Translations under genes and position numbers: made by a program
Source: an uncultured Bacteroidia bacterium
Lineage (GTDB): Bacteria; Bacteroidota; Bacteroidia; Bacteroidales; F082
Reading direction: 5' to 3'
Assembly (NCBI GenBank): GCA_902770835.1
Contig: CACXUM010000012.1
Coordinates: 1 to 57,591, forward strand
DNA length: 57,591 nucleotides
Shown: one piece after another, positions 1-57,591 of the stretch
How the letters are laid out: every line of letters starts with the position of its first letter
Position numbering within the stretch: position 1 is the first letter of the stretch
The notes under the pieces: generated by a model
Databases searched by the model: none
Seen by the model: only the letters and a program-made list of their open reading frames with translations
What the model was told of the DNA's origin: nothing

Positions 1-653
1 GCACCCGTCTGATGAAAGCGAAAGGCGACATTTTTGGCGATACACTGCTCGCGAAGGGCAAGTATCCAATCGTAGTTGCATGGTCTTGCCTCAACCCCCG
101 ACTCACCGCCTACCGACACTTCCTCTATCGTGTCATCGAGATAAGGGGTAAGATCCATGGCTGTAATCAACGGGGATGCAATGATGCTCTTGTGTTTGAT
201 GGGGAGCGACAAGAAAATGGGCAAACGATAATCCGCCATCTCCTGATTCTCCACCGTACAGCCCACGATGACATTGTCATAGCCATCGCCCCAGTCGTCG
301 GGTACGCACTCCATGAAACGGTCAATGCGCTTGGTGAAAAAGAAAAACCAAAGGTCGCTCCGCTGCTTCATCATCTGCCAGCATTCCGGCCGCCATTCAT
401 CCGCATCTTTCAGAAGGAAATCGGAGGTAAAGCAGGTAAACACCAGCTTGCCACTCTCTATCTTCCACGACTTGTCGCGCTTCCTCTTCATGGGGAGGTT
501 GAAGTTGCCCGTCTTTCTGCATTCGCTGCTTGATATCTCACTGCCGTACATCTCATCCTGGCGATACACATAGCAATACTTACACCCAGGACTAATCTTG
601 GTGCAACCGTGCCATGGATTCCAGTCAGCGTATATATCCCAATGCTCGGACAT
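1..653 (-). CDS. DUF5131 (phage Gp37/Gp68-like) family protein, 3' end outside window
   Basis: Reading the minus strand from an ATG at 651-653 gives an uninterrupted frame to the left edge (about 217 residues). The N-terminus carries W-N-P-W-H-G-C then a C-x6-C-x2-C cluster (Cys17, Cys24, Cys27), the hallmark of DUF5131, a family with a radical-SAM-like cysteine cluster and unknown substrate. Later segments such as FTKRIDRF and VGGESG also fit the family, and the last visible residues FRFHQTG lie near its usual C-terminus, so only a short tail should be missing. A TAnnTTTG box 21 bases upstream supports the start. The function is not established. It is transcribed divergently from the glycosyltransferase gene. 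Confidence 0.8.
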   Translation of the reverse strand, partial: MSEHWDIYADWNPWHGCTKISPGCKYCYVYRQDEMYGSEISSSECRKTGNFNLPMKRKRDKSWKIESGKLVFTCFTSDFLLKDADEWRPECWQMMKQRSDLWFFFFTKRIDRFMECVPDDWGDGYDNVIVGCTVENQEMADYRLPIFLSLPIKHKSIIASPLITAMDLTPYLDDTIEEVSVGGESGVEARPCNYDWILALREQCIAKNVAFRFHQTG

Positions 654-673
654 AAAGTCTCACGAAAAGTCCA

Positions 674-681
674 CAAAAATA
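674..681 (-). promoter_or_regulatory. -7 box for the DUF5131 gene
   Basis: The minus strand reads TATTTTTG, matching the Bacteroidota TAnnTTTG box, 21 bases upstream of the DUF5131 ATG. It sits back to back with the forward box at 694-701. Confidence 0.6.
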
Positions 682-693
682 AGAAAAAAAGCC

Positions 694-701
694 TACTTTT
701 G
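694..701 (+). promoter_or_regulatory. -7 box for glycosyltransferase gene
   Basis: TACTTTTG matches TAnnTTTG and ends 16 bases before the ATG at 718. It argues against any earlier in-frame start, because those would lie upstream of transcription. Confidence 0.65.
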
Positions 702-717
702 CGGAAATTTTGAACGC

Positions 718-1482
718 ATGAACACGCTCTCGGTCGTCATCATCACCTTCAACGAGGAACAGAAAATCGCGCAATGCCTTGACTCCGTTCAAGATATTGC
801 CGACGAGATCATCGTTGTGGACTCGCATTCCACCGATGCGACCGAGACCATCTGCGACCGCTACGGTGCCAAGTTCTTCACCCAGGACTGGCTCGGCTAC
901 TCCGACCAGAAGAACCTCGCTGATGAACTCGCCACCTGCGATCTCATCTTCAGCATCGATGCCGATGAAGCCTTGTCGGATGAGCTAAAACAGTCCATCA
1001 AAGCACTGAAAAACAAAGACATCGCCGAAAACGAAGTCTTCGCCATGAACCGCCTCAACAACTACTGCGGTCAGTGGGTGAAAGGCTGCGGACTCTATCC
1101 CGAAACTAAAATCCGCATCTGGCGGCGCGGCTTTGCCCAATGGGAAGGCATCATCCATGAGTGGCTGAACTACAAAAGCGAGCCGAAGAAAACCCTGCTG
1201 CATGGTGACCTGCTGCACTATTCCTGGGACACGCCCGAGGCATTCAGAAAGCAGCAGTTCCATTTCGCAGAACTGGGCGCGCAGTCGTACTACGAACGCG
1301 GAAAGAAGACAGGTCTCCTGCCCTATCTTTTCAGCCCGAGCATCAATTTCATCCGCACCTATATAATAAAAGGTGGCTTCCTCTACGGCAAAACGGGATT
1401 CAGCATCTGCCGAACGATGATGCAAGCCAACCGACGCAAGTACAACCTATTAAGAGAAAAGATTAGACAAAATAAGACTTGA
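718..1482 (+). CDS. GT2 family glycosyltransferase (WaaE/KdtX-like)
   Basis: A 254-residue family 2 glycosyltransferase. The N-terminus LSVVIITFNEE is the GT-A nucleotide-binding start, followed by EIIVVDSHSTD and the metal-binding acidic motif SIDADEA near residue 80. The overall pattern (LGYSDQKN, then FAQWEGIIHEWL) resembles the WaaE/KdtX group that adds a sugar to the lipopolysaccharide inner core. It has no signal peptide, so it should act at the cytoplasmic face of the membrane. The start at 718 is chosen because a TAnnTTTG box lies just upstream; the frame is open 40 codons further but that part overlaps the divergent promoters. Acceptor and donor sugars are unknown. Confidence 0.82.
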   Translation: MNTLSVVIITFNEEQKIAQCLDSVQDIADEIIVVDSHSTDATETICDRYGAKFFTQDWLGYSDQKNLADELATCDLIFSIDADEALSDELKQSIKALKNKDIAENEVFAMNRLNNYCGQWVKGCGLYPETKIRIWRRGFAQWEGIIHEWLNYKSEPKKTLLHGDLLHYSWDTPEAFRKQQFHFAELGAQSYYERGKKTGLLPYLFSPSINFIRTYIIKGGFLYGKTGFSICRTMMQANRRKYNLLREKIRQNKT

Positions 1483-1513
1483 GAACGGGGATACAAACCT
1501 CAAACCCTTTACC

Positions 1514-1598
1514 GTCATGGCGGACAAGGATCCGCCATCTCCCAACTGCGAAGACGAAACCCTACTATTGGGAGATTGCGGGTCAAGCCCGCAATGAC
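1514..1598. repeat. Composite inverted repeat (REP-like)
   Basis: Two arms of about 30 bases, GTCATGGCGGAC... and the complement of GGGAGATTGCGGGTCAAGC, face each other around a 25-base centre. Each arm is itself a small palindrome (GGCGGA/TCCGCC; TGCGGG/CCCGCA). This is the dispersed 'GTCATTGCGGGCTTGACCCG' type of repeat seen in many genomes. It fills the gap between the glycosyltransferase and tsaC genes. Confidence 0.7.
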
Positions 1599-1640
1599 AA
1601 CCAAGGGGTGAAGTGGCACCCGAATAAAAACACAAGCATT

Positions 1641-2213
1641 ATGGAAGAAGCATTTGAACAAGAAGTGGAACGCACTGTTGCAGCGCTGAAAGCCGGAAAG
1701 ACCATCCTCTACCCCACCGACACCATTTGGGGAGTGGGCTGCGATGCCACCAACAACAAGGCCTGCTTGCGGGTTTACGCCGTCAAGCAGAGGCCGCTCA
1801 ACAAGAGCCTCATCATCCTCGTCGATTCGGTGGAAAGGCTTCAAGATTATGTGGTTAACGTGCCTGCCATCGCCTACGACCTCATCAAGGGTGCCAAAAG
1901 TCCGTTGAGCATCATCTATCCCGAAAGCAAGAACTTGGCCAAGGCCGTTTCCGACGACAAGAGTATTTGCATCCGCGTGGTCGACAACGAGTTTTGCAAG
2001 GAAGTCATTCGTCGCCTTGGGAAGCCCATCACCTCGACCTCGGCCAACCTTACCGGGCAACCTTCATCGATGATTTTCAGCGACATCTGCGATGAAATCA
2101 AAAACACGGTGGATTATGTGGTGCAGCTCTACCACGACAGTTTCTGCAAGCCCAAAAGCTCAACCATCATCAAGCTGAACGAGGATAACACTTTTGAGAT
2201 TTTGAGGCAGTAA
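1641..2213 (+). CDS. tsaC: L-threonylcarbamoyladenylate synthase (TsaC/YrdC type)
   Basis: A 190-residue YrdC-domain protein. It makes threonylcarbamoyl-AMP from threonine, bicarbonate and ATP, the first step of t6A37 modification of ANN-decoding tRNAs. Typical motifs are ILYPTDTIWGVGCDA near the N-terminus, KQRP for the nucleotide pocket, and PITSTSANLTGQPS towards the end. The length fits the short TsaC form without the C-terminal Sua5 domain. The start at 1641 (MEEAFEQE) is used because the upstream in-frame extension is encoded by the REP-like repeat and looks non-conserved. Confidence 0.9.
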   Translation: MEEAFEQEVERTVAALKAGKTILYPTDTIWGVGCDATNNKACLRVYAVKQRPLNKSLIILVDSVERLQDYVVNVPAIAYDLIKGAKSPLSIIYPESKNLAKAVSDDKSICIRVVDNEFCKEVIRRLGKPITSTSANLTGQPSSMIFSDICDEIKNTVDYVVQLYHDSFCKPKSSTIIKLNEDNTFEILRQ

Positions 2214-2225
2214 AGGATTTTTGTG

Positions 2226-2233
2226 TATTTTTG
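2226..2233 (+). promoter_or_regulatory. -7 box for methyltransferase/endonuclease pair
   Basis: TATTTTTG lies 24 bases before the methyltransferase ATG and fits TAnnTTTG. It gives the restriction-modification pair its own promoter, separate from tsaC. Confidence 0.6.
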
Positions 2234-2257
2234 CAGGGAAAATCACCAATTACTTGA

Positions 2258-3445
2258 ATGACAAGAACTCTAACACATATTGATTGTTTTGCAGGTCCGG
2301 GAGGGATTTGCACAGGTCTTCATGCTGCTGGTTTTCAAACACTTGTTGCCATCGAATACATAAAGAGTTGTTGTGACACCTATGCAGCAAACCACCCTGA
2401 AGTTCACGTTATTCATTCAGACATCAGGGAAGTAAATGAAGAACAGATAAAGCCGTTCATTCCAAAAGAAGGTGTGGATTTGGTGACATCTGGTATGCCG
2501 TGCGAAACCTTTTCAACTGCAGGCAACACATCCCGCTCGTTTTATGACGACCGTCAGTTTCTTTTCAGAGAAGGAATCCGCATTGCCCAAATGGCCAATG
2601 CAAAAATGATTCTTTTTGAAAATGTTCCAGCCATCACATCCAAGAAAACAACTAAAAACTCAAATCAATTGATTGTTGATGTCCTGAAAAAAGAGCTGAA
2701 AGATGCAGGATATGGCAACTATGTCGAAGTTGTTTTGGATTCCACGAAATTCGGAGTACCACAAAAACGAAACAGATTCTTTGTTTTGGCTTGCAGATAT
2801 GAGGATTGGTGGTTACAGACCCCAGAACCAAACCAAAAACCGATTGGAGTAGGTGATGCCTTGGCAGGTTTGCCAAATGTGATTGCCAATAGTGGAATTG
2901 AGGGGAAAGAATATACTGACAATCAATCAGATTACTCAAAATTGATGTGTAATGATGCCTTTTGGAAGCGTGAAAATCTGTCAAAAAAAGAGATTACGAA
3001 TCACCTTCCAATGAAACACCGCGACTGCACTTTGAAACGGTTCGCGTTACTCAAGCAAGGAGAAAGCCTTAAGACCTTGTTCGACAGGTACACGGGCGAA
3101 GAACGAGAAAGGCTTCAAGCAGAGAGAATTCTTCCGAAAAAACTATTCATCAAGCGCAACTACAGACTAAAAACCGACGAACCATCCCCAACCGTAACCA
3201 GCCATTGCCTTGACGAGTTTGTGCATCCCCTTTATGACCGCGCCCTAACTGTCAGAGAATGTGCGCGTTTACAATCGTTTCCCGATTCATACGACTTTGT
3301 TGGAGGTCCTTACATTGTTCCGCACATCGACCGAACCGTGCAAGACAAGTATGAACAAATCGGCGATGCGGTGCCACCGTTGCTTGCCTACGCTTGGGGC
3401 GAACAAATCAATTGGCTTTTTGAAATCAACGAAAAACAACAATGA
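2258..3445 (+). CDS. dcm: DNA (cytosine-5-)-methyltransferase
   Basis: A 395-residue C5-cytosine methyltransferase that would protect a restriction site. Visible motifs: motif I DCFAGPGG at residues 9-16 (SAM binding), motif IV with the catalytic Cys82 in GMPCETFS, motif VI ENV at 121-123, motif VIII QKRNR at 169-173, and motif X GDAVPP near the C-terminus. The PCET variant replaces the more usual PCQ. The variable target-recognition region lies between motifs VIII and IX. The gene overlaps the endonuclease gene by 4 bases (ATGA), implying translational coupling. Base composition is more AT-rich than the flanking housekeeping genes, consistent with acquisition by transfer. Confidence 0.93.
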   Translation: MTRTLTHIDCFAGPGGICTGLHAAGFQTLVAIEYIKSCCDTYAANHPEVHVIHSDIREVNEEQIKPFIPKEGVDLVTSGMPCETFSTAGNTSRSFYDDRQFLFREGIRIAQMANAKMILFENVPAITSKKTTKNSNQLIVDVLKKELKDAGYGNYVEVVLDSTKFGVPQKRNRFFVLACRYEDWWLQTPEPNQKPIGVGDALAGLPNVIANSGIEGKEYTDNQSDYSKLMCNDAFWKRENLSKKEITNHLPMKHRDCTLKRFALLKQGESLKTLFDRYTGEERERLQAERILPKKLFIKRNYRLKTDEPSPTVTSHCLDEFVHPLYDRALTVRECARLQSFPDSYDFVGGPYIVPHIDRTVQDKYEQIGDAVPPLLAYAWGEQINWLFEINEKQQ

Positions 3446-4305
3446 ATACAGATTGTTACAAGTTTTGTCTCAATGCCTATAAAACCGAATACGACAGGAG
3501 TGTTCGGCAATTGAAAAAAGAGCACGAAGGAAAAAAAGTATCGGAAACGATGTTGGACGACTTCGACAGGGAAGCACAAAAATCCGCCATCCGAATCTCA
3601 ATTACAAAGGCATTGCGACAGTTCCCCGATGAACCCGTTGCAGAATTATGGAACGCCATTTATCGCGCACATCTTTTCAGAAAATCAGGTATTTCTGATT
3701 TAGAAACCATAAACAAAGTTATTAGCGCAGACCAAAGTTGGAAAAAATCAAGTGGCCATGCCTTCGAGGAAATGGTCAAGGAGTTGGCCTCCCTTGCGCT
3801 TCATGGAACTGGCATTGAGGTTGTTCTGCAACGCGATTTGAACACTTTGATAAAAGCTGACGAATTGGCCAACGAGCCTCGCGACATCAGTTGGTTGCGC
3901 GAACAAATTAGTGCCAACATCTTTGATTTGTATTGCATCTTGAACATTGACAACAAAAAATATTGCTTTGGTTGCGTGCAAGCCAAGACCAGCATTCGCG
4001 ACCGCGTTACCCGTGACCGTGAGCCATCCATCCACGCCATGCAATCGTTCTTCTGGAGCGTTATTTTTGTTCTTGATGGTGATTTCTTGCGATTGCCTAA
4101 ATTTGTCAGCATGGTAAACGGAGGTTCAGAAGAATTCCATGAAAATGGTTGGCATGGTATGTATGTGTTTTCTGCAAAGGAGCAAAAAGACAGGATTTAT
4201 CCTTTGACGATGGACTTTGATTTGTTCAAGTCTCATGCACTCCAAGCTGCTGAACAATGGCAAAAACGCCGCCAATGGTTTGATTTTATGTGGAAGGCAG
4301 AATAA
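3442..4305 (+). CDS. Type II restriction endonuclease, BsaWI/CCGG-type fold likely
   Basis: A 287-residue partner of the methyltransferase, starting inside its stop codon. A nuclease core is visible: E109/E110 in SSGHAFEEM, D162 in NIFDLYC, then Q180-A-K182 followed by TSIRDRVTRD. The run K-T-S-x-R-x-R after the catalytic lysine resembles endonucleases that cut CCGG-containing sites such as BsaWI. The PD-(D/E)XK assignment is read from spacing, not from a search. Alternative: an unrelated PD-(D/E)XK endonuclease with another site. Its pairing with a methyltransferase is the strongest functional evidence. Confidence 0.78.
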   Translation: MNTDCYKFCLNAYKTEYDRSVRQLKKEHEGKKVSETMLDDFDREAQKSAIRISITKALRQFPDEPVAELWNAIYRAHLFRKSGISDLETINKVISADQSWKKSSGHAFEEMVKELASLALHGTGIEVVLQRDLNTLIKADELANEPRDISWLREQISANIFDLYCILNIDNKKYCFGCVQAKTSIRDRVTRDREPSIHAMQSFFWSVIFVLDGDFLRLPKFVSMVNGGSEEFHENGWHGMYVFSAKEQKDRIYPLTMDFDLFKSHALQAAEQWQKRRQWFDFMWKAE

Positions 4306-4343
4306 ATCGTTCTTCACCTATCAAGTTCTTCCCGAAAAAAGCG

Positions 4344-4351
4344 TATCTTTG
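4344..4351 (+). promoter_or_regulatory. -7 box for S41 protease gene
   Basis: TATCTTTG fits TAnnTTTG and precedes the ATG at 4377 by 25 bases. It supports the signal-peptide-bearing start over an upstream in-frame start inside the restriction gene. Confidence 0.6.
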
Positions 4352-4376
4352 CGCCCTTAAAAATCCATTTCATTCC

Positions 4377-5978
4377 ATGAAACCATTAAAAATGTTTTTC
4401 TTGGCTGCCACTTGCATGGTTGCAATGGCAACAACAGCCCAACAGCCCCAATCGAAAGGGCAGATGAACGCCCAAAAATTGGCGACAACGCTTTATCTCA
4501 TCGAGAACTTCTACGTCGATACGGCCAATATAGACAAGGTGACGGAAGATGCCATCATTGCGGCGTTGAAGGAACTCGACCCGCACTCGGCCTATATCTC
4601 GAAGAAGGATGTGGAGAAGGCCAACGAGCCCCTCGTGGGCAGCTTCGAGGGAATCGGCGTGACCTTCCAGCTCATCCGCGACACCATTACGGTCATCAGC
4701 CCCGTGGCGGGAGGCCCGTCGGAAAAAGTCGGCATCATGGCAGGGGACCAGTTCATCAAGATTGACGGCGAGGAAGCCGTCGGCAAGAAGGTGGATAATG
4801 AATATGTGCAGAAACACTTGCGCGGCAAGAAAGGCACGAAAGTGACCGTGAGCGTGAAGCGTGGCAACGACAAGGAACTTCTTGATTTTGAAATCATTCG
4901 CGACAAGATTCCGCTAAACAGCATCAACGCGGCCTATATGATAGACAAGCACGTCGGTTACATCAAGCTCGACCGTTTCGCTCAAGAATCGACGCAAGAG
5001 TTCAAGGATGCCTTCGCCAGACTGAAAAGCCAAGGCATGGAATCCCTCATCTTCGACCTGCGCGGCAACACGGGCGGCTATCTCAACACCGCCATCGAAC
5101 TCGTTGACCAATTCATTACCGAGGACAAACTCATCGTCTTCACCGAAGGCATCCGCTCACCCCGTCAGGAATGGAGAAGCACCAAAGACGGGCTTTATAC
5201 CACGGGCAAATTGGTCGTCCTCATCGATGAAGGCTCGGCCTCAGCCAGCGAGATTCTTTCGGGTGCCGTTCAAGACCATGACCGTGGCGTTGTGATTGGC
5301 AGGCGTTCCTTCGGCAAAGGCTTGGTTCAAAGGCCTTTCAACCTGCCCGATGGCGCACAAATCCGCCTCACCACTTCGCGCTACCATACGCCTTCGGGAC
5401 GCTGCATCCAGCGGCCTTACGAAAACGGCGTTGAGGACTATGCCAAGGAGATGACCAAACGCTTAGAACACGGCGAATATTTCCACGCCGACAGCATCCA
5501 TTTCCCTGATTCACTGAAGTATAAGACCGACGGCGGTCGCACCGTTTACGGCGGTGGCGGCATCATGCCCGACATCTTCATTCCCATCGACACGGCTTAT
5601 AACAGCAAACTTTACACTAACCTTGTGCGCAAGGGAGCCTTGAACCGCTTCACCACCGACTACGGCCTGAAACACCGCGATGACATCAAGGCACAATACG
5701 GCAGTTTCGAGAATTTCAACAAGGATTTCGTTGTCGGTCAAGACCTTGTGGATGGACTGAAAGCCGCCGCCACGGAAGCCAAAGTGGAATGGAACGACGA
5801 GCAGTTTGCCCGTTCAGAGAAGTTCCTCCTTCTGCAAATCAAGGCTTTGATTGCCCGAAATGTTTGGGAAACACAACAATATTATCAGGTGATGGCCTCC
5901 ATCGATACGGGCATCCAAAAGGCCTTGGAGGTGCTTGGCAACGAAAAATCGTATAAAAAAGTGCTGAAAGGGAAATAG
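4377..5978 (+). CDS. S41 family C-terminal processing peptidase
   Basis: A 533-residue periplasmic CtpA/Tsp-type serine protease. The first about 22 residues form a signal peptide ending in TTAQQ. A PDZ domain follows (GSFEGIGVTFQ to IKIDGEEAVG), then the S41 catalytic domain with the Ser/Lys dyad: Ser289 in GSASASE and Lys314 in SFGKG, spaced 25 residues as in the family. LRGNTGG is also typical. The long C-terminal extension of about 150 residues is usual for Bacteroidota members. The role is likely degradation or C-terminal trimming of envelope proteins. It stands alone with its own promoter. Confidence 0.92.
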   Translation: MKPLKMFFLAATCMVAMATTAQQPQSKGQMNAQKLATTLYLIENFYVDTANIDKVTEDAIIAALKELDPHSAYISKKDVEKANEPLVGSFEGIGVTFQLIRDTITVISPVAGGPSEKVGIMAGDQFIKIDGEEAVGKKVDNEYVQKHLRGKKGTKVTVSVKRGNDKELLDFEIIRDKIPLNSINAAYMIDKHVGYIKLDRFAQESTQEFKDAFARLKSQGMESLIFDLRGNTGGYLNTAIELVDQFITEDKLIVFTEGIRSPRQEWRSTKDGLYTTGKLVVLIDEGSASASEILSGAVQDHDRGVVIGRRSFGKGLVQRPFNLPDGAQIRLTTSRYHTPSGRCIQRPYENGVEDYAKEMTKRLEHGEYFHADSIHFPDSLKYKTDGGRTVYGGGGIMPDIFIPIDTAYNSKLYTNLVRKGALNRFTTDYGLKHRDDIKAQYGSFENFNKDFVVGQDLVDGLKAAATEAKVEWNDEQFARSEKFLLLQIKALIARNVWETQQYYQVMASIDTGIQKALEVLGNEKSYKKVLKGK

Positions 5979-6016
5979 TTTTTTGTGAGATTAACGCTAC
6001 AAAAAGGAGAATTTAC

Positions 6017-6024
6017 TATTTTTG
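6017..6024 (+). promoter_or_regulatory. -7 box for RgpB-like peptidase gene
   Basis: TATTTTTG matches TAnnTTTG and is followed by a 57-base leader before the ATG at 6082. Confidence 0.6.
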
Positions 6025-6081
6025 CAGTTTCTAATTTTCGTATTCAATCAACTTAAATCAATAACAACTAATCATTTACAC

Positions 6082-9000
6082 ATGAAGAAATTCGGTATCA
6101 TTTCCGCAGCGTTCCTTCTTATGGGAATGTTGTTTGGTTCGCAAGCGATGGCTCAAGGCCAAATCGACTTCCGCACCAACTCAGCGCAACAATGCGCCAA
6201 CGTGAGCCAAGACGGCTTCACGGCCACCTTCACCTTCAGCGGCATCCAAGCCACTGAAATCACCAACGAAAAAGGTACGTTCTCCGAAATCAAGATGGAC
6301 GGCACCTATCCTTCGGGCAATGTGGGCGAACCTTCGCTGCCCGCTGCCAACCAACTGATTGCCGTGCCTTTCGGTGCCAAAAACGTCACCGTGCAAGTGA
6401 AAAACTTCAGCACGACCACCTACCGTTTGGCCGACTACGGCATCAAGACCGTTATGCCTCAGCAGGCTTCCGTCAGCAAGAGCCAAAAGCCCGAGGATGT
6501 GAAGTTTGCCTACAGCGAAAAGGCCTACGCCACCAAATCGATGAGCCAGCGTCCCATCGCCACCCTTGAAATGAAGGGCACCATGCGTGGTATCCAAGTC
6601 GGCTCGCTGACCATCAACCCCGTCAACTACAACCCCGCCACGAACACCATCGAGGTTTACAACGACATTGAGGTTGAAGTGCGCTACAACGACTACGACA
6701 AATCCGCTGCCTACAACGAGTTTGCCCGCACGTTCAGCCCCTATTTCGCCAGCATCTACAAGACCATGTTCAACTGGCGCGACGATGTGTATGACCAGCA
6801 TCCCGACCTGTGGCAAGCTCCCGTGCGTATGCTCGTCATCGCCGACCGCATGTTTGAGGAAATCATGCAGGAATGGATTGAATGGAAGACCATGAAAGGC
6901 TTCTACATGAATGTGAAATACACCGACGAAATCGGTACTTCTGCCGCTGCCATCCGTTCTTTCATCCAAGACGAATACAGCAAAGAGGCTCCCACCTTCC
7001 TCATCATCTTCGGCGACAAGAACCAAGTGTCCGCCAGTGCCACTGGAAGCGAAACCCACTGCGTCACCGACCTGCAATACATGAGCGTCGACAACGACGA
7101 CTTCCCGGACATCTACCACAGCCGCATGTGCGCCGAGAATGTCCAGCAGATGCAGAACATCCTTACCAAGACCTTGCTTTACGAAAAGTATGTCGAATTG
7201 CCGAATCCCTCATACCTGAACAATGTCCTGTTGATTGCCGGTTGGGACTCCTACTGGACTGCCTACGACGGTGCTCCCACCATCCAATATGCGATGGAGT
7301 ATTACTACAATGCCGAACACGGTTTTGAGAATGTTTACCACTGGCTTGGTCAACCCTACACGGGCTGCTATGAGCCGATGAACACCGGTGTCGGTTTTGT
7401 GAACTACACTGCCCACGGCTCAAACACCAGTTGGGCTGACCCGCAATTCAACGTCAACAACGTGAACTCCCTGACCAATGAAGGTATGCCTTTCTTGGCT
7501 ATGGGCAACTGCTGCGAGGCCGCCGACTGGGGCATCAGCAGCACCTGCTTCGGTGAAGCCATGATTCGCGCCAACACGAAAGCCGCCTACGCCTACATCG
7601 GTTCGTGCCCCAGCACCTACTGGTATGAAGACTACTACTTCGGCGTGGGTGCCACCAACGTTTTCGGACAAATGCCCACCTACGAGCAAACTTCCTACGG
7701 CGTTTACGATGCCATCTGGAACGATGCCGAATTCAATTGCGTTTCCGCCATCCCGTTCATCGGCAATATTGCTGTGTGCTACGCCCATGCCAACGGCTAC
7801 CAAGGTAGCGTTTCCGACAAGTATTATTGGCAAGCCTACCACACCCTCGGCGACGGTTCCATCATGCCTTTCCGTGTGCAACCCACCGAAAACAATGTCA
7901 GCCACATGCCTACCCTGCCTATCGGTATGGATTTCTTCACGGTCAATGCCGAACCCGGTTCCTATGTGGGCATTTCCAAGGACGGTGTCCTTTATGGCGC
8001 AGGCCTGATTGGTGAAAGCGGCACTGCCGACATCCAAATCCAGCCCATCACCAGCGGTGGCGACGTCACCATCTGCGTGACCGGTTTGGACAAAATCCCT
8101 TACATCAACGTGATTCCTGCCGCTGCTATGGACGGTGCCTACATTGCCTTCAACGATGTGCAATGCGAAAATCCCGTCTACGGTGCCACTGTCAATCCGA
8201 CCATCACTTTGAAGAATGTCGGTGTCGAAACCGCCAACAACATCACCGTCACCCTGAGCACCGAATCGGAGTATATCGACATCACCAACAACACGACCAA
8301 TGTTGCCAGCATCAATCCTGATGCCACTGTCGCCATCAGCGATTTCATCTTCGATGTAGCCATGAACATCCCCGACCAGACCAGAGTACAGTTCTTCGTG
8401 ACCTGCACTTCGGGCGACGACGTTTGGGAGAGCAAGTTCAACCTCACCTTCAACGCCCCGAAGTTTGCCACCAGCAATATCTTCAACACCGACCTCACTC
8501 CCGGCGGCACCGGCACGGCTACCTTCCAAATCACCAACATCGGTAATGCCAACGCCGAAAACGCCATCTTTGAGGTGTATGCCAGTTCCGACGACCTCGT
8601 CCTCGAGAGCAATGTCATTGAAATTGGTGCCATCGCCGCTGGCGAAACTGTCGAAGTTGTGGCCAACATCACCGTTGGCAGCAATGTCGAAATCGGTTCA
8701 ACCTACGAACTGAGTTACCTGATGACCGCCGGCCACTACTCAGTGAATGGCAGTTACATTATCACCGTGGGCAACATCATCGAAGGTTTTGAAACGGGCG
8801 ACTTCAGTGCATACGAATGGCAATTTGGCGGCAACGCCAACTGGACTGTGGTGAACAACGAGGCCAACAGCGGCACCTACAGTGCCAAGTCGGGTACCAT
8901 CAGCGACAGCCAGCAGACCGACCTCATCCTCACTGCCGAAATCCTTGCTGACGGCCAAGTCAGTTTCTACAAGAAGGTTTCTTCAGAAAGCGGCTGGGAC

Positions 9001-9684
9001 AAATTGTTCTTCTACATTGACAATCAAGAAAAAGGCGACTGGTCAGGCACCGAAGACTGGAGCCAAGTTTCTTTCTCTGTGACTGCTGGTACGCACACCT
9101 TCAAATGGACTTACAAGAAGGACAGCAGTGTGAGCAGCGGCAACGACTGCGCTTGGATTGACGACATCCAATTCCCGCCCACCAACGTAATCCTCGCCAT
9201 TGCCCCTGTCACCGACCTGCAAGCCATTGTCGATGGCAACACCGTCGAACTGACTTGGACGGCTTCTCCCGATGCCACCCTCTATGCCATCCGGCGCAAC
9301 GGTGAACCTATCGCCAGCCAATCCGGCACTTCCTACACCGACAACGTGGCAGACGGCATCTACACTTATAGTGTGGTGGCCTGCAATGCCAGCAGCTACT
9401 CTTCAGCCGCCTATGTCACTGTCAGCGTGGGCACTGTCGGCATGGAAGAGAACACACTTGATGAGGTGAGCATCTATCCCAACCCTGCCAACGGCATCCT
9501 GAACATCAATGGCGGCAATGCCGAGTTCGACTATGCCATGTTCAACGGCATGGGCCAGATGGTGGCCAAGGGCAATGCCAATGGCAACACCCAAATCGAT
9601 GTCAACGGCATGGCCAAAGGCATCTACTTCCTCCGCCTCACCACTGGCACGCAAGTGCGCGTGGAGAAGGTCGTTGTGGAATAA
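6082..9684 (+). CDS. Gingipain R-like C25 cysteine peptidase with T9SS sorting domain
   Basis: A 1200-residue secreted peptidase. Order: signal peptide (MKKFGIISAAF to AMAQ), C25 propeptide (to about residue 225), C25 catalytic domain with His445 in TAHGSNTSW and Cys478 in GNCCEAAD (spacing 33, as in RgpB), immunoglobulin-like and CARDB-like segments, a cleaved-adhesin/MAM-like domain (about 895-1030, starting EGFETGDFSAYEW), a fibronectin III domain, and a C-terminal T9SS signal beginning SIYPNPANG and ending VRVEKVVVE. The stretch around the catalytic Cys (GNCC, then AYIGS, YWQAYHTLGDGS) is strikingly RgpB-like. It would be exported by Sec, moved by T9SS and probably anchored at the surface. 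Arginine specificity is inferred only from similarity. It starts at 6082 because of the signal peptide and promoter. Confidence 0.92.
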   Translation: MKKFGIISAAFLLMGMLFGSQAMAQGQIDFRTNSAQQCANVSQDGFTATFTFSGIQATEITNEKGTFSEIKMDGTYPSGNVGEPSLPAANQLIAVPFGAKNVTVQVKNFSTTTYRLADYGIKTVMPQQASVSKSQKPEDVKFAYSEKAYATKSMSQRPIATLEMKGTMRGIQVGSLTINPVNYNPATNTIEVYNDIEVEVRYNDYDKSAAYNEFARTFSPYFASIYKTMFNWRDDVYDQHPDLWQAPVRMLVIADRMFEEIMQEWIEWKTMKGFYMNVKYTDEIGTSAAAIRSFIQDEYSKEAPTFLIIFGDKNQVSASATGSETHCVTDLQYMSVDNDDFPDIYHSRMCAENVQQMQNILTKTLLYEKYVELPNPSYLNNVLLIAGWDSYWTAYDGAPTIQYAMEYYYNAEHGFENVYHWLGQPYTGCYEPMNTGVGFVNYTAHGSNTSWADPQFNVNNVNSLTNEGMPFLAMGNCCEAADWGISSTCFGEAMIRANTKAAYAYIGSCPSTYWYEDYYFGVGATNVFGQMPTYEQTSYGVYDAIWNDAEFNCVSAIPFIGNIAVCYAHANGYQGSVSDKYYWQAYHTLGDGSIMPFRVQPTENNVSHMPTLPIGMDFFTVNAEPGSYVGISKDGVLYGAGLIGESGTADIQIQPITSGGDVTICVTGLDKIPYINVIPAAAMDGAYIAFNDVQCENPVYGATVNPTITLKNVGVETANNITVTLSTESEYIDITNNTTNVASINPDATVAISDFIFDVAMNIPDQTRVQFFVTCTSGDDVWESKFNLTFNAPKFATSNIFNTDLTPGGTGTATFQITNIGNANAENAIFEVYASSDDLVLESNVIEIGAIAAGETVEVVANITVGSNVEIGSTYELSYLMTAGHYSVNGSYIITVGNIIEGFETGDFSAYEWQFGGNANWTVVNNEANSGTYSAKSGTISDSQQTDLILTAEILADGQVSFYKKVSSESGWDKLFFYIDNQEKGDWSGTEDWSQVSFSVTAGTHTFKWTYKKDSSVSSGNDCAWIDDIQFPPTNVILAIAPVTDLQAIVDGNTVELTWTASPDATLYAIRRNGEPIASQSGTSYTDNVADGIYTYSVVACNASSYSSAAYVTVSVGTVGMEENTLDEVSIYPNPANGILNINGGNAEFDYAMFNGMGQMVAKGNANGNTQIDVNGMAKGIYFLRLTTGTQVRVEKVVVE

Positions 9685-9700
9685 AGATTTGGTTTATTTG

Positions 9701-9731
9701 AAAAAAAGGCAGCCGCATGGCTGCCTTTTTT
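9701..9731. terminator. Bidirectional rho-independent terminator
   Basis: A perfect 7-bp stem GGCAGCC/GGCTGCC with a GCAT loop is flanked by A7 on the left and a T run on the right, so it can stop both the peptidase gene and the convergent J-domain gene. Confidence 0.9.
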
Positions 9732-9733
9732 AT

Positions 9734-10468
9734 TTACATCCCCCGCTGCTTTTTAATCGCTTCGTAGGCCGCGTTGACTTCTTGGAATTTCTTTTCGGCG
9801 GCTTGGCGAACTTCTTCGCCGAGGTTGCTCACGAGGTCGGGGTGGTTTTTCTTCGCCATTTCGCGATAGGCGCGTTTCACCTCATCGTCGGTGGCTGTAG
9901 GCTCAATGCCAAGAATCTTGTAGGCACTGTCGGTTTCCTTGATGAACATGGCCTTCACCGATAGGAAATCGCTGTTGGTGATGCCCATGTAGTCTGAAAT
10001 CGTGTTGATGATGCCCAATTCCTCTTGCGAAATCGCTTTGTCGGCATTGGCGATACCAAACAGATAATGAAGCAGTTGCAGGCGCGAGGAATAGTCCATG
10101 TAGCGACCCACTTGCTGGCTGACTTCGTAAAGGTTGTAGTCTTTCTCCAAAATCTCACGCAGCATCTTGATATAACTTTCGGCACGTTCCTGTCCGAAAT
10201 TCTGCAAGAAGAACCGCTTCACATAGTCGAGTTCCGACTTCATCACATTGCCGTCGGCCTTCATCACGGCGGCTGAAAGCACAAGCAAAGTCACGTTGAA
10301 GTCGCGCTTTTCCTCGGTATTGCCGAAGGTTTCGTTCACTTCTGAGCGGATGACCGTCGGCCTTCTGCCCGAAAACATTCCTCCTATCGCATAGCCGATG
10401 ATGGCACCCAAAGGCCCTCCAAACGACCAGCCCAAACCTGTCAATATCAGTTTCAAAAAGAATCCCAT
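9734..10468 (-). CDS. djlA: DjlA-like membrane co-chaperone (TerB + J domain)
   Basis: A 244-residue protein. The N-terminus is a glycine-rich hydrophobic segment (GLGWSFGGPLGAIIGY) that should anchor it in the membrane. A helical TerB-like domain follows (about 55-170), and the C-terminal 65 residues form a J domain with the Hsp70-stimulating HPD motif (KKNHPDL). This is the DjlA architecture. It would recruit DnaK to the inner membrane. An earlier TTG start at 10495 falls inside the promoter box, so ATG 10468 is preferred. It lies between two gingipain-like genes on the opposite strand; a functional link is not shown. Confidence 0.85.
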   Translation of the reverse strand: MGFFLKLILTGLGWSFGGPLGAIIGYAIGGMFSGRRPTVIRSEVNETFGNTEEKRDFNVTLLVLSAAVMKADGNVMKSELDYVKRFFLQNFGQERAESYIKMLREILEKDYNLYEVSQQVGRYMDYSSRLQLLHYLFGIANADKAISQEELGIINTISDYMGITNSDFLSVKAMFIKETDSAYKILGIEPTATDDEVKRAYREMAKKNHPDLVSNLGEEVRQAAEKKFQEVNAAYEAIKKQRGM

Positions 10469-10492
10469 ATTCAAATGTTTTTGTTCAAGCGG

Positions 10493-10500
10493 CAAAAGTA
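10493..10500 (-). promoter_or_regulatory. -7 box for djlA-like gene
   Basis: The minus strand reads TACTTTTG, a TAnnTTTG match, 24 bases upstream of the ATG. Confidence 0.6.
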
Positions 10501-10568
10501 CACAAAAATAAACAAGTGGCGTTGAAAATATTTCAATCCAAATCGCGGCGATGAAACAAAAAGATTCG

Positions 10569-10576
10569 TATTTTTG
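10569..10576 (+). promoter_or_regulatory. -7 box for Kgp-like peptidase gene
   Basis: TATTTTTG matches TAnnTTTG and is followed by an AT-rich 53-base leader before the ATG at 10630. Confidence 0.6.
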
Positions 10577-10629
10577 CGCGTTTTATTGAAATTAATCAAT
10601 TTAATTCAAATTTATTACATTTATCACAC

Positions 10630-13600
10630 ATGAAAAAAGTCCTTTTTTCTCTCGTGTTTCTGGCCTTGTCAGCAATGACATTCGGCCAACAATGGAACAG
10701 CCTCGGCAAGAATAATCCTGCCGGACCCGAGGTCAAGCTGATTTCGAGCAGCGAGCAGCAGGTCGTCGTCGACTTCTCGCTGGGCGGCTTCTACCTGACC
10801 AGAGTGAGCACCCCAAACGGCGAGCAGCAAGTCGTCTCCGTCCCGAAGATGGCCTCGATGCTCGAAGCCGGTGCTCCTGACCTCCCACACTTCCCCGTGC
10901 CCGCCCTCATCGGCGACCGCGCTGAAATGGAAGTGAGCGTCATTGAAAGCGATTTCACGGACTATCAGAATGTGGAGATTGCCCCCTCGAAGGGCAACTT
11001 CAGCCGTCTGATCGACCCTGAAAGCGTGCCTTACACCTATGGTGCAATGTACAGCCAAAACGCTTTCTACCCTGCCGCTCAGGCCACTTTGGAAACGCCT
11101 TACATCATCCGCGACTTCCGAGGCCAAAACATCATGGTGGCTCCCTTCGCCTACAATCCCGTGACGAAGACCCTCCGCGTGTACCACAACATGACCATCG
11201 CCATGAAGAAGGTGAGCGACAACGGCGTGAACCAGAAAATGGCCCGCAAAGCAAGCCCAAAGATGTCAGCCGAAACGAAAGCTGCCTACGACCACCGCTT
11301 CATCAACTACAAAGAGAACGCGGCGAAGTATAACTTTGAAGAGGATTGCGGCGAGATGCTCGTCATCTGCCCCGACCAGTACATGGAGGCCATGCAGCCT
11401 TTCGTAGACTGGAAAAACCAGTCGGGCCGTCCCACGACGATGGTCAGCGTGACCGAAGCCGGCGGCAACAACGACACCCAAATCAAGAACTACATCAACA
11501 GCATTTACACCAACCCCGAGCGCAACCTTGAGTTCGTCCTCCTCGTTGGCGACTATTCCGACCTCACCCCCCACGCGATGAGCGGCGGTCGTTCCGACAA
11601 CTGGTTCGGCCAATTGGAAGGCAGCGACTACTACCTTGAAGTGCTTACCGGTCGTTTCTCGGTGCAAAGCGTTCAAGACGTTGAAACTCATGTCAACAAA
11701 GTGCTCTACTACGAGCGCGACATGGAAGAAGGCCTCACTTGGCTCAACCAAGGCATCGGCATCGGTGCCAACGAAGGTGCAGGCAACGGACACAACGGCG
11801 GCGAAGCCGACTATGTCCACATCAACTACATCCGCGACACCCTCATGCACTACACATACGAGAACGTGACGCAACAGTACAGCGGCGTGAGCGGCGGCAC
11901 CAACGCCACCGCCATCAGTGCCGACTTCAATGAAGGCAAGAGCATCTGCAACTACTGCAACCACGGTTCGCAAACCAGTTGGGCTGTGGCCAACTACAGC
12001 AACAGCCATGTGAACGCCTTGGTGAACGACTACAAGTGGCCCTACATCTGGTCAGTGGCCTGCAACAATGGCGAATTCAACGGCAATTGCTTCGGCGAGG
12101 CTTGGCTGCGTGCCACCAACAACACCACGGGTGCTCCCACTGGTGCCGTCGGCGGCATGTTCAGTTGGATTTCACAACCTTGGGTGCCTCCAATGACTGG
12201 TCAAGACGAGATGGTCGACATCCTTACTGAATGGAAACATACCGACCAATTCCGTCACACTTTCGGCGGCGCTTCGCTCAACGGCAGTATGTACATGCTT
12301 GACATGCACCCGAGCGACCAAGGCAACACCCACAACACTTGGATCCTTTTCGGCGACCCAACCCTGATGGTGCGCACCGACAATCCCGTCAGCATGAATG
12401 TCACCTGCAATCCTTCAGTCCTGATGCTTGGCATGAGCGAATTGGAGATTTCGGCTGAAAACACCAGCTACGGCATTGTCTCTCTGATGATGGACGGCGA
12501 AGTCGTTAGCACGGGCTACATCCAAGATGGCACTTGCACCCTCAGCTTCCCCCCAATGAACACTGTTGGCACGGCCACCTTGACCGTGATGGGATATAAC
12601 AAGGTGACTGAAGTCGTCCCTGTTGAAGTCCTTCCTGCCGAAGGTCCCTTCGTGACCGTGGCTGGCTTCGCTCCCAACTTCGCTCCCGTGAATGTGGAAA
12701 CGAGCCTCAGCATGACCTTCAAGAACGTGGGCGTCGACCCGACCGATGGCACGACCAGCGTCACCCTGACCTGCGACGACGAGCGTTTGGAAATCCTCGA
12801 AGGCACCGCCCAATTTGACGTGTTGCCCGCCGAGCAAAGCATCACTTTGCAAGATGCTTTCAGCTTCATCGTTGCCGAGGGCGTTGAAGACGGCACCCGC
12901 TTCCAAATTGATGTGACCATGAACGACGGCAGACAGACTTGGAACGGCAAGGCCATCATCACCGCCGGCCAAGCCATCCTCGAATACAATGGTGCTGATT
13001 GGGCTGGTAGTTTCGTCCCAGGCGAAGACCTGACTGTCGTCGCCAACTTCTCGAATGTCGGCCACTACATGGCCACAAACGCCATTACCACCATCACTTC
13101 CGAGAATCCTTACGTCCAGTTCTACAACAGCGAATTCGTGTTTGGCACCATCGATCCTGAAGGCAAGGCCCAATGCGTGTTCAATTTGGCCATCGACCCC
13201 GACTGCCCCGAAACCGAGCAAATCCCGATCACCTTTACCATTGAGGCCGACGGCGGCCTGACGATGGAAGGCACCGTGGTTTTGAAGAACACCTGCATCG
13301 TGGTCTTTGAATTGAACGACTCCTACGGCGACGGTTGGAACGGAAACAAGCTGAGAGTTTCGTTTGACGACGGCACACCCACCGTTGAAATGACCTTCAG
13401 CACAGGATTCTCCGCCACCGAAACCCTTGAAATCGGCACTGGTGTTCACGTCACCCTTACTTGGGTCAATGGCCAATACACCTCCGAATGTTCCTTCGTG
13501 GTGAAGTACGAAAACGGCGATGTCATCTACCAAGGCAACAACCTCAGCGGCGGCGTGCTGCACGAGTTTGACTGCAACTGCGCCAGCGGCTCACCTATGT

Positions 13601-14091
13601 CGAACTTCAACTGCGTAGAAAACCTGAACGCGGTCACGGAAATTGGCTCTATCATCCTCACTTGGGACGCTCCCGAAGGGGCACAGAGCTACACCATCTT
13701 CCGCAACGGCATCGAAATCGGCCAGACTGAAGAAACCACCTACACCGATGAAGATTTGTACTCCGAAATCAACTTCACCTACTGCGTGATTGCCAACTAC
13801 GAAGACGGCAGCTCAGTACCGCAGTGCATCGAAGTAATGGCCGAGTTGAGCATCGACGAAAACACAAACGAGTTCTCCATCTACCCGAACCCGACCAACA
13901 GCACGCTGTTCATCAACGGCGGCAATGCCGAATACACCTACACGATGTATAACGGCATGGGTCAGGTGATGGCCACCGGCAAGGCCAAAGGCACTGAGCA
14001 AATCAGCGTCGAAAGCATGGCCGAGGGCATCTACTTCCTGCACCTCACCACTGGCACGCAAGTGCGCGTGGAGAAGGTTGTGGTGAAGTAA
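10630..14091 (+). CDS. Gingipain K-like C25 cysteine peptidase with T9SS sorting domain
   Basis: A 1153-residue secreted peptidase. Signal peptide (MKKVLFSLVFLAL to TFGQQ), C25 propeptide, catalytic domain with His445 in NHGSQTSW and Cys478 in SVACNNGEF, then immunoglobulin-like segments, a domain starting DSYGDGWNGNKL, a fibronectin III domain and a T9SS signal (SIYPNPTNS to VRVEKVVVK). The catalytic region (ACNNGEF, GQDEM, TFGGASLNGSM, FGDPTLMVRT) resembles lysine gingipain rather than RgpB. Its catalytic His and Cys fall at the same residue numbers as in the upstream peptidase. Surface location is inferred from the sorting signal; lysine specificity is only inferred. A strong terminator follows. 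Confidence 0.92.
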   Translation: MKKVLFSLVFLALSAMTFGQQWNSLGKNNPAGPEVKLISSSEQQVVVDFSLGGFYLTRVSTPNGEQQVVSVPKMASMLEAGAPDLPHFPVPALIGDRAEMEVSVIESDFTDYQNVEIAPSKGNFSRLIDPESVPYTYGAMYSQNAFYPAAQATLETPYIIRDFRGQNIMVAPFAYNPVTKTLRVYHNMTIAMKKVSDNGVNQKMARKASPKMSAETKAAYDHRFINYKENAAKYNFEEDCGEMLVICPDQYMEAMQPFVDWKNQSGRPTTMVSVTEAGGNNDTQIKNYINSIYTNPERNLEFVLLVGDYSDLTPHAMSGGRSDNWFGQLEGSDYYLEVLTGRFSVQSVQDVETHVNKVLYYERDMEEGLTWLNQGIGIGANEGAGNGHNGGEADYVHINYIRDTLMHYTYENVTQQYSGVSGGTNATAISADFNEGKSICNYCNHGSQTSWAVANYSNSHVNALVNDYKWPYIWSVACNNGEFNGNCFGEAWLRATNNTTGAPTGAVGGMFSWISQPWVPPMTGQDEMVDILTEWKHTDQFRHTFGGASLNGSMYMLDMHPSDQGNTHNTWILFGDPTLMVRTDNPVSMNVTCNPSVLMLGMSELEISAENTSYGIVSLMMDGEVVSTGYIQDGTCTLSFPPMNTVGTATLTVMGYNKVTEVVPVEVLPAEGPFVTVAGFAPNFAPVNVETSLSMTFKNVGVDPTDGTTSVTLTCDDERLEILEGTAQFDVLPAEQSITLQDAFSFIVAEGVEDGTRFQIDVTMNDGRQTWNGKAIITAGQAILEYNGADWAGSFVPGEDLTVVANFSNVGHYMATNAITTITSENPYVQFYNSEFVFGTIDPEGKAQCVFNLAIDPDCPETEQIPITFTIEADGGLTMEGTVVLKNTCIVVFELNDSYGDGWNGNKLRVSFDDGTPTVEMTFSTGFSATETLEIGTGVHVTLTWVNGQYTSECSFVVKYENGDVIYQGNNLSGGVLHEFDCNCASGSPMSNFNCVENLNAVTEIGSIILTWDAPEGAQSYTIFRNGIEIGQTEETTYTDEDLYSEINFTYCVIANYEDGSSVPQCIEVMAELSIDENTNEFSIYPNPTNSTLFINGGNAEYTYTMYNGMGQVMATGKAKGTEQISVESMAEGIYFLHLTTGTQVRVEKVVVK

Positions 14092-14117
14092 CAGCGATGC
14101 ACATCCGATTTGCAATG

Positions 14118-14150
14118 AAAGAGCCGCCCTTGTTGGGCGGCTCTTTTTTT
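14118..14150 (+). terminator. Rho-independent terminator after Kgp-like gene
   Basis: A perfect 9-bp stem GAGCCGCCC/GGGCGGCTC with a TTGTT loop is followed by T8. Confidence 0.93.
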
Positions 14151-14204
14151 CACACTGCCTGCCAGATTTTTTCCCGCATCTCGCATTGGGAGAAGGAAAA
14201 ATGC

Positions 14205-14212
14205 TAACTTTG
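14205..14212 (+). promoter_or_regulatory. -7 box for AAA-ATPase/nuclease gene
   Basis: TAACTTTG matches TAnnTTTG, 22 bases before the ATG at 14235. Confidence 0.6.
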
Positions 14213-14234
14213 CAGCGGAAAAACCTATTTCGCC

Positions 14235-15821
14235 ATGCTACCCATGAGACTCTACACCGCCGGCATCGCCGATTTTGAACGCATCCGCCAAGATGGACGC
14301 ATTTATATCGATAAGACTGACCTTATCTATAAGCTGTCGCGCGAATCGCAATTCGTCTTCCTCAGCCGTCCGCGAAGGTTCGGCAAGAGCCTGCTTTGCA
14401 GCACATTGAAATATTACTTCCAAGGCCGCAAGGACTTGTTTGAAGGCTTGGCCATCGCCGAGTTGGAAAAGGACTGGAAACAACACCCTGTTCTGCATTT
14501 CGACATCAGCCAATGCAAGAACCAGATGGACATGGCAGGAATCATCGGAGCCTTGGATTTCCAACTACGCCGATACGAAGAGATTTATGGCCGCGTCGAA
14601 GAGGAAAAGACACCCGGCACACGCTTCGCTGGACTGATCCAACGCGCCCATAGGCAAACCGGCCTGAAATCCGTGGTCATTTTGGACGAATACGATGCCC
14701 CCTTGCTCGACTATCTCCACAAGCCTGAACAACTGACCGAGGTGCGACGCATCATGCAGGAGTTTTATCAGGTAGTGAAGATTTGCGATGCCGACGAGCA
14801 GTTCGTCTTCATCACGGGCATCACCAAGTTCAGCCAACTGAGCATTTTCTCCACTTTGAACAATTTGCGCAATATCTCTATGATGCCCCAATACTCGGCC
14901 CTTTGTGGTATCACCAAGAACGAGTTGGTGACGGTGTTCGACCAAGACATTCAAGCCTTAGCCGACCGCTACAATTGTTCAAAAGAACTGATGCTCGAAA
15001 TGCTGAAGCAACAGTATGACGGCTACCACTTCAGCGACAATTCCGACGACATTTTCAATCCGTTCAGCCTGATGAATGTCTTCACCGACCAATGGCTGGG
15101 TTATTACTGGTTCGGCAGCGGAACGCCCACCTTCCTTTTCGATGCGATGAAACGCTTCAACACGAATTTGCTTGAACTGGAACAACTTCAGGTGCCTTCT
15201 TCGCAGTTCGATGTGCCCACCGAGGCCATGACCTCTGCTTTGCCCCTGCTCTATCAGGCGGGCTACCTCACCATCAAAGGCTATGACTTCAACACCACTC
15301 GCTACACCCTCGACTTCCCCAATGCCGAGGTGAAGGTCGGATTCATGGAGAACTTCATGGCACGCATGATGAACCTCGGCGACACCGATTCGCGGGGCTT
15401 CGCTGGCGATTTCTATGCCTGCCTAATACATCACGACATCGAAGGTGCCTTGAAAGCCATGCAAGCCTTCTTCGCCTCCATCCCTTACCTCGATTTCGGC
15501 GAGAAGGAATTGGACGACATCGCCAAATACGAGGCTTATTACGAGGTGTTGACATACGTGGTGTTCTCCATCTTCAACTACCGCACGTTCACTCAGGTGA
15601 AGGTGGCGCGAGGTCGCACGGATGTGGTCGTGTTTATGCGCGACGCGGTCTATGTAATGGAACTAAAGATGCGCGGCACGGCGCAAGAGGCCCTTGAGCA
15701 AATCAACTCGAAGGATTATGCCATTCCCTACCAAGCCGAGGGCAAGCCTGTCGTAAAAATAGGCATCGCTTTCTCGCAAGAGGCCAAGACCGTTTCGGAT
15801 TGGATCATCGAAAAGGCTTGA
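14235..15821 (+). CDS. AAA-ATPase-like / PD-(D/E)XK nuclease protein (first copy)
   Basis: A 528-residue protein of the AAA-ATPase_like + PDDEXK_9 family, common in gut Bacteroidales. The P-loop is SRPRRFGKSLL near residue 45, Walker B is VVILDEYDAP near 155, and the C-terminus has the nuclease core GRTDVVVFMRD...VYVMELKMRG (D then E-x-K). Its biological role is not established; such genes are multi-copy and are suspected to be selfish or defence-related. A paralogue lies at 35286-36866. An alternative start is ATG 14244. It has its own promoter and is followed by a repeat-rich spacer. Confidence 0.88.
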   Translation: MLPMRLYTAGIADFERIRQDGRIYIDKTDLIYKLSRESQFVFLSRPRRFGKSLLCSTLKYYFQGRKDLFEGLAIAELEKDWKQHPVLHFDISQCKNQMDMAGIIGALDFQLRRYEEIYGRVEEEKTPGTRFAGLIQRAHRQTGLKSVVILDEYDAPLLDYLHKPEQLTEVRRIMQEFYQVVKICDADEQFVFITGITKFSQLSIFSTLNNLRNISMMPQYSALCGITKNELVTVFDQDIQALADRYNCSKELMLEMLKQQYDGYHFSDNSDDIFNPFSLMNVFTDQWLGYYWFGSGTPTFLFDAMKRFNTNLLELEQLQVPSSQFDVPTEAMTSALPLLYQAGYLTIKGYDFNTTRYTLDFPNAEVKVGFMENFMARMMNLGDTDSRGFAGDFYACLIHHDIEGALKAMQAFFASIPYLDFGEKELDDIAKYEAYYEVLTYVVFSIFNYRTFTQVKVARGRTDVVVFMRDAVYVMELKMRGTAQEALEQINSKDYAIPYQAEGKPVVKIGIAFSQEAKTVSDWIIEKA

Positions 15822-15836
15822 GCATCTTCCCAAAAA

Positions 15837-15868
15837 AGGCAGGGGTTCACACCGCCTGCCTGTGTTTT
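15837..15868 (+). terminator. Possible terminator (copy of dispersed hairpin)
   Basis: A 7-bp stem AGGCAGG/CCTGCCT with an 11-base loop, preceded by A6 and followed by GTGTTTTATTT. It is also one copy of the GGCAGG repeat family described at 15921. Confidence 0.5.
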
Positions 15869-15920
15869 ATTTACACGAATGGCCACGAATGTGCCACGAA
15901 TTTCCATTAATTTTCCGTGT

Positions 15921-16050
15921 CGGCAGGGGTTACACACCGTTCATCGGTTGGGGTTCACACCGGCAGGTTCACACCGGCAGGGTTCACACCGGCAGGGGTT
16001 CACACCGCCTGCCTACATTGCTGTCACCCCTACGGGGTTCCCCAGTGCCG
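15921..16050. repeat. Clustered GGCAGGGGTTCACACC repeats
   Basis: Four partial copies of a short unit (CGGCAG plus GGTTCACAC) run in tandem from 15921 to 16000. A longer unit at 15991-16050 continues through CCTGCCT, GCTGTCACCCCT and GGGGTTCC, and has a second copy at 52933-52991. No coding signal is seen. Confidence 0.75.
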
Positions 16051-16067
16051 CCAAAGTCCTGAAAGGA

Positions 16068-16159
16068 CGACCCGAACACAAGCAGGCGACGGCAGTCCCT
16101 GCTCGCAACGGAACGACCCGAACACAAGCAGGCGACGACAGTCCCTGCGCGCAACGGAG
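16068..16159. repeat. 46-bp tandem duplication in the 15.8-16.2 kb spacer
   Basis: Two consecutive copies, starting at 16068 and 16114, begin CGACCCGAACACAAGCAGGC and end GCAACGGA, with a few differences. The 414-base spacer 15822-16235 holds only repeats and no gene I can support. Confidence 0.8.
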
Positions 16160-16235
16160 ACAGCCCTACAACCACCAACAAAAAAAGGCGACCCGAAGGC
16201 CGCCTCCCTGTTCTCGTTCCTATGTAGGATTATTG

Positions 16236-17951
16236 TTATGGCACGTAGGTGAACGGGCTTTGGGTGATAAAGCCAGTCTCCACGCCGCCGATGGTAACCG
16301 TGCCGCAGTTGCCAAATGCGCCTGCGCCGATGCTGTAATAATCTACACCGAATCCCTCGAGGTCTTCACCCTTCGTGGCGGTCACCTGAGTCACATCGTT
16401 AGTGATGGTGATGTCGCCGCAAGAAGCCTCGCAACCACTACCGATGCCGGCGGCAGCATAGACACCTCCAGTAGCCGTGACGGTGCCGCCCGAAATGGTG
16501 ATGGCTCCACAACTACTTCTATTAAGAGCACCGCTACCTATGCCAGAAGCCCCTAAACCGCCATTAGCCGTGACGGTGCCGCCCGAAATGGTGATGGCTC
16601 CACAACTACTTCCTAGACCTTGTTCATCACCAGGACCACCACTACCTATTCCGGCAGCTCTACCACCGCCAGTAACCTCGATGGTGCCGCCCGAAATGGT
16701 GATGGTTCCACAGATGGTTCCACAACTCGTAGTACCACCACCACCACCTATGCCGGCAGCTTCCTCACCGCCAGTAGCCCTGACGGTGCCGCCCTCAATA
16801 AGGATGTTGCCGCAGCTTAAACCTATACCGCCGCCAATGCCGGCATCATAGCCGTTGCTGCTGGCAGTAAGCGAGCCTGTGCCATCGATGGTGAGCGTGT
16901 AGTCCTCAGGGACATGAATGCCAGGATAATTTCGATTGAATCCCCTCACGGTGTTCGTCGTTCCGTCCTTCAGGATGATGGTGGCTTTGCCCTCGCAGGT
17001 GATGCCAGCATAATTGCCTGACGTCCAAGCTCCGTTGGCATTGATGCTTACGCCGCCGAGCGTCACCGTGGCGTCGTCGGCAATGGAGATTTTCACATTG
17101 TTGGCCAATGTGCCGGTCAGCACTTGGCCGTTTTGTGCCATGTAATCTTCAGTAAGTCTATTGAGGATAACGACATTAGCGGTTCCGGAATTGTCAATCG
17201 TATTGATTTCTGGGGCAAAGTCATTATCTTCAATTGCTGGAACGCCAACCATATAGCCAAGATAACCTTTCCCGATGGCAACAGGTGCATTGTCAACAGC
17301 ACTTTGCGATAGGAGAATGGCCCATTTTTCGTCAGTGGATGCTCCGGTATGAAGCGTGATTTCACCCGCAGCGCTTGGGGTGACGACTCCCGGATTGGCG
17401 AAGTCGATGGTTGCCTTGGTCATCATTCCACCCACGGCAACTGCATCCGTTGTGCCATTGGCAAGGTTGAACTTCACCAAGGCGCACTTGTTGAGCAATG
17501 TGGTGGTGTAGGTTCCCGCGCCAGTATAATCAACATTGGAAGTGCCGTATGAAATCACGGGATAATCCGAAGTTTGGTTGCTGATGTCGACGGTGTATTC
17601 CGTACCATCAATAGCAGGTTCCAAACTGCCACCCAAATAATAGAAATGAAGACGTTGCGAACCACTTTGGGAGATGGTGATGTCACCGCTGAATATGCTG
17701 GCGCTGGCGCTATAATTCAATGCGCCTGCACAGACACCGTTGTAGCCGACATAAAGTTTGTCGCCGTCTTTAAAATCGTAGTGGCCTGTGGATGGGTTTT
17801 GGATGTCGGCCCTCGAGCCGTTGTTGTTCACGTTCACGGTGATGTGTACGGTTTCGCCTTCTGTGATTTGGGCGTTGGGTTGTTCCTTCTTGCACTGGGC
17901 AAGGCCGAGGGTCAGCACGAAGGCTGCCGCGAAGATAGCCAATTTTTTCAT
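16236..17951 (-). CDS. Fimbrillin-like lipoprotein with glycine-rich beta-helix repeats
   Basis: A 571-residue predicted outer-surface lipoprotein. The signal peptide ends in the lipobox LGLAQC (Cys about residue 20). The first half resembles fimbrillin/Mfa-type domains (GETVHITVNV, then YDFKDGDKLYVGY). The second half (about 290-560) is built of repeats of the type CGAITISGGTVTATGG followed by AAGIGSG, expected to form a parallel beta-helix with a carbohydrate-binding-like character; the DNA is correspondingly repetitive at about 16430-16830. It overlaps the upstream small gene by 4 bases, implying co-translation. Substrate or partner unknown. Confidence 0.8.
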   Translation of the reverse strand: MKKLAIFAAAFVLTLGLAQCKKEQPNAQITEGETVHITVNVNNNGSRADIQNPSTGHYDFKDGDKLYVGYNGVCAGALNYSASASIFSGDITISQSGSQRLHFYYLGGSLEPAIDGTEYTVDISNQTSDYPVISYGTSNVDYTGAGTYTTTLLNKCALVKFNLANGTTDAVAVGGMMTKATIDFANPGVVTPSAAGEITLHTGASTDEKWAILLSQSAVDNAPVAIGKGYLGYMVGVPAIEDNDFAPEINTIDNSGTANVVILNRLTEDYMAQNGQVLTGTLANNVKISIADDATVTLGGVSINANGAWTSGNYAGITCEGKATIILKDGTTNTVRGFNRNYPGIHVPEDYTLTIDGTGSLTASSNGYDAGIGGGIGLSCGNILIEGGTVRATGGEEAAGIGGGGGTTSCGTICGTITISGGTIEVTGGGRAAGIGSGGPGDEQGLGSSCGAITISGGTVTANGGLGASGIGSGALNRSSCGAITISGGTVTATGGVYAAAGIGSGCEASCGDITITNDVTQVTATKGEDLEGFGVDYYSIGAGAFGNCGTVTIGGVETGFITQSPFTYVP

Positions 17952-18241
17952 TGCTCGTCCTCCTTCTTTTTCAGTGCCACATAGCCGAGGCCGGCGCCAA
18001 TCAGGATGGCGATGCCGCTGCCCAATGGGGCTTGCCCAAAGTCTTGGGTGTTCACATCAATTCCCATTCCGCCTTGGCGGTCGCCTTGTTGGTTCATCAT
18101 TCCATGATTCTTGTTGCTGTTGTCCTTGTAGGGGTTCTCCAGCAGCCCACGGTTGATTTGGGCGTTCATTGTGGCCGGCGCCATCAGGGCCGCCAGCCCG
18201 AGCGAAAGCACGATGGCTTTCAGTTTTTTGCTGTTGTTCAT
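17948..18241 (-). CDS. Small exported protein with C-terminal hydrophobic anchor
   Basis: A 97-residue protein with an N-terminal signal peptide (to MNAQ), a polar middle rich in Asn, Gln and Gly, and a C-terminal hydrophobic segment PLGSGIAILIGAGLGYVAL ending in a Lys-rich tail. That layout (signal, spacer, membrane segment, basic tail) resembles sorting-type tails. Its stop overlaps the ATG of the beta-helix lipoprotein gene (ATGA), so the two form one operon. I do not recognise a named family. Confidence 0.75.
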   Translation of the reverse strand: MNNSKKLKAIVLSLGLAALMAPATMNAQINRGLLENPYKDNSNKNHGMMNQQGDRQGGMGIDVNTQDFGQAPLGSGIAILIGAGLGYVALKKKEDEQ

Positions 18242-18278
18242 TGTTTTTAGTGATTTAAAGATTTAAGATTCAAGATTC

Positions 18279-18380
18279 AACTACAGATTGCACTGATTTT
18301 ACGGAGTGGATACCGAAGTAATTATGCTGCCTCGCAGCGGACGGATACGGATATCCGTTTAATCTGTTTAATCCGTAGTT
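18279..18380. repeat. MITE-like element, copy A (102 bp)
   Basis: It begins AACTACAGATTGCACTGATT and ends ATCCGTAGTT, so its ends form an imperfect terminal inverted repeat (AACTACxGATT). The same termini bound a longer element at 38225-38399. It lies upstream of the small exported protein gene. The rest of the spacer, 18381-18704, is AT-rich with a C9 run near 18470 and ACACGAATTTCC-type repeats; no gene is seen there. Confidence 0.7.
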
Positions 18381-18704
18381 CCGATACAAAAAAATCCAAG
18401 ACAAAGCCCATTGGCCCCGCCTTGGATAGAGGATATGCAAAAGTGTGGAGCGGAGATTTAGCCCCCCCCCAATTGCTTGATAATCAATATTTTACACAGA
18501 TTATTCACCGATTTTCGGTTTTTTTAGGCTGCAAAATTACAAAAATATCTTTTACCTATTTCATTTTTACACGAATTTCCACCAATTGAACACGAAATCG
18601 AAGATTAGCTACGCTGAATGCGGAGCATTTCGACGAAGTCAATTATCAAGAATTTCAATTTTTGCAACCATTCATAATTCAATGGCCATTCGTGCAAACG
18701 CCTC

Positions 18705-19619
18705 CTATTCCTCAAAAATGTCCTCGTGGTAAACCCCTTCGCCATAAATGACCGAGGTGGCCGAAAACCAACCTATGGCACCGCAGTCGGAGAAAATGTT
18801 GGTGAACATGGCGGGGAAGGCGCCCATGACGGGATTGGACCCGATGGCCAGTTTCTGCGACACGAGAAAATACATGTAATCCTTCGAGATGCTGTAGAGT
18901 TTCACCCCCACCACATCGCCTTCGTCCATATACGATTTGTTCATAATGCCCACCGGCACCGGGATATTGTTCTTCAACATTTCCTCGCCGTTGAAGTAAT
19001 AGCCCGCATAGCCGCGCATCGAGAACAGGTTGAACAGCTTGGAGGGCCTGTTCCTGAAGCGGCTGCCGTTCAGGTAGAGTTCCACGTTGTAGACGATGTT
19101 CTCATCGGAAAGCGTCTGGAAATAGGGGCAAACGCACACCGCCGCTTTCTCGTCGACGAAGGGAATACCTTCCGAGTTGAGCAAGGGCAACAGGCCAACC
19201 GAGTCGATGGTGGTGGCATTGTTGGGCATTTTCACGTCGGCGTACATTCGTATGGGCCTCGAGAACAGGGTGTTTTCCTCCACCCTCACCTCCAAATGAT
19301 ACCAGCGGTTTTTGCCTCCCGTGGCCGAATCGGAAAGGTAGTGGCCCGGCTTGTTGGCCTGCTCATAATAATGGATGGTGTCGTCGCCCACCGTCACATA
19401 CACCGTTGCGCCCGAAATCATCTCGCGGTCTTCGGAATACAGTTCCGACGAATAACTGAGTATGACCTCGTGACGCTTCAACTCGTTTGAGAAGGTGCCT
19501 TCCACCACGGGCACTTTGCGGCCTTCGGGCAGATCCATCGTGATTTCCTCGGTACACGACCATGCCGACAGCAAACACAAGCAAGCCAAATGCCAGATTC
19601 TTATTCTTTTCCTTTTCAT
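18705..19619 (-). CDS. DUF4249 outer-membrane lipoprotein (second of two)
   Basis: A 304-residue lipoprotein with lipobox LLSAWSC near residue 22, followed by the DUF4249 pattern PVVEGTFSNELKRHEVILSYS and GATVYVTVGDDTIHYYE. DUF4249 proteins are usually encoded next to TonB-dependent receptors and probably act with them at the surface, as SusD does for SusC. The ATG at 19619 is preferred over a TTG four codons upstream. It is the last gene of a three-gene operon, 14 bases after its paralogue. Confidence 0.85.
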   Translation of the reverse strand: MKRKRIRIWHLACLCLLSAWSCTEEITMDLPEGRKVPVVEGTFSNELKRHEVILSYSSELYSEDREMISGATVYVTVGDDTIHYYEQANKPGHYLSDSATGGKNRWYHLEVRVEENTLFSRPIRMYADVKMPNNATTIDSVGLLPLLNSEGIPFVDEKAAVCVCPYFQTLSDENIVYNVELYLNGSRFRNRPSKLFNLFSMRGYAGYYFNGEEMLKNNIPVPVGIMNKSYMDEGDVVGVKLYSISKDYMYFLVSQKLAIGSNPVMGAFPAMFTNIFSDCGAIGWFSATSVIYGEGVYHEDIFEE

Positions 19620-19633
19620 GCTGCAAGTCAATA

Positions 19634-20524
19634 TTAGTCCTCAAAAACAGTTTCTGCACTGACGACCGAGGCCGTCAAGAACCAGCCCACGCCGCTGCCG
19701 CTGGGCTGAATGTTGGTGCCCACATTGGCCGGAGCACCCAGCAGGGGATTGCTGCCCGTCGAAATCATGATGCTGTAGAAAAAGGTCATATAGTCGGTCG
19801 GGATGCTGTGGAGATCGACACGGATGCGGTCGCCGCGCTTCAGTTGGCTTTTGCGGAACATGTGGACGGGGATTTCCTTGTTGGCCAGTTGCATTTCAGG
19901 CCCGTTGATGTAGAATCCCGCATAGCCGCCCACGGGCACCATCATCTGATCGGTCAAGGTGTCGTTGAGGATGGTGTCGTTTTTCGCCACCAGCGGTATA
20001 TAGATGATGTTGGGGTCGGGAAGGCTCATGAAATAGGGATAGACCCATTCGATTGTGTCGTTGAAAAAGACTGAAGGCATCGTGTCGTTCGCTCCGTTGT
20101 AGGGCTTGATGACGATGCTGTCGATGCACTCCACATTGTTGGGCATCAAACTCTCGGCAAAGACGTGAACTGTCTCGCCATCCGCTCTGGGCACATCGGC
20201 GCAAAAGCGGTAGAGGGTGTTTTTCCGTCCCGCAACGAGGTCGCTGAAATAATGCCCTTTGCGTTCGGCGTCTTCATAATAATATAAGGTGTCGATGCCG
20301 TCGGTGACATACACCGTTGCGCCGCTCACCATTTGGATGTCGTCCTCGTTGTAGAAGTCGGCAGAATAACTCAAAATGGCCTCGTGGCGCTTCAATTCAT
20401 CGGTGAGCGAAGCCTCAACGCCAATCATCGGTTCGCCTTTCTGCACGTCAATCACGATGTCCTCCGTGCATGAGGTGAGGCAAGCAAAACCAATCAGTAC
20501 CAACAGTTTACGCAAATCGTTCAT
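19634..20524 (-). CDS. DUF4249 outer-membrane lipoprotein (first of two)
   Basis: A 296-residue lipoprotein with lipobox ACLTSC near residue 18 and the DUF4249 pattern MIGVEASLTDELKRHEAILSYS and GATVYVTDGIDTLYYYE. It is clearly a paralogue of the following gene, with a shared block LKRHE-ILSYS. Start 20524 gives the signal peptide MNDLRKLLVLIGFACL; the open frame further upstream overlaps the receptor gene. Only 5 bases separate it from the receptor stop, so it is co-transcribed with it. Confidence 0.85.
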   Translation of the reverse strand: MNDLRKLLVLIGFACLTSCTEDIVIDVQKGEPMIGVEASLTDELKRHEAILSYSADFYNEDDIQMVSGATVYVTDGIDTLYYYEDAERKGHYFSDLVAGRKNTLYRFCADVPRADGETVHVFAESLMPNNVECIDSIVIKPYNGANDTMPSVFFNDTIEWVYPYFMSLPDPNIIYIPLVAKNDTILNDTLTDQMMVPVGGYAGFYINGPEMQLANKEIPVHMFRKSQLKRGDRIRVDLHSIPTDYMTFFYSIMISTGSNPLLGAPANVGTNIQPSGSGVGWFLTASVVSAETVFED

Positions 20525-20529
20525 GCTCG

Positions 20530-22875
20530 TCAGTATTTGAAGTTGTAGGAAATGGAAGGCACTGCCGAGAACAGGTACATGTTTTTGGTGACGATGCTGC
20601 CGTTGGGACCTTGGTCGAAGGTGATGGCCCAAGTGTTGTGGCGGGCGTAGGCATTGTAGACCGAAACGTTGATTTCGTGCTGCCAACGCCGGTTGTCCAA
20701 CTTGCCCAACTTGCAGGTGAACGAGAGGTCGAGGCGATGATAGTCGGGATAGCGGCTTTGGTTGCGGTAGCCGTTATACACGGCGTAAGTCTGCCCATTG
20801 ATGGTGTATTGCCCGTAAGGGAAGGTCACCGGCTGGCCCGTGTTGTAGATCCAGTTGGCTGCGAAGGTGATGCGCGGATTGAGTTCGTAACTGCCCACGA
20901 TGACGATGTTGTGCGGGCGGTCGTAAGGCGAGCGATACTCCTTCCCATGGCTGATTTCCTCGATGGTGCGGTAGGTGTGCGAATAGGTGTAGGAAATCCA
21001 GCCCGTGAACTTGCCCACATTCTTCCTCACGAGGAACTCCGCCCCGTATGAACGCCCCTTGCCTACGCGCAACTCGCCGTCAATCAGAAGATAGCCATAG
21101 GTGATGGCGTTGTCCTTGAAGTCGATGACATTCTGCATGTTCTTGTAATACACCTCCACGGAGGTTTCGATGGCGTCGTTGGCGAAATTGCGGAAATAGC
21201 CGAGCGCGAATTGGTCGCACTTCTGGGGCTTCACATTGGGACTGGTCGGGAACCACACATCAAAAGGCAGGCCGCCCGTAGACGATGAGGCCACTTGGGC
21301 GTATTGCACCGTGCGCGAATAGGAGGCCTTCACCGACGAATGTTCGTCCAACTGGTACATGGCCGCCACGCGAGGCTCGGGGTTGATGACCGTGTTGAAG
21401 ATTTCACCCTTGCCGTAGTGCAATGTATCTTTGACGATGTGGAGAGCCTCAGTAAAAACAAAGAAATCCTCCTCGCCGATGTTTTGGAAACACGACAGCC
21501 TCAAACCGGCGCGGAAGGTGAAGCGTGGCGTGGGCATGAAGTCATGGGTGAAATACAAGGCATGTTCCAAGCCCTTGCGCGTCACTGCTTTTGACTGGTC
21601 AATCTGAAGGTATTGCGAAAGCGCTCCTCCCCTGTCGTCAATCTCGCCTTGCAAGTAAGACTGATAGCCCGTCGACAGGCCGAACTTCGAGATATTCTTG
21701 TCGCTCCAGTGCATGGCAAAGTCGTAGTTGAGTACGGCCGCATCTGTGCCCGCCTTGATGCCGAAGTCGTAAGGACTGTAGTTGATGTCAATACTATAGC
21801 GGTATCGCGAACCAATCAAGGCAAGGTTGGAGGTCAGTCTGTCGGAGAAAATGTGGCTCCAGCGGAGGGTTGCGCTGGTGTTGCCGTAGCCCAAGCCAAT
21901 CATTTTCTGCATGTTGAACTCATCATGGCCGTTGTAGAACGAAAGGAACAAGCGGTCATTCTTGCCCAACGATTGGGTCACCTTGGCGTTCACATCGTAG
22001 AAGTTGATTCTCGACTTGTTCAGGTTCTCGCCCATAAACGGGAGCAACAGTCCAGCATAGGTTCTGCGACCAGCCAGCAAGACCGATGTCTTGTGGTCGA
22101 ACAGCGGGGTCTCAAGCATCAAACGGCTCGTTATCAACCCGATACCACCTTGCAAACCAAACCGTTTGGGCATCTCGTCTTTCACCGTCACATCGAGGAC
22201 CGACGAAAGACGGCCACCGAAATAGGCGGGAATGTCGCCCTTGTAAAGCGTGGCATCCTTCACCGCATCGTTGTTGAACACGGAGAAGAATCCGAGGAAA
22301 TGCGAGGCGTTGTAAATGGGGGCACCATCCAAGAGGATGAGGTTCTGGTCGGTGGCGCCGCCGCGCACGCTAAATCCCGACGAGCCTTCCGAGGCCGACT
22401 GCACACCCGGCAGCAATTGTATCGATTTGATGACGTCCACCTCGCCCATCAGTGCAGGGATTTTCTTGATGGTAATCATGTCCAAGGTTTGCACACTCAT
22501 TGCCATCGCGGTCACATTGCGGTCCTTGCGCTCGCTGGTTACCTCCACTTCGGAGAGTTTTTTCTGCTCCGACTCCAACTTCAAGTTGAGCGTAACCGGC
22601 TTGTTCCCGATATTCACCCTCTTGTTGATGGTGCTATAGCCGACGTATGAAACGCGCAGCGTATGTTCGCCGAAAGGCAATTCCAGTTCGTAGCGACCTT
22701 TCTCGTCGGTCGTGGTGCCCAATTGCAGTTTCTCCTCATAGATGGAAACGCCAATCAAGGTTTCACCGGAATCCTCGTCGCGAACCGTTCCCGAAATCAC
22801 ACCTTTACTTTGGGCTAAAACATTGGTTATCAACCCTAAAAGGCAAACAAAAGATAATAACAGTCTTTTTTGCAT
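20530..22875 (-). CDS. TonB-dependent receptor with CarboxypepD_reg domain
   Basis: A 781-residue outer-membrane receptor. Signal peptide (MQKRLLLSFVCLLGL to VLAQ), an N-terminal carboxypeptidase-regulatory-like domain (GVISGTVRDEDSGETLIGVS), a plug domain (VIKSIQLLPGVQSASEGSSGFSVRGG at about 145-175), then a beta-barrel ending in aromatic residues (SISYNFKY). It imports an unknown ligand using TonB energy. It heads an operon with two DUF4249 lipoproteins and lacks a SusD partner, an arrangement common in Bacteroidota. A TAnnTTTG box lies 17 bases upstream. Confidence 0.92.
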   Translation of the reverse strand: MQKRLLLSFVCLLGLITNVLAQSKGVISGTVRDEDSGETLIGVSIYEEKLQLGTTTDEKGRYELELPFGEHTLRVSYVGYSTINKRVNIGNKPVTLNLKLESEQKKLSEVEVTSERKDRNVTAMAMSVQTLDMITIKKIPALMGEVDVIKSIQLLPGVQSASEGSSGFSVRGGATDQNLILLDGAPIYNASHFLGFFSVFNNDAVKDATLYKGDIPAYFGGRLSSVLDVTVKDEMPKRFGLQGGIGLITSRLMLETPLFDHKTSVLLAGRRTYAGLLLPFMGENLNKSRINFYDVNAKVTQSLGKNDRLFLSFYNGHDEFNMQKMIGLGYGNTSATLRWSHIFSDRLTSNLALIGSRYRYSIDINYSPYDFGIKAGTDAAVLNYDFAMHWSDKNISKFGLSTGYQSYLQGEIDDRGGALSQYLQIDQSKAVTRKGLEHALYFTHDFMPTPRFTFRAGLRLSCFQNIGEEDFFVFTEALHIVKDTLHYGKGEIFNTVINPEPRVAAMYQLDEHSSVKASYSRTVQYAQVASSSTGGLPFDVWFPTSPNVKPQKCDQFALGYFRNFANDAIETSVEVYYKNMQNVIDFKDNAITYGYLLIDGELRVGKGRSYGAEFLVRKNVGKFTGWISYTYSHTYRTIEEISHGKEYRSPYDRPHNIVIVGSYELNPRITFAANWIYNTGQPVTFPYGQYTINGQTYAVYNGYRNQSRYPDYHRLDLSFTCKLGKLDNRRWQHEINVSVYNAYARHNTWAITFDQGPNGSIVTKNMYLFSAVPSISYNFKY

Positions 22876-22891
22876 CGTGAAAAAATTTGTG

Positions 22892-22899
22892 CAAAAATA
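22892..22899 (-). promoter_or_regulatory. -7 box for receptor operon
   Basis: The minus strand reads TATTTTTG, a TAnnTTTG match just upstream of the ATG at 22875. Confidence 0.6.
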
Positions 22900-22949
22900 C
22901 AAAACATTAGGTTTCGTCGCTTGGATTTTCAAGCAACTCGAACAAAAAC

Positions 22950-24551
22950 TCAATTTGCGTCGCCCGCGATATTCGCGTAAGCGTCCTGCATCTCGATATT
23001 GACCGTGCCCGCGTCGATTTCGCCCTGTTCCTTCTTCAGGAAGGCGAAGGTCTTCAACTTGAAGCACTCGGCCACGGGGTCGTCGTCGATGCGGATGCAA
23101 ACGCCCTCGCGTGGCACCTTGTTCTTGCAGAACGGCTCGTTTTTCTCCATGCCGAAATGCTCCACGTCGTTTTGCAGATGTTCAAGGAAAGCCATGCCCC
23201 ATTCGCTGCCTTCGGGCAGGTCGGGATATAGGTTGGCCACCGTGCCGTGATAGAGTATCGGTATGGGTTTCAGGCGGTTGGCAATTTCGGGATGCTCGTT
23301 CATCAGTTTCACAGTCCAGTCGTGGACCTGTTGCACGTTCCACTCCTCCTTCTTGCCGTTTTCGGGCTTCACGGTGATGCGGTAAGGCATGAGGAAGTTT
23401 TGGCCGTGGTCGCAGCGGTAGTCGTAGCCGCCCTGAATCATACTGTCCGACTGGGTGAGGTAGCCGCAAATCTCGCCATAGAGCGTCACACCCTTGTCCA
23501 AATACTTGAAAATCAGGTTGCCGTACTCCGTCCAGATGTCCTGGCCATAAAAGCCCGCCGTCAGCCCGCCGTATTTCGAGTCGTACTGGTTCTTGATGAC
23601 CGTGCGCGACGAAAACACTGGGCCGTAGTCGATTTTGAAATCTTCTATTTTCTTTTCATTCAACACCTTCGACTGCTTTTCTTGTTTCGTTTTGCCCCAA
23701 TAAGGGTTCACTTTCTGCTTGCCCAAATGTTTGATTTCCTTCTTCACCTTTTTGTTGAACCACTGTTCGGCTGAAGTCATCGGCTTGGGGATTCGAGTAA
23801 GAACATTGCCGATGATTACGCTGGTTCCGTGCATCTTGACGCTGATGGTGACTTTCGTCGATGGTTCGAAACGCCAGAGGCTGCTTTGCAGTTGAGCGGT
23901 GTCGTAGTGCAGCAAAAACTCGCCCGGGATGATGCGCTTGAAGCGCTTGATGCCACGGTCGCGGCGCAGTTCGCGCTTGGTTTTCGGGAACTGGATGGGC
24001 GGGACGTAGGCCTCCGCGAACAGTTCGCCCGCAATCGTGTCGAACGAAAACGGGTGCTCAATGCCGTTCTCGTCGGTGGTGAAATAGCTTTCAAGGTCTT
24101 CGTCGGCCAATTTCTTCTTCCAGCGCACCAGCGACTCCTTCTTGAATATGCAGCCATACGACGGGCAGCCGCGCAGTTTGATGAGCTTGACGCGCCCGTG
24201 CTTGTTGAAGAAGCCCACGAGTTTCTTGGCCTCGTCGATGTTGCCTTCCTCTTTCAGTTTGAGCACTTCCGCAGCGTTGGCGTTGAGTTCGGCAAGGCCG
24301 AGTTCAAACTGGTTGTTGGCGGCCAAAAACTCCTTGTTGAGCGCGGTTTCGTTCATGCAATAAATCACTGGCTCGCCCACCGTGAATTGTCCTTTCGAGA
24401 CCACGATGCTGAAGCCGTCCACAAAGGTCTGCACGAGGAAGTCAGAGCCTTCGATGGGTTTCATCTCGCCGATGCGCACAATCTTTGCGCAATATTCCTC
24501 TTTCATGTATTCACTTGCAGTGAAGAGGCGTTTTTCTGTTTTGTTTTCCAT
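22950..24551 (-). CDS. RNA ligase, DRB0094/Rnl5-like
   Basis: A 533-residue nucleotidyltransferase-fold RNA ligase. The N-terminal about 200 residues form a separate domain (as in the DRB0094 family). Motif I is KMHGTS with the predicted AMP-accepting Lys239; motif III is GVTLYGEICG; motif IV is EGVCIRID; motif V is FKLKTFAF. It would join RNA 5'-phosphate and 3'-hydroxyl ends. The gene is 12 bases downstream of higA and on the same strand, forming an apparent higB-higA-ligase operon, which is unusual and suggests RNA repair linked to an RNA-cleaving toxin. Cellular substrate is unknown. Confidence 0.85.
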   Translation of the reverse strand: MENKTEKRLFTASEYMKEEYCAKIVRIGEMKPIEGSDFLVQTFVDGFSIVVSKGQFTVGEPVIYCMNETALNKEFLAANNQFELGLAELNANAAEVLKLKEEGNIDEAKKLVGFFNKHGRVKLIKLRGCPSYGCIFKKESLVRWKKKLADEDLESYFTTDENGIEHPFSFDTIAGELFAEAYVPPIQFPKTKRELRRDRGIKRFKRIIPGEFLLHYDTAQLQSSLWRFEPSTKVTISVKMHGTSVIIGNVLTRIPKPMTSAEQWFNKKVKKEIKHLGKQKVNPYWGKTKQEKQSKVLNEKKIEDFKIDYGPVFSSRTVIKNQYDSKYGGLTAGFYGQDIWTEYGNLIFKYLDKGVTLYGEICGYLTQSDSMIQGGYDYRCDHGQNFLMPYRITVKPENGKKEEWNVQQVHDWTVKLMNEHPEIANRLKPIPILYHGTVANLYPDLPEGSEWGMAFLEHLQNDVEHFGMEKNEPFCKNKVPREGVCIRIDDDPVAECFKLKTFAFLKKEQGEIDAGTVNIEMQDAYANIAGDAN

Positions 24552-24563
24552 AGTTTTTAGTTT

Positions 24564-24929
24564 TTACACACCAAGAACAATTGAAGGCTCAATGTTGAGT
24601 TTGAGGCAAAGGTCGCGTGAAAGTTGGTATGACGGCTCCATCTTGCCATGCATCAACTCGCTCATCCTCGAAGGGCTGATGCCAAGGAGTTGCGCCACAG
24701 CCGCTTGGGTGAGGCTACGCTCGTACATGCGGAGTTTGATTACATCTGTCAACTTGGGTTTGGCGAAACTGTAGTGGATGTTTTCGTACTCCGCCACCAT
24801 GTCGGACAGAATGTCAAGTTCCTGATAGTTAGGGTCGGAAACGGGAGTCTCGTCCGTCACAACCTTCAAAAGTTCTTCGATGCGCTGCATCGCGGCGTTG
24901 TATGCCTCTTCGTTCTTCAATTGTGCCAT
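24564..24929 (-). CDS. higA: HigA-type antitoxin
   Basis: A 121-residue antitoxin. The N-terminal helical part (EEAYNAAMQRIEELL) and the C-terminal XRE helix-turn-helix (LTQAAVAQLLGISPSRMSELMHG) match HigA antitoxins of Bacteroidota. It should bind HigB and repress its own promoter at about 25250. It follows higB with a 3-base gap, the reversed toxin-first order typical of HigBA. Confidence 0.9.
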   Translation of the reverse strand: MAQLKNEEAYNAAMQRIEELLKVVTDETPVSDPNYQELDILSDMVAEYENIHYSFAKPKLTDVIKLRMYERSLTQAAVAQLLGISPSRMSELMHGKMEPSYQLSRDLCLKLNIEPSIVLGV

Positions 24930-24932
24930 ATC

Positions 24933-25229
24933 TCAAATGTTTTTGATGTCCGTTATCTTGTCGTATTCGGCATGTGTTCCGATGAAACGGATATACACCG
25001 ATTTTGCGGTCATAAGTATCATCACAACAAGGCGGAAGTTGTTTTCGTTGATATTGAACACATAACGCTGATTACCCACATAGTCAACATTGTTGAACGT
25101 CTGGCGGATGTCGGCAAGGTTGTTCCATTGTGCCTCGCTCGTCTTGTCAAACCAGTCTTCAAGTCCACTCGCGGCTTGCGGGTGCTTCTCAGCATATTGG
25201 GTCAAGGTCTTCTTGGCGATGATTCTCAT
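24933..25229 (-). CDS. higB: HigB-type mRNA interferase toxin
   Basis: A 98-residue RelE/HigB-fold toxin: RIIAKKTLTQYAEKHPQA, an EAQWNNLADIRQTF helix, then RYVFNINENNFRLVVMI and YIRFIGTHAEYDKI, a well-known HigB ending. It cleaves mRNA at the ribosome when free of HigA. It is the first gene of the operon with higA and the RNA ligase and has a TAnnTTTG promoter box 20 bases upstream. Confidence 0.92.
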   Translation of the reverse strand: MRIIAKKTLTQYAEKHPQAASGLEDWFDKTSEAQWNNLADIRQTFNNVDYVGNQRYVFNINENNFRLVVMILMTAKSVYIRFIGTHAEYDKITDIKNI

Positions 25230-25249
25230 GCCTTTTTGCTTTTACGCTG

Positions 25250-25257
25250 CAAAAATA
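25250..25257 (-). promoter_or_regulatory. -7 box for higB-higA-ligase operon
   Basis: The minus strand reads TATTTTTG upstream of higB, and the following leader is short. HigA autoregulation here is expected but no operator was identified. Confidence 0.6.
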
Positions 25258-25331
25258 AGAAAAAAGTTCGGAAAAACGGAATAATCTTCCAATATTTTTG
25301 TATTCGCGCTTTGTGCCGACCCGTTCAACAC

Positions 25332-27698
25332 TTATTTCTGCAAAACATCCGTAATCTTCCGGCTGCAAACCGCCTGCACCACGCACGAAGTGATCAAGGA
25401 AAGCAATAAGAATGCAGCAAAAACGGAAACCAACCCCACCGTCAAGACAAGGGGAACAGACACATGATAGGCGAAGTTTTGCAGCCAGTTCAGCGATAAA
25501 TACACCGAAACGGCAGTGGCCACAAGAATCGGCAAGACATACAACCGCAACTTGGTTTTCAGGTAATGCCCCATCACCTCGCGGGTGTTGGCACCAAACA
25601 CCTTGCGCACCGCCATATTGGTTTCCTCCTGATGCAGATGGTAGGAAATGACCCCAAAAAAGCCGAACAGCGAAAGCAGCATCGCCGCAAGGAAATACAG
25701 CAGTGACAAATGCCCGACCTGCCGCTCCTCGCGGTAAAGTTCCTTCTCGCCCAAAAACGAATAGGAAAAGACATCGGTATAGTTGATGGAACGTATCGTT
25801 TCTTGGATATAGGCCAAAGTTTGCTGCCGGTTTTCGGGCGCGATTTTCACCACGACATTCGGCAGCCTTTCTGGATAATAGTACATAATGAGCGGAGCCA
25901 CAGCGCTGCGCATGTCGGAGAAATGGAAGTCCTTCACCACTCCGACAATCGCACCTGTTCCAAACACAGCCATCGACATTTCCTTGCCGACAGCATCCTC
26001 CGCGCTCCAGCCCATTGCCTTGGCAGCCGCCTCGTTGACCACATATTGCCATTGCCCCGTGTATTTTCCGTCAAAATAATCGTCCACATTGAGGTCTTTG
26101 CTCAAATAATCACCAGCCAGCAACTCCATCCCGACCATTTCCTGAAAATAGCCATCGGTAACAAGCCCTTGAAAAACAGCATCGTTTCCTTCTGTTTTTC
26201 CTGACCAATTCACATCTCTAACAGAACCATGTGATGCGGAAAAATCGCCAAAACAAAGTCCCACACTTTGGATGTTTGGGTTTTTCATCAGTTCGTTGCG
26301 GATGGAGCCCACTTTGTAGCATGGTGTTTGCAAACTATTGATTGACACAATGTTGGAAATATCAACCCCCTTGTCGGAATGGCGCATGAACGAGAGTTGC
26401 AATAAGGTGACCAGGGTGAAGACCGCCGCTAACGAAGAGAGACCCACCTGAAGCATCGAGCTCGCATTGCTGATCCGAATGCCTTTCAAGTGGCGCATCT
26501 TGCCTTTCAGCACATCGGCGAAGGCTACGCTGCGCAAGCAATATTGCCCGAAAAGGCTTGATGCCAAGGGCAACAGCGCCAAAAGCGCAAGGCAGAAAAA
26601 GAGCAGCCATTTGTCGAAACGCAATTGCACGGGCACGCCTATCCACGACTGGAACGCGGGCAGCCCTCCCCACACCGCCAACAAGGAAAGCCCCATCGCC
26701 ACAAGGGTGATGAGCAGGGTTTCCAATATGTTGCCCGAAAAAATCCTGAACTCGCTGCATCCAAACACCCGCTTGACAACCCTGTTTTTGGTTTGCTGCA
26801 CCGAATACGACACATCGAGCGTGGCGCAATTCACGATGGTGACCGCCACGATGAGCAGGATGCCAAAGATGATAATCCAGACATAGGAGGCGTTGCCGTT
26901 GTTCTCGCTGGCTGGGTCGACGAAATCGGTGTGCAGGTGTATGTCGTACAAAGGCTGGAACTCCAACCACGCCTTTCGGTCGTATCTTTCCTCTTGGATG
27001 TTGGCCAACTGTTTCATCTCCGCCTTGTTGAACAGCGCGTTTTCCCTCAGTTTGACGTAAATCGGCTGGGTTTCAATGATATTGCGATAAAGGTTCAGTT
27101 CGCCGCTGCTCAACGGCACCACTACCTCGAAAGGCAAGTGTGTGTTGGAGGGCACCTCCGCCACCAAGGCGACAGTGTAAACGGTCTCAATGCCCATATA
27201 CGAATAGGCCAAGGGTTTCCCTAATGCCGATCCGTCATAGAGTTTCTGCGCCATCTCCTTGGAAATGGCTACCTCGTTGGGCTGCAAAATGTGATGCGGA
27301 TTGCCTTCCACGATGGGATAAGTAAATACTTTGAAGAAATTGTCGCTGGTCGTCAAAGCCTTCACTTCAATGGACTCATTGCGCTCCATTTCCCTAACGG
27401 TACACGGATTCTGGGTGGTGCGGTATTGCGAATACGCTGCCACACATTCCTCCACCTGCGGCACGGCGGCAAGAAGGTCCTCGCGCAACTGGCAGACGGC
27501 ACCAGGGTATTTTGTTCCAGTGGCCTTGTCCACCGAAACCAAGCGATAAATCCGGTCGCCGTCCTCGATAAAACGGTCGTAGGAAAACTCGTGTAGCACC
27601 CACTGGAACAGCAATGTAGCGGAAGTGATGCCAATGACCAAACAAAAAACATTGATAATGAAATGCTTGTGTTTGGGCTTTAGAACTAATTTATTCAT
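25332..27698 (-). CDS. MacB/FtsX-type ABC transporter permease
   Basis: A 788-residue membrane protein with the duplicated Bacteroidota layout: N-terminal membrane segment (FIINVFCLVIGITSATLLF), a MacB periplasmic domain (DRIYRLVSVD... LALVAEVP-type), three membrane segments near 285-385, a second periplasmic domain, and three more membrane segments near 675-780. These proteins belong to mechanotransmission transporters such as MacB/LolC and usually work with a separate ATPase, none of which is encoded next to it here. The role (lipoprotein, peptide or drug export) cannot be told. Confidence 0.85.
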   Translation of the reverse strand: MNKLVLKPKHKHFIINVFCLVIGITSATLLFQWVLHEFSYDRFIEDGDRIYRLVSVDKATGTKYPGAVCQLREDLLAAVPQVEECVAAYSQYRTTQNPCTVREMERNESIEVKALTTSDNFFKVFTYPIVEGNPHHILQPNEVAISKEMAQKLYDGSALGKPLAYSYMGIETVYTVALVAEVPSNTHLPFEVVVPLSSGELNLYRNIIETQPIYVKLRENALFNKAEMKQLANIQEERYDRKAWLEFQPLYDIHLHTDFVDPASENNGNASYVWIIIFGILLIVAVTIVNCATLDVSYSVQQTKNRVVKRVFGCSEFRIFSGNILETLLITLVAMGLSLLAVWGGLPAFQSWIGVPVQLRFDKWLLFFCLALLALLPLASSLFGQYCLRSVAFADVLKGKMRHLKGIRISNASSMLQVGLSSLAAVFTLVTLLQLSFMRHSDKGVDISNIVSINSLQTPCYKVGSIRNELMKNPNIQSVGLCFGDFSASHGSVRDVNWSGKTEGNDAVFQGLVTDGYFQEMVGMELLAGDYLSKDLNVDDYFDGKYTGQWQYVVNEAAAKAMGWSAEDAVGKEMSMAVFGTGAIVGVVKDFHFSDMRSAVAPLIMYYYPERLPNVVVKIAPENRQQTLAYIQETIRSINYTDVFSYSFLGEKELYREERQVGHLSLLYFLAAMLLSLFGFFGVISYHLHQEETNMAVRKVFGANTREVMGHYLKTKLRLYVLPILVATAVSVYLSLNWLQNFAYHVSVPLVLTVGLVSVFAAFLLLSLITSCVVQAVCSRKITDVLQK

Positions 27699-27727
27699 TT
27701 TATAATTACATTAACTTGATTTTGGTG

Positions 27728-27735
27728 CAAAAATA
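27728..27735 (-). promoter_or_regulatory. -7 box for FtsX-type permease gene
   Basis: The minus strand reads TATTTTTG 29 bases upstream of the ATG at 27698. Confidence 0.6.
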
Positions 27736-27794
27736 GTTATTAATTCCATACATACAAACTTAAATGAAGTTTTTGTGATTGAAAATGAACCCTT

Positions 27795-28240
27795 TTATTG
27801 GTCCGTACCATCAGACTGCCTGAATCCAATACGCCGCCGTTCTTTCTGCGGATGATTGCTCTGCAATTCAACCAAAGCCAAACTAATGGCTTCAAGTTGG
27901 GCACTATGTTCCTCGTTTATGTCGTTTTGGTCGGCAAGAATCTCCTCAATGTAATTCCTCACTTCCGTAATTTCCTTTTTCAACTCTACATAATCCGTGC
28001 TAACCATACCCACAAACCGACGCAATTCCACGAAAGCCCTCATAATCTTTCTGTTGATGTCAATGGCCGTTTCTGAATGTAACACACTGCTTAACATAGC
28101 CACACCTAATTCAGTAAATGCAAACGGAAGATACTTCAGGTTTGAGCCTCTGCCTGTGTTTAACACAACTGTCTAAGACCCAGAAAGATTTTCCTGTCCC
28201 TTGTTCAAGGTCGCAAATTGCGACCTTGAACAGAAACAAT
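27795..28240 (-). pseudogene. ORF6N-domain protein remnant, N-terminus lost and in-frame stop
   Basis: On the minus strand one frame runs SRSQFATLNKGQENLSGS, stop (TAG near 28173-28175), then TVVLNTGRGSNLKYLPFAFTELGVAMLSSVL... to 27795. The KYLPFAFTELGVAML block and the following helical tail are typical of ORF6N (KilA-N-like) proteins. The usual N-terminal DNA-binding part is missing: the remnant begins about one codon after the dnaE stop. Translation from a GTG at 28166 would give only a 123-residue C-terminal piece. I read it as a decayed gene truncated by a deletion against dnaE. Confidence 0.75.
28203..28231. repeat. Perfect 14-bp inverted repeat after dnaE
   Basis: Arms GTTCAAGGTCGCAA and its exact complement meet around a single A. 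It lies 11 bases past the dnaE stop, inside the ORF6N remnant where it encodes part of RSQFATLNK. It lacks a clear T run, so a terminator role is uncertain. Confidence 0.85.
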
Positions 28241-28241
28241 T

Positions 28242-31154
28242 TCAAAACCTATACCCCATCCTCTCCATCTTCTCCACCTGCAAAGAAGCCTGCCCGAATT
28301 CTTCCGTCACTTTGCCCAAAAGCAGATACACGCCGTCGCCTTGGAAGGGCCACTGTTTCAACGTTTGCGGGAAATGAACCGTGTCAAAGGCCTCGCCCGT
28401 GGCATCGACGAAGGTGGCGAGGGCCATCGTTTCGCCTTTGCAGGTGCGCACATACTTGATTGTCACCAACTTGCCCAACATCCGATAGCGACTTCCAACG
28501 AAATTCAGCATCTGCGAAGCCATCAACTCGCCCCGGAACTTGGTTTTCAGCATATCGAACCAAGTCAAGGTGACGGGAAAACCGTAAAGTTCAATCTCGT
28601 CGTAGGCGTTTTGCAAGGCGTTGGCCGTGAAATCGGGGAACTCAAAATGCTGGTTTTCAAGTTGGAACAGCGTTTCGGGCTGCTCCTTTTTTCCGTCGCT
28701 TTTGTGGAGATGCGCCTGCCACAGCAGTTCGGCCTTGGGCTTTCGCGTGAAGTCGAACGCGCCGCCGCGAATGAGCAAAACGAGTTGCTCCAACGAAAAC
28801 GGCACCCTCGAAACGAAGTCGTCCAAATCGGCGAATGGCCCGTGAGCCTTGCGCTCGGCGATGAAACGCTCAACAAATTGTTGCTCAATGCCTTGCAGAT
28901 GCACAAAACCCATAAAAACCGTCCGACCGTTCAAAGTGGTAAGATATTCGCTGTGATTGACGCAAGGCAGATGGATTTTCGCGCCCATACGTCGCGCCTC
29001 GTTGAAATAGAACCAAGTCTGGTAAAATCCGCCGAAATTGTTGATCACAGCCACCTGAAACTCAAGCGGATAGTGGCTTTTCAGGTAGAGGCTTTGGTAA
29101 CTTTCAACGGCGTATGAAGCAGAATGTGCCTTCGAGAAGGAATATCCCGAAAACGACTCAATCTGCCGCCAAAGTTCGCTCACCAAAGCATCAGGATAGC
29201 CTTTGGCCTTGCAATTGCCGAAAAATTTGTTCTTAACTTCCTCAAATTCAGTCTTATCGCGCATTTTGTGACCCATCATTCGGCGCAGCACATCGGCCTC
29301 GGCCAAATCCAAACCCGCGAAGTAATGCCCGACTTTCAGCACATCCTCTTGGTAAATCATCACGCCGTATGTCTCGGCCAAAAGTTCTTTCAAAACGGGA
29401 TGCTTATAATCCACAGTATCAGGACGATGGAAGCGGTTGATGTATTCGCGCATCATCCCCGACTTGGCCACGCCCGGACGGATGATGGAACTGGCCGCGA
29501 CCAAGGTTTTGTAGTCACTGCAACGCAACTTGCGCAGCAGACCGCGCATCGCCGGACTTTCGATGTAGAAACATCCACAAGTCTCGGCCTTGAGCAGTTG
29601 GCGGCGAATCAGTTCGTCTTGTTTCAGCGCGTTAATCTGGTGAATGTCAATGCGCACGCCTCTGCTACGCTCCACCATTTCCACTGCGTCACGAATGTGA
29701 GCAATGCCGCGCTGGCTCAAAATGTCGATTTTCTCAAAGCCCAATTTCTCGGCAGAATACATATCGTATTGTGTGGTCGGGAAGCCTTTGGGCGGCAGGT
29801 CGAGGGCGGCAAAATTGGTAATCGGCTCCTCCGTAATCAGCACGCCGCCCGCGTGGATGGAACGCTGGCGCGGGAAATCCTTTAAGCGTTCCGAAATGGC
29901 CAGAATCTGCCGCCCGATTTCGCTCTGTCGGGCGAAAGTCTCTGGATTGCGTTCCATCTGGTCAATCTCACCCTTGGGCAGGCCGAACACCTTGCCCAAC
30001 TCGCGACACAGCGAATTGCTTTGGAAAGTGACCGTCGCGCCGAGCAAAGCCACGTGCTCCCGACCGTATTTCTCAAAGATGTGTTCGATGACTTTGTCGC
30101 GGTCGCGCCACGAGAAATCGAGGTCGAAGTCGGGCGGACTGCTCCGCTTGGGGTTGAGGAAACGTTCGAAATACAAGTCCAACTCTATCGGGTCCACATC
30201 GGTGATTTTCAGGCAGTAAGCCACTACGCTATTGGCTCCGCTGCCCCGCCCGACGTGGTAAAATCCCTGCGACATTGCAAAGCGCACAATGTCCCAAGCG
30301 ATGAGAAAATAGGCGCAAAAGCCCATCCGCTCAATGATGTCCAACTCCTTCTCAATGCGGCGGTAGGCGGTTTTGTCGTGCAGGCCGTAGCGGTACGCCA
30401 TCCCGTCAAAAGCCAGTTTACGAAGCAGTTCGCGGTCGTCATAGACATTGCCCGTGAAAGTGCGCTTGTTTTTCACGCTGTTGTCCAGGTCGATCTCGCA
30501 CTCGTCCAAGATACGCTCCGCATTTTCAATGAGTTGCGGATAGAGCGCAAAAGTGGTTTTCAGCCTTTCGGCGGGCAAGAGAATCTCGTCGTGAGCGGCA
30601 CAAGCGGATGGTTCGAGGCGCGAAATCAGGACGTTTTCGTCAATAGCGCGCAGGCTTTGATGCAGTTGGAAATCGTTGGCCTCGGCAAAGGTCACAGGCT
30701 GCATCGCGACCAACTTCTCAAAAGATTCGCAGTTGTACAGTTTGGTCAGTTGGGAGAAGCGCACACCGAGAAATTCGTTCTCTTTCAGCGCATTAGGTTT
30801 CCGTTTTCCGAAGGGGTAAATCACAAAAACCTGTTCCCAATCGGGCGCCGTTTCGGGATAAGGTTGCTTCGTGAGGTTGTGTTGCGTCAGGAAGCGGTTC
30901 AGTTCGGCGAAGCCTGCGTTGTTTTTGGCCAAGGCCACATAGCGCAGTTCGTTGCCGTTGCGCACCTCCACGCCCACAACGGGCCGCACGCCCTTCCGCC
31001 GACATTCCACCACGAAATCGGCCACGCCCATCGTCGTGTTGATGTCGGTCAAAGGCAGGACGGTATAGCCCATCGCGGCGGCCTTCGTGACCAAATCCGC
31101 AATCGGCATCGTCCCGTAGCACAGGCTGTTATATGAATGAACCGCAATCAGCAC
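28242..31154 (-). CDS. Short DNA polymerase III alpha subunit (DnaE2/ImuC-like)
   Basis: A 970-residue family C polymerase with a GTG start. Visible: N-terminal PHP domain (AVHSYNSLCYGTM, LPLTDINTTMGV), catalytic palm motif PDFDLDF near residue 340, helix-hairpin-helix region, and a C-terminal OB-fold (GKLVTIKYVRTCKGETMALATFVDATG). It is about 200 residues shorter than replicative DnaE and lacks the extra C-terminal clamp-loader-binding part, which fits the accessory error-prone form. Its upstream region shares a putative operator with the dinB gene at 38 kb, so it is likely part of an SOS-like mutasome. An alternative is a non-mutagenic second DnaE. Confidence 0.85.
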   Translation of the reverse strand: MLIAVHSYNSLCYGTMPIADLVTKAAAMGYTVLPLTDINTTMGVADFVVECRRKGVRPVVGVEVRNGNELRYVALAKNNAGFAELNRFLTQHNLTKQPYPETAPDWEQVFVIYPFGKRKPNALKENEFLGVRFSQLTKLYNCESFEKLVAMQPVTFAEANDFQLHQSLRAIDENVLISRLEPSACAAHDEILLPAERLKTTFALYPQLIENAERILDECEIDLDNSVKNKRTFTGNVYDDRELLRKLAFDGMAYRYGLHDKTAYRRIEKELDIIERMGFCAYFLIAWDIVRFAMSQGFYHVGRGSGANSVVAYCLKITDVDPIELDLYFERFLNPKRSSPPDFDLDFSWRDRDKVIEHIFEKYGREHVALLGATVTFQSNSLCRELGKVFGLPKGEIDQMERNPETFARQSEIGRQILAISERLKDFPRQRSIHAGGVLITEEPITNFAALDLPPKGFPTTQYDMYSAEKLGFEKIDILSQRGIAHIRDAVEMVERSRGVRIDIHQINALKQDELIRRQLLKAETCGCFYIESPAMRGLLRKLRCSDYKTLVAASSIIRPGVAKSGMMREYINRFHRPDTVDYKHPVLKELLAETYGVMIYQEDVLKVGHYFAGLDLAEADVLRRMMGHKMRDKTEFEEVKNKFFGNCKAKGYPDALVSELWRQIESFSGYSFSKAHSASYAVESYQSLYLKSHYPLEFQVAVINNFGGFYQTWFYFNEARRMGAKIHLPCVNHSEYLTTLNGRTVFMGFVHLQGIEQQFVERFIAERKAHGPFADLDDFVSRVPFSLEQLVLLIRGGAFDFTRKPKAELLWQAHLHKSDGKKEQPETLFQLENQHFEFPDFTANALQNAYDEIELYGFPVTLTWFDMLKTKFRGELMASQMLNFVGSRYRMLGKLVTIKYVRTCKGETMALATFVDATGEAFDTVHFPQTLKQWPFQGDGVYLLLGKVTEEFGQASLQVEKMERMGYRF

Positions 31155-31159
31155 AACAC

Positions 31160-31210
31160 TTTTGATTAGTTTTTCGTCAAAATTTTCGCCGTAAATTTAA
31201 TCAAAGTTTT
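31160..31210 (-). promoter_or_regulatory. Putative mutasome operator O1, upstream of dnaE-like gene
   Basis: Plus strand contains TTTCGCCGTAAATTTAATCA and, on the gene-proximal side, TTTTGATTAG. TTTGATTA and TAATCAAA face each other as an inverted pair. The same arrangement, with TCAAAAG and TAATCA blocks, lies upstream of dinB at 38101-38147. The close match in front of two polymerase genes suggests a common repressor site, possibly for the S24 regulator at 38414. Confidence 0.55.
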
Positions 31211-31259
31211 CTTTTACGCCATCTTTTACGCCAATCAAAAATGGAATTGGGCAAAACTA

Positions 31260-32819
31260 TTACATCACTATCTTCCAATGCCCTTCCTTGCGACCACCAA
31301 TGCGAACAAGGATGCCAATGGCTTGTAATTCCTCAATATCACGTTTTATAGTTCTGGTTGCGACACTCGTCTTTAGTGACATTTCGGGAATAGTCACCCA
31401 AGCATCTTCTTTAATAAATTCCAAGATAACTCTCTGTCGTTCAGTCAGTTCTTTGGTGACATCTTTGGTGACATCTTTGGTGACATTTTGATTTTCTTTT
31501 ACGCCATCTTTTACGCCATCTTTTACGCCAATTTGTTCCAATGAGAGCGTTTCGCTCCCAAATTCCGGATGGCAAGGAATATCAATCAAAAAGTAAGTCC
31601 TTTCTTCATCCGTTTCAACAGTCGCTTGTGGAGAACCATTGGCTTGTAGTTCGTCTTGTATGGTTGGGATGCCCGTGGCTCGGCCTTCGGTAAGGTCAAG
31701 TTCCTTCAGAAATTCGCCCAAGCGCCGGTTGCGGTAGCGGCGTGAGCGCAGCGACTTGCCCTTACGCACGGCTTCCATCGGAATAGTGTGGTCTGGCCCG
31801 GAGAAACTTAAAATGGAAATTCTATCTGGCTCAATCGTAATCTCCACAGGCTCCCTGATGGTCCAGTCGCGATGATAGAGGCTGTTCACCACCGCTTCTT
31901 CCAAGGCTTGGAAGGGATAGTTGAAGAACTTGTCGGAATGTTCGTCGTCCTTGGGCTTCCGAATCTGCTTCTTGACGACATTGGTGCGCAGGTAACTCAA
32001 AGTCTTCTCTATCATCATCGGCACACTTCCTTTAATGGGTTCAACCTCAATCAGGTTGTTCGGGTTCTTCTCGCGTCCTTCGGGGAACAGCACAATGTCC
32101 ACCTGTGCTTGCTTGAAGAAGCGGTCGGGACGTTCGCAGAACATCATCGCCGCCACGTTCTTGATGCGCCAGCCTTCGGGCACAGGCTCCAACAAGTCCA
32201 TCTGCTCCAGCACCGACTCCATATTGTCCGTTAACGGCATTTCTGCCAAGCTGCTCTTTACTTTCACCAAATAGTCGTGCAAAAGCAAAGGCGAGATGTC
32301 GTTCAGCGTAATCTGGTCGTTGCCTCGGTCGTCGAAGGGCGTGCGATTGGCCAAGTCCAACAACTCACGTTCGTATTCAGCTTTTGGCACGATGCTGCTA
32401 CTATTATAGCGGATATAGTAGTTGTAGGTCTTTTGCTTGGCGGTAACGAAGTCTGGCACCTTGTAAGGCCGACGCTCGCCCGCCGAAACCTTGATGACAA
32501 GAATGGTCTTGCCGTCGGCCTCCTCGATATAGAGGCGCGGCTGGTAGTAAGGGCGCATCAGGTTGTTGTAGCCCACCATTTCCTTCTCGATAGGTTCAAT
32601 TTTGTTGGTGTCGATGCCCACCACCGGGCGCAAAGCACGACCATTTTCTTCCTTCACGCCAATCACGATGTAGCCTCCGCCCGTCTCGTCGAAGTCGTTG
32701 GCGAAAGCGCAGATGGTGCGATAAATAGCATCGGGATTCCAACCCGACTTATATTCTATCCGCTCGCCTTCCACGGCGCGACCGCAGAGCAGTTCCTCTA
32801 TGTTGATGGGGAGTTTCAT
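31260..32819 (-). CDS. AlbA_2/Schlafen-type ATP-binding protein with C-terminal winged helix
   Basis: A 519-residue protein. The N-terminal AlbA_2 (Schlafen AAA_4-like) domain spans about 1-150 (EGERIEYKSGW, GGGYIVIGVKEENG). A HATPase_c_4-like domain follows (FPFQ-type NYPFQALEEAVVNSLYHRDW, then GRATGIPTI), and a C-terminal winged helix (TERQRVILEFIKEDAWVTIPEM). Between them is a low-complexity linker of repeated VKDG and VTKD units encoded by 12-base DNA repeats. Such proteins are accessory regulators or defence genes of unclear role. ATG 32819 is chosen since the upstream TTG is inside the promoter box. It separates dnaE from an upstream operator copy. Confidence 0.85.
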   Translation of the reverse strand: MKLPINIEELLCGRAVEGERIEYKSGWNPDAIYRTICAFANDFDETGGGYIVIGVKEENGRALRPVVGIDTNKIEPIEKEMVGYNNLMRPYYQPRLYIEEADGKTILVIKVSAGERRPYKVPDFVTAKQKTYNYYIRYNSSSIVPKAEYERELLDLANRTPFDDRGNDQITLNDISPLLLHDYLVKVKSSLAEMPLTDNMESVLEQMDLLEPVPEGWRIKNVAAMMFCERPDRFFKQAQVDIVLFPEGREKNPNNLIEVEPIKGSVPMMIEKTLSYLRTNVVKKQIRKPKDDEHSDKFFNYPFQALEEAVVNSLYHRDWTIREPVEITIEPDRISILSFSGPDHTIPMEAVRKGKSLRSRRYRNRRLGEFLKELDLTEGRATGIPTIQDELQANGSPQATVETDEERTYFLIDIPCHPEFGSETLSLEQIGVKDGVKDGVKENQNVTKDVTKDVTKELTERQRVILEFIKEDAWVTIPEMSLKTSVATRTIKRDIEELQAIGILVRIGGRKEGHWKIVM

Positions 32820-32837
32820 TGCTTGAGTTTTATGCTG

Positions 32838-32845
32838 CAAAGTTA
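32838..32845 (-). promoter_or_regulatory. -7 box for AlbA_2 gene
   Basis: The minus strand reads TAACTTTG, matching TAnnTTTG, 18 bases upstream of the ATG at 32819. Confidence 0.6.
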
Positions 32846-32962
32846 CTACTTTTTCCCTATTGGCTTATTGATTGCTTGACAAAATGACCCCGAGAGCCCT
32901 CCAATGTTGAAATAGCGGAGAAACGTAATGGTTTAGATTTTTCGTCCCAATTTGTGGTACAC

Positions 32963-32998
32963 AATCAAAATTTTCGCCGTAAATTTAATCAAAATTTT
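32963..32998. promoter_or_regulatory. Operator-like copy O2
   Basis: It is nearly identical to O1 over about 30 bases (CAAAATTTTCGCCGTAAA then TTTAATCAAA). It lies about 120 bases upstream of the AlbA_2 promoter. The 335-base stretch 32820-33154 holds this copy, a promoter box at 33073 and a small hairpin (TTGAAAATC/GATTTTCAA near 33093-33124), but no intact gene. Confidence 0.55.
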
Positions 32999-33072
32999 TT
33001 GAGATGAATTGGAATTGGTGCCATCGAAAGTCTCTTTTTTCCGATTTATTTTGCCAATTCAGAAAAACAATC

Positions 33073-33080
33073 TATCTTTG
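33073..33080 (+). promoter_or_regulatory. -7 box left in front of DUF4143 remnant
   Basis: TATCTTTG fits TAnnTTTG. It probably served the now-truncated DUF4143 gene downstream. Confidence 0.45.
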
Positions 33081-33154
33081 CGCACGATTTTGATTGAAAA
33101 TCTTGGATAGCATCCTCGATTTTCAAGGAAAATATTGGATAGAATAAAAAATAA

Positions 33155-33547
33155 CGATACGATATCGGCGTGGCCAATCATTTATTGCACCGCAAGGAAA
33201 TGAGCAGAGGCAGTGTCGATTACGGACACGCTTTCGAACACTTGGTCATTCAAGAGATTTATGCGTGGCTACATTACACCCATTCGGAAGAAACCTTGTC
33301 GTATTGGCGCACTTATACGGGAATTGAGGTGGACGCTGTGATTGGAGATGCACGAGTGGCCATTGAAATCAAATCGACCGAAGAGATACAGCCGCGCCAC
33401 ACCAAAGGATTGAAAGCGTTTGGCGAAGAACATCCTGACAGTCGTCGTATGGTGGTTTCGCTCGACAAGTTTAACCGCCGAATTGGTGACATTGAATGTG
33501 TCTATGTTCTCGATTTCTTCAAGATGTTGTGGTCGGGAGAGATTTAA
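33155..33547 (+). pseudogene. DUF4143 ATPase remnant (C-terminal nuclease-like part only)
   Basis: The frame opens just after a TAA and reads RYDIGVANHLLHRKEMSRGS, then GHAFEHLVIQEIYAW, SYWRTYTGIEVDAVIGDARVAIEIKSTE, and ends FKMLWSGEI. This is the C-terminal DUF4143 section with its D-x-E-x-K-like nuclease core (VDAVIGD...AIEIKS). The P-loop ATPase half (about 270 residues) is missing, although a promoter box remains at 33073, so an internal deletion is likely. Translation from GTG 33170 would give only 125 residues. Confidence 0.82.
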
Positions 33548-33575
33548 CCGAACACATACTTTGTTTTTGTATTGT

Positions 33576-33604
33576 TTGTCGCCTTGAGTTTAATCAAAGT
33601 TTTG
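33576..33604. promoter_or_regulatory. Operator-like copy O3
   Basis: TGTCGCCTTGAG followed by TTTAATCAAAGTTTTG resembles O1 and O2 over about 28 bases. The rest of the spacer 33605-33755 is AT-rich and carries two TAnnTTTG boxes (33645-33652 and 33725-33732). Confidence 0.45.
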
Positions 33605-33724
33605 AAATTGAATTTATTTCATACACAAAATAACTGCAATTTGTTATTTTTGTTGTAAATAACTATTGAGAAAATTTTAACAATTTTTAACCGATTTTCT
33701 TGCAATCCATCCAGTCATTCTCGC

Positions 33725-33732
33725 TACTTTTG
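33725..33732 (+). promoter_or_regulatory. -7 box for the 221-residue protein/deiminase operon
   Basis: TACTTTTG matches TAnnTTTG, 23 bases before the ATG at 33756. A second box, TATTTTTG, lies at 33645-33652. Confidence 0.55.
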
Positions 33733-33755
33733 CGGCAAATTTTAAACGCAATGAT

Positions 33756-34421
33756 ATGGACATCCAAGAAAAAATCAAAAGTCTTCAAATCGAAGCAGCA
33801 CAATTCCTCACAAAAACAAAAATGACAATGAATGGATTGGTTATCCTTCCTAAAGAGATTGAAGTGTATTATTCCAAAGAAGGAGAGTTTGAAGATCCAA
33901 CAGTTCATAAAAATGAATTACAGAAGAATAACAAGAATCATTTCTATGTTCATAGATGGGGCAAAACAAAAAACGACAAGTATAAAGGCGGCAATCGTGC
34001 GGGGTTAGATTTCGTTGTTAGTGACGATGAAAACACCTATTACTCGTACTTAATCAGAAGTGCTTTGATCAATGGCAATCTAATAGTAGGCCCAAATAAA
34101 GTACTGAAAACAATAGAAAGCCTCACTGATCTTTCATATAAAGAATTGGAAAGCAATACTATAGAGTTGGATGTGGTAAATTTTTCTTATGATGTGTTGT
34201 TTTCAGAAAGAATAAATCTTAACCAAGAAGGTGAATCCTCTCATTATGAATTAAGGGCTGTTTTATGCGACAATTTGTATAGGGAGAAAGAAAGCAAATA
34301 TCGTTATAAAGAAAAAATGATTACCCGATTCATAAAAGAACGGAAGATGAGTTCACAACAGGCTTTGAAATACGCACAAGAAAAACTGGGATACATACCA
34401 TCTGAAATACGAAGTTTATGA
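33756..34421 (+). CDS. Hypothetical protein coupled to a deiminase
   Basis: A 221-residue soluble protein I do not recognise. Notable segments are HFYVHRWGKTKNDKYKGGN, RAGLDFVVSDDENTYYSYL, IRSALINGNLIVGPNKVL and a basic C-terminal helix (YRYKEKMITRFIKERKMS). There is no signal peptide or membrane segment. The gene is distinctly AT-rich compared with nearby housekeeping genes. Its stop overlaps the ATG of the deiminase gene by 4 bases, so the two products are probably made together. A nucleic-acid role is possible but only a guess. Confidence 0.7.
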   Translation: MDIQEKIKSLQIEAAQFLTKTKMTMNGLVILPKEIEVYYSKEGEFEDPTVHKNELQKNNKNHFYVHRWGKTKNDKYKGGNRAGLDFVVSDDENTYYSYLIRSALINGNLIVGPNKVLKTIESLTDLSYKELESNTIELDVVNFSYDVLFSERINLNQEGESSHYELRAVLCDNLYREKESKYRYKEKMITRFIKERKMSSQQALKYAQEKLGYIPSEIRSL

Positions 34422-35269
34422 CCACCGACAACCTCACCAACACCGTCTATTTCTCTGGCCTATTGCCAAAAAAATGTCCAATCTTGAACCAGCACATTGT
34501 TGAAGCATTGGAAACGAACAAGATTCGCTATGCTTATCTTTCTGATACCAAGGACATTTGGTGCCGCGACTTTATGCCAATCCAAATAGAAGAAGACCAT
34601 TTTGTGTTCTACAAATACACGCCCGACTATTTGCAAACTCCCTACTATCGCCGTATTCAGACCAACCCCGAAAAAGTGTTTCAAGCACCACAGAACCGTC
34701 TGGAACAATTGGCGCAAAATGCCATCACGATTGACCTTGTTATAGATGGCGGCAATGTGGTGAAATGCGGCGACTCCATTGTAATGACGGAAAAAGTGTT
34801 TGTCGAGAACAAGGGCAAAACACGTACCGAAGTGGAAAGAATCCTGAAAGATGCTTTCCGTTGCGACATTCTGTTTCTGCCGTGGGACCGAAAAGAAACC
34901 TTCGGCCATAGCGACGGCATTGTCCATTATGCGGGCGACGGCAAAATCCTATTGACAAACTATGATGACAGTTCGATTTATTATTACCGTCGTTTCCGAA
35001 AAGCGTTAGAAAAACACTTTGAGGTTATCCCGTTGAAGTATGCAACCAAAAGACGACACGCTCGCAGTTGGGCTTACATCAATTTCTTGCAGATTGGCAG
35101 GTTGATTCTTGTGCCGCAATTAGGGCTTGAAGAGGACGAGCAGGCTTTGGAACAGATTGCCAATGCCCTGCCCGATTTTGAAGTGATAGGCATACCAGCA
35201 TTGGAAGCGGTCAGGAGAGGCGGAGGGCTTAATTGTATTTCGTGGAATGTTTCGATGCTGCACCACTAA
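34418..35269 (+). CDS. Agmatine deiminase / peptidyl-arginine deiminase family (PAD_porph) protein
   Basis: A 283-residue protein of the guanidino-group-modifying enzyme superfamily. Motifs: DIWCRDFMPI (substrate Asp and Arg), DGGN, the catalytic His in FGHSDGIVH, and the nucleophilic Cys near residue 273 in RGGGLNCISW. All catalytic positions appear intact. It lacks a signal peptide, so cytoplasmic agmatine or a protein arginine could be the substrate; length is shorter than classic AguA (about 350-370). It is translationally coupled (ATGA) to the unknown 221-residue protein. Confidence 0.85.
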   Translation: MTTDNLTNTVYFSGLLPKKCPILNQHIVEALETNKIRYAYLSDTKDIWCRDFMPIQIEEDHFVFYKYTPDYLQTPYYRRIQTNPEKVFQAPQNRLEQLAQNAITIDLVIDGGNVVKCGDSIVMTEKVFVENKGKTRTEVERILKDAFRCDILFLPWDRKETFGHSDGIVHYAGDGKILLTNYDDSSIYYYRRFRKALEKHFEVIPLKYATKRRHARSWAYINFLQIGRLILVPQLGLEEDEQALEQIANALPDFEVIGIPALEAVRRGGGLNCISWNVSMLHH

Positions 35270-35285
35270 TAGGAGCAAACCCACA

Positions 35286-36866
35286 TCATCTCACAATCCA
35301 GTCCTCAATGGTCTTGCTTTCCGTCGAGAATTTCACGCCCACTTTCACCACTTTGCGGCCATCGGTCAGGTAGGGGGTGGCATAGCCTTTCTGCTCTATC
35401 TGGTCCAAGGCTTCCTGCGCCGTGCCGTTCACCTTCAGTTCGATGACATAGATGGTGTCGGGCATCCTCACCACCAAGTCGGCACGACCTCCGGCACAGC
35501 GCACTTGGGTCTGCACATACACATTCAACATATTGAAAATCAGCATCATCGACCACTCATAGAAGCCTTCCACGTTGGAAACATCCTCCAATTTCTTCTT
35601 GAAGCCTTCCACGTAGGGCAGTCCCGCAAAGAAGGTCTGCATCTCGCGCAAGGCCAAATCAAGGTCGTTCTTCTTCAGGGCTTGCCAGAATTTCAAGGCA
35701 AAGCCGGCACGGACGTCGTCTCTCCGCAATCCGACATATATGGGCAACAGGCCGTCGGCCAACCCGACACGGACTTCTTGGTTGGGAATGCCTAACGTGT
35801 AAATGAACGATTCCCTGTCGTATGACTTAATGGTCAGATAACCAGTTTGATAGAGCAAAGGCAAGGCGGTTTCCATATCCTCTGTCGGGCTGTAAAAGGA
35901 ATACTCCGAGGCTTCCACACAATCCAACTCCGTGATGTCAGTGCGGTATTTTTTCATCTGCTGGAAAAGGAAAGTCGGGGTGCCGCTCTCAAACCAATAG
36001 TTCCCAAGTGCCTTATTCACAAAGGCTTGCATCAGGCTATAGGGGTTATAGACTTTTTCTCCACGGTCGGCGAACAAATAGCCGTCGTATTTGAGTCGGA
36101 GGCGTGCTATGGTTTCTTCTTTCGAGTAGCCAAGTTCCTCGGCAAGCATCTCAATGTCCGCCGACATACAGGTCTCAAGCTCCTCCTCCGTTATCCCGCA
36201 AATCGCTGTGTATTTTGGGTTTAGCGACATATTTGTCATATTGTTCAATGTCGAAAAGATGTTCATCTGGCTGAGGCGGGTGATGCCAGTGAGGAAGCAA
36301 AACTTGATCATCGCCTCGCTGGCTTTCAAGGGCTGGTAAAACTCCTGCATCACTCGGCGGTACTCCGGCAACTTCGCCTCATCGTGAAGCACATCCAAAA
36401 TGGGCGCATCGTATTCATCGATGATGACGGCCACTTGTTTGCCGGTTTTCTCGTAAGCGCGACGAATCAGGCCGAAAAGCATTTCGCCCGGCGTAAGTTC
36501 CTTGTCATTGCTTCCATAGATGCCCGTCAATGGGTCAAGTAGCAACAGCAGCGCACGCCTCAACTCCATAGCCGTTTCCCTGCCCTTGGCTGCGCTCGCA
36601 TCCACGTGGATGACGGGATAACGCTCCCATTCCTTCTCCAACTCCATAATTTTCAAGCCTTCGAAAAGGTCTTTGCGGCCTTCGAAATAGGAAGCCAAAG
36701 TGGTGGATAACAGGCTTTTACCAAATCTTCGTGGACGGCTGAAGAAGATGTATTTGGCTTCGTTAGCCAATTCCCAAACGAGGTCGGTCTTGTCAACATA
36801 AACATATCCTCCTTTCCTGATTTCCGAAAAGGTCTGAATACCAACGGGATATTTGCTTGCTTTCAT
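35286..36866 (-). CDS. AAA-ATPase-like / PD-(D/E)XK nuclease protein (second copy)
   Basis: A 526-residue paralogue of the gene at 14235. P-loop SRPRRFGKSLLSTTL near residue 41, Walker B AVIIDEYDAPILD, and C-terminal nuclease core GRADLVVRMPD...YVIELKVNGTAQEAL. It sits between the deiminase operon and dinB, with only 16 and 44 bases to its neighbours' ends, and has its own TAnnTTTG promoter. Role unknown, as for the first copy. Confidence 0.88.
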   Translation of the reverse strand: MKASKYPVGIQTFSEIRKGGYVYVDKTDLVWELANEAKYIFFSRPRRFGKSLLSTTLASYFEGRKDLFEGLKIMELEKEWERYPVIHVDASAAKGRETAMELRRALLLLLDPLTGIYGSNDKELTPGEMLFGLIRRAYEKTGKQVAVIIDEYDAPILDVLHDEAKLPEYRRVMQEFYQPLKASEAMIKFCFLTGITRLSQMNIFSTLNNMTNMSLNPKYTAICGITEEELETCMSADIEMLAEELGYSKEETIARLRLKYDGYLFADRGEKVYNPYSLMQAFVNKALGNYWFESGTPTFLFQQMKKYRTDITELDCVEASEYSFYSPTEDMETALPLLYQTGYLTIKSYDRESFIYTLGIPNQEVRVGLADGLLPIYVGLRRDDVRAGFALKFWQALKKNDLDLALREMQTFFAGLPYVEGFKKKLEDVSNVEGFYEWSMMLIFNMLNVYVQTQVRCAGGRADLVVRMPDTIYVIELKVNGTAQEALDQIEQKGYATPYLTDGRKVVKVGVKFSTESKTIEDWIVR

Positions 36867-36887
36867 AGCGGTGGCGTTTTAATGGCG

Positions 36888-36895
36888 CAAATATA
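36888..36895 (-). promoter_or_regulatory. -7 box for second AAA-ATPase/nuclease gene
   Basis: The minus strand reads TATATTTG, a TAnnTTTG match 21 bases upstream of the ATG at 36866. Confidence 0.6.
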
Positions 36896-36910
36896 TACAA
36901 AAAATCCGAA

Positions 36911-38047
36911 TCACCCCGCCGCCCGATGGATAATCTCCTCCCCGAAGCGCATTTTGATCCTGTCCATCGCGGAATAGAGGTTCGTCAGTTCGGCATTGTC
37001 GTCAAACAAAGCGAGTTGCGGCGCACCGCTCACCAATTCGCTGAAGCGCACACCCACGAGCCTAATCATCATCCGGCGGTTGTAGAGGCGGTCGAAGATG
37101 CCGTTCACCGTTTCGCGCAAAACGTGGTCGAAGGCGGTGTAAGGGATGCGCTGCTGCATATCGTGCGTATCGAAGTTGGAGTAACGGATTTTCACCGTCA
37201 CGCAACCCGCCAGTTTGCCTTGCGAGCGCAGGTCGAAGCCGAGGCTTTCCACCATCCGCGCAAGGCATTGCCGGATGGCTGTCACGTCAATCGTGTCTTG
37301 CTCAAACGTCCTTTCCTTGCTGATGGACTTCCGCTCCTGATAAGGACACACGGGCGTGCTGTCTTGCCCGTTGGCTTTCTTCCAGATGTCGAGGCCGTGC
37401 TTGCCCATCGCGCGTTCCATCGCAAGGGGCGGCAGTCGGCGCAGGGTGCCGATTTTCTCCACGCCCATCGAGCGGAGCAAATGGTAGGTCTTTTCGCCCA
37501 CCATCGGGATTTTCTGCACCGAGAGCGGGTCGAGGAACGTATTAATATAAGGTGTGGGCACTTCGAGTTCGCCGTTGGGCTTGGCCTGTCCCGTCGCGAT
37601 TTTCGCCACGGTCTTGTTTTCCGACAAGCCAAACGAAATCGGCAGGCCCGTCTCGTGGATGATTTTTTGCCGCAGTTCGTGCGACCACAGTTGGCAGTTG
37701 TGGAAGCGGTCCATACCCGTCAGGTCTAAATAATGCTCGTCGATGGACATTTTCTCATAGACGGGCGCACTGTCGGCGATGATGTCGGTCACGAGGCGGG
37801 AATATCGGCTGTAGAGTTCCATATCGCCACGGATGAAAACGGCCTGCCCGCACAGTTGCCGCGCCATCCGCATCGGCATAGCCGAATGTACGCCGAAACG
37901 CCGTGCCTCGTAACTGCAAGTGGAAACCACGCCACGGTCGGACATTCCGCCCACGATGACCGGTTTTCCAACCAAAGAAGGGTTCACCAACCGCTCCACC
38001 GACACGAAAAAAGTGTCCAAATCCAAGTGCAAAATCGTCCTTTCCAT
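36911..38047 (-). CDS. dinB: Y-family DNA polymerase IV
   Basis: A 378-residue translesion polymerase. Catalytic residues are visible in HLDLDTFFVSVE (Asp near 9) and KMSIDEHYLDL (Asp-Glu near 103). The Y-box SYEARRFGV and thumb/little-finger segments follow. The start ATG at 38047 is preceded by a strong Shine-Dalgarno GGAGG (in AAAGGAGGAAATTTT), unusual here and decisive for start choice. A putative operator at 38101-38147 is shared with the dnaE-like gene, so it probably belongs to an SOS-like mutasome with that polymerase and the divergent S24 regulator. Confidence 0.93.
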   Translation of the reverse strand: MERTILHLDLDTFFVSVERLVNPSLVGKPVIVGGMSDRGVVSTCSYEARRFGVHSAMPMRMARQLCGQAVFIRGDMELYSRYSRLVTDIIADSAPVYEKMSIDEHYLDLTGMDRFHNCQLWSHELRQKIIHETGLPISFGLSENKTVAKIATGQAKPNGELEVPTPYINTFLDPLSVQKIPMVGEKTYHLLRSMGVEKIGTLRRLPPLAMERAMGKHGLDIWKKANGQDSTPVCPYQERKSISKERTFEQDTIDVTAIRQCLARMVESLGFDLRSQGKLAGCVTVKIRYSNFDTHDMQQRIPYTAFDHVLRETVNGIFDRLYNRRMMIRLVGVRFSELVSGAPQLALFDDNAELTNLYSAMDRIKMRFGEEIIHRAAG

Positions 38048-38100
38048 AAAATTTCCTCCTTTTTTTGCCCAAAATGCTTGCATGTTCCAAAAAAGTTGTA

Positions 38101-38147
38101 CTTTTGACGAGTTTTTAATCAGAAATTTCGCCTTAAAACTAATCAAT
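38101..38147. promoter_or_regulatory. Putative mutasome operator O4, between dinB and S24 regulator
   Basis: CTTTTGACGAGTTTTTAATC followed by TTTCGCCTTAAAAC and TAATCAAT aligns closely with O1 upstream of the dnaE-like gene. It is 54 bases from the dinB ATG. It would also be about 95 bases from the S24 regulator if the MITE-like element at 38225-38399 were absent. Confidence 0.6.
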
Positions 38148-38224
38148 TTGTTTTGAATAAGACAAGAAACAACGGAAATAATTTTTCAAGAAAAGTGTAA
38201 AACAATGAATGTCAAATATATAAA

Positions 38225-38399
38225 AACTACGGATTGCGCAGATTTGACGGATAATCCACGCAAAATTTTGGGGACGCAAGCGTCCAATTGGTACAGATTC
38301 CTACCGGCAGTAAATTATCTGTTGCCATCCGTAAAAATCGGATGCTTGCATCCTTATAATTTTGAAAATCAATCAGTAAAATCCGTTTAATCCGTAGTT
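38225..38399. repeat. MITE-like element, copy B (175 bp)
   Basis: Begins AACTACGGATTGCGCAGATT and ends AATCCGTAGTT, giving terminal inverted repeats like those of copy A at 18279-18380. The interior holds small palindromes (GGACGCAAGCGTCC near 38272). No transposase is present, so it would depend on one elsewhere. It separates the S24 gene from operator O4. Confidence 0.72.
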
Positions 38400-38413
38400 A
38401 AAAAATCAATTCT

Positions 38414-39223
38414 ATGTACTTCAACTCGAACATCAAATTCCTCCGCAAGCACCGCCACCGCACACAAGACGACATCGCTTTTGCCCTGAATATGAAGCGC
38501 TCCACGCTGAGCGGCTATGAAAACGGCGTTTCCGAACCTAACCTTGAGGCCCTGGTCGCCTTCTCGAAATATTTCGGCATTGCCATTGATACTTTGGTGA
38601 AAGTCGATTTGAGCGGCATCAGCCCGAGCCAACTTTCGCAATTGGAGCGCGGCTACGACGTTCACCTGAAAGGCAGCAATTTGCGCGTTTTGGCCACCAC
38701 GGTCAATAACGACAACAACGAGAACATCGAACTCGTGAGCGAAAAAGCCAAGGCGGGCTATGCCACGGGCTTCGCCGACCCCGAATATATCAAGGTGCTG
38801 CCGACGTTCACGATGCCTTTCCTCTCGCGCGACCGCAAATACCGCACCTTCCAAATCAGCGGCGACTCGATGCTGCCCATCCCCGACGGCTCTTTCGTCA
38901 CGGGCGAGTACGTCCTCGACTGGACCTACATCCGCAGCGGCCAGCCGTACATCGTGCTCACGCAGGACGACGGTATCGTCTTCAAGATCGTGGACAACAA
39001 AATCGAGCACGAGAGCAAACTCACGCTCAGTTCGCTCAACCCGCTTTACCAGCCTTACGATTTGGCCGCTTCCGATATCAAAGAGGTGTGGAAATTCGTG
39101 CATTACATCAGCGCGGAAATGCCCGAGCAGCGCGAAAACTGCTTCCGCGAGGAACAACTTCTGCAAACCGTCCAAGAACTGAAACGGCAGGTGGAGGAGA
39201 TACAGCTGAGGCTGAATATTTGA
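38414..39223 (+). CDS. XRE-S24 self-cleaving repressor (LexA-like)
   Basis: A 269-residue regulator. Residues 1-60 are an XRE helix-turn-helix (RTQDDIAFALNMKRSTLSGYENG), and the C-terminus is an S24 peptidase domain with the Ser152 nucleophile in GDSM and Lys191 in VFKIV. An Ala114-Gly115 bond in KAKAGYATGF is the likely autocleavage site. This is the layout of DNA-damage-responsive repressors. A coiled C-terminal tail (EEQLLQTVQELKRQVEEIQL) may dimerise. It is divergent from dinB and could repress dinB, the dnaE-like gene and itself through the shared operators; that is inference. Confidence 0.88.
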   Translation: MYFNSNIKFLRKHRHRTQDDIAFALNMKRSTLSGYENGVSEPNLEALVAFSKYFGIAIDTLVKVDLSGISPSQLSQLERGYDVHLKGSNLRVLATTVNNDNNENIELVSEKAKAGYATGFADPEYIKVLPTFTMPFLSRDRKYRTFQISGDSMLPIPDGSFVTGEYVLDWTYIRSGQPYIVLTQDDGIVFKIVDNKIEHESKLTLSSLNPLYQPYDLAASDIKEVWKFVHYISAEMPEQRENCFREEQLLQTVQELKRQVEEIQLRLNI

Positions 39224-39271
39224 ATTGTCTGGTTCAGTGGTAGTCGCAAAATTTGCGAATATCATCAAGCG

Positions 39272-39721
39272 TTATTTTAATACCTTATCGACAAAATCAG
39301 TTGGTGACAACACTTCAACAAAAGATTCTTGAACATTCGAGAAATCGTTGATGTTGATGGTTATAAGATAGTCGCATCGATTTCGCAAAGCGCATTGATA
39401 TTGAAAACTGTCTTCAATGTCGGAAAACGCAGTGTCATCAACTCCAGTAATCATGTCGTCGTAATCCATGTTTCCAACGGGAACAAGGTAAAGCATACTA
39501 CGAACAATCTTTCGAGTCTGTTCCGTCAATTCTGGACGATGAATGCCTTTGTGTTTTAACATCTGTTCAGAGAGGTACGCCAAAGTGTAAAATGTGGCGC
39601 ATGAAGTGATTCCCTCAATTTGTTTGTTCCTTAAGGCTTGAAATATGCGCTGAACAGATGCGAATTGCTCTCTTTCGAAGATGTATTCGACAAAAACATT
39701 TGTATCAAGAAACACTTTCAT
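39272..39721 (-). CDS. PIN-domain toxin
   Basis: A 149-residue PIN nuclease: Asp6 in FLDTNVFVEY, further acidic residues in GVDDTAFSDIED and the terminal YLITININDF. PIN toxins are Mg-dependent RNases (VapC-like). It overlaps the upstream small gene by 4 bases, the standard toxin-antitoxin arrangement. Confidence 0.85.
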   Translation of the reverse strand: MKVFLDTNVFVEYIFEREQFASVQRIFQALRNKQIEGITSCATFYTLAYLSEQMLKHKGIHRPELTEQTRKIVRSMLYLVPVGNMDYDDMITGVDDTAFSDIEDSFQYQCALRNRCDYLITININDFSNVQESFVEVLSPTDFVDKVLK

Positions 39722-40050
39722 AATGCAATGCCATATTTATCTTGGAAATACTCGGCTTTTAAATCCTCAAAATCCGGCAATCCTCTATGGATGCTTTTCA
39801 GAAAATTCAATCCAAACATAGGGTCGATGTCTTGCTCTTGAAGGGTGTTCTCTTTCGCTCTCATTTGCTCCAATTGTAGTTGTAGAAAGCGAATTATCCA
39901 TAAAGTATCCGACTTGTCAAGGTGAGATAATTCGGGGATAATGCCGCTTTCCTTGAGTTTGGTGCTTGATCCATAATACAATGCGGCAGATGGTTCTGCG
40001 GCCATGCTGACAGGATTGTTGTTTTCTCCGTATTCCATTTTGACTATCAT
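39718..40050 (-). CDS. Putative antitoxin paired with PIN toxin
   Basis: A 110-residue protein, or 106 if the second Met is used. No clear DNA-binding fold is recognisable, but its position before the PIN gene with a 4-base overlap (ATGA), small size and acidic C-terminal part (GLPDFEDLKAEYF) support an antitoxin role. A TAnnTTTG box lies 11 bases upstream. Confidence 0.7.
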   Translation of the reverse strand: MIVKMEYGENNNPVSMAAEPSAALYYGSSTKLKESGIIPELSHLDKSDTLWIIRFLQLQLEQMRAKENTLQEQDIDPMFGLNFLKSIHRGLPDFEDLKAEYFQDKYGIAL

Positions 40051-40060
40051 TGTTCGGGCG

Positions 40061-40068
40061 CAAAAGTA
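40061..40068 (-). promoter_or_regulatory. -7 box for PIN toxin-antitoxin pair
   Basis: The minus strand reads TACTTTTG, matching TAnnTTTG, just upstream of the antitoxin ATG. Confidence 0.6.
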
Positions 40069-40110
40069 GCAATAAAAAACGAATCGTAGTATTTTTTGAA
40101 ATTTTATTAC

Positions 40111-40160
40111 AGCTTATGCTTCAATTCAGCACAGGCTTTTGTTTTCTTTGCAGCGTGAAA
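40111..40160. repeat. Cassette-boundary repeat R1
   Basis: Reads AGCTTATGCTTCAATTCAGC, then ACAGGCTTTTGTTTTC and TTTGCAGCGTGA. It matches R2 (41932), R3 (43477) and, partly, R4 (44599). In R2 and R3 the first part is a perfect hairpin AAGCCTGTGC/GCACAGGCTT; here the left arm has decayed. It is the left border of the AT-rich cassette block. Confidence 0.85.
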
Positions 40161-40213
40161 ACAAAAGCGGTCTGAACAATATGTCAATAATGGTTGTGTT
40201 TGGGAAAAATGTT

Positions 40214-40221
40214 TACCTTTG
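40214..40221 (+). promoter_or_regulatory. -7 box for candidate structured RNA
   Basis: TACCTTTG matches TAnnTTTG. Transcription should start near 40228, at the edge of the first RNA stem. Confidence 0.6.
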
Positions 40222-40227
40222 CAGCAA

Positions 40228-40447
40228 ATTCATGCAAGTATCATTCTTGGGTGAGTTGACATATTGCATACTTGCTGACCTTTCGGCTCGGTTAAATCTG
40301 GTAAATTCAACCCTTGAAGCACGAATAAGTCATTGCAGGTTTGTAGCCTTTTCGGAGGGCACAGACCGCTTTGCTTGTTTCGCTTCAAGGCCCACCAGAG
40401 CCGAACCGAGGAAACGACAAAGGGATTTCGTGTTCTCCCTTTTTATA
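40228..40447 (+). ncRNA. Candidate structured RNA (~220 nt), promoter to terminator
   Basis: No convincing coding frame is present, but the stretch folds strongly. Perfect helices: 40234-40241 with 40268-40275 (8 bp); 40282-40289 with 40398-40405 (TTCGGCTC/GAGCCGAA); nested inside, 40312-40320 with 40382-40390 (CCTTGAAGC/GCTTCAAGG); and inside that 40338-40344 with 40361-40367 (one G-U), capped by a GCC/GGC hairpin. A terminator-like stem AAAGGGA/TCCCTTT with a T run ends at about 40445. The long rod with bubbles is loosely 6S-RNA-like; alternatively it is a leader controlling the 45-codon gene downstream. The 349-base gap 40161-40509 contains nothing else recognisable. Confidence 0.6.
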
Positions 40448-40509
40448 CTTGAGCACGACGGAAATGCGGAAACCCGTTAGCGGAAGCAAACATTAAAACA
40501 CAAATCATT

Positions 40510-40647
40510 ATGTACCAGTTAAATTTCCCGAACGGCAATGTGCAAACTTACGAGTCGTATAATGACTTAATAAAGGCTGTAGATGCATTCGGAGGAAAAG
40601 CAAATCGGATTAGCGGCAACACCTTCGCCTTCGTGCCGAAAAAGTAA
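40510..40647 (+). CDS. Small 45-residue protein
   Basis: ATG TAC CAG ... AAG TAA encodes MYQLNFPNGNVQTYESYNDL continuing to GNTFAFVPKK. It is supported by position: it directly precedes a perfect terminator and follows the structured RNA. The composition (aromatic, Asn-rich, one domain-like block) is plausible for a real small protein. No family recognised. Confidence 0.55.
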   Translation: MYQLNFPNGNVQTYESYNDLIKAVDAFGGKANRISGNTFAFVPKK

Positions 40648-40653
40648 GCCGAT

Positions 40654-40687
40654 GGAGACTGACACAAAAAGTCAGTCTCCTTTTTCC
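40654..40687 (+). terminator. Rho-independent terminator after small gene
   Basis: A perfect 10-bp stem GGAGACTGAC/GTCAGTCTCC with loop ACAAAAA is followed by T5 CC. Confidence 0.92.
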
Positions 40688-40716
40688 ATGAAAGCGTAAA
40701 ATGAGAGAAAAATGTT

Positions 40717-40724
40717 TACTTTTG
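40717..40724 (+). promoter_or_regulatory. -7 box for triple zinc-ribbon gene
   Basis: TACTTTTG matches TAnnTTTG. It rules out an in-frame ATG at 40712 as the start. Confidence 0.6.
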
Positions 40725-40780
40725 TCTCAATAATCATATTGGCATTATGCCTACAAGTGCAAAATCCAAACTGGCCGCCT

Positions 40781-41125
40781 ATGAAAAACTACCAATGCAA
40801 GAAATGTGGTATTCTGATTAAAACAGAGCGACAGCCCAATGCGTTCAATTGTCGGGCAGGAAACTACCACGACTGGAACGACCTCGGTGAAGTCGGTTGC
40901 GAAAACTACCGATGCAAGAAATGCGGTCTTCTCGTCGAAAGCAAGAGCACCCCATCTTCTTTTGGATGCACTGCTGGAGGCTACCACAATTGGCAAGATT
41001 TATGTCCGATAGGCACCGATGTCTATCAATGCAAGAAATGTGGCATTCTGTTGTACGCCTCAAAGTTGCCCAATGCATTTGACTGCCCTTCGGGTGGGTA
41101 TCATCAGTGGAATAAGATGAATTAA
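40781..41125 (+). CDS. Triple-repeat small zinc-ribbon protein
   Basis: A 114-residue protein made of three 36-residue repeats, each Y-x-C-K-K-C-G-x-L, then P-x-x-F-x-C-x-x-G-x-Y-H-x-W. Each repeat offers a C-x2-C pair, a third Cys and a His, a plausible zinc site, so three metal-binding knuckles in a row. There is no signal peptide when started at 40781 (MKNYQCKKCG). Such tandem ribbons often bind nucleic acid or protein, but the function is unknown. It sits between a terminator and the next accessory gene, inside the first repeat-bounded cassette. Confidence 0.75.
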   Translation: MKNYQCKKCGILIKTERQPNAFNCRAGNYHDWNDLGEVGCENYRCKKCGLLVESKSTPSSFGCTAGGYHNWQDLCPIGTDVYQCKKCGILLYASKLPNAFDCPSGGYHQWNKMN

Positions 41126-41171
41126 ACCGAATAAAACACAACATTTTATAAACAACAAATTCAAACAAAAA

Positions 41172-41906
41172 ATGGCAACAGACAAGTATTCAAATATCGG
41201 CAAAGACGGAATTGTAAAAGAAGGTATTTTTAATCGTTTTCCAATTTTAGAATCTGTTACTTTGGGAGACAATTATTGGAACAATCCAAGACATAATAAA
41301 CTAATGATAATTGCAGAGAGTAACTACCTTAATGACAATGTCGATAGTGTATTCAAGAATCCAGTGACTTGGTATCAAGGAGAAGCCTCTATAATAAAAC
41401 AATTACTCAAAGACCAAGAGAAAAAAGTAAGCACATGGAAGTATTATAGAACATTTAGCAAATTATGCAAGGTAATGAATGAAGTTGCTAATACTCATTG
41501 TAAAAGTGTCTATGAAGAAGCAGTATTTTACAATTATTTTTTACGACCAGCATCAGTAAAAGGAACAGATAGATCATTTAAGAAAGATTGTGAGCCATTA
41601 GACCGTGATGTAGCAGGCACCGCATTATGTGGAGCAATAGATATATTGAATCCTGATATTGTGATATTTGCAAGTAAATATGCATACGATGAGTTTAAAG
41701 ATTATCTTGGATATTCAGATAACACAAATATTCGATTTGTAAGCGAATACAAATATTTAGAATTAGCGAAGTATAATAGAAAAATCAGGATAGATTATGT
41801 TAATCATCCTGCTGCACGAGGATATTATAATAATTGGTATAAAAGTGAGAACGGCAAACAAAAATTCGAGTGTCTCTTGAAAGAGTATTGGTTACGTAAT
41901 CCATAA
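41172..41906 (+). CDS. Hypothetical protein, possibly uracil-DNA-glycosylase-like fold
   Basis: A 244-residue AT-rich gene. NKLMIIAESNYL near residue 43, PLDRDVAGTALCGAIDILNPDIVIFASKYAYDEF in pieces near 140-175, and a late VNHPAARGYY fit the general layout of a uracil-DNA-glycosylase-like alpha/beta fold (early substrate loop, late H-P-A motif). That is a weak resemblance judged by eye. It follows the zinc-ribbon gene by 46 bases and ends 25 bases before repeat R2, which would terminate it. Confidence 0.6.
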   Translation: MATDKYSNIGKDGIVKEGIFNRFPILESVTLGDNYWNNPRHNKLMIIAESNYLNDNVDSVFKNPVTWYQGEASIIKQLLKDQEKKVSTWKYYRTFSKLCKVMNEVANTHCKSVYEEAVFYNYFLRPASVKGTDRSFKKDCEPLDRDVAGTALCGAIDILNPDIVIFASKYAYDEFKDYLGYSDNTNIRFVSEYKYLELAKYNRKIRIDYVNHPAARGYYNNWYKSENGKQKFECLLKEYWLRNP

Positions 41907-41931
41907 TTGCAGGAATTAATCAATTTTCCCC

Positions 41932-41982
41932 AAGCCTGTGCTTCAATTCGGCACAGGCTTTTGTTTTCTTTGCGGCGTGAAA
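41932..41982. repeat. Cassette-boundary repeat R2
   Basis: Contains the perfect hairpin AAGCCTGTGC/GCACAGGCTT with a 9-base loop, then TTTGTTTTC and TTTGCGGCGTGAAAG. It can act as a terminator for the gene ending at 41906. It differs from R1 and R3 at only a few positions. Confidence 0.88.
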
Positions 41983-41998
41983 GCAAAAAGGCATTCCC

Positions 41999-42152
41999 AT
42001 GAAATACAGACACAAAATGAAGCAGCAAGAGGCAGCCAAGGTAGAAGGGCAAAAACACCGCGTGGACCACACCGTACGTCAACACGAAGAACTTCAAACG
42101 CTATGAAAAGCGGTTTTATTCCTGCTATTCGCTGCGCAAAGAAAAAGCCTGA
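41999..42152 (+). other. Decayed coding fragment after R2
   Basis: An ATG at 41999 opens a 35-codon frame (KYRHKMKQQEAAKVEGQKHR...). A second frame inside it reads KNTAWTTPYVNTKNFKRYEK and ends RKEKA at 42152, which looks like a frameshifted gene end. I cannot name a family. The remainder of the 352-base gap 41907-42258 contains R2 and the promoter for the next gene. Confidence 0.3.
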
Positions 42153-42229
42153 CATGTGCTGTTTCTGTATTTGGAACGCCGGATGCGGGGATGGTGGGAT
42201 TGATTTTTTGGAGATTGTAGGAAATAATG

Positions 42230-42237
42230 TATTTTTG
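42230..42237 (+). promoter_or_regulatory. -7 box for PD-(D/E)XK gene
   Basis: TATTTTTG matches TAnnTTTG and lies 21 bases before the ATG at 42259. Confidence 0.6.
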
Positions 42238-42258
42238 CAAATGAAATACTAATCAAAA

Positions 42259-43446
42259 ATGGAACAAGAAACAGAGCTATTAAAAGACTGGTGCCAAAAG
42301 ATTAATGAGCACATTGAAACGGTGTCTAATTATATGACAAAATGCAGCCCGATTAGTAATGAGTACTGCAAATCAAAAGAAGACATCGAAAATGATGTGT
42401 TTAATGTTTTTTATCTAGTGTCAGACTTGTATTATCGTGAAAACTTCCATTCCGACATAATCAGTTTCTTTTTGGATACTCAAGAAAAGCATGGCGCTGG
42501 AAGTGCTTTTCTTGATGTTTTCATTCAGATGCTAAATAAAAAGGGAATGAGTATTAATTCCAATTATTATAGAAACGCTATTGCAATTCGCGAAAAAGAA
42601 GATAGAATTGATATTTTAATCAAATCGGAATCAGCAAAAAGAGCCATTATCATTGAGAATAAGATTAATAACGCAGGTGATATGTGGAGGCAAATACCTC
42701 GTTATTATGATTGTGTGGCTCCAAATTATACCGTTGATGCAATAGTATATCTTCCACTTGATATTAGAAAGGAGCCCAACAAGGGGGATTGGTCAAATGA
42801 GGATAAGGAAAGGGTTAACCCTTTATTAGTTGTGATACCTGCTTATGATAAGTCTGGAAAGATTAATTTGGTGAACGATTGGCTTCACCCGTCAATTCTA
42901 TTATCGGACAATTTGGATGTGGTTTCAACATTACGCCAATACTCGAATTTAATAACAAAACTAAATCATAACATTATGGATACAATTGTTTTAGAAAAAT
43001 TCTACAATGAATTATTACAGGCGGACAATCTGAAAACCGCTCAATCGATTCGGAATATGTTGAATGAATTGCCTGGATATCTGGCTGCTCGAATACAAAT
43101 GAAGTTTTCAGGAAATTGTTTTCCTTTTTCAAAAATTTGGATTTATAAATCTCAAGATGCTGTTTTTGAAGGAGCCATTCTTCATAATGTGTATTATAAA
43201 ATGGATATTTGGTGCTACGAACATGGTTATGATGTTCTGTTTTGGTGGAATCCAGACAATCAGGCGTATAATAGAATTACTGAAGAAGAGTTTTTACAAT
43301 TCGTAAATAGCATCAATTCTTTATCTACTTTTGAAATAAATCCACAAAGCAAGCACCAATGCGTCAAGCACTTTGACTTTTCAGATGAGGTTGGATTATA
43401 TAGTTTTATTTCAGAATTATTGGGAGAATTAAGATCCCTCGTATAA
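42259..43446 (+). CDS. PD-(D/E)XK nuclease superfamily protein (PDDEXK_4-like)
   Basis: A 395-residue AT-rich gene. NFHSDIISFFLDTQEKHG near residue 63 and REKEDRIDILI then AIIIENKINNAGDMWRQIPRYYD form the nuclease core (D-x-I in RIDI, E-x-K in IENKI) with the following Q-x3-Y helix, as in the PDDEXK_4 group often annotated in defence islands. No helicase or methyltransferase is next to it, so this is not a classical restriction system. It occupies its own R2-R3 cassette and ends 30 bases before R3. Confidence 0.82.
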   Translation: MEQETELLKDWCQKINEHIETVSNYMTKCSPISNEYCKSKEDIENDVFNVFYLVSDLYYRENFHSDIISFFLDTQEKHGAGSAFLDVFIQMLNKKGMSINSNYYRNAIAIREKEDRIDILIKSESAKRAIIIENKINNAGDMWRQIPRYYDCVAPNYTVDAIVYLPLDIRKEPNKGDWSNEDKERVNPLLVVIPAYDKSGKINLVNDWLHPSILLSDNLDVVSTLRQYSNLITKLNHNIMDTIVLEKFYNELLQADNLKTAQSIRNMLNELPGYLAARIQMKFSGNCFPFSKIWIYKSQDAVFEGAILHNVYYKMDIWCYEHGYDVLFWWNPDNQAYNRITEEEFLQFVNSINSLSTFEINPQSKHQCVKHFDFSDEVGLYSFISELLGELRSLV

Positions 43447-43476
43447 TAAAATTCTTTTTGAATTAAAATGCTTTTC

Positions 43477-43526
43477 AAGCCTGTGCTTCAATCCAGCACA
43501 GGCTTTTGTTTTCTTTGCAGCGTGAT
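43477..43526. repeat. Cassette-boundary repeat R3
   Basis: AAGCCTGTGCTTCAATCCAG then CACAGGCTTTTG, TTTTC and TTTGCAGCGTGA. The hairpin AAGCCTGTGC/GCACAGGCTT has one or no mismatch. Its 3' part (TTTCTTTG, close to TAnnTTTG) lies only 24 bases before the ATG at 43542, so the repeat could act both as terminator and as promoter. Confidence 0.88.
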
Positions 43527-43541
43527 TCAAAACAAAACACC

Positions 43542-44207
43542 ATGAACATCAAAGACTTATTACAAGACGATGCCTTAAAGGCACTTGAAGACCAAATCAT
43601 CATGTCGTTTGAAGGGTTTTGGAGCAAAGACCACGACTACACCGATGAGCGTAGTCTTATCGAAGTCAGGAAACACATCATCAACCATCGTGTGCTGCAA
43701 CATCAGGATTTGTTGCTGCCCGACATCATAGCCTTCAACGACGCGATACGCGAAGCCTTGCGCGAAATGTTCGACAAAGCCCACGCCGTGTATGAAGCCA
43801 ACAAAGGCTTTGGTGAAGATGTGGAGGTCGAGGCCTGCTGCTATCTTAGCAATGACTATCCGGCATTGCACCCCGTGCAAGGCGAGGACCGCCAAAATCT
43901 TTGGGATGCTTTGCAGGATTCAGGATGGAACCAGCTGTATGAATACGGTGTGTCCTTTCCTCTCCAATTGAGAGGGAACGACGATCCTGATTCCAACGAC
44001 TTTGACGAATTTATCGGGATGAATTGTCCACCGCCCAACTGGAACGAAGGCCTCGACCAGGAACTGACCAAAGACCTGCACCTGATACAAGCCTTTCACA
44101 ACCTGTTCGACCACACCGATTTTGCCATCACCGACTTTATCTATTGCCGTGAGTTTTACTATGAAATCAAAGTTGAGTTCCGTAATGAAGCACAGCAAAA
44201 CCATTGA
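43542..44207 (+). CDS. Hypothetical acidic protein
   Basis: A 221-residue protein with no signal or membrane segment, rich in Asp and Glu. Segments such as DLLLPDIIAFNDAIREALREMFDKAHAVYEANKG suggest a helical core; DPDSNDFDEFIGMNCPPPNW is a distinctive middle. No family recognised. It begins just after R3 and overlaps the following gene, so they form a two-gene unit. Confidence 0.65.
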   Translation: MNIKDLLQDDALKALEDQIIMSFEGFWSKDHDYTDERSLIEVRKHIINHRVLQHQDLLLPDIIAFNDAIREALREMFDKAHAVYEANKGFGEDVEVEACCYLSNDYPALHPVQGEDRQNLWDALQDSGWNQLYEYGVSFPLQLRGNDDPDSNDFDEFIGMNCPPPNWNEGLDQELTKDLHLIQAFHNLFDHTDFAITDFIYCREFYYEIKVEFRNEAQQNH

Positions 44208-44682
44208 TGCGGCCAACATCGCCCGTCTGCTCAATCACGTTGACGAGCACGGCATGAGTCACGTTTTTATGTATGCTTTCCTCAATGAAGTGATACGGCA
44301 GAAACGACCATTCCCGTTCGATTGTGAATCCGCCCAAGTAAGTTCCGACTTGATGATTGTTGACAACCAAGGAAGAAGCATTGCCGTTGAGCATAAGCGC
44401 AATCGGCTTAGCTTAACCCTCAATGACCAGCGAACTGAAGCACCAGCAAACATTGAATACAAAGGCGAAGCCTATCGCCAAGCGATTCTTGCTTGGCTTA
44501 CAGCCTGCATCCGATATACTTCGTTGCAGCCTGAACTTCGTAAAGAACTGACAGGGTATGCCCAATCCATTCAAAGAAGAATTTGGCTTACAAAAGTTTT
44601 GCCTGTGCGTCAATTCGGCACGATTTTTGTAATGTTTTTTCCATATTTTAAACAACAAATACATCAAAAATCATCATTATGA
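44185..44682 (+). CDS. Hypothetical protein with possible nuclease-like E-x-K core
   Basis: A 165-residue protein if started at the ATG at 44185 (MKHSKTIDAANI); ATG 44161 is an alternative. SSDLMIVDNQGRSIAVEHKRNRL has the D-x-n-E-x-K spacing of PD-(D/E)XK folds, and a helix with YRQAILAWLTACIRYT follows. The last about 30 residues (from KVLPVRQFGT) are encoded by degenerate repeat R4 and the promoter region of the next gene, so the natural C-terminus may have been replaced. It overlaps the preceding gene by 23 bases and the next by 4. Confidence 0.5.
   Translation: MKHSKTIDAANIARLLNHVDEHGMSHVFMYAFLNEVIRQKRPFPFDCESAQVSSDLMIVDNQGRSIAVEHKRNRLSLTLNDQRTEAPANIEYKGEAYRQAILAWLTACIRYTSLQPELRKELTGYAQSIQRRIWLTKVLPVRQFGTIFVMFFPYFKQQIHQKSSL
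44599..44632. repeat. Cassette-boundary repeat R4 (degenerate)
   Basis: TTGCCTGTGCGTCAATTCGG then CACGATTTTTGT retains the left arm and loop of the R repeat, but the right arm is disrupted. It provides a GATTTTTG box that could drive the lipoprotein gene at 44679. It marks the right border of the cassette block. Confidence 0.6.
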
Positions 44683-45674
44683 AGAAAGCATTTTTTAGTT
44701 TGGTGCTTCTCTGCGGCCTCGCACTGATGGGCACCAGTTGCAAAGACAACAACAATGGAAACAACAATGGCAATGGCAATGTCACTCCCGAAGTGCAAAG
44801 CGGTGAGGTGGCCGTCGGCAACAACACGGCTAACATTGTCACAGCCAAGGCCGTCAACTATGGCCAAAAGAATGCCATCGTCCTCGCATCCAAGGAGATG
44901 ACCGCAGCCGAAAACGAAGGCATCGCCATCGTCTTCAACGGCAACATCGTCCCCGGCACTTACAGAATGGGCAGCAACACGAAAGATCCCGTGCCCACCG
45001 TGGTCGGCTTCCACGAATTCAACCTCGGCGAACTGCCTTTCATTATGGGCGCCGACACCTTGTGCTATGGCGACACCTATTTTTGGATGAACGGCGAACT
45101 TTCCGTCACCGAAAACAATGGCACCTACACCGTCATTTTGTCACAATGTATGGGCACCAACGCCAACGGCTCCAATGTCCATCTGGCCTTGAACTTCAAC
45201 GGCACACTGCCCACCTACACCTTCGACACGGAAAACAAGTTCAAAATCGGCAACACCGAAAGTCCTGTCGGATTGGCGGGCATCACTGCGCTTAACGGTC
45301 TGAGCGCGCTTGGCCTCGATGTGAAGTCGATGCTCTTTATGTCGGCTGACCGCAAACGTTTCTTCATCGTCAGTTACTTGGGTGGTCAGGTCGTCGATGG
45401 TGAGTACAGCCTCGGCTATATCGGCACACCTTATCTGCCCAAATTCCCTTGTGTACACGTTGCCCTTGACGGCGATTTCTGGACCTTCCAACCCCAAACG
45501 GGTTACATTGCAAAGGATGGCACATTGAAGGTCGTCACCAACGAAGATGGCACCAAGACCGTCACGATGGAGAACCTCAAACTCAAGAATGTGGAACACG
45601 ACAGCGAGTTCTTCTTCCCCATCCTCGATGGCGAGTTGCAATACCACGGCTATATGTATGAACTGAGTTTGTAA
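44679..45674 (+). CDS. Lipoprotein of unknown function
   Basis: A 331-residue exported lipoprotein with lipobox LALMGTSC near residue 21, then an Asn/Gly-rich linker (NNNGNNNGNGN). The rest is beta-rich with aromatic and Gly turns (GTYRMGSNTKD, DGEYSLGYIGTPY). No catalytic motif or named family is recognised. GC content returns to that of the chromosome core, which contrasts with the AT-rich cassettes before it. It is followed by a very strong terminator. Confidence 0.75.
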   Translation: MKKAFFSLVLLCGLALMGTSCKDNNNGNNNGNGNVTPEVQSGEVAVGNNTANIVTAKAVNYGQKNAIVLASKEMTAAENEGIAIVFNGNIVPGTYRMGSNTKDPVPTVVGFHEFNLGELPFIMGADTLCYGDTYFWMNGELSVTENNGTYTVILSQCMGTNANGSNVHLALNFNGTLPTYTFDTENKFKIGNTESPVGLAGITALNGLSALGLDVKSMLFMSADRKRFFIVSYLGGQVVDGEYSLGYIGTPYLPKFPCVHVALDGDFWTFQPQTGYIAKDGTLKVVTNEDGTKTVTMENLKLKNVEHDSEFFFPILDGELQYHGYMYELSL

Positions 45675-45693
45675 GACTTTAGGAAGCCAAATT

Positions 45694-45742
45694 ATGCGCC
45701 CATTTTCCCGCGAGATTCAGGGGAAAATGGGCGCATTTTTTC
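45694..45742. terminator. Strong rho-independent terminator
   Basis: A perfect 16-bp stem, ATGCGCCCATTTTCCC and its complement, with an 11-base loop, followed by T6. It separates the convergent lipoprotein and DUF4143 ATPase genes. Confidence 0.95.
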
Positions 45743-45748
45743 AAACGC

Positions 45749-47104
45749 CTACAGGCAGAAAGTCATATAAGGCGGAAGGCAAACAATGTCGTCCTTCATA
45801 GAAAGGTTCTTCGGATGAATGACATAGCAGCCCCCAACGCGCTCGTGGAATTTTTCCTTGAACCGCTCAAGCGAAGTGGTCGAATAGTTTTCCGTCGACT
45901 TCACCTCGACAGGGAAAACCTTGTATTTCAGCCTACTATTGTTCGACAGAAGGAAATCAATTTCAATGTCGTTGCGATGTTTTGTCTCGTTGTAATGGGT
46001 GTAAAAGTACAACTTATGCCCTGCCACCATCAGCATCTGCGCAATCGCGTTTTCGTACAACATCCCCTCGTTGAGCGATAGTTTCCCGTGCAGGATTTCA
46101 CGATACAATTCGCCATCGGAAACATCATTTTCGCTGAAGGCGTGACTGACCAACAGCCCTGTGTCGCCCATATAGCACTTCACGTATGTGCGGTCTTCGT
46201 TGATGGAAAGCCCAATGTTGGGGTCGGAGCAATTGAAGCACTCGTTGGCAATCATCGAATCGGCGAGCCAAAAGAAAGTGTCTTCATATTGCACAAAATC
46301 AGATCCTGACACTATCTTGCTGAGAACCACGCGCTTTTCGTGCTTGGAAAGCAGCCCTGGAATCTGGTCGTAGATGGCCAACACCTTCGAGCGATATTGG
46401 TTCCCTATCTTCATAATGTCCTCTCGATATAGCCGCAAAACATCACGCTTTTCCTCATCACACAAGGCGAAATCCCGCGCATTTTCAAGGAACACCGCCA
46501 AAGGCTTCGGCATCCCACCGACAAGCAAATACTGCCTGAACAGCATCATCGCCTTTCGGTGCAAATCATTAGTGAGTGGTCGCTTCTTTTCAAAACACAA
46601 CTTGATATAATCGACAAGTTGTTCCTCGCCAAAAGCCCAGCAAAATTCCTCGAAATCAAGCGGATACATCCTTATGCAACGCTCCTCTGAAGGAATCACG
46701 ATGTCCGCCACATTCTCGTGAATCGAAATGAGCGACCCCGTCTCGATATAATCATAACGGCCATCTTGCACCAAATACTTCACGGCCTCACGCGCCCGTG
46801 GAAATTTCTGGACTTCGTCGAAGATAACCAACGACTCCCTTTCATACAACTTCACCTTGAACTCGCTGGAAATGAGCATAAAAAAAGTGTCGAGGTCGTT
46901 GAGGTTGCTCACAAAGGCCTCTTTCACCACATCCCGCGCTTTGGCAAAATCGATAAGAATGTAACTCTTATATTCGTTTCGGGCAAACTCCTCAACGATG
47001 GTCGACTTGCCAATTCGCCTCGCGCCTTCGATGAGTAAAGCCTTTTGCCCGCCCATCCTTTTCCATTCGAGGAATCTTTTGTATATCTTTCTTTTGAAAA
47101 TCAT
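45749..47104 (-). CDS. AAA_14 ATPase with DUF4143 domain
   Basis: A 451-residue protein. P-loop IEGARRIGKST near residue 25, Walker B SLVIFDEVQKF, sensor-like TGSLISI, and a C-terminal DUF4143 region with nuclease-like core NDIEIDFLLSNNSRL...VFPVEVKSTENYS. These genes are common in Bacteroidales, often multi-copy, with unproven roles. This copy looks intact, unlike the remnant at 33155. Its promoter lies inside an array of four phased repeats shared with the mutS2 promoter region. Confidence 0.87.
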   Translation of the reverse strand: MIFKRKIYKRFLEWKRMGGQKALLIEGARRIGKSTIVEEFARNEYKSYILIDFAKARDVVKEAFVSNLNDLDTFFMLISSEFKVKLYERESLVIFDEVQKFPRAREAVKYLVQDGRYDYIETGSLISIHENVADIVIPSEERCIRMYPLDFEEFCWAFGEEQLVDYIKLCFEKKRPLTNDLHRKAMMLFRQYLLVGGMPKPLAVFLENARDFALCDEEKRDVLRLYREDIMKIGNQYRSKVLAIYDQIPGLLSKHEKRVVLSKIVSGSDFVQYEDTFFWLADSMIANECFNCSDPNIGLSINEDRTYVKCYMGDTGLLVSHAFSENDVSDGELYREILHGKLSLNEGMLYENAIAQMLMVAGHKLYFYTHYNETKHRNDIEIDFLLSNNSRLKYKVFPVEVKSTENYSTTSLERFKEKFHERVGGCYVIHPKNLSMKDDIVCLPPYMTFCL

Positions 47105-47122
47105 ATAGTTAGTATTTAATTA

Positions 47123-47240
47123 CCGAGAGTGCGCAGGTGGAAATATGCTGCAATTTCCGATAGTACGCAGGTGCAAAGGTACATAAAATTCAGAGAGTGC
47201 GCACCTATGGAGAAATATTTTTTTCCGAGAGTGCGCAGGT
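47123..47240. repeat. Four 16-bp repeats at an exact 34-bp period
   Basis: Copies of CCGAGAGTGCGCAGGT start at 47123, 47157, 47191 and 47225 (the second has ATAGTAC, the third CAGAGAG and CACCT). The three spacers are all 18 bases and differ in sequence. Copies 2 and 3 bracket the reverse promoter for the DUF4143 gene and copy 4 precedes the mutS2 promoter, so an operator array is the likely reading. Confidence 0.85.
47174..47181 (-). promoter_or_regulatory. -7 box for DUF4143 ATPase gene
   Basis: The minus strand reads TACCTTTG, a TAnnTTTG match placed in the spacer between phased repeats 2 and 3. Confidence 0.6.
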
Positions 47241-47253
47241 AAACCGAAATGTG

Positions 47254-47261
47254 TACCTTTG
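47254..47261 (+). promoter_or_regulatory. -7 box for mutS2
   Basis: TACCTTTG matches TAnnTTTG, 14 bases after repeat 4 and 20 bases before the GTG start of mutS2. Confidence 0.65.
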
Positions 47262-47280
47262 CGACCTAAAAAAACGACCA

Positions 47281-49671
47281 GTGATTTACCCGACCAATTT
47301 TGAACAGAAAATCGGCTTCGTCAGCATCCGACAAATGGTTTCCGGCCACTGCATCAGTCAGATGGGCTTGGAGAAAGTGGACGAAATGGCATTTTCGACC
47401 GACAAAGCCCTTATCCTCAAGAGTTTGGAGCAAACTGACGAGTTCATCCACCTGCTGCAAACGGGCGTGCCTTTCCCCGTGCGCGATTTCCACGACTTGC
47501 GCGAGGCTTTCCATCAAATCCAAATCGAGGGAACCTGCCTCAGCGTGGAGGATTTGTTCGCTTTGAAACCTTCGCTGAATGTTTTGGAAGCCATTTTGCG
47601 TTTCGGCCATTCGGAAGGCGCGGTCAATTTCCCTCAACTCAAATCGCTGATTGAGAACATTTTCATTGAACGCAGTATCTTTACCGAGGTCAATCGCCTC
47701 GTTGATGATAAGGGCGAAATCCCCGACAACGCTTCCACCGAATTGCTGGAAATTCGCCAAAGCATTCGCCGCAAGCAAGGCGGCATTGAGAAGCGAATCC
47801 GCCAAATTATGGGCGACGCCAAGACTGCGGGCTGGGTCGACCAGAAATCGGAAATCACCATCCGCGACGGTCGTTTGGTCATCCCCGTGAAGGCGAGCGA
47901 CAAACGCGCCATCCGAGGTTTCATCCACGACGAGTCGGCGACAGGGCAAACCGTTTACATCGAACCTGCCGAAATTTTTGACACTTCCAACGAAATCAAG
48001 GAGTTGGAATATGCCGAAAGGCGAGAAATCCACCGCATATTGATGGCTTTCACACGCTTGCTGCGGCCTTACCTCTCCGAATTGCGCAAGGCTTGGAATA
48101 TGCTCGGCGAACTTGATTTCATTCGCTCCAAGGCATTGTTGGCCAATGAAATCGGGGGCATCAAGCCCGAAATCAAAGACACACCTTATATTAATTGGAT
48201 TCAGGCGCGGCACCCGCTTTTGGAGCAAAAACTGAAAAAGCAAGGCAAACAAGTTGTTCCGTTGGATTTGAAGTTGGACGAAACCGACCGCATTTTGGTC
48301 ATCAGCGGACCCAACGCTGGCGGCAAGTCCGTGTGCCTGAAAACCACTGGCCTGCTGCAATATATGCTGCAATGCGGCCTTATGCCACCAATGCGCATCG
48401 ACTCTCAGTGCGGCCTTTTCGACAGCCTCTTCATCGACATCGGCGACGAGCAGTCCATTTTGGACGACCTTTCCACCTACAGTTCACACCTTATTAATAT
48501 GAAGGCCCTGTTGGAAAACGCCGACGGAAAAACGCTGTTCCTCATTGATGAGTTTGGCACGGGCACCGAGCCGCAATTGGGCGGAGCCATCGCCGAGGCC
48601 ATTTTGTTGGAACTCAACAAGAAACAGGCTTTCGGTATGGTCACGACACACTATGCCAACCTGAAACTTTTGGCCGACAACCACGAGGGCATCATCAATG
48701 GGGCAATGCTGTTCGACACGCGCTTTATGCAGCCGATGTACATTATGCTCACAGGCAAGCCCGGTTCCTCTTTCGCCTTTGAAATCGCCAAGAAAATCGG
48801 CTTCCCGAAACAAATCCTCGACGACGCAGCCAACATCACCGGCGACCAACACCTGAAATTCGAGAAGCAACTGCAACAGTTGGAAGTCGACAAAAAGGCC
48901 ATTCGCAAGAAGGAACAAGACCTGCGCATCGCCGACCAACTTCTGACCGAAGTGGTGGAGAAATACAAAAAACTTTTGGCCGAACTTGAAGGCAAGAAGA
49001 AACAATATCTCCGCGACGCAGCGGCTGAAGCTCAAGAACTTATAGCGAAAGCCAACAGCCAAATCGAGCGCACCATCAAGGAAATCAAGGAGGCTCAGGC
49101 GGAAAAAACCAAAACCAAGGAAATCCGCCAAAACCTTGAAAAGACCAAGGAAGAAATCGCGCAAAAAGCCAAGGAAGTGGCCGAAGCCAAGAAAAAAGAA
49201 GAAACAGAAGTGGTGCTGAAAGTGGGCGACACAGTTTGCATAGAGGAAATGCAAGTGGTGGGCGAAATCCTCGCCATCAGCGACACCGACGCCACCATCT
49301 TGTTCGACAGCATCCGCCTGCGCACCTCGCCCGACAAACTCCGCAAGGTGAGTCGCGCCGAAGCCCGCAAAACCCAACGCCGCTGGCAGTCGGGCATCGC
49401 CGAAGACCTCAGCGAAAAGGCCGAGCATTTCGACCTCACATTAGACGTGCGCGGCAAACGCGCCGAGGAAGCCTTGGACATCGTCGACAAATATTTGGAC
49501 GAAGCCAAACTCCTCAGCATCAAGGAAGTGAGCATCCTACATGGCAAGGGCAACGGCATCCTCCGCAAGCTCATCCGCGAAAAACTCAGCCACATCCACG
49601 AGGTGGAACGTTTCTGCGACGCATCGTTGGAAACCGGCGGAACGGGGATTACGCGAGTGTATTTCAGGTGA
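47281..49671 (+). CDS. mutS2: MutS2 endonuclease
   Basis: A 796-residue protein with a GTG start (VIYPTNFEQKIGF), chosen from the promoter position and the conserved N-terminus. MutS core with Walker A GPNAGGKSV near 343-351, Walker B LFLIDEFGTGTEP near 419, a long charged coiled-coil (about 540-640), and a C-terminal Smr nuclease domain with LDVRGKRAEEAL and HGKGNGILRKLIRE. MutS2 suppresses recombination and, in some bacteria, splits collided ribosomes. Length and all domains fit the family. Confidence 0.95.
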   Translation: MIYPTNFEQKIGFVSIRQMVSGHCISQMGLEKVDEMAFSTDKALILKSLEQTDEFIHLLQTGVPFPVRDFHDLREAFHQIQIEGTCLSVEDLFALKPSLNVLEAILRFGHSEGAVNFPQLKSLIENIFIERSIFTEVNRLVDDKGEIPDNASTELLEIRQSIRRKQGGIEKRIRQIMGDAKTAGWVDQKSEITIRDGRLVIPVKASDKRAIRGFIHDESATGQTVYIEPAEIFDTSNEIKELEYAERREIHRILMAFTRLLRPYLSELRKAWNMLGELDFIRSKALLANEIGGIKPEIKDTPYINWIQARHPLLEQKLKKQGKQVVPLDLKLDETDRILVISGPNAGGKSVCLKTTGLLQYMLQCGLMPPMRIDSQCGLFDSLFIDIGDEQSILDDLSTYSSHLINMKALLENADGKTLFLIDEFGTGTEPQLGGAIAEAILLELNKKQAFGMVTTHYANLKLLADNHEGIINGAMLFDTRFMQPMYIMLTGKPGSSFAFEIAKKIGFPKQILDDAANITGDQHLKFEKQLQQLEVDKKAIRKKEQDLRIADQLLTEVVEKYKKLLAELEGKKKQYLRDAAAEAQELIAKANSQIERTIKEIKEAQAEKTKTKEIRQNLEKTKEEIAQKAKEVAEAKKKEETEVVLKVGDTVCIEEMQVVGEILAISDTDATILFDSIRLRTSPDKLRKVSRAEARKTQRRWQSGIAEDLSEKAEHFDLTLDVRGKRAEEALDIVDKYLDEAKLLSIKEVSILHGKGNGILRKLIREKLSHIHEVERFCDASLETGGTGITRVYFR

Positions 49672-49685
49672 ACCAACATTTTTCT

Positions 49686-49693
49686 TACCTTTG
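49686..49693 (+). promoter_or_regulatory. -7 box for miaB
   Basis: TACCTTTG matches TAnnTTTG, 75 bases before the miaB ATG; the leader contains two copies of TATCAACTGA. Confidence 0.6.
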
Positions 49694-49768
49694 CAGGCCG
49701 ATTGTACAACCAGTTCGGCTGCCACGATGTGACAGCCCTACAACTATCAACTGATAACTATCAACTGA

Positions 49769-51154
49769 ATGAAATATTACCTCCTCCCCTTAGGCTGCCA
49801 GATGAACTTGAGTGACTCGGAGCGCGTGCGCACGGTGCTCAACGGCATGGGCTTCGTGCAGACCGAAAACGAAGACGAGGCCACCATCCTCGGCATCATC
49901 GCCTGCTCGGTGCGACAAAAAGGCATCGACAAAGTGTATGGCCGCATCGAGAAATGGAACGCGATGAAAAACCGCCAAAGCGTAATCACCTTCGTGTCGG
50001 GATGCGTGCTGCCTGCCGACCGCGAGCGTTTCCTCAAGCTCTTCGACTTGGTCTTCCCCATGAACGACCTGCCCAAACTGCCCGACATGATCAGGCAATA
50101 CGGCATCGTCACGCCAGCATCGTTGCGTTTCGGAGAAGAAATTGGTTTTCAGCCTGTTGTCAAGCCCATTGCGCCGCTATTCCACAAAAACGACAAAATC
50201 AACCCCTCGGCCAATATGGACAAGTTTTGGTCGATTGTGCCGACGCAAACCTCCAATTTCGAGGCCTTCATCCCGATTCAGAACGGTTGCAACAAGTTCT
50301 GCACCTACTGCGCCGTGCCCTACACCCGTGGCCGCGAGGTGTCGCGCCCCTCGGAGGAGATTCTGGCCGAACTGAAGGCGTTGGTCGAAAAGGGCTACAA
50401 GAGCATCACTTTGTTGGGACAAAACGTCAATTCCTACGGCTTGGACAAGAAAGGCGAAGAGATTGATTTTGCGCAACTTCTGCGCCGCGTGGGTGAGTTC
50501 GGCAAGGCCAGCGGCAAGGAGTTTTGGGTGTATTACACCGCGCCGCATCCCCGCGACATGAAGGACGACGTGATCGAGGTGATGGCGCAATACGACTGCC
50601 TCGGCAAGCAAATCCACATCCCCATCCAAAGTGGCGACGAGAACATGCTGCAACGCATGAACCGCCACCACGACTTGGCCACCTACCGCCACATCATCCA
50701 AACCATCCGCGAGAAACTCCCCACCGCCACCATCTTCACCGACATCATCGTGGGCTTCACGCACGAGACCGAAGAGGAGTTTGAGAACACGCGCAAGGCC
50801 ATGGAGGAGTTCAAGTACAACATGGCGTTCATCGCACAATACAGCGTGCGCCCAGGCGCGGTGGCCTCCGAGTGGGACGACGACGTGCCCAAGGAAGTGA
50901 AACGCCAGCGTTACCACCGCCTCACCGAGGAACTGATGAAACACAGCCTCGTCTATAACCAAGGCCTCATCGGAAAGACCGTGAAGATGCTCGTGGAGAA
51001 CCACGACCGAAAAAACGGTTACCTCACCGGCCACACCGAAGGCAAAATCGTCATCCGTTTTGCCTCGAAAGACACGAGCCTCATCGGGCAGATTGTGAAT
51101 GTCAAGGTTACTTCGGCTTCGCCGCTGTCGATTGAGGGGGAAATGATTGGATAA
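49769..51154 (+). CDS. miaB: tRNA-2-methylthio-N6-dimethylallyladenosine synthase
   Basis: A 461-residue methylthiotransferase. N-terminal UPF0004 domain with cluster cysteines Cys10, Cys46 and Cys79; radical-SAM cluster Cys174-x3-Cys178-x2-Cys181 (GCNKFCTYC); C-terminal TRAM domain ending ASPLSIEGEMIG. It adds a methylthio group to i6A37 of tRNAs. The very end of the gene (51089-51141) is duplicated at 52825-52877, on the other side of an ATPase gene, indicating an insertion event at its 3' end. Confidence 0.93.
   Translation: MKYYLLPLGCQMNLSDSERVRTVLNGMGFVQTENEDEATILGIIACSVRQKGIDKVYGRIEKWNAMKNRQSVITFVSGCVLPADRERFLKLFDLVFPMNDLPKLPDMIRQYGIVTPASLRFGEEIGFQPVVKPIAPLFHKNDKINPSANMDKFWSIVPTQTSNFEAFIPIQNGCNKFCTYCAVPYTRGREVSRPSEEILAELKALVEKGYKSITLLGQNVNSYGLDKKGEEIDFAQLLRRVGEFGKASGKEFWVYYTAPHPRDMKDDVIEVMAQYDCLGKQIHIPIQSGDENMLQRMNRHHDLATYRHIIQTIREKLPTATIFTDIIVGFTHETEEEFENTRKAMEEFKYNMAFIAQYSVRPGAVASEWDDDVPKEVKRQRYHRLTEELMKHSLVYNQGLIGKTVKMLVENHDRKNGYLTGHTEGKIVIRFASKDTSLIGQIVNVKVTSASPLSIEGEMIG
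51089..51141. repeat. miaB 3'-end direct repeat, copy 1 (DR1)
   Basis: The 53 bases from CAGATTGTGAATGTCAAGG to GATTGAGGGGGA match 52825-52877 at 51 positions. This copy is part of the intact miaB frame. Confidence 0.92.
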
Positions 51155-51170
51155 TCTTCATACGCATCAT

Positions 51171-51213
51171 AATCGGGCAAAAACTTGGAAAAAACAGATG
51201 TTTTTGCCCGATT
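51171..51213. terminator. Hairpin HP1, terminator-like, left flank of ATPase unit
   Basis: A 14-bp stem AATCGGGCAAAAAC/GTTTTTGCCCGATT with an asymmetric loop. A near-identical hairpin (HP2) lies at 52733-52777 on the other side of the ATPase gene, in the same orientation. It may end miaB transcription. Confidence 0.8.
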
Positions 51214-51253
51214 AAAACCTTAGACACAGTCCCCCAAAAAAGCATATAAGTAT

Positions 51254-52672
51254 CTAATCCACAAATAGTTCATTCATAGTTATCGGGATTGGAGAAATCT
51301 CAGAATACATATTATTTTGAAGAGAAAAAGTGGTGACTATGCTTGCCTGAACACCGCCTTTATAACACGTTTCTTTTTGGAATGTCTCCATGCGATGTAC
51401 GATTTTTTTGTATTCTCCTTCTGTCAGCGTGTAGTCATCTTTGGAATATTTCATCTCGCATATCGTCGCCATGCCATCAGCGCGGTCAATGACCAAATCA
51501 ATCTGGACGGCTGGTTTGCTATTTTGGCTACGCCATGCATAATAATCATGCCTGATGGCATCCAAGCGCAAACCTCTAACTATCTGTCTCACATGCCATA
51601 GGCAAACCCGCTCAAAGGTTAACCCATACCAATTGTTCTGCTCAGGAGTACCCAAGGCATTGCGCCAAAAGTGTTCATCGGTGACGCGGTTCGTGCCAAA
51701 CTTATAATGGAACAACGAGAAAAAGTCTATCAACTGGTAAATGCCGTTTTTTTGCAGCGTGCCGTTATTGTATCTTCGGACGAAGTCGCAATGTTCCAGG
51801 TCATCCATCATCTCACACAAGTGTCCGTTATCCGCGATCTTCAGTTCCCGCGCGATTTCCGCTCTCGTATAGCCGTCGCGATGAGAACTGAGCAACCGAA
51901 TGATTTCCATATAGCCTTCGGCATTCTTAAACAACGAGTTGAAAAGCCGCTGATACTCGTTTTCAAGTTCCGGTTCGGCAGAGAAAAACAGTGCGTCAAT
52001 GTTGTCAGGGACATTTAGTTTCGGGTCGAGCAGACTCAAATAATACGGCACGCCGCCAAGCACCATATAGGCCTGCAAAACCGCAATCCTCGGCCATCGG
52101 AACTTCCTGCTCTTGAGATATTCCTCGGTCTGTCCCAAAGTGAATGGGCGCAGATGCATGGTGTGGGTTGTACGTTTATGCAGTCCAGCCTTGTTGTTGA
52201 CGATATTGCGCATCATCCACGAAGTTGCCGAACCGCACACCACGAAATAGATGTTGTCCATCCAAGAAGCTCGGCTGTTCCAGAACAAGTCCAACGCCGA
52301 CAAAAAGCCTGAACGAGGCGTGTCGAAGCAAGGCAATTCATCGAGAAATACAGTCAAACGTCGTGTCCGATTGCGGTTTTTGCGTTCCAGCAAATCCGCA
52401 AGTTGGGTAAAGGCCTGAATCCAAGTCTTTGCCCGCTCGCCCTTATATCCATATCGCACAAGGGCATTGTGGAAAGCCTCCATTTCGGTTTCGCGCGACC
52501 CGTCGATAACCCCGGTAGCATAGAAATCGAACTTGTCTTTGAAGAAACTTCTGACGAGGAATGTCTTGCCCACACGACGGCGGCCATAAAGCGCGACAAA
52601 CTCGCTCCTCCCCGACTCAAAATAATCGTTCAACTTTTCTAATTCCGTTTCTCTTCCGATAATCTTTTCCAT
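51254..52672 (-). CDS. ATPase_2/DUF234-type ATPase with nuclease-like C-terminus
   Basis: A 472-residue protein. P-loop ALYGRRRVGKTFLV near residue 29, Walker B TVFLDELPCFD, arginine/sensor segment VVCGSATSWM, winged-helix part (DGYTRAEIARELKIADNG), and a C-terminal nuclease-like core QIDLVIDRADGMATICEMKYS. This is the archaeal-type ATPase_2 + DUF234 layout found in Bacteroidales. It is the only gene inside a 1.68-kb unit bounded by hairpins and by direct repeats of the miaB end, so it may be a mobile gene. Transcribed from a TAnnTTTG box just inside HP2. Confidence 0.88.
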   Translation of the reverse strand: MEKIIGRETELEKLNDYFESGRSEFVALYGRRRVGKTFLVRSFFKDKFDFYATGVIDGSRETEMEAFHNALVRYGYKGERAKTWIQAFTQLADLLERKNRNRTRRLTVFLDELPCFDTPRSGFLSALDLFWNSRASWMDNIYFVVCGSATSWMMRNIVNNKAGLHKRTTHTMHLRPFTLGQTEEYLKSRKFRWPRIAVLQAYMVLGGVPYYLSLLDPKLNVPDNIDALFFSAEPELENEYQRLFNSLFKNAEGYMEIIRLLSSHRDGYTRAEIARELKIADNGHLCEMMDDLEHCDFVRRYNNGTLQKNGIYQLIDFFSLFHYKFGTNRVTDEHFWRNALGTPEQNNWYGLTFERVCLWHVRQIVRGLRLDAIRHDYYAWRSQNSKPAVQIDLVIDRADGMATICEMKYSKDDYTLTEGEYKKIVHRMETFQKETCYKGGVQASIVTTFSLQNNMYSEISPIPITMNELFVD

Positions 52673-52700
52673 TTGATTCTCTTGTTGTTAAACCCGACCA

Positions 52701-52708
52701 CAAAGGTA
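52701..52708 (-). promoter_or_regulatory. -7 box for ATPase_2 gene
   Basis: The minus strand reads TACCTTTG, matching TAnnTTTG, 29 bases upstream of the ATG at 52672. Confidence 0.6.
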
Positions 52709-52732
52709 CAAATCTTTTCAAAACAAAAACCG

Positions 52733-52777
52733 AAATCGGGCAAAAACTTGCAAAAAACAGAAGTTTTTGCCCGATTT
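52733..52777. repeat. Hairpin HP2, right flank of ATPase unit
   Basis: AAATCGGGCAAAAAC and its complement around a loop that differs from HP1 at only two positions. Located 60 bases upstream of the ATPase gene, so it is not needed to terminate that gene, which argues for a boundary element. Confidence 0.85.
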
Positions 52778-52824
52778 AGGAAAAGATTACTCATTAAAAT
52801 GCTGAAAGAAAACCATGTTTGAAT

Positions 52825-52877
52825 CAGATAGTGAATGTCAAGGTGACTTCGGCTTCGCCGCTGTCGATTGAGGGGGA
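52825..52877. repeat. miaB 3'-end direct repeat, copy 2 (DR2)
   Basis: Encodes QIVNVKVTSASPLSIEGE then L and a stop, i.e. a detached end of miaB in frame. Two mismatches to DR1 in 53 bases. Upstream of it there is no rest of miaB. Confidence 0.92.
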
Positions 52878-52932
52878 GTTGTGATGTTTCTCCCGCCCCT
52901 ATGGGGCTCATCGGTGTTTTTGTTTCGTTTTT

Positions 52933-52991
52933 GGCAGGGGTTGACACCGCCTGCCTTATGTGCTGTCACCCCTTTGGGGTTCCCTCGTGCC
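52933..52991. repeat. Dispersed GGCAGGGGTT repeat, second site
   Basis: GGCAGGGGTTGACACCGCCT, then GCTGTCACCCCTTTGGGG and TTCCCTCGTGCC, matching 15991-16050. Neighbouring 53023-53063 holds an inverted piece (GGCAGGGGT... ACCCCTGCC). The 505-base gap 52673-53177 thus contains HP2, DR2 and repeats, with no gene. Confidence 0.78.
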
Positions 52992-53147
52992 CCTGCTCAG
53001 TCACGGAGTGACGATGGATATTAGGCAGGGGTGAAATGCAATGCAACCCCTGCCAACAAAAAAAACAATTCCCAAACAAAACAAAAAATATTTCGATAAC
53101 GAAAGCGATTTGCAAGCCTTGCGAAACGAAACATTTTGAAAAAATCG

Positions 53148-53155
53148 TAATTTTG
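53148..53155 (+). promoter_or_regulatory. -7 box for mtaB
   Basis: TAATTTTG matches TAnnTTTG. Transcription would start near 53161, making the ATG at 53160 too early and favouring ATG 53178. Confidence 0.6.
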
Positions 53156-53177
53156 CGCCATGAAACAGGAAGAGCGA

Positions 53178-54470
53178 ATGAACAAGGCCAGAATCTCCTT
53201 CAAAACCCTCGGTTGCCGCGTCAACCTGTATGAAACCGATGCCTTGGCTTCGCGGTTCAAGGCGGCGGGATATGAGATTGCCGACGGCGACAGCGCGGCG
53301 GACGTCTTCGTCGTGAACACCTGCACCGTCACCAACACGAGCGACCAAAAATGCCGACAGGCCATCCACCAAATCAGGCGGAAGCATCCAGAAGCGCTGA
53401 TTGCCGTCACGGGCTGCATGGTGAACCATCGAAAGGAGGAACTTTTGCAATCGGGCTTGGCGGACTATGTCATCGACAACGAGCGCAAAGCGGCCCTGTT
53501 CGACATCATCGACGAACATTTCCGCAACGGGCATAGCGACCCTGAAGGCTACGACCGCGACCTCTTCAGCTACCGACCCGCCTTCGACACCTTCCACACC
53601 CGTAGCCTCATCAAGATACACGACGGGTGCAACAACTTCTGCTCCTACTGCATCATCCCGATGGTGCGCGGAAGGGCGACGAGCCGTCCCGCCGAGGACA
53701 TTTACAACAACGTGCGCGAAGTGCTTGCCCACGGCTTCAAGGAAATCGTTCTGACGGGCGTAAACATGGGACGATACCAACACGAAGACACTAATTTCGA
53801 GCAACTTGTAGAAAACATTTTGGACATCAACGGCGACTTCCGTGTGCGCGTTTCCTCCATCGAGCCAGACCAGTTCAGCGACCGTTTTTTGGCTTTGTTC
53901 CAACACGAAAAACTCGCGCCACACATGCACATCTGCCTGCAAAGCGGCTCCGATGACACCCTGAAACGCATGAACCGGCATTACACCGCCAACCAATTCC
54001 GCGAGATGTGCCAGCGCATCAAGACTTTCCGCCCCGACTTCAACCTCACTACCGACATCATCGTGGGCTTCCCTGGCGAAACCGAACAGACCTTCAAGGA
54101 AAGCTGCGACTTCGCCCGCGAAATCGGCTTCAGCCACATCCACACCTTTAAATATTCGGTGCGCACGGGAACAAAAGCTGCCACCATGCCCAACCAAGTG
54201 CCTGAAAAAGTGAAATCGGAACGAAGCGAGGTGATGCGGCGGATTTCGTTGGAAAACAAGACCAAATACTTTGGAATGATGCAAGGCCACAGCCAACGGA
54301 TGCTCATCGAACGCATTGACAGCAAGGGCGTTGCGCGAGGCTATGGCGAGAATTACGTTCCTGTTTTGCTGAAGGATTCGTCCGCCGAAAAGAACACCTT
54401 CATTAAGATAAGGCTCGGCGAAATCATCCATCGCGAAAACGAGGAAAAAATGGCATTTAACGCGCTTTAA
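53178..54470 (+). CDS. mtaB: tRNA (N6-threonylcarbamoyladenosine(37)) methylthiotransferase
   Basis: A 430-residue methylthiotransferase of the MtaB type: N-terminal TLGCRVNLYETDAL (cluster Cys13), NTCTVTNTSDQK and TGCMVN, radical-SAM motif GCNNFCSYCIIPMVRG, and DIIVGFPGETEQTF. It converts t6A37 to ms2t6A37, using as substrate the product of the pathway in which TsaC acts. The start ATG 53178 has an AGGAAG Shine-Dalgarno 8 bases upstream; ATG 53160 would be leaderless. Confidence 0.9.
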   Translation: MNKARISFKTLGCRVNLYETDALASRFKAAGYEIADGDSAADVFVVNTCTVTNTSDQKCRQAIHQIRRKHPEALIAVTGCMVNHRKEELLQSGLADYVIDNERKAALFDIIDEHFRNGHSDPEGYDRDLFSYRPAFDTFHTRSLIKIHDGCNNFCSYCIIPMVRGRATSRPAEDIYNNVREVLAHGFKEIVLTGVNMGRYQHEDTNFEQLVENILDINGDFRVRVSSIEPDQFSDRFLALFQHEKLAPHMHICLQSGSDDTLKRMNRHYTANQFREMCQRIKTFRPDFNLTTDIIVGFPGETEQTFKESCDFAREIGFSHIHTFKYSVRTGTKAATMPNQVPEKVKSERSEVMRRISLENKTKYFGMMQGHSQRMLIERIDSKGVARGYGENYVPVLLKDSSAEKNTFIKIRLGEIIHRENEEKMAFNAL

Positions 54471-54536
54471 ATCAAATATTTAAGCAATTGAAAGAAAAAA
54501 TTTCAACAAATCGGTTTGCAATTCGCAGAAAAGTTG

Positions 54537-54544
54537 TAATTTTG
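54537..54544 (+). promoter_or_regulatory. -7 box for rpsT
   Basis: TAATTTTG matches TAnnTTTG, 46 bases before the rpsT ATG. Confidence 0.6.
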
Positions 54545-54590
54545 CAGCCCGATTCAAGAAGAATTATATAAGAAAAAAGGAATAAGAGAT

Positions 54591-54845
54591 ATGGCAAATC
54601 ACAAAGATGCATTAAAGAGAGTCCGTCAGTCAGAAAAAAGACGTTTGCACAATCGCTATTACGCCAAGAACATGCGTAACGAGGTCAAGAAATTCAGGGC
54701 TTTAACTAACAAGTCGGAGGCCGAGGGTCAACTTTCGAAGTTGTATTCCATCATCGACAAGGTGGCCAAGCGCGGCATCATCCACAAGAACAAAGCCGCC
54801 AACCTGAAGTCGAAACTCTCGAAGTTCACGGCAAAATTGGCATAA
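54591..54845 (+). CDS. rpsT: 30S ribosomal protein S20
   Basis: An 84-residue, strongly basic protein with the S20 pattern MANHKDALKRVRQSEKRRLHN and the later NKAANLKSKLSKF. It binds 16S rRNA early in 30S assembly. Stand-alone gene with its own promoter and terminator. Confidence 0.97.
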   Translation: MANHKDALKRVRQSEKRRLHNRYYAKNMRNEVKKFRALTNKSEAEGQLSKLYSIIDKVAKRGIIHKNKAANLKSKLSKFTAKLA

Positions 54846-54872
54846 TTGGAAGTTTTATTCATACATGTTGGT

Positions 54873-54904
54873 GCCTCTTCTACAATGTGGAAGGGGCTTT
54901 TTTG
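54873..54904 (+). terminator. Terminator after rpsT
   Basis: Stem GCCTCTTC/GAAGGGGC (G-U pair included) followed by T6. Confidence 0.75.
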
Positions 54905-54915
54905 GTTGAGATGAC

Positions 54916-55611
54916 ATGAACGAGAAAAAATCCATCAAGGAATGGGCTGCCGACGACCGCCCACGCGAGAAAATGATGGCCAAAGGCAAGGCCGCATTGA
55001 GCAATGCCGAACTCATAGCCATCCTCATCGGATCGGGCAACAGCGAACTGTCGGCGGTGGAACTGTCGCGCCGCATCCTTGACAGCGTCGGCAACAACCT
55101 CATCAGCCTCTCCAACCTCACTTTGAGTGACCTAATGCGCCACAAAGGCATCGGCGAGGCCAAGGCCATCACCATCATGGCCGCTCTCGAACTCGGCAAA
55201 CGCCGCCGCGCCGCAGAAGCCAACCTGCCCGCCGAGGTGAAAGACTCAAAGGACACTTTCGAGCGTTTCCTGCCTTTCATCGACGACCCGCGACAAGAGC
55301 ATTTCTTGGTCATGTACCTCGACCAAAGCCACCATGTGCTCAAGGTGGAATGTGTCAGCAACGGCGGAACTTCCAACGTCATCGCCGACCCGAGAATCAT
55401 CTTCAAGAGCGCACTGAACATCGGGGCATCTTGCATCGTTTTGGGGCACAACCACCCTTCGGGCAACACACGCCCCAGCGAGGACGACCGCCTGTTGACC
55501 AAAAAATTCGTCGCCGCCGGCAAATTGTTGGACATCACAGTCGTCGACCACATCATCATCGGCATCGAACGCTACCATAGTTTCCGCGACTACGGAGAAA
55601 TGACCTTCTAA
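54916..55611 (+). CDS. radC: RadC family JAMM-domain protein
   Basis: A 231-residue protein with an N-terminal helix-hairpin-helix part (KGIGEAKAITIMAALELG) and a C-terminal MPN/JAMM domain with the metal motif H-x-H-x10-D in LGHNHPSGNTRPSEDD. Despite the name, a role in DNA repair is not well supported; chromosomal RadC may be a metal-dependent nuclease or isopeptidase. It is 14 bases upstream of wecB and probably co-transcribed. Confidence 0.93.
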   Translation: MNEKKSIKEWAADDRPREKMMAKGKAALSNAELIAILIGSGNSELSAVELSRRILDSVGNNLISLSNLTLSDLMRHKGIGEAKAITIMAALELGKRRRAAEANLPAEVKDSKDTFERFLPFIDDPRQEHFLVMYLDQSHHVLKVECVSNGGTSNVIADPRIIFKSALNIGASCIVLGHNHPSGNTRPSEDDRLLTKKFVAAGKLLDITVVDHIIIGIERYHSFRDYGEMTF

Positions 55612-55625
55612 CAACAAGACAAACC

Positions 55626-56807
55626 ATGAAACTCGTCACCATCATCGGGGCGCGTCCCCAAATCATCAAGGCCGCTGCGTTGAGCCGCGCCATCAGGAAC
55701 CATTACAAAGACCAAATACAGGAAATCATCGTCCACACGGGGCAGCACTACGACGACAACATGTCGCAGGTGTTTTTCGACGAACTCCAAATCCCACGTC
55801 CCGATTATAATTTGCATGTCGGATCGGCCTCGCACGGCGTTCAAACCGCCCGCATGACCGAAGGCATCGAGGACATATTAATAAAGGAGCAGCCCGACTT
55901 CATCGTGCTATACGGCGACACCAACTCAACTCTTGCCGGAGCCGTGGCCGCCGCCAAAATCCATGTGCCCATTGTCCACATCGAGGCGGGACTGCGCTCG
56001 TTCAACAAGGCCATGCCCGAGGAAATCAACCGCATCGTGTGCGACCACTGCTCCACCCTGCTCTTCACGCCTACCGAGGCCGGATTGGAGAACCTGAAAC
56101 GCGAAGGCTTCCCTGTCGAAGAGGACGGCGTTGCGACCCTTCGACAGGTTCAGAGTCCAACGACCTCTACACCAACCATCGACAATCCAAGAGTCTTCCA
56201 TTGTGGCGACATCATGTATGACAACAGCCTGCACTTCGCCGACATCGCCGAAACCAAAACCGACATCATCAACCGACTGAACCTCAGCGGGAAACCCTTC
56301 GTTTTGGCCACCATCCATCGCGACAGCAACACTGACCATCCCGAAAGGCTGAGCGCAATTTTCAAGGCCATCATCAGGCTTTCTGAAGAATGTCGGATCG
56401 TATTGCCTTTGCATCCAAGGACATCCAAACTCTTGAAAACCAATCTTGACGAGGAATTGCAAAAGCAAGTTTTCAACAACGCGAACATCAGTCTTATCCC
56501 TCCAGTATCGTTTTTGGAGATGATAGCCTTGGAACGTCATGCACGATTGGTAATGACCGATTCAGGCGGCGTGCAAAAAGAGTCTTATTTCTTCAAAAAG
56601 CCCTGCATCATCCTCCGGCCTGAGACGGAATGGGTGGAAATCGTGCAGACGGGCAACGCCATCCTCGCCGACGCCGACGAAAGCCGCATCATGCAGGCTT
56701 GGCAGCATTTCAAGGACAATCCGCCGACCTCGTTCCCCGAAATCTTCGGCGACGGACACGCAGCGGAATTCATGCTGGAAAAAATTATTTTGTGCAAATC
56801 GCTGTAG
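55626..56807 (+). CDS. wecB: UDP-N-acetylglucosamine 2-epimerase (non-hydrolysing)
   Basis: A 393-residue epimerase converting UDP-GlcNAc to UDP-ManNAc for surface polysaccharide synthesis. Motifs: IIGARPQIIKAA at the start, VHTGQHYD, GDTNSTLAGA, IEAGLRSF, and TDSGGVQKE with GxxxxRPETEW-type ending. Compared with the usual about 360-380 residues it carries an extra segment near residues 166-182 (VEEDGVATLRQVQSPTTS) encoded by a dispersed DNA repeat; this falls between LKREGFP and VFHCGDIMYDN and seems tolerated in a loop. Confidence 0.93.
   Translation: MKLVTIIGARPQIIKAAALSRAIRNHYKDQIQEIIVHTGQHYDDNMSQVFFDELQIPRPDYNLHVGSASHGVQTARMTEGIEDILIKEQPDFIVLYGDTNSTLAGAVAAAKIHVPIVHIEAGLRSFNKAMPEEINRIVCDHCSTLLFTPTEAGLENLKREGFPVEEDGVATLRQVQSPTTSTPTIDNPRVFHCGDIMYDNSLHFADIAETKTDIINRLNLSGKPFVLATIHRDSNTDHPERLSAIFKAIIRLSEECRIVLPLHPRTSKLLKTNLDEELQKQVFNNANISLIPPVSFLEMIALERHARLVMTDSGGVQKESYFFKKPCIILRPETEWVEIVQTGNAILADADESRIMQAWQHFKDNPPTSFPEIFGDGHAAEFMLEKIILCKSL
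56131..56166. repeat. Dispersed repeat inserted in frame in wecB
   Basis: GTTGCGACCCTTCGACAGG followed by TTCAGAGTCCAACGACC resembles the widespread 'CCCTTCGACAGGCTCAGGG' repeat of Bacteroidota, with GTTG/CAAC ends. It adds about 12 codons without breaking the frame. Confidence 0.65.
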
Positions 56808-56823
56808 ATTAGGAAAAAATCCG

Positions 56824-56831
56824 TACTTTTG
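56824..56831 (+). promoter_or_regulatory. -7 box for rpsF-rpsR-rplI operon
   Basis: TACTTTTG matches TAnnTTTG and is followed by a 57-base leader to the rpsF ATG. Confidence 0.65.
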
Positions 56832-56888
56832 CACCCGCAAATCAAGCAAACAACAATAACAATTTATTCATTTAACAATCAAACAGTT

Positions 56889-57242
56889 ATGAATCAGTAC
56901 GAAACCGTTTTCATTTTAACTCCCGTTTTGTCTGACGAACAGATGAAGGAAGCGGTAAAGAAGTATGAAGATCATCTGACCGGTGCTGGTGCAGAGATCG
57001 TTCATGAAGAGAACTGGGGCATGAAGAAACTTGCCTACCCCATCCAGAAGAAATCCACAGGCTTTTACCAACTCATTGAGTACAAGGCCGAAGGTAATGT
57101 CATCGCCGATGTCGAAACCGAACTGAAGCGCGACGAACGCATCCTGCGTTTCCTCACCGTGAAACTCGACAAGCACGCTATTGCCTACAACGAGAAGAAG
57201 CGCAAGAAGGCCGAAGCCGCCGCAGAAGAAGCACAAGCCTAA
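56889..57242 (+). CDS. rpsF: 30S ribosomal protein S6
   Basis: A 117-residue protein: [39 protein letters not shown] and a Lys/Ala/Glu-rich tail. It pairs with S18 on the 30S platform. First gene of the conserved S6-S18-L9 operon. The start is set by the family's N-terminus. Confidence 0.97.
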
Positions 57243-57269
57243 TGTTGAACAATTAAAACCGAAGAAAAA

Positions 57270-57545
57270 ATGGCACAAGTGAACAACAACAACGACATCA
57301 AATATTTGACTCCCATAGCAGTCGATACCAAGAGAAAGAAATACTGCCGCTTCAAGAAGAACCGCATCAAGTACATCGACTACAAAGATGCCGACTTCTT
57401 GCTGAAGTTCGTCAACGAGCAGGGTAAGATCCTGCCCCGCCGCATCACCGGCACTTCCAGCAAATACCAGCGCAAGGTTGCCCAAGCCATCAAGCGTGCC
57501 CGCCACCTCGCCCTGATGCCATTCGTAGCAGATTGTTTGAAATAA
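57270..57545 (+). CDS. rpsR: 30S ribosomal protein S18
   Basis: A 91-residue basic protein with [18 protein letters not shown] and the conserved [19 protein letters not shown]. It forms a heterodimer with S6. It follows rpsF by 27 bases. Confidence 0.97.
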
Positions 57546-57563
57546 TTTGAAGGAGGACAACAC

Positions 57564-57591
57564 ATGGATATCATTCTGAAACAAGACGTCA
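57564..57591 (+). CDS. rplI: 50S ribosomal protein L9, 5' end only
   Basis: ATG at 57564 opens MDIILKQDV, the standard L9 N-terminus, and runs off the window. It is preceded by an AGGAGG Shine-Dalgarno at about 57551-57556, stronger than for most genes here, and completes the S6-S18-L9 order. Confidence 0.9.

Follow-up and report, generated by a model that had tools for sequence, protein, structure and literature searches.

Defence-like gene cassettes between hairpin repeats are exchanged among uncultured Bacteroidales

Integrons are classically recognised by their arrays of gene cassettes, and clusters of attC sites without an integrase are known as CALINs. In a window of 57,591 nucleotides from an uncultured Bacteroidia bacterium, an earlier note had described a ~50-bp repeat (R) between groups of small or accessory genes and proposed that R may be an integron-like recombination boundary, with the recombinase elsewhere. 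Is R such a boundary, and what would move the cassettes across it? We find that a group of uncultured, mostly rumen Bacteroidales carries head-to-tail, defence-like cassettes between 50-base hairpin/promoter repeats and that these cassettes are swapped between species largely at R.

The three complete copies in the window were confirmed, sharing one orientation and 81–85% identity to R1 over 67 nt (Table 1). Allowing up to 3 mismatches, a 23-base R core has 5 matches in the genome that contains the window (G000; 3.26 Mb) and its backward control has 0, which excludes a chance origin of the repeat. A fourth copy, placed at ~44599 and called degenerate, is present (a 21-nt match scoring 18 bits) but is not simply degenerate: compared with the empty sites of relatives, it is a hybrid that follows R as far as TTCGGCAC and then runs into the promoter region of the chromosomal gene that comes after. 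Each copy had also been said to lie 25–30 bases past a stop. This holds for R2 and R3 (25 and 30 bases) but not for R1, which has an imperfect left arm and no plus-strand stop ahead of it and lies 60 bases from the start of the minus-strand gene 39718–40050, nor for the fourth copy, which sits within the 3′ end of the preceding ORF. A loop stop codon seen by eye in a related cassette is absent from that copy.

Table 1 The insert, its R copies and its chromosomal neighbours (positions in the window)
Feature	Positions	Strand	Basis
LexA-like HTH/S24 gene, left chromosomal neighbour of insertion site	38414..39223	+	Pfam HTH_3, Peptidase_S24
Second-family palindrome (AGTGGTA..TACCACT type), near left edge of insert	39235..39265	.	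nhmmer E = 0.34, weak
Minus-strand pair: PIN-domain protein (39272–39721) and small upstream protein (39718–40050)	39272..40050	-	PIN_3 8.4e-14
R1, with hairpin, T-rich stretch and promoter-like TTTGC motif	40111..40160	+	Profile, 54 bits
Structured leader RNA of cassette 1	40223..40492	+	Folding z = -4.97; no Rfam family
45-residue protein, family F62 (3 members)	40510..40647	+	ORF list
Protein with repeated zinc-ribbon motifs	40712..41125	+	Pfam zinc-ribbon matches; only DUF7128 (2.1e-8) above cut-off
Protein of family F24	41172..41906	+	Members in 6 loci; no Pfam match
R2	41932..41982	+	Profile, 59 bits
Remnant of F67 cassette gene, opening cassette 2	41999..42106	+	By-eye comparison with family F67
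PD-(D/E)XK nuclease, candidate phage-defence protein	42259..43446	+	PDDEXK_4 6.9e-20; PADLOC PDC-S26 2.7e-34
R3	43477..43527	+	Profile, 53 bits
Hypothetical protein, family F4 (12 loci)	43542..44207	+	No Pfam or PADLOC match
Small protein; weak similarity to PDDEXK_4 (below cut-off) and PDC-S26	44191..44682	+	Pfam, PADLOC
Right junction: left half of R joined at TTCGGCAC to promoter region of next gene	44601..44621	+	Empty sites of relatives
Lipoprotein-like gene, right chromosomal neighbour of insertion site	44679..45674	+	ORF list, relatives; no Pfam match

The structured RNA of the first group folds better than its shuffled versions (0 of 200 as good). It is found again in other cassettes, and across 6 conserved copies 4 of 82 pairs show compensatory change; an Rfam search of the window, this leader and 8 array loci returned no family above threshold. 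Zinc ribbons in the same group are reflected in Pfam matches of that type, a single one of which clears its cut-off, and the gene is also present, in a different order, in genomes G018 and G048. The PD-(D/E)XK nuclease of the second group matches PDDEXK_4 at 6.9e-20, and 6 of 9 scanned cassette proteins have PADLOC matches. The F4 gene of cassette 3 shares 91% DNA identity over 666 bp with a copy in G051, across a deep split, and the gene after it extends into the right flank of the insert.

We then compared the insertion site among relatives. The site is empty in 9 of 10 comparable genomes, and in 9 relatives the lipoprotein gene follows the LexA-like gene after 69–153 bp. These empty sites leave no room for the minus-strand PIN pair, which is thus inside the insert yet outside the R array. 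Flanks of the site are syntenic in four genomes, three sister genomes hold other cassettes there, and contents differ in four near sisters. Close relatives thus do not keep identical genes and order at this site; had they done so, it would have spoken against cassettes.

Beyond the window, R matched at E ≤ 0.01 in 27 of 60 same-genus genomes (G000 included) and in 31 of 100 relatives overall. When 84,980 species genomes were scanned for an R pattern, 59 stretches were returned, of which 57 carry Bacteroidales or Bacteroidia in their titles and the other 2 are titled bacterium F082. The earlier note had allowed that R might be an ordinary terminator scattered genome-wide beside core genes. This is not so: both BLAST and a profile place the good R copies of G000 in groups on three contigs, beyond which BLAST gave three short or weak matches (C12:25232, C49 and C32) and the half copy at 44601; BLAST overlooked two divergent copies on C69 that the profile found, and further divergent copies could exist. 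The window and 35 fetched loci together hold 110 R copies spaced at ~1.8 kb, with one R orientation per locus in 36 of 36 loci, 26 of which have at least 2 copies. Nearly all genomes compared are draft assemblies. No R match was found in plasmid and phage collections by blastn ('distant' setting), nor the exact R pattern in the viral contigs scanned, and a literature search restricted to open-licence papers found no report of such arrays.

Comparison of these loci shows species gaining, losing and reordering R-bounded units, which comprise one to a few genes and mostly point away from R, with joints that prefer R. The same cassettes recur beside other neighbours: 152 R copies show 118 different flank pairings, and of the 24 downstream flank groups that have at least 2 members, 22 occur with two or more upstream groups. 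Half of the complete cassettes (37 of 74) have a whole-length relative in another locus, and whole-cassette pairs between genomes differ in their left neighbour in 45 of 49 cases and in their right neighbour in 35 of 49. Among 450 homology end-points, 44% fall inside R on one or both sides, where 10% would be expected; alignments tend to run through R and so pull some end-points into it. Exchange reaches across the main split, where best DNA identity is at least 90% in 8 of 17 families (maximum 99.1%) and some cassettes are 97–99% identical; one MutS2 pair there has 71.5%. Breaks fall inside cassettes too, and internal gene order differs between the window and its sisters; the 257 related cassette pairs match over the whole unit in 49 cases, at the start only in 73, at the end only in 39, in inner parts in 95 and at both ends in 1. 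Joints are distributed across R, within which the linkage of bases moves from the upstream to the downstream partner; the loop goes with the upstream partner in 39 copies and with the downstream partner in 37. No fixed crossover base was found within R, in a search where the pair counts of 143 and 30 in one comparison are not independent.

What R does for the genes around it can be read, conditionally, from its sequence. R RNA folds to a median of -15.8 kcal/mol versus -4.1 for shuffled copies, the T fraction is 0.76 at R positions 27–36, and a called plus-strand stop lies within 65 bp ahead of R, or overlaps it, in 70 of 108 cases; with its stable hairpin, T-rich run and nearby stop, R reads as an intrinsic terminator that would end the preceding cassette. 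Called starts lie within 24 bp past R in 62 of 109 cases, and the TTTGC box at the R 3′ end would start the next cassette, in line with the earlier suggestion that R could do both. The core of the palindrome, TGTGC-N9-GCACA, is preserved where the outer stem shows paired changes, and it looks like a protein-binding site. In the other lineage, two stem pairs are changed on both sides; within the main lineage, stem covariation was not above independence. The spacer differs from copy to copy, and 3 of 9 outlying copies have one core pair broken.

The core is probably the operator of F1, a regulator with WYL and WCX domains (Pfam 2.7e-13 and 1.5e-11); R or a variant occurs at the F1 locus in both lineages. 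At a threshold of at least 74% identity, picked after the search, 22 of 27 R-positive genomes have F1 against 3 of 33 R-negative ones, in a test that ignores ancestry; G036, one of the 3 R-negative genomes, carries R by profile, and close F1 is absent from five R-positive genomes. A variant, R′, precedes the WYL gene by 1.3–1.9 kb in the 7 genomes with a strong R′ match, R or other palindromes lie upstream of F1 orthologues, and in the other lineage the WYL locus has a solitary R-like element. F1 is frequently at the array end. The WYL–R association partly owes to lineage and position. If F1 does bind R, an array would be a regulon of interchangeable defence-like genes.

Taken as a whole, we favour, with some reserve, a reading in which R is a portable cassette boundary (terminator, operator and promoter), the array is the F1 regulon, and cassettes are probably exchanged by R–R recombination, most likely between R on incoming and on resident DNA, through either general homologous exchange or an enzyme in trans. 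Homologous exchange also fits because the joints are spread over R and breaks occur inside cassettes. Were R just a shared terminator–operator–promoter punctuation without a role in recombination, and the genes moved by phage, conjugation or competence, one could account for the stops and starts close to R, the terminator-like fold, the lone R-like element at the other lineage's WYL locus and the exchange away from R; the concentration of homology break-points in R, the switch of base linkage inside it and the hybrid at the insert's right edge, a joint within R, make this reading unlikely. That the arrays are an assembly artefact of metagenome-assembled genomes is scarcely credible: repeats do break contigs, and several contigs stop just short of the WYL gene, but arrays occur in several assembly series (RUG, RGIG, SRR-bins and F082) and the flanks of the window's site are syntenic. 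A tyrosine recombinase acting site-specifically in trans, whether in a degenerate integron or in pdif-like modules driven by Xer, would suit the inverted arms of R around a short spacer, the near-even split of loop linkage and three PF00589 matches in G000. We consider it highly improbable, given that the spacer varies between copies and that the PF00589 matches listed for 36 same-genus genomes include none inside the fetched array loci; two on array contigs are distant (~88 kb in G002 and ~135 kb in G034). Across 60 genomes (36 same-genus and 24 other), PF00589 occurs in 59 and PF01797 in 47, and the matches listed show no tie to arrays; PF01797 at 1e-5 fails to detect the candidate enzyme considered below. 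Against a degenerate integron in particular, the integron integrase profile TIGR02249 stayed under its cut-off in 20 of 20 genomes, and of the attC core motifs, GTTRRRY and RYYYAAC, each occurs in 15 of 175 R copies and both in 0, with 14 for GTTRRRY in shuffled copies. A strict GTTRRRY-N14-RYYYAAC search of the window found none.

The recombinase that had been expected elsewhere has a candidate in the same genome, F37, a putative HUH/Y1 (RAYT-like) enzyme. In an integron-like machine run by F37, the enzyme would recognise the single-stranded R hairpin and excise or insert cassettes at R, in cis or in trans. On 8 distinct contigs (one of them from G000; one copy frameshifted), among loci that had been fetched for R, F37 is divergent, points out of the array and lies 124–139 bp (aligned start to R) from the first R, and 3 further contigs carry remnants, two of them 140 and 125 bp from R and the third, an inner fragment, at 35 bp. 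Ten copies with the F37-type upstream flank (7 with F37, 2 with remnants and 1 with neither) lead into 7 different downstream groups. When 100 relatives were searched without selection, F37 at 66% identity or more turned up in 8 genomes, all R-positive (G010 by a weak match only), and G000 itself carries an uninterrupted F37 at C27:5753–6775. By the HUH/tyrosine motif pattern of PMC6006769, the wider family retains DHxH and Y-x-x-x-N-P, the P being mostly replaced in F37 proper. The best 18 Foldseek matches of the F37 model are all transposases, ISDra2 first and REP-bound 4er8 included, with six at E ≤ 0.001, all Deinococcus; the confidence of that model is low (pLDDT 41.6). Against the machine, close F37 was not seen in 19 of 27 R-positive genomes, nearly complete ones among them, three copies (including a G000 paralogue) lack a full R nearby, G010 has just an R fragment at the other (3′) end of the gene, and junctions are scattered over R instead of falling at a single base. 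F37 also stayed below the cut-offs of NCBIfam RAYT (REP_Tyr_transpos; 20.9 versus 80 bits) and Pfam Y1_Tnp (13 versus 23 bits), and a PDB sequence search gave no match. We regard an F37-driven machine as possible but doubtful. The wider proposal of a second, independently evolved kind of integron, a WYL-regulated capture platform of rumen Bacteroidales with an HUH/Y1 recombinase and a terminator/operator/promoter hairpin site, is at best tentative and, in our view, slightly less likely still.

Set beside known systems, R arrays are integron-like in behaviour only and are not an integron. As in integrons and CALINs, exchangeable cassettes stand in one direction, head to tail, with a hairpin repeat between them, variable content and exchange between species; that part of the earlier proposal survives. 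Unlike integrons, R arrays come without an integron integrase above cut-off and without paired attC cores, and the candidate enzyme beside them is of HUH type. According to PMC9024848, attC sites are variable in sequence and conserved in structure, whereas R is conserved in sequence and is itself terminator- and promoter-like; the same paper describes most integron cassettes as promoterless and names one complete integron in the phylum of Bacteroidales, in Salinibacter. REP/RAYT and IS200/IS605 systems resemble F37 in its HUH and tyrosine motifs and in a hairpin repeat near the gene; structural matches of the low-confidence F37 model include ISDra2, IS608 and 4er8. REPs are described as very abundant and as alternating in orientation in BIMEs (PMC2817692), whereas R has few copies, all directly repeated and lying to one side of the gene, with cassettes between them. 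Within the DNA examined, R lies on the 5′ side of F37 only (the 3′ side is short in L105 and L128), which differs from the REPtron layout of a repeat on both sides of the transposase gene, and F37 has a long C-terminal part, a feature reported for RAYT subclasses without REPs (PMC6006769).

BrxR/WYL defence islands (R-BOX) likewise link a WYL+WCX protein to defence-like genes, with inverted repeats before operons. Their boxes consist of 11-bp repeats separated by 5 bp and stand at two sites of a single island (PMC9122601), whereas one R palindrome recurs before many exchangeable cassettes. In Acinetobacter pdif modules, short recombination sites also surround mobile genes; their stated basis is Xer-type sites. 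That a clear array exists with a different repeat and no recognisable integron integrase suggests more than one origin of cassette exchange. As each unit seems to come with a terminator and a promoter of its own, a newly arrived gene could function wherever it is inserted. The arrays contain candidates for phage defence and should readily yield ones not yet known, and the F37–R pairing opens enzyme-driven exchange to direct test. In Neisseria minimal mobile elements, gene units are similarly exchanged by recombination in shared flanks; those flanks are conserved genes, whereas the shared flank here is a 50-bp repeat between the units. Separately, a second palindrome family occurs near the left ends of arrays, with stronger nhmmer matches (query from locus L060) in L060, L067 and others than in the window.

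In the window, inspection of the sequence and a repeat search bore out the three plus-strand copies of R that an earlier note had described, together with a fourth, 21-nt match (table). The 23-base R core with up to three mismatches occurred 5 times in the window's own 3.26 Mb genome (backward control, 0), and a profile scan covering all of contig C69 and the first 12 kb of contig C27 placed copies above 28 bits on the window's contig (3), C69 (3) and C27 (2). Beyond these array places, whole-genome BLAST returned short or weak matches at one further window position, on C49 and on C32, plus the half copy; it overlooked two divergent copies on C69, so more divergent copies are possible in this genome. 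The earlier note had weighed R being an ordinary terminator scattered genome-wide; since matches are confined to few places in these searches, R is no widespread terminator in this genome.

Features of the array and its flanks in the window
Feature	Position	Strand	Remark
Short or weak BLAST match to R	25232		
LexA-like gene	38414..39223	+	left flank
AGTGGTATGTGCAAAATTTGCACATACCACT-type palindrome	39235-39265		
R	40111	+	
Leader	40223-40492		~270 nt
R	41932	+	
PDC-S26-like protein	42259-43446		
R	43477	+	
Gene with close match in G051	43542-44207		
Smaller PDC-S26-like protein	44191-44682		ends in half R
21-nt match to R	44601		half R
Lipoprotein-like gene	44679..45674	+	right flank

With a 71-base query, 31 of 100 relatives gave an R match, 27 of these among the 60 same-genus genomes (own genome included), and many of the R places listed in that search cluster on single contigs. 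At order level, 4 of 393 genomes matched R, of which two lie outside the genus. Scanning 84,980 species genomes for the R pattern, a set from which near relatives of the window may be missing, yielded 59 stretches. Record titles name Bacteroidales or Bacteroidia for 57 of them, and the other 2 come from a record with the title bacterium F082; RUG names, which we take to denote rumen genomes, occur in 37, and RGIG names, from goat or yak stomach samples, in 5. The R pattern was absent from the viral contigs searched. The window and 35 fetched loci (two from the window's own genome) hold 110 R copies above 28 bits; the loci were picked for matching R, so these counts describe arrays rather than genomes. 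Such copies keep a single direction within every one of the 36 loci, 26 of which have at least two, and R-to-R spacing has a median of 1822 bp (range 314-5575; 74 intervals).

Removing 78 duplicates from the fetched loci and the 59 stretches left 175 distinct R copies, whose flanks sort into 71 groups on the upstream side and 40 on the downstream side. The 152 ungapped copies with both flanks present show 118 different pairings, and the 93 copies whose upstream and downstream groups both recur show 59; 22 of 24 downstream groups with at least two members pair with more than one upstream group. For half of the complete cassettes (37 of 74), another locus contains a relative over the whole length, and among 49 whole-cassette pairs between genomes the left neighbour differs in 45 and the right in 35. 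Homology end-points between arrays (450, occupying 204 bins of 50 bp) lie in R on at least one side in 44%, against 10% expected, a concentration that the shared R sequence itself somewhat favours. These mixed flanks, neighbour changes and end-points concentrated in R uphold the cassette reading of the earlier note. Among 257 related cassette pairs, sharing is confined to the start in 73, to the end in 39, to inner parts in 95 and to both ends in 1; R is therefore the preferred seam, not the sole one.

Close relatives do not keep the same genes and order at this site; the earlier note would have taken identical content and order as evidence against cassettes. Three sister genomes (G018, G048 and G056; MutS2 protein identity to the window 98-99%) carry cassettes unlike the window's between the LexA-like and lipoprotein genes. 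When 26 sequences were checked for both genes, the site was occupied in four (the window and these sisters) and array-free in nine, where the two genes lie 69-153 bp apart; in G007 the distance is 1460 bp, and the rest have the left gene only (2), the right gene only (2) or neither (8). The window's right joint falls in TTCGGCAC, words common to R and the promoter region of the empty site. The fourth copy, previously called degenerate, is therefore half an R, joined to that promoter region. In the empty sites of L166-L170, L172, L173, L180 and L181, the promoter region in front of the lipoprotein gene, where the array joined, is of GGCACAATTTTTGC type and resembles a sigma-54 -24/-12 site. The insert's left edge is without R and has a palindrome of another family nearby. 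Palindromes of this AGTGGTATGTGCAAAATTTGCACATACCACT type also occur in L060, L067, L052, L061, L062 and other loci, near several array left ends and inside some RhuM/Fic-type genes.

Seventeen gene families span the main, deep split, with best DNA identities of 64% to 99.1% and at least 90% in 8; some flank genes (F1, F2, F5 and F16), each below 90%, are included. Across this split, family F43 reaches 99.1% over 801 bp, F42 and F28 reach 97%, and one window gene matches its G051 counterpart at 91%; MutS2 is 71.5% identical between the window and G037, which lies across the split, a comparison of this one genome pair. Judged by DNA identity, cassettes cross species.

The R hairpin folds at a median of -15.8 kcal/mol (175 copies) versus -4.1 for one simple shuffle of each, and a T-rich run follows it. 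In 70 of 108 cases R is overlapped by a called plus-strand stop or has one at most 65 bp ahead of it, and in 62 of 109 a called start comes at most 24 bp after it; we take the TTTGC box of R to resemble the Bacteroidetes -7 promoter box. Five positions of the inner stem TGTGC/GCACA are fixed or almost so in 145 distinct copies, and R', the variant of a related lineage scored R-negative, retains most of this core. Among nine outlying copies, two outer stem pairs are altered on both sides in 8 and 7, and one inner pair is broken in 3. Outer pairs changed on both sides and a mostly kept core suggest that R needs its fold and has a core read by a protein.

Among the 77 copies that have partners both upstream and downstream, the outer left stem goes with the upstream rather than the downstream partner (53 versus 16), the loop is undecided (39 versus 37), and positions 27-32 (50 versus 22) and, clearly, 42-47 (68 versus 7) track the downstream one; positions 27-32 are still linked to the upstream partner above all 200 permutations. 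The switch is thus spread across the hairpin and beyond, and one fixed crossover base is unsupported. Homologous exchange would fit such spread joints, as would an enzyme plus later drift. The integron integrase model (TIGR02249) scored below cut-off in 20 of 20 genomes (15 with R and 5 without, as scored with the 71-base query). The array works like an integron in outcome, as the earlier note's term integron-like implied, but by the two defining features tested it is not an integron. Our searches of open-licence papers gave no earlier report of such cassette arrays.

For an enzymatic route, the candidate is F37, a 346-residue HUH/Y1 (RAYT-like) transposase candidate whose gene lies 124-139 bp from an R, pointing away from the array, in 8 distinct contigs (frameshifted in one). 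Remnants in three further contigs lie 140, 125 and 35 bp from R, the last an inner fragment. At 66% identity or more, F37 occurs in 8 of 100 relatives, all R-positive, G010 weakly so (Fisher 8.7e-4). Contig C27 of the window's genome carries an uninterrupted F37 copy. Four more places were fetched: in three a full R is missing from the neighbourhood, and in the fourth an R fragment sits at the opposite end of the gene. The RAYT model scores F37 at 20.9 bits, under its cut-off, and the wider family carries DHxH and Y-x-x-x-N-P motifs, the same pattern as in a HuH survey (PMC6006769). Although the AlphaFold model of F37 is poor (pLDDT 41.6), all of its top 18 structural hits are transposases, mainly ISDra2, and they include 4er8, a REP transposase in complex with its hairpin. 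Such a layout, in which a putative enzyme gene diverges from an array whose first cassette varies, resembles that of an integron. Since most array genomes have no close F37, it is only a candidate for the exchange enzyme. Ten fetched loci (L189-L198) contain a relative of F37 at about 30% identity, with no full R close by.

Of the 27 R-positive genomes, 22 carry the gene of the WYL-domain regulator F1 at 74% identity or more; among the 33 R-negative ones, 3 do (Fisher 8.9e-9, ancestry ignored). A single strong R' match occurs in each of seven genomes, and in every case it sits 1.3-1.9 kb upstream of the WYL gene; 7 more have weak R' matches only, and G043 has two weak extras. The WYL protein BrxR is a repressor of defence genes that binds inverted repeats (PMC9122601). 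We take F1 to be the probable regulator of R. In the other lineage (L149-L155), the operon reads R'-A-B-WYL, with gene A constant and slot B taken by one of three unrelated genes; exchange therefore happens away from R too.

PADLOC matched 6 of the 9 cassette proteins scanned, and the three left without a PADLOC match include two from the window. The window's PD-(D/E)XK protein matches candidate PDC-S26 (2.7e-34); for DUF262-like cassettes the hits are HEC-06 and SspE-type models. Products of other cassettes are PLD, AAA, FtsZ-like and FtsK-like proteins. The cargo probably has a defence role. Two PDC-S26-like proteins are encoded in neighbouring cassettes of the window, and the smaller reads on through its half R into the start of the next gene. 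No Rfam family fits the leader, which may be a new RNA family. Also found in L045, L046, L049, L051 and L075, it is conserved, has a strong structure (z = -4.97) and stands in front of a different gene from one cassette to another.
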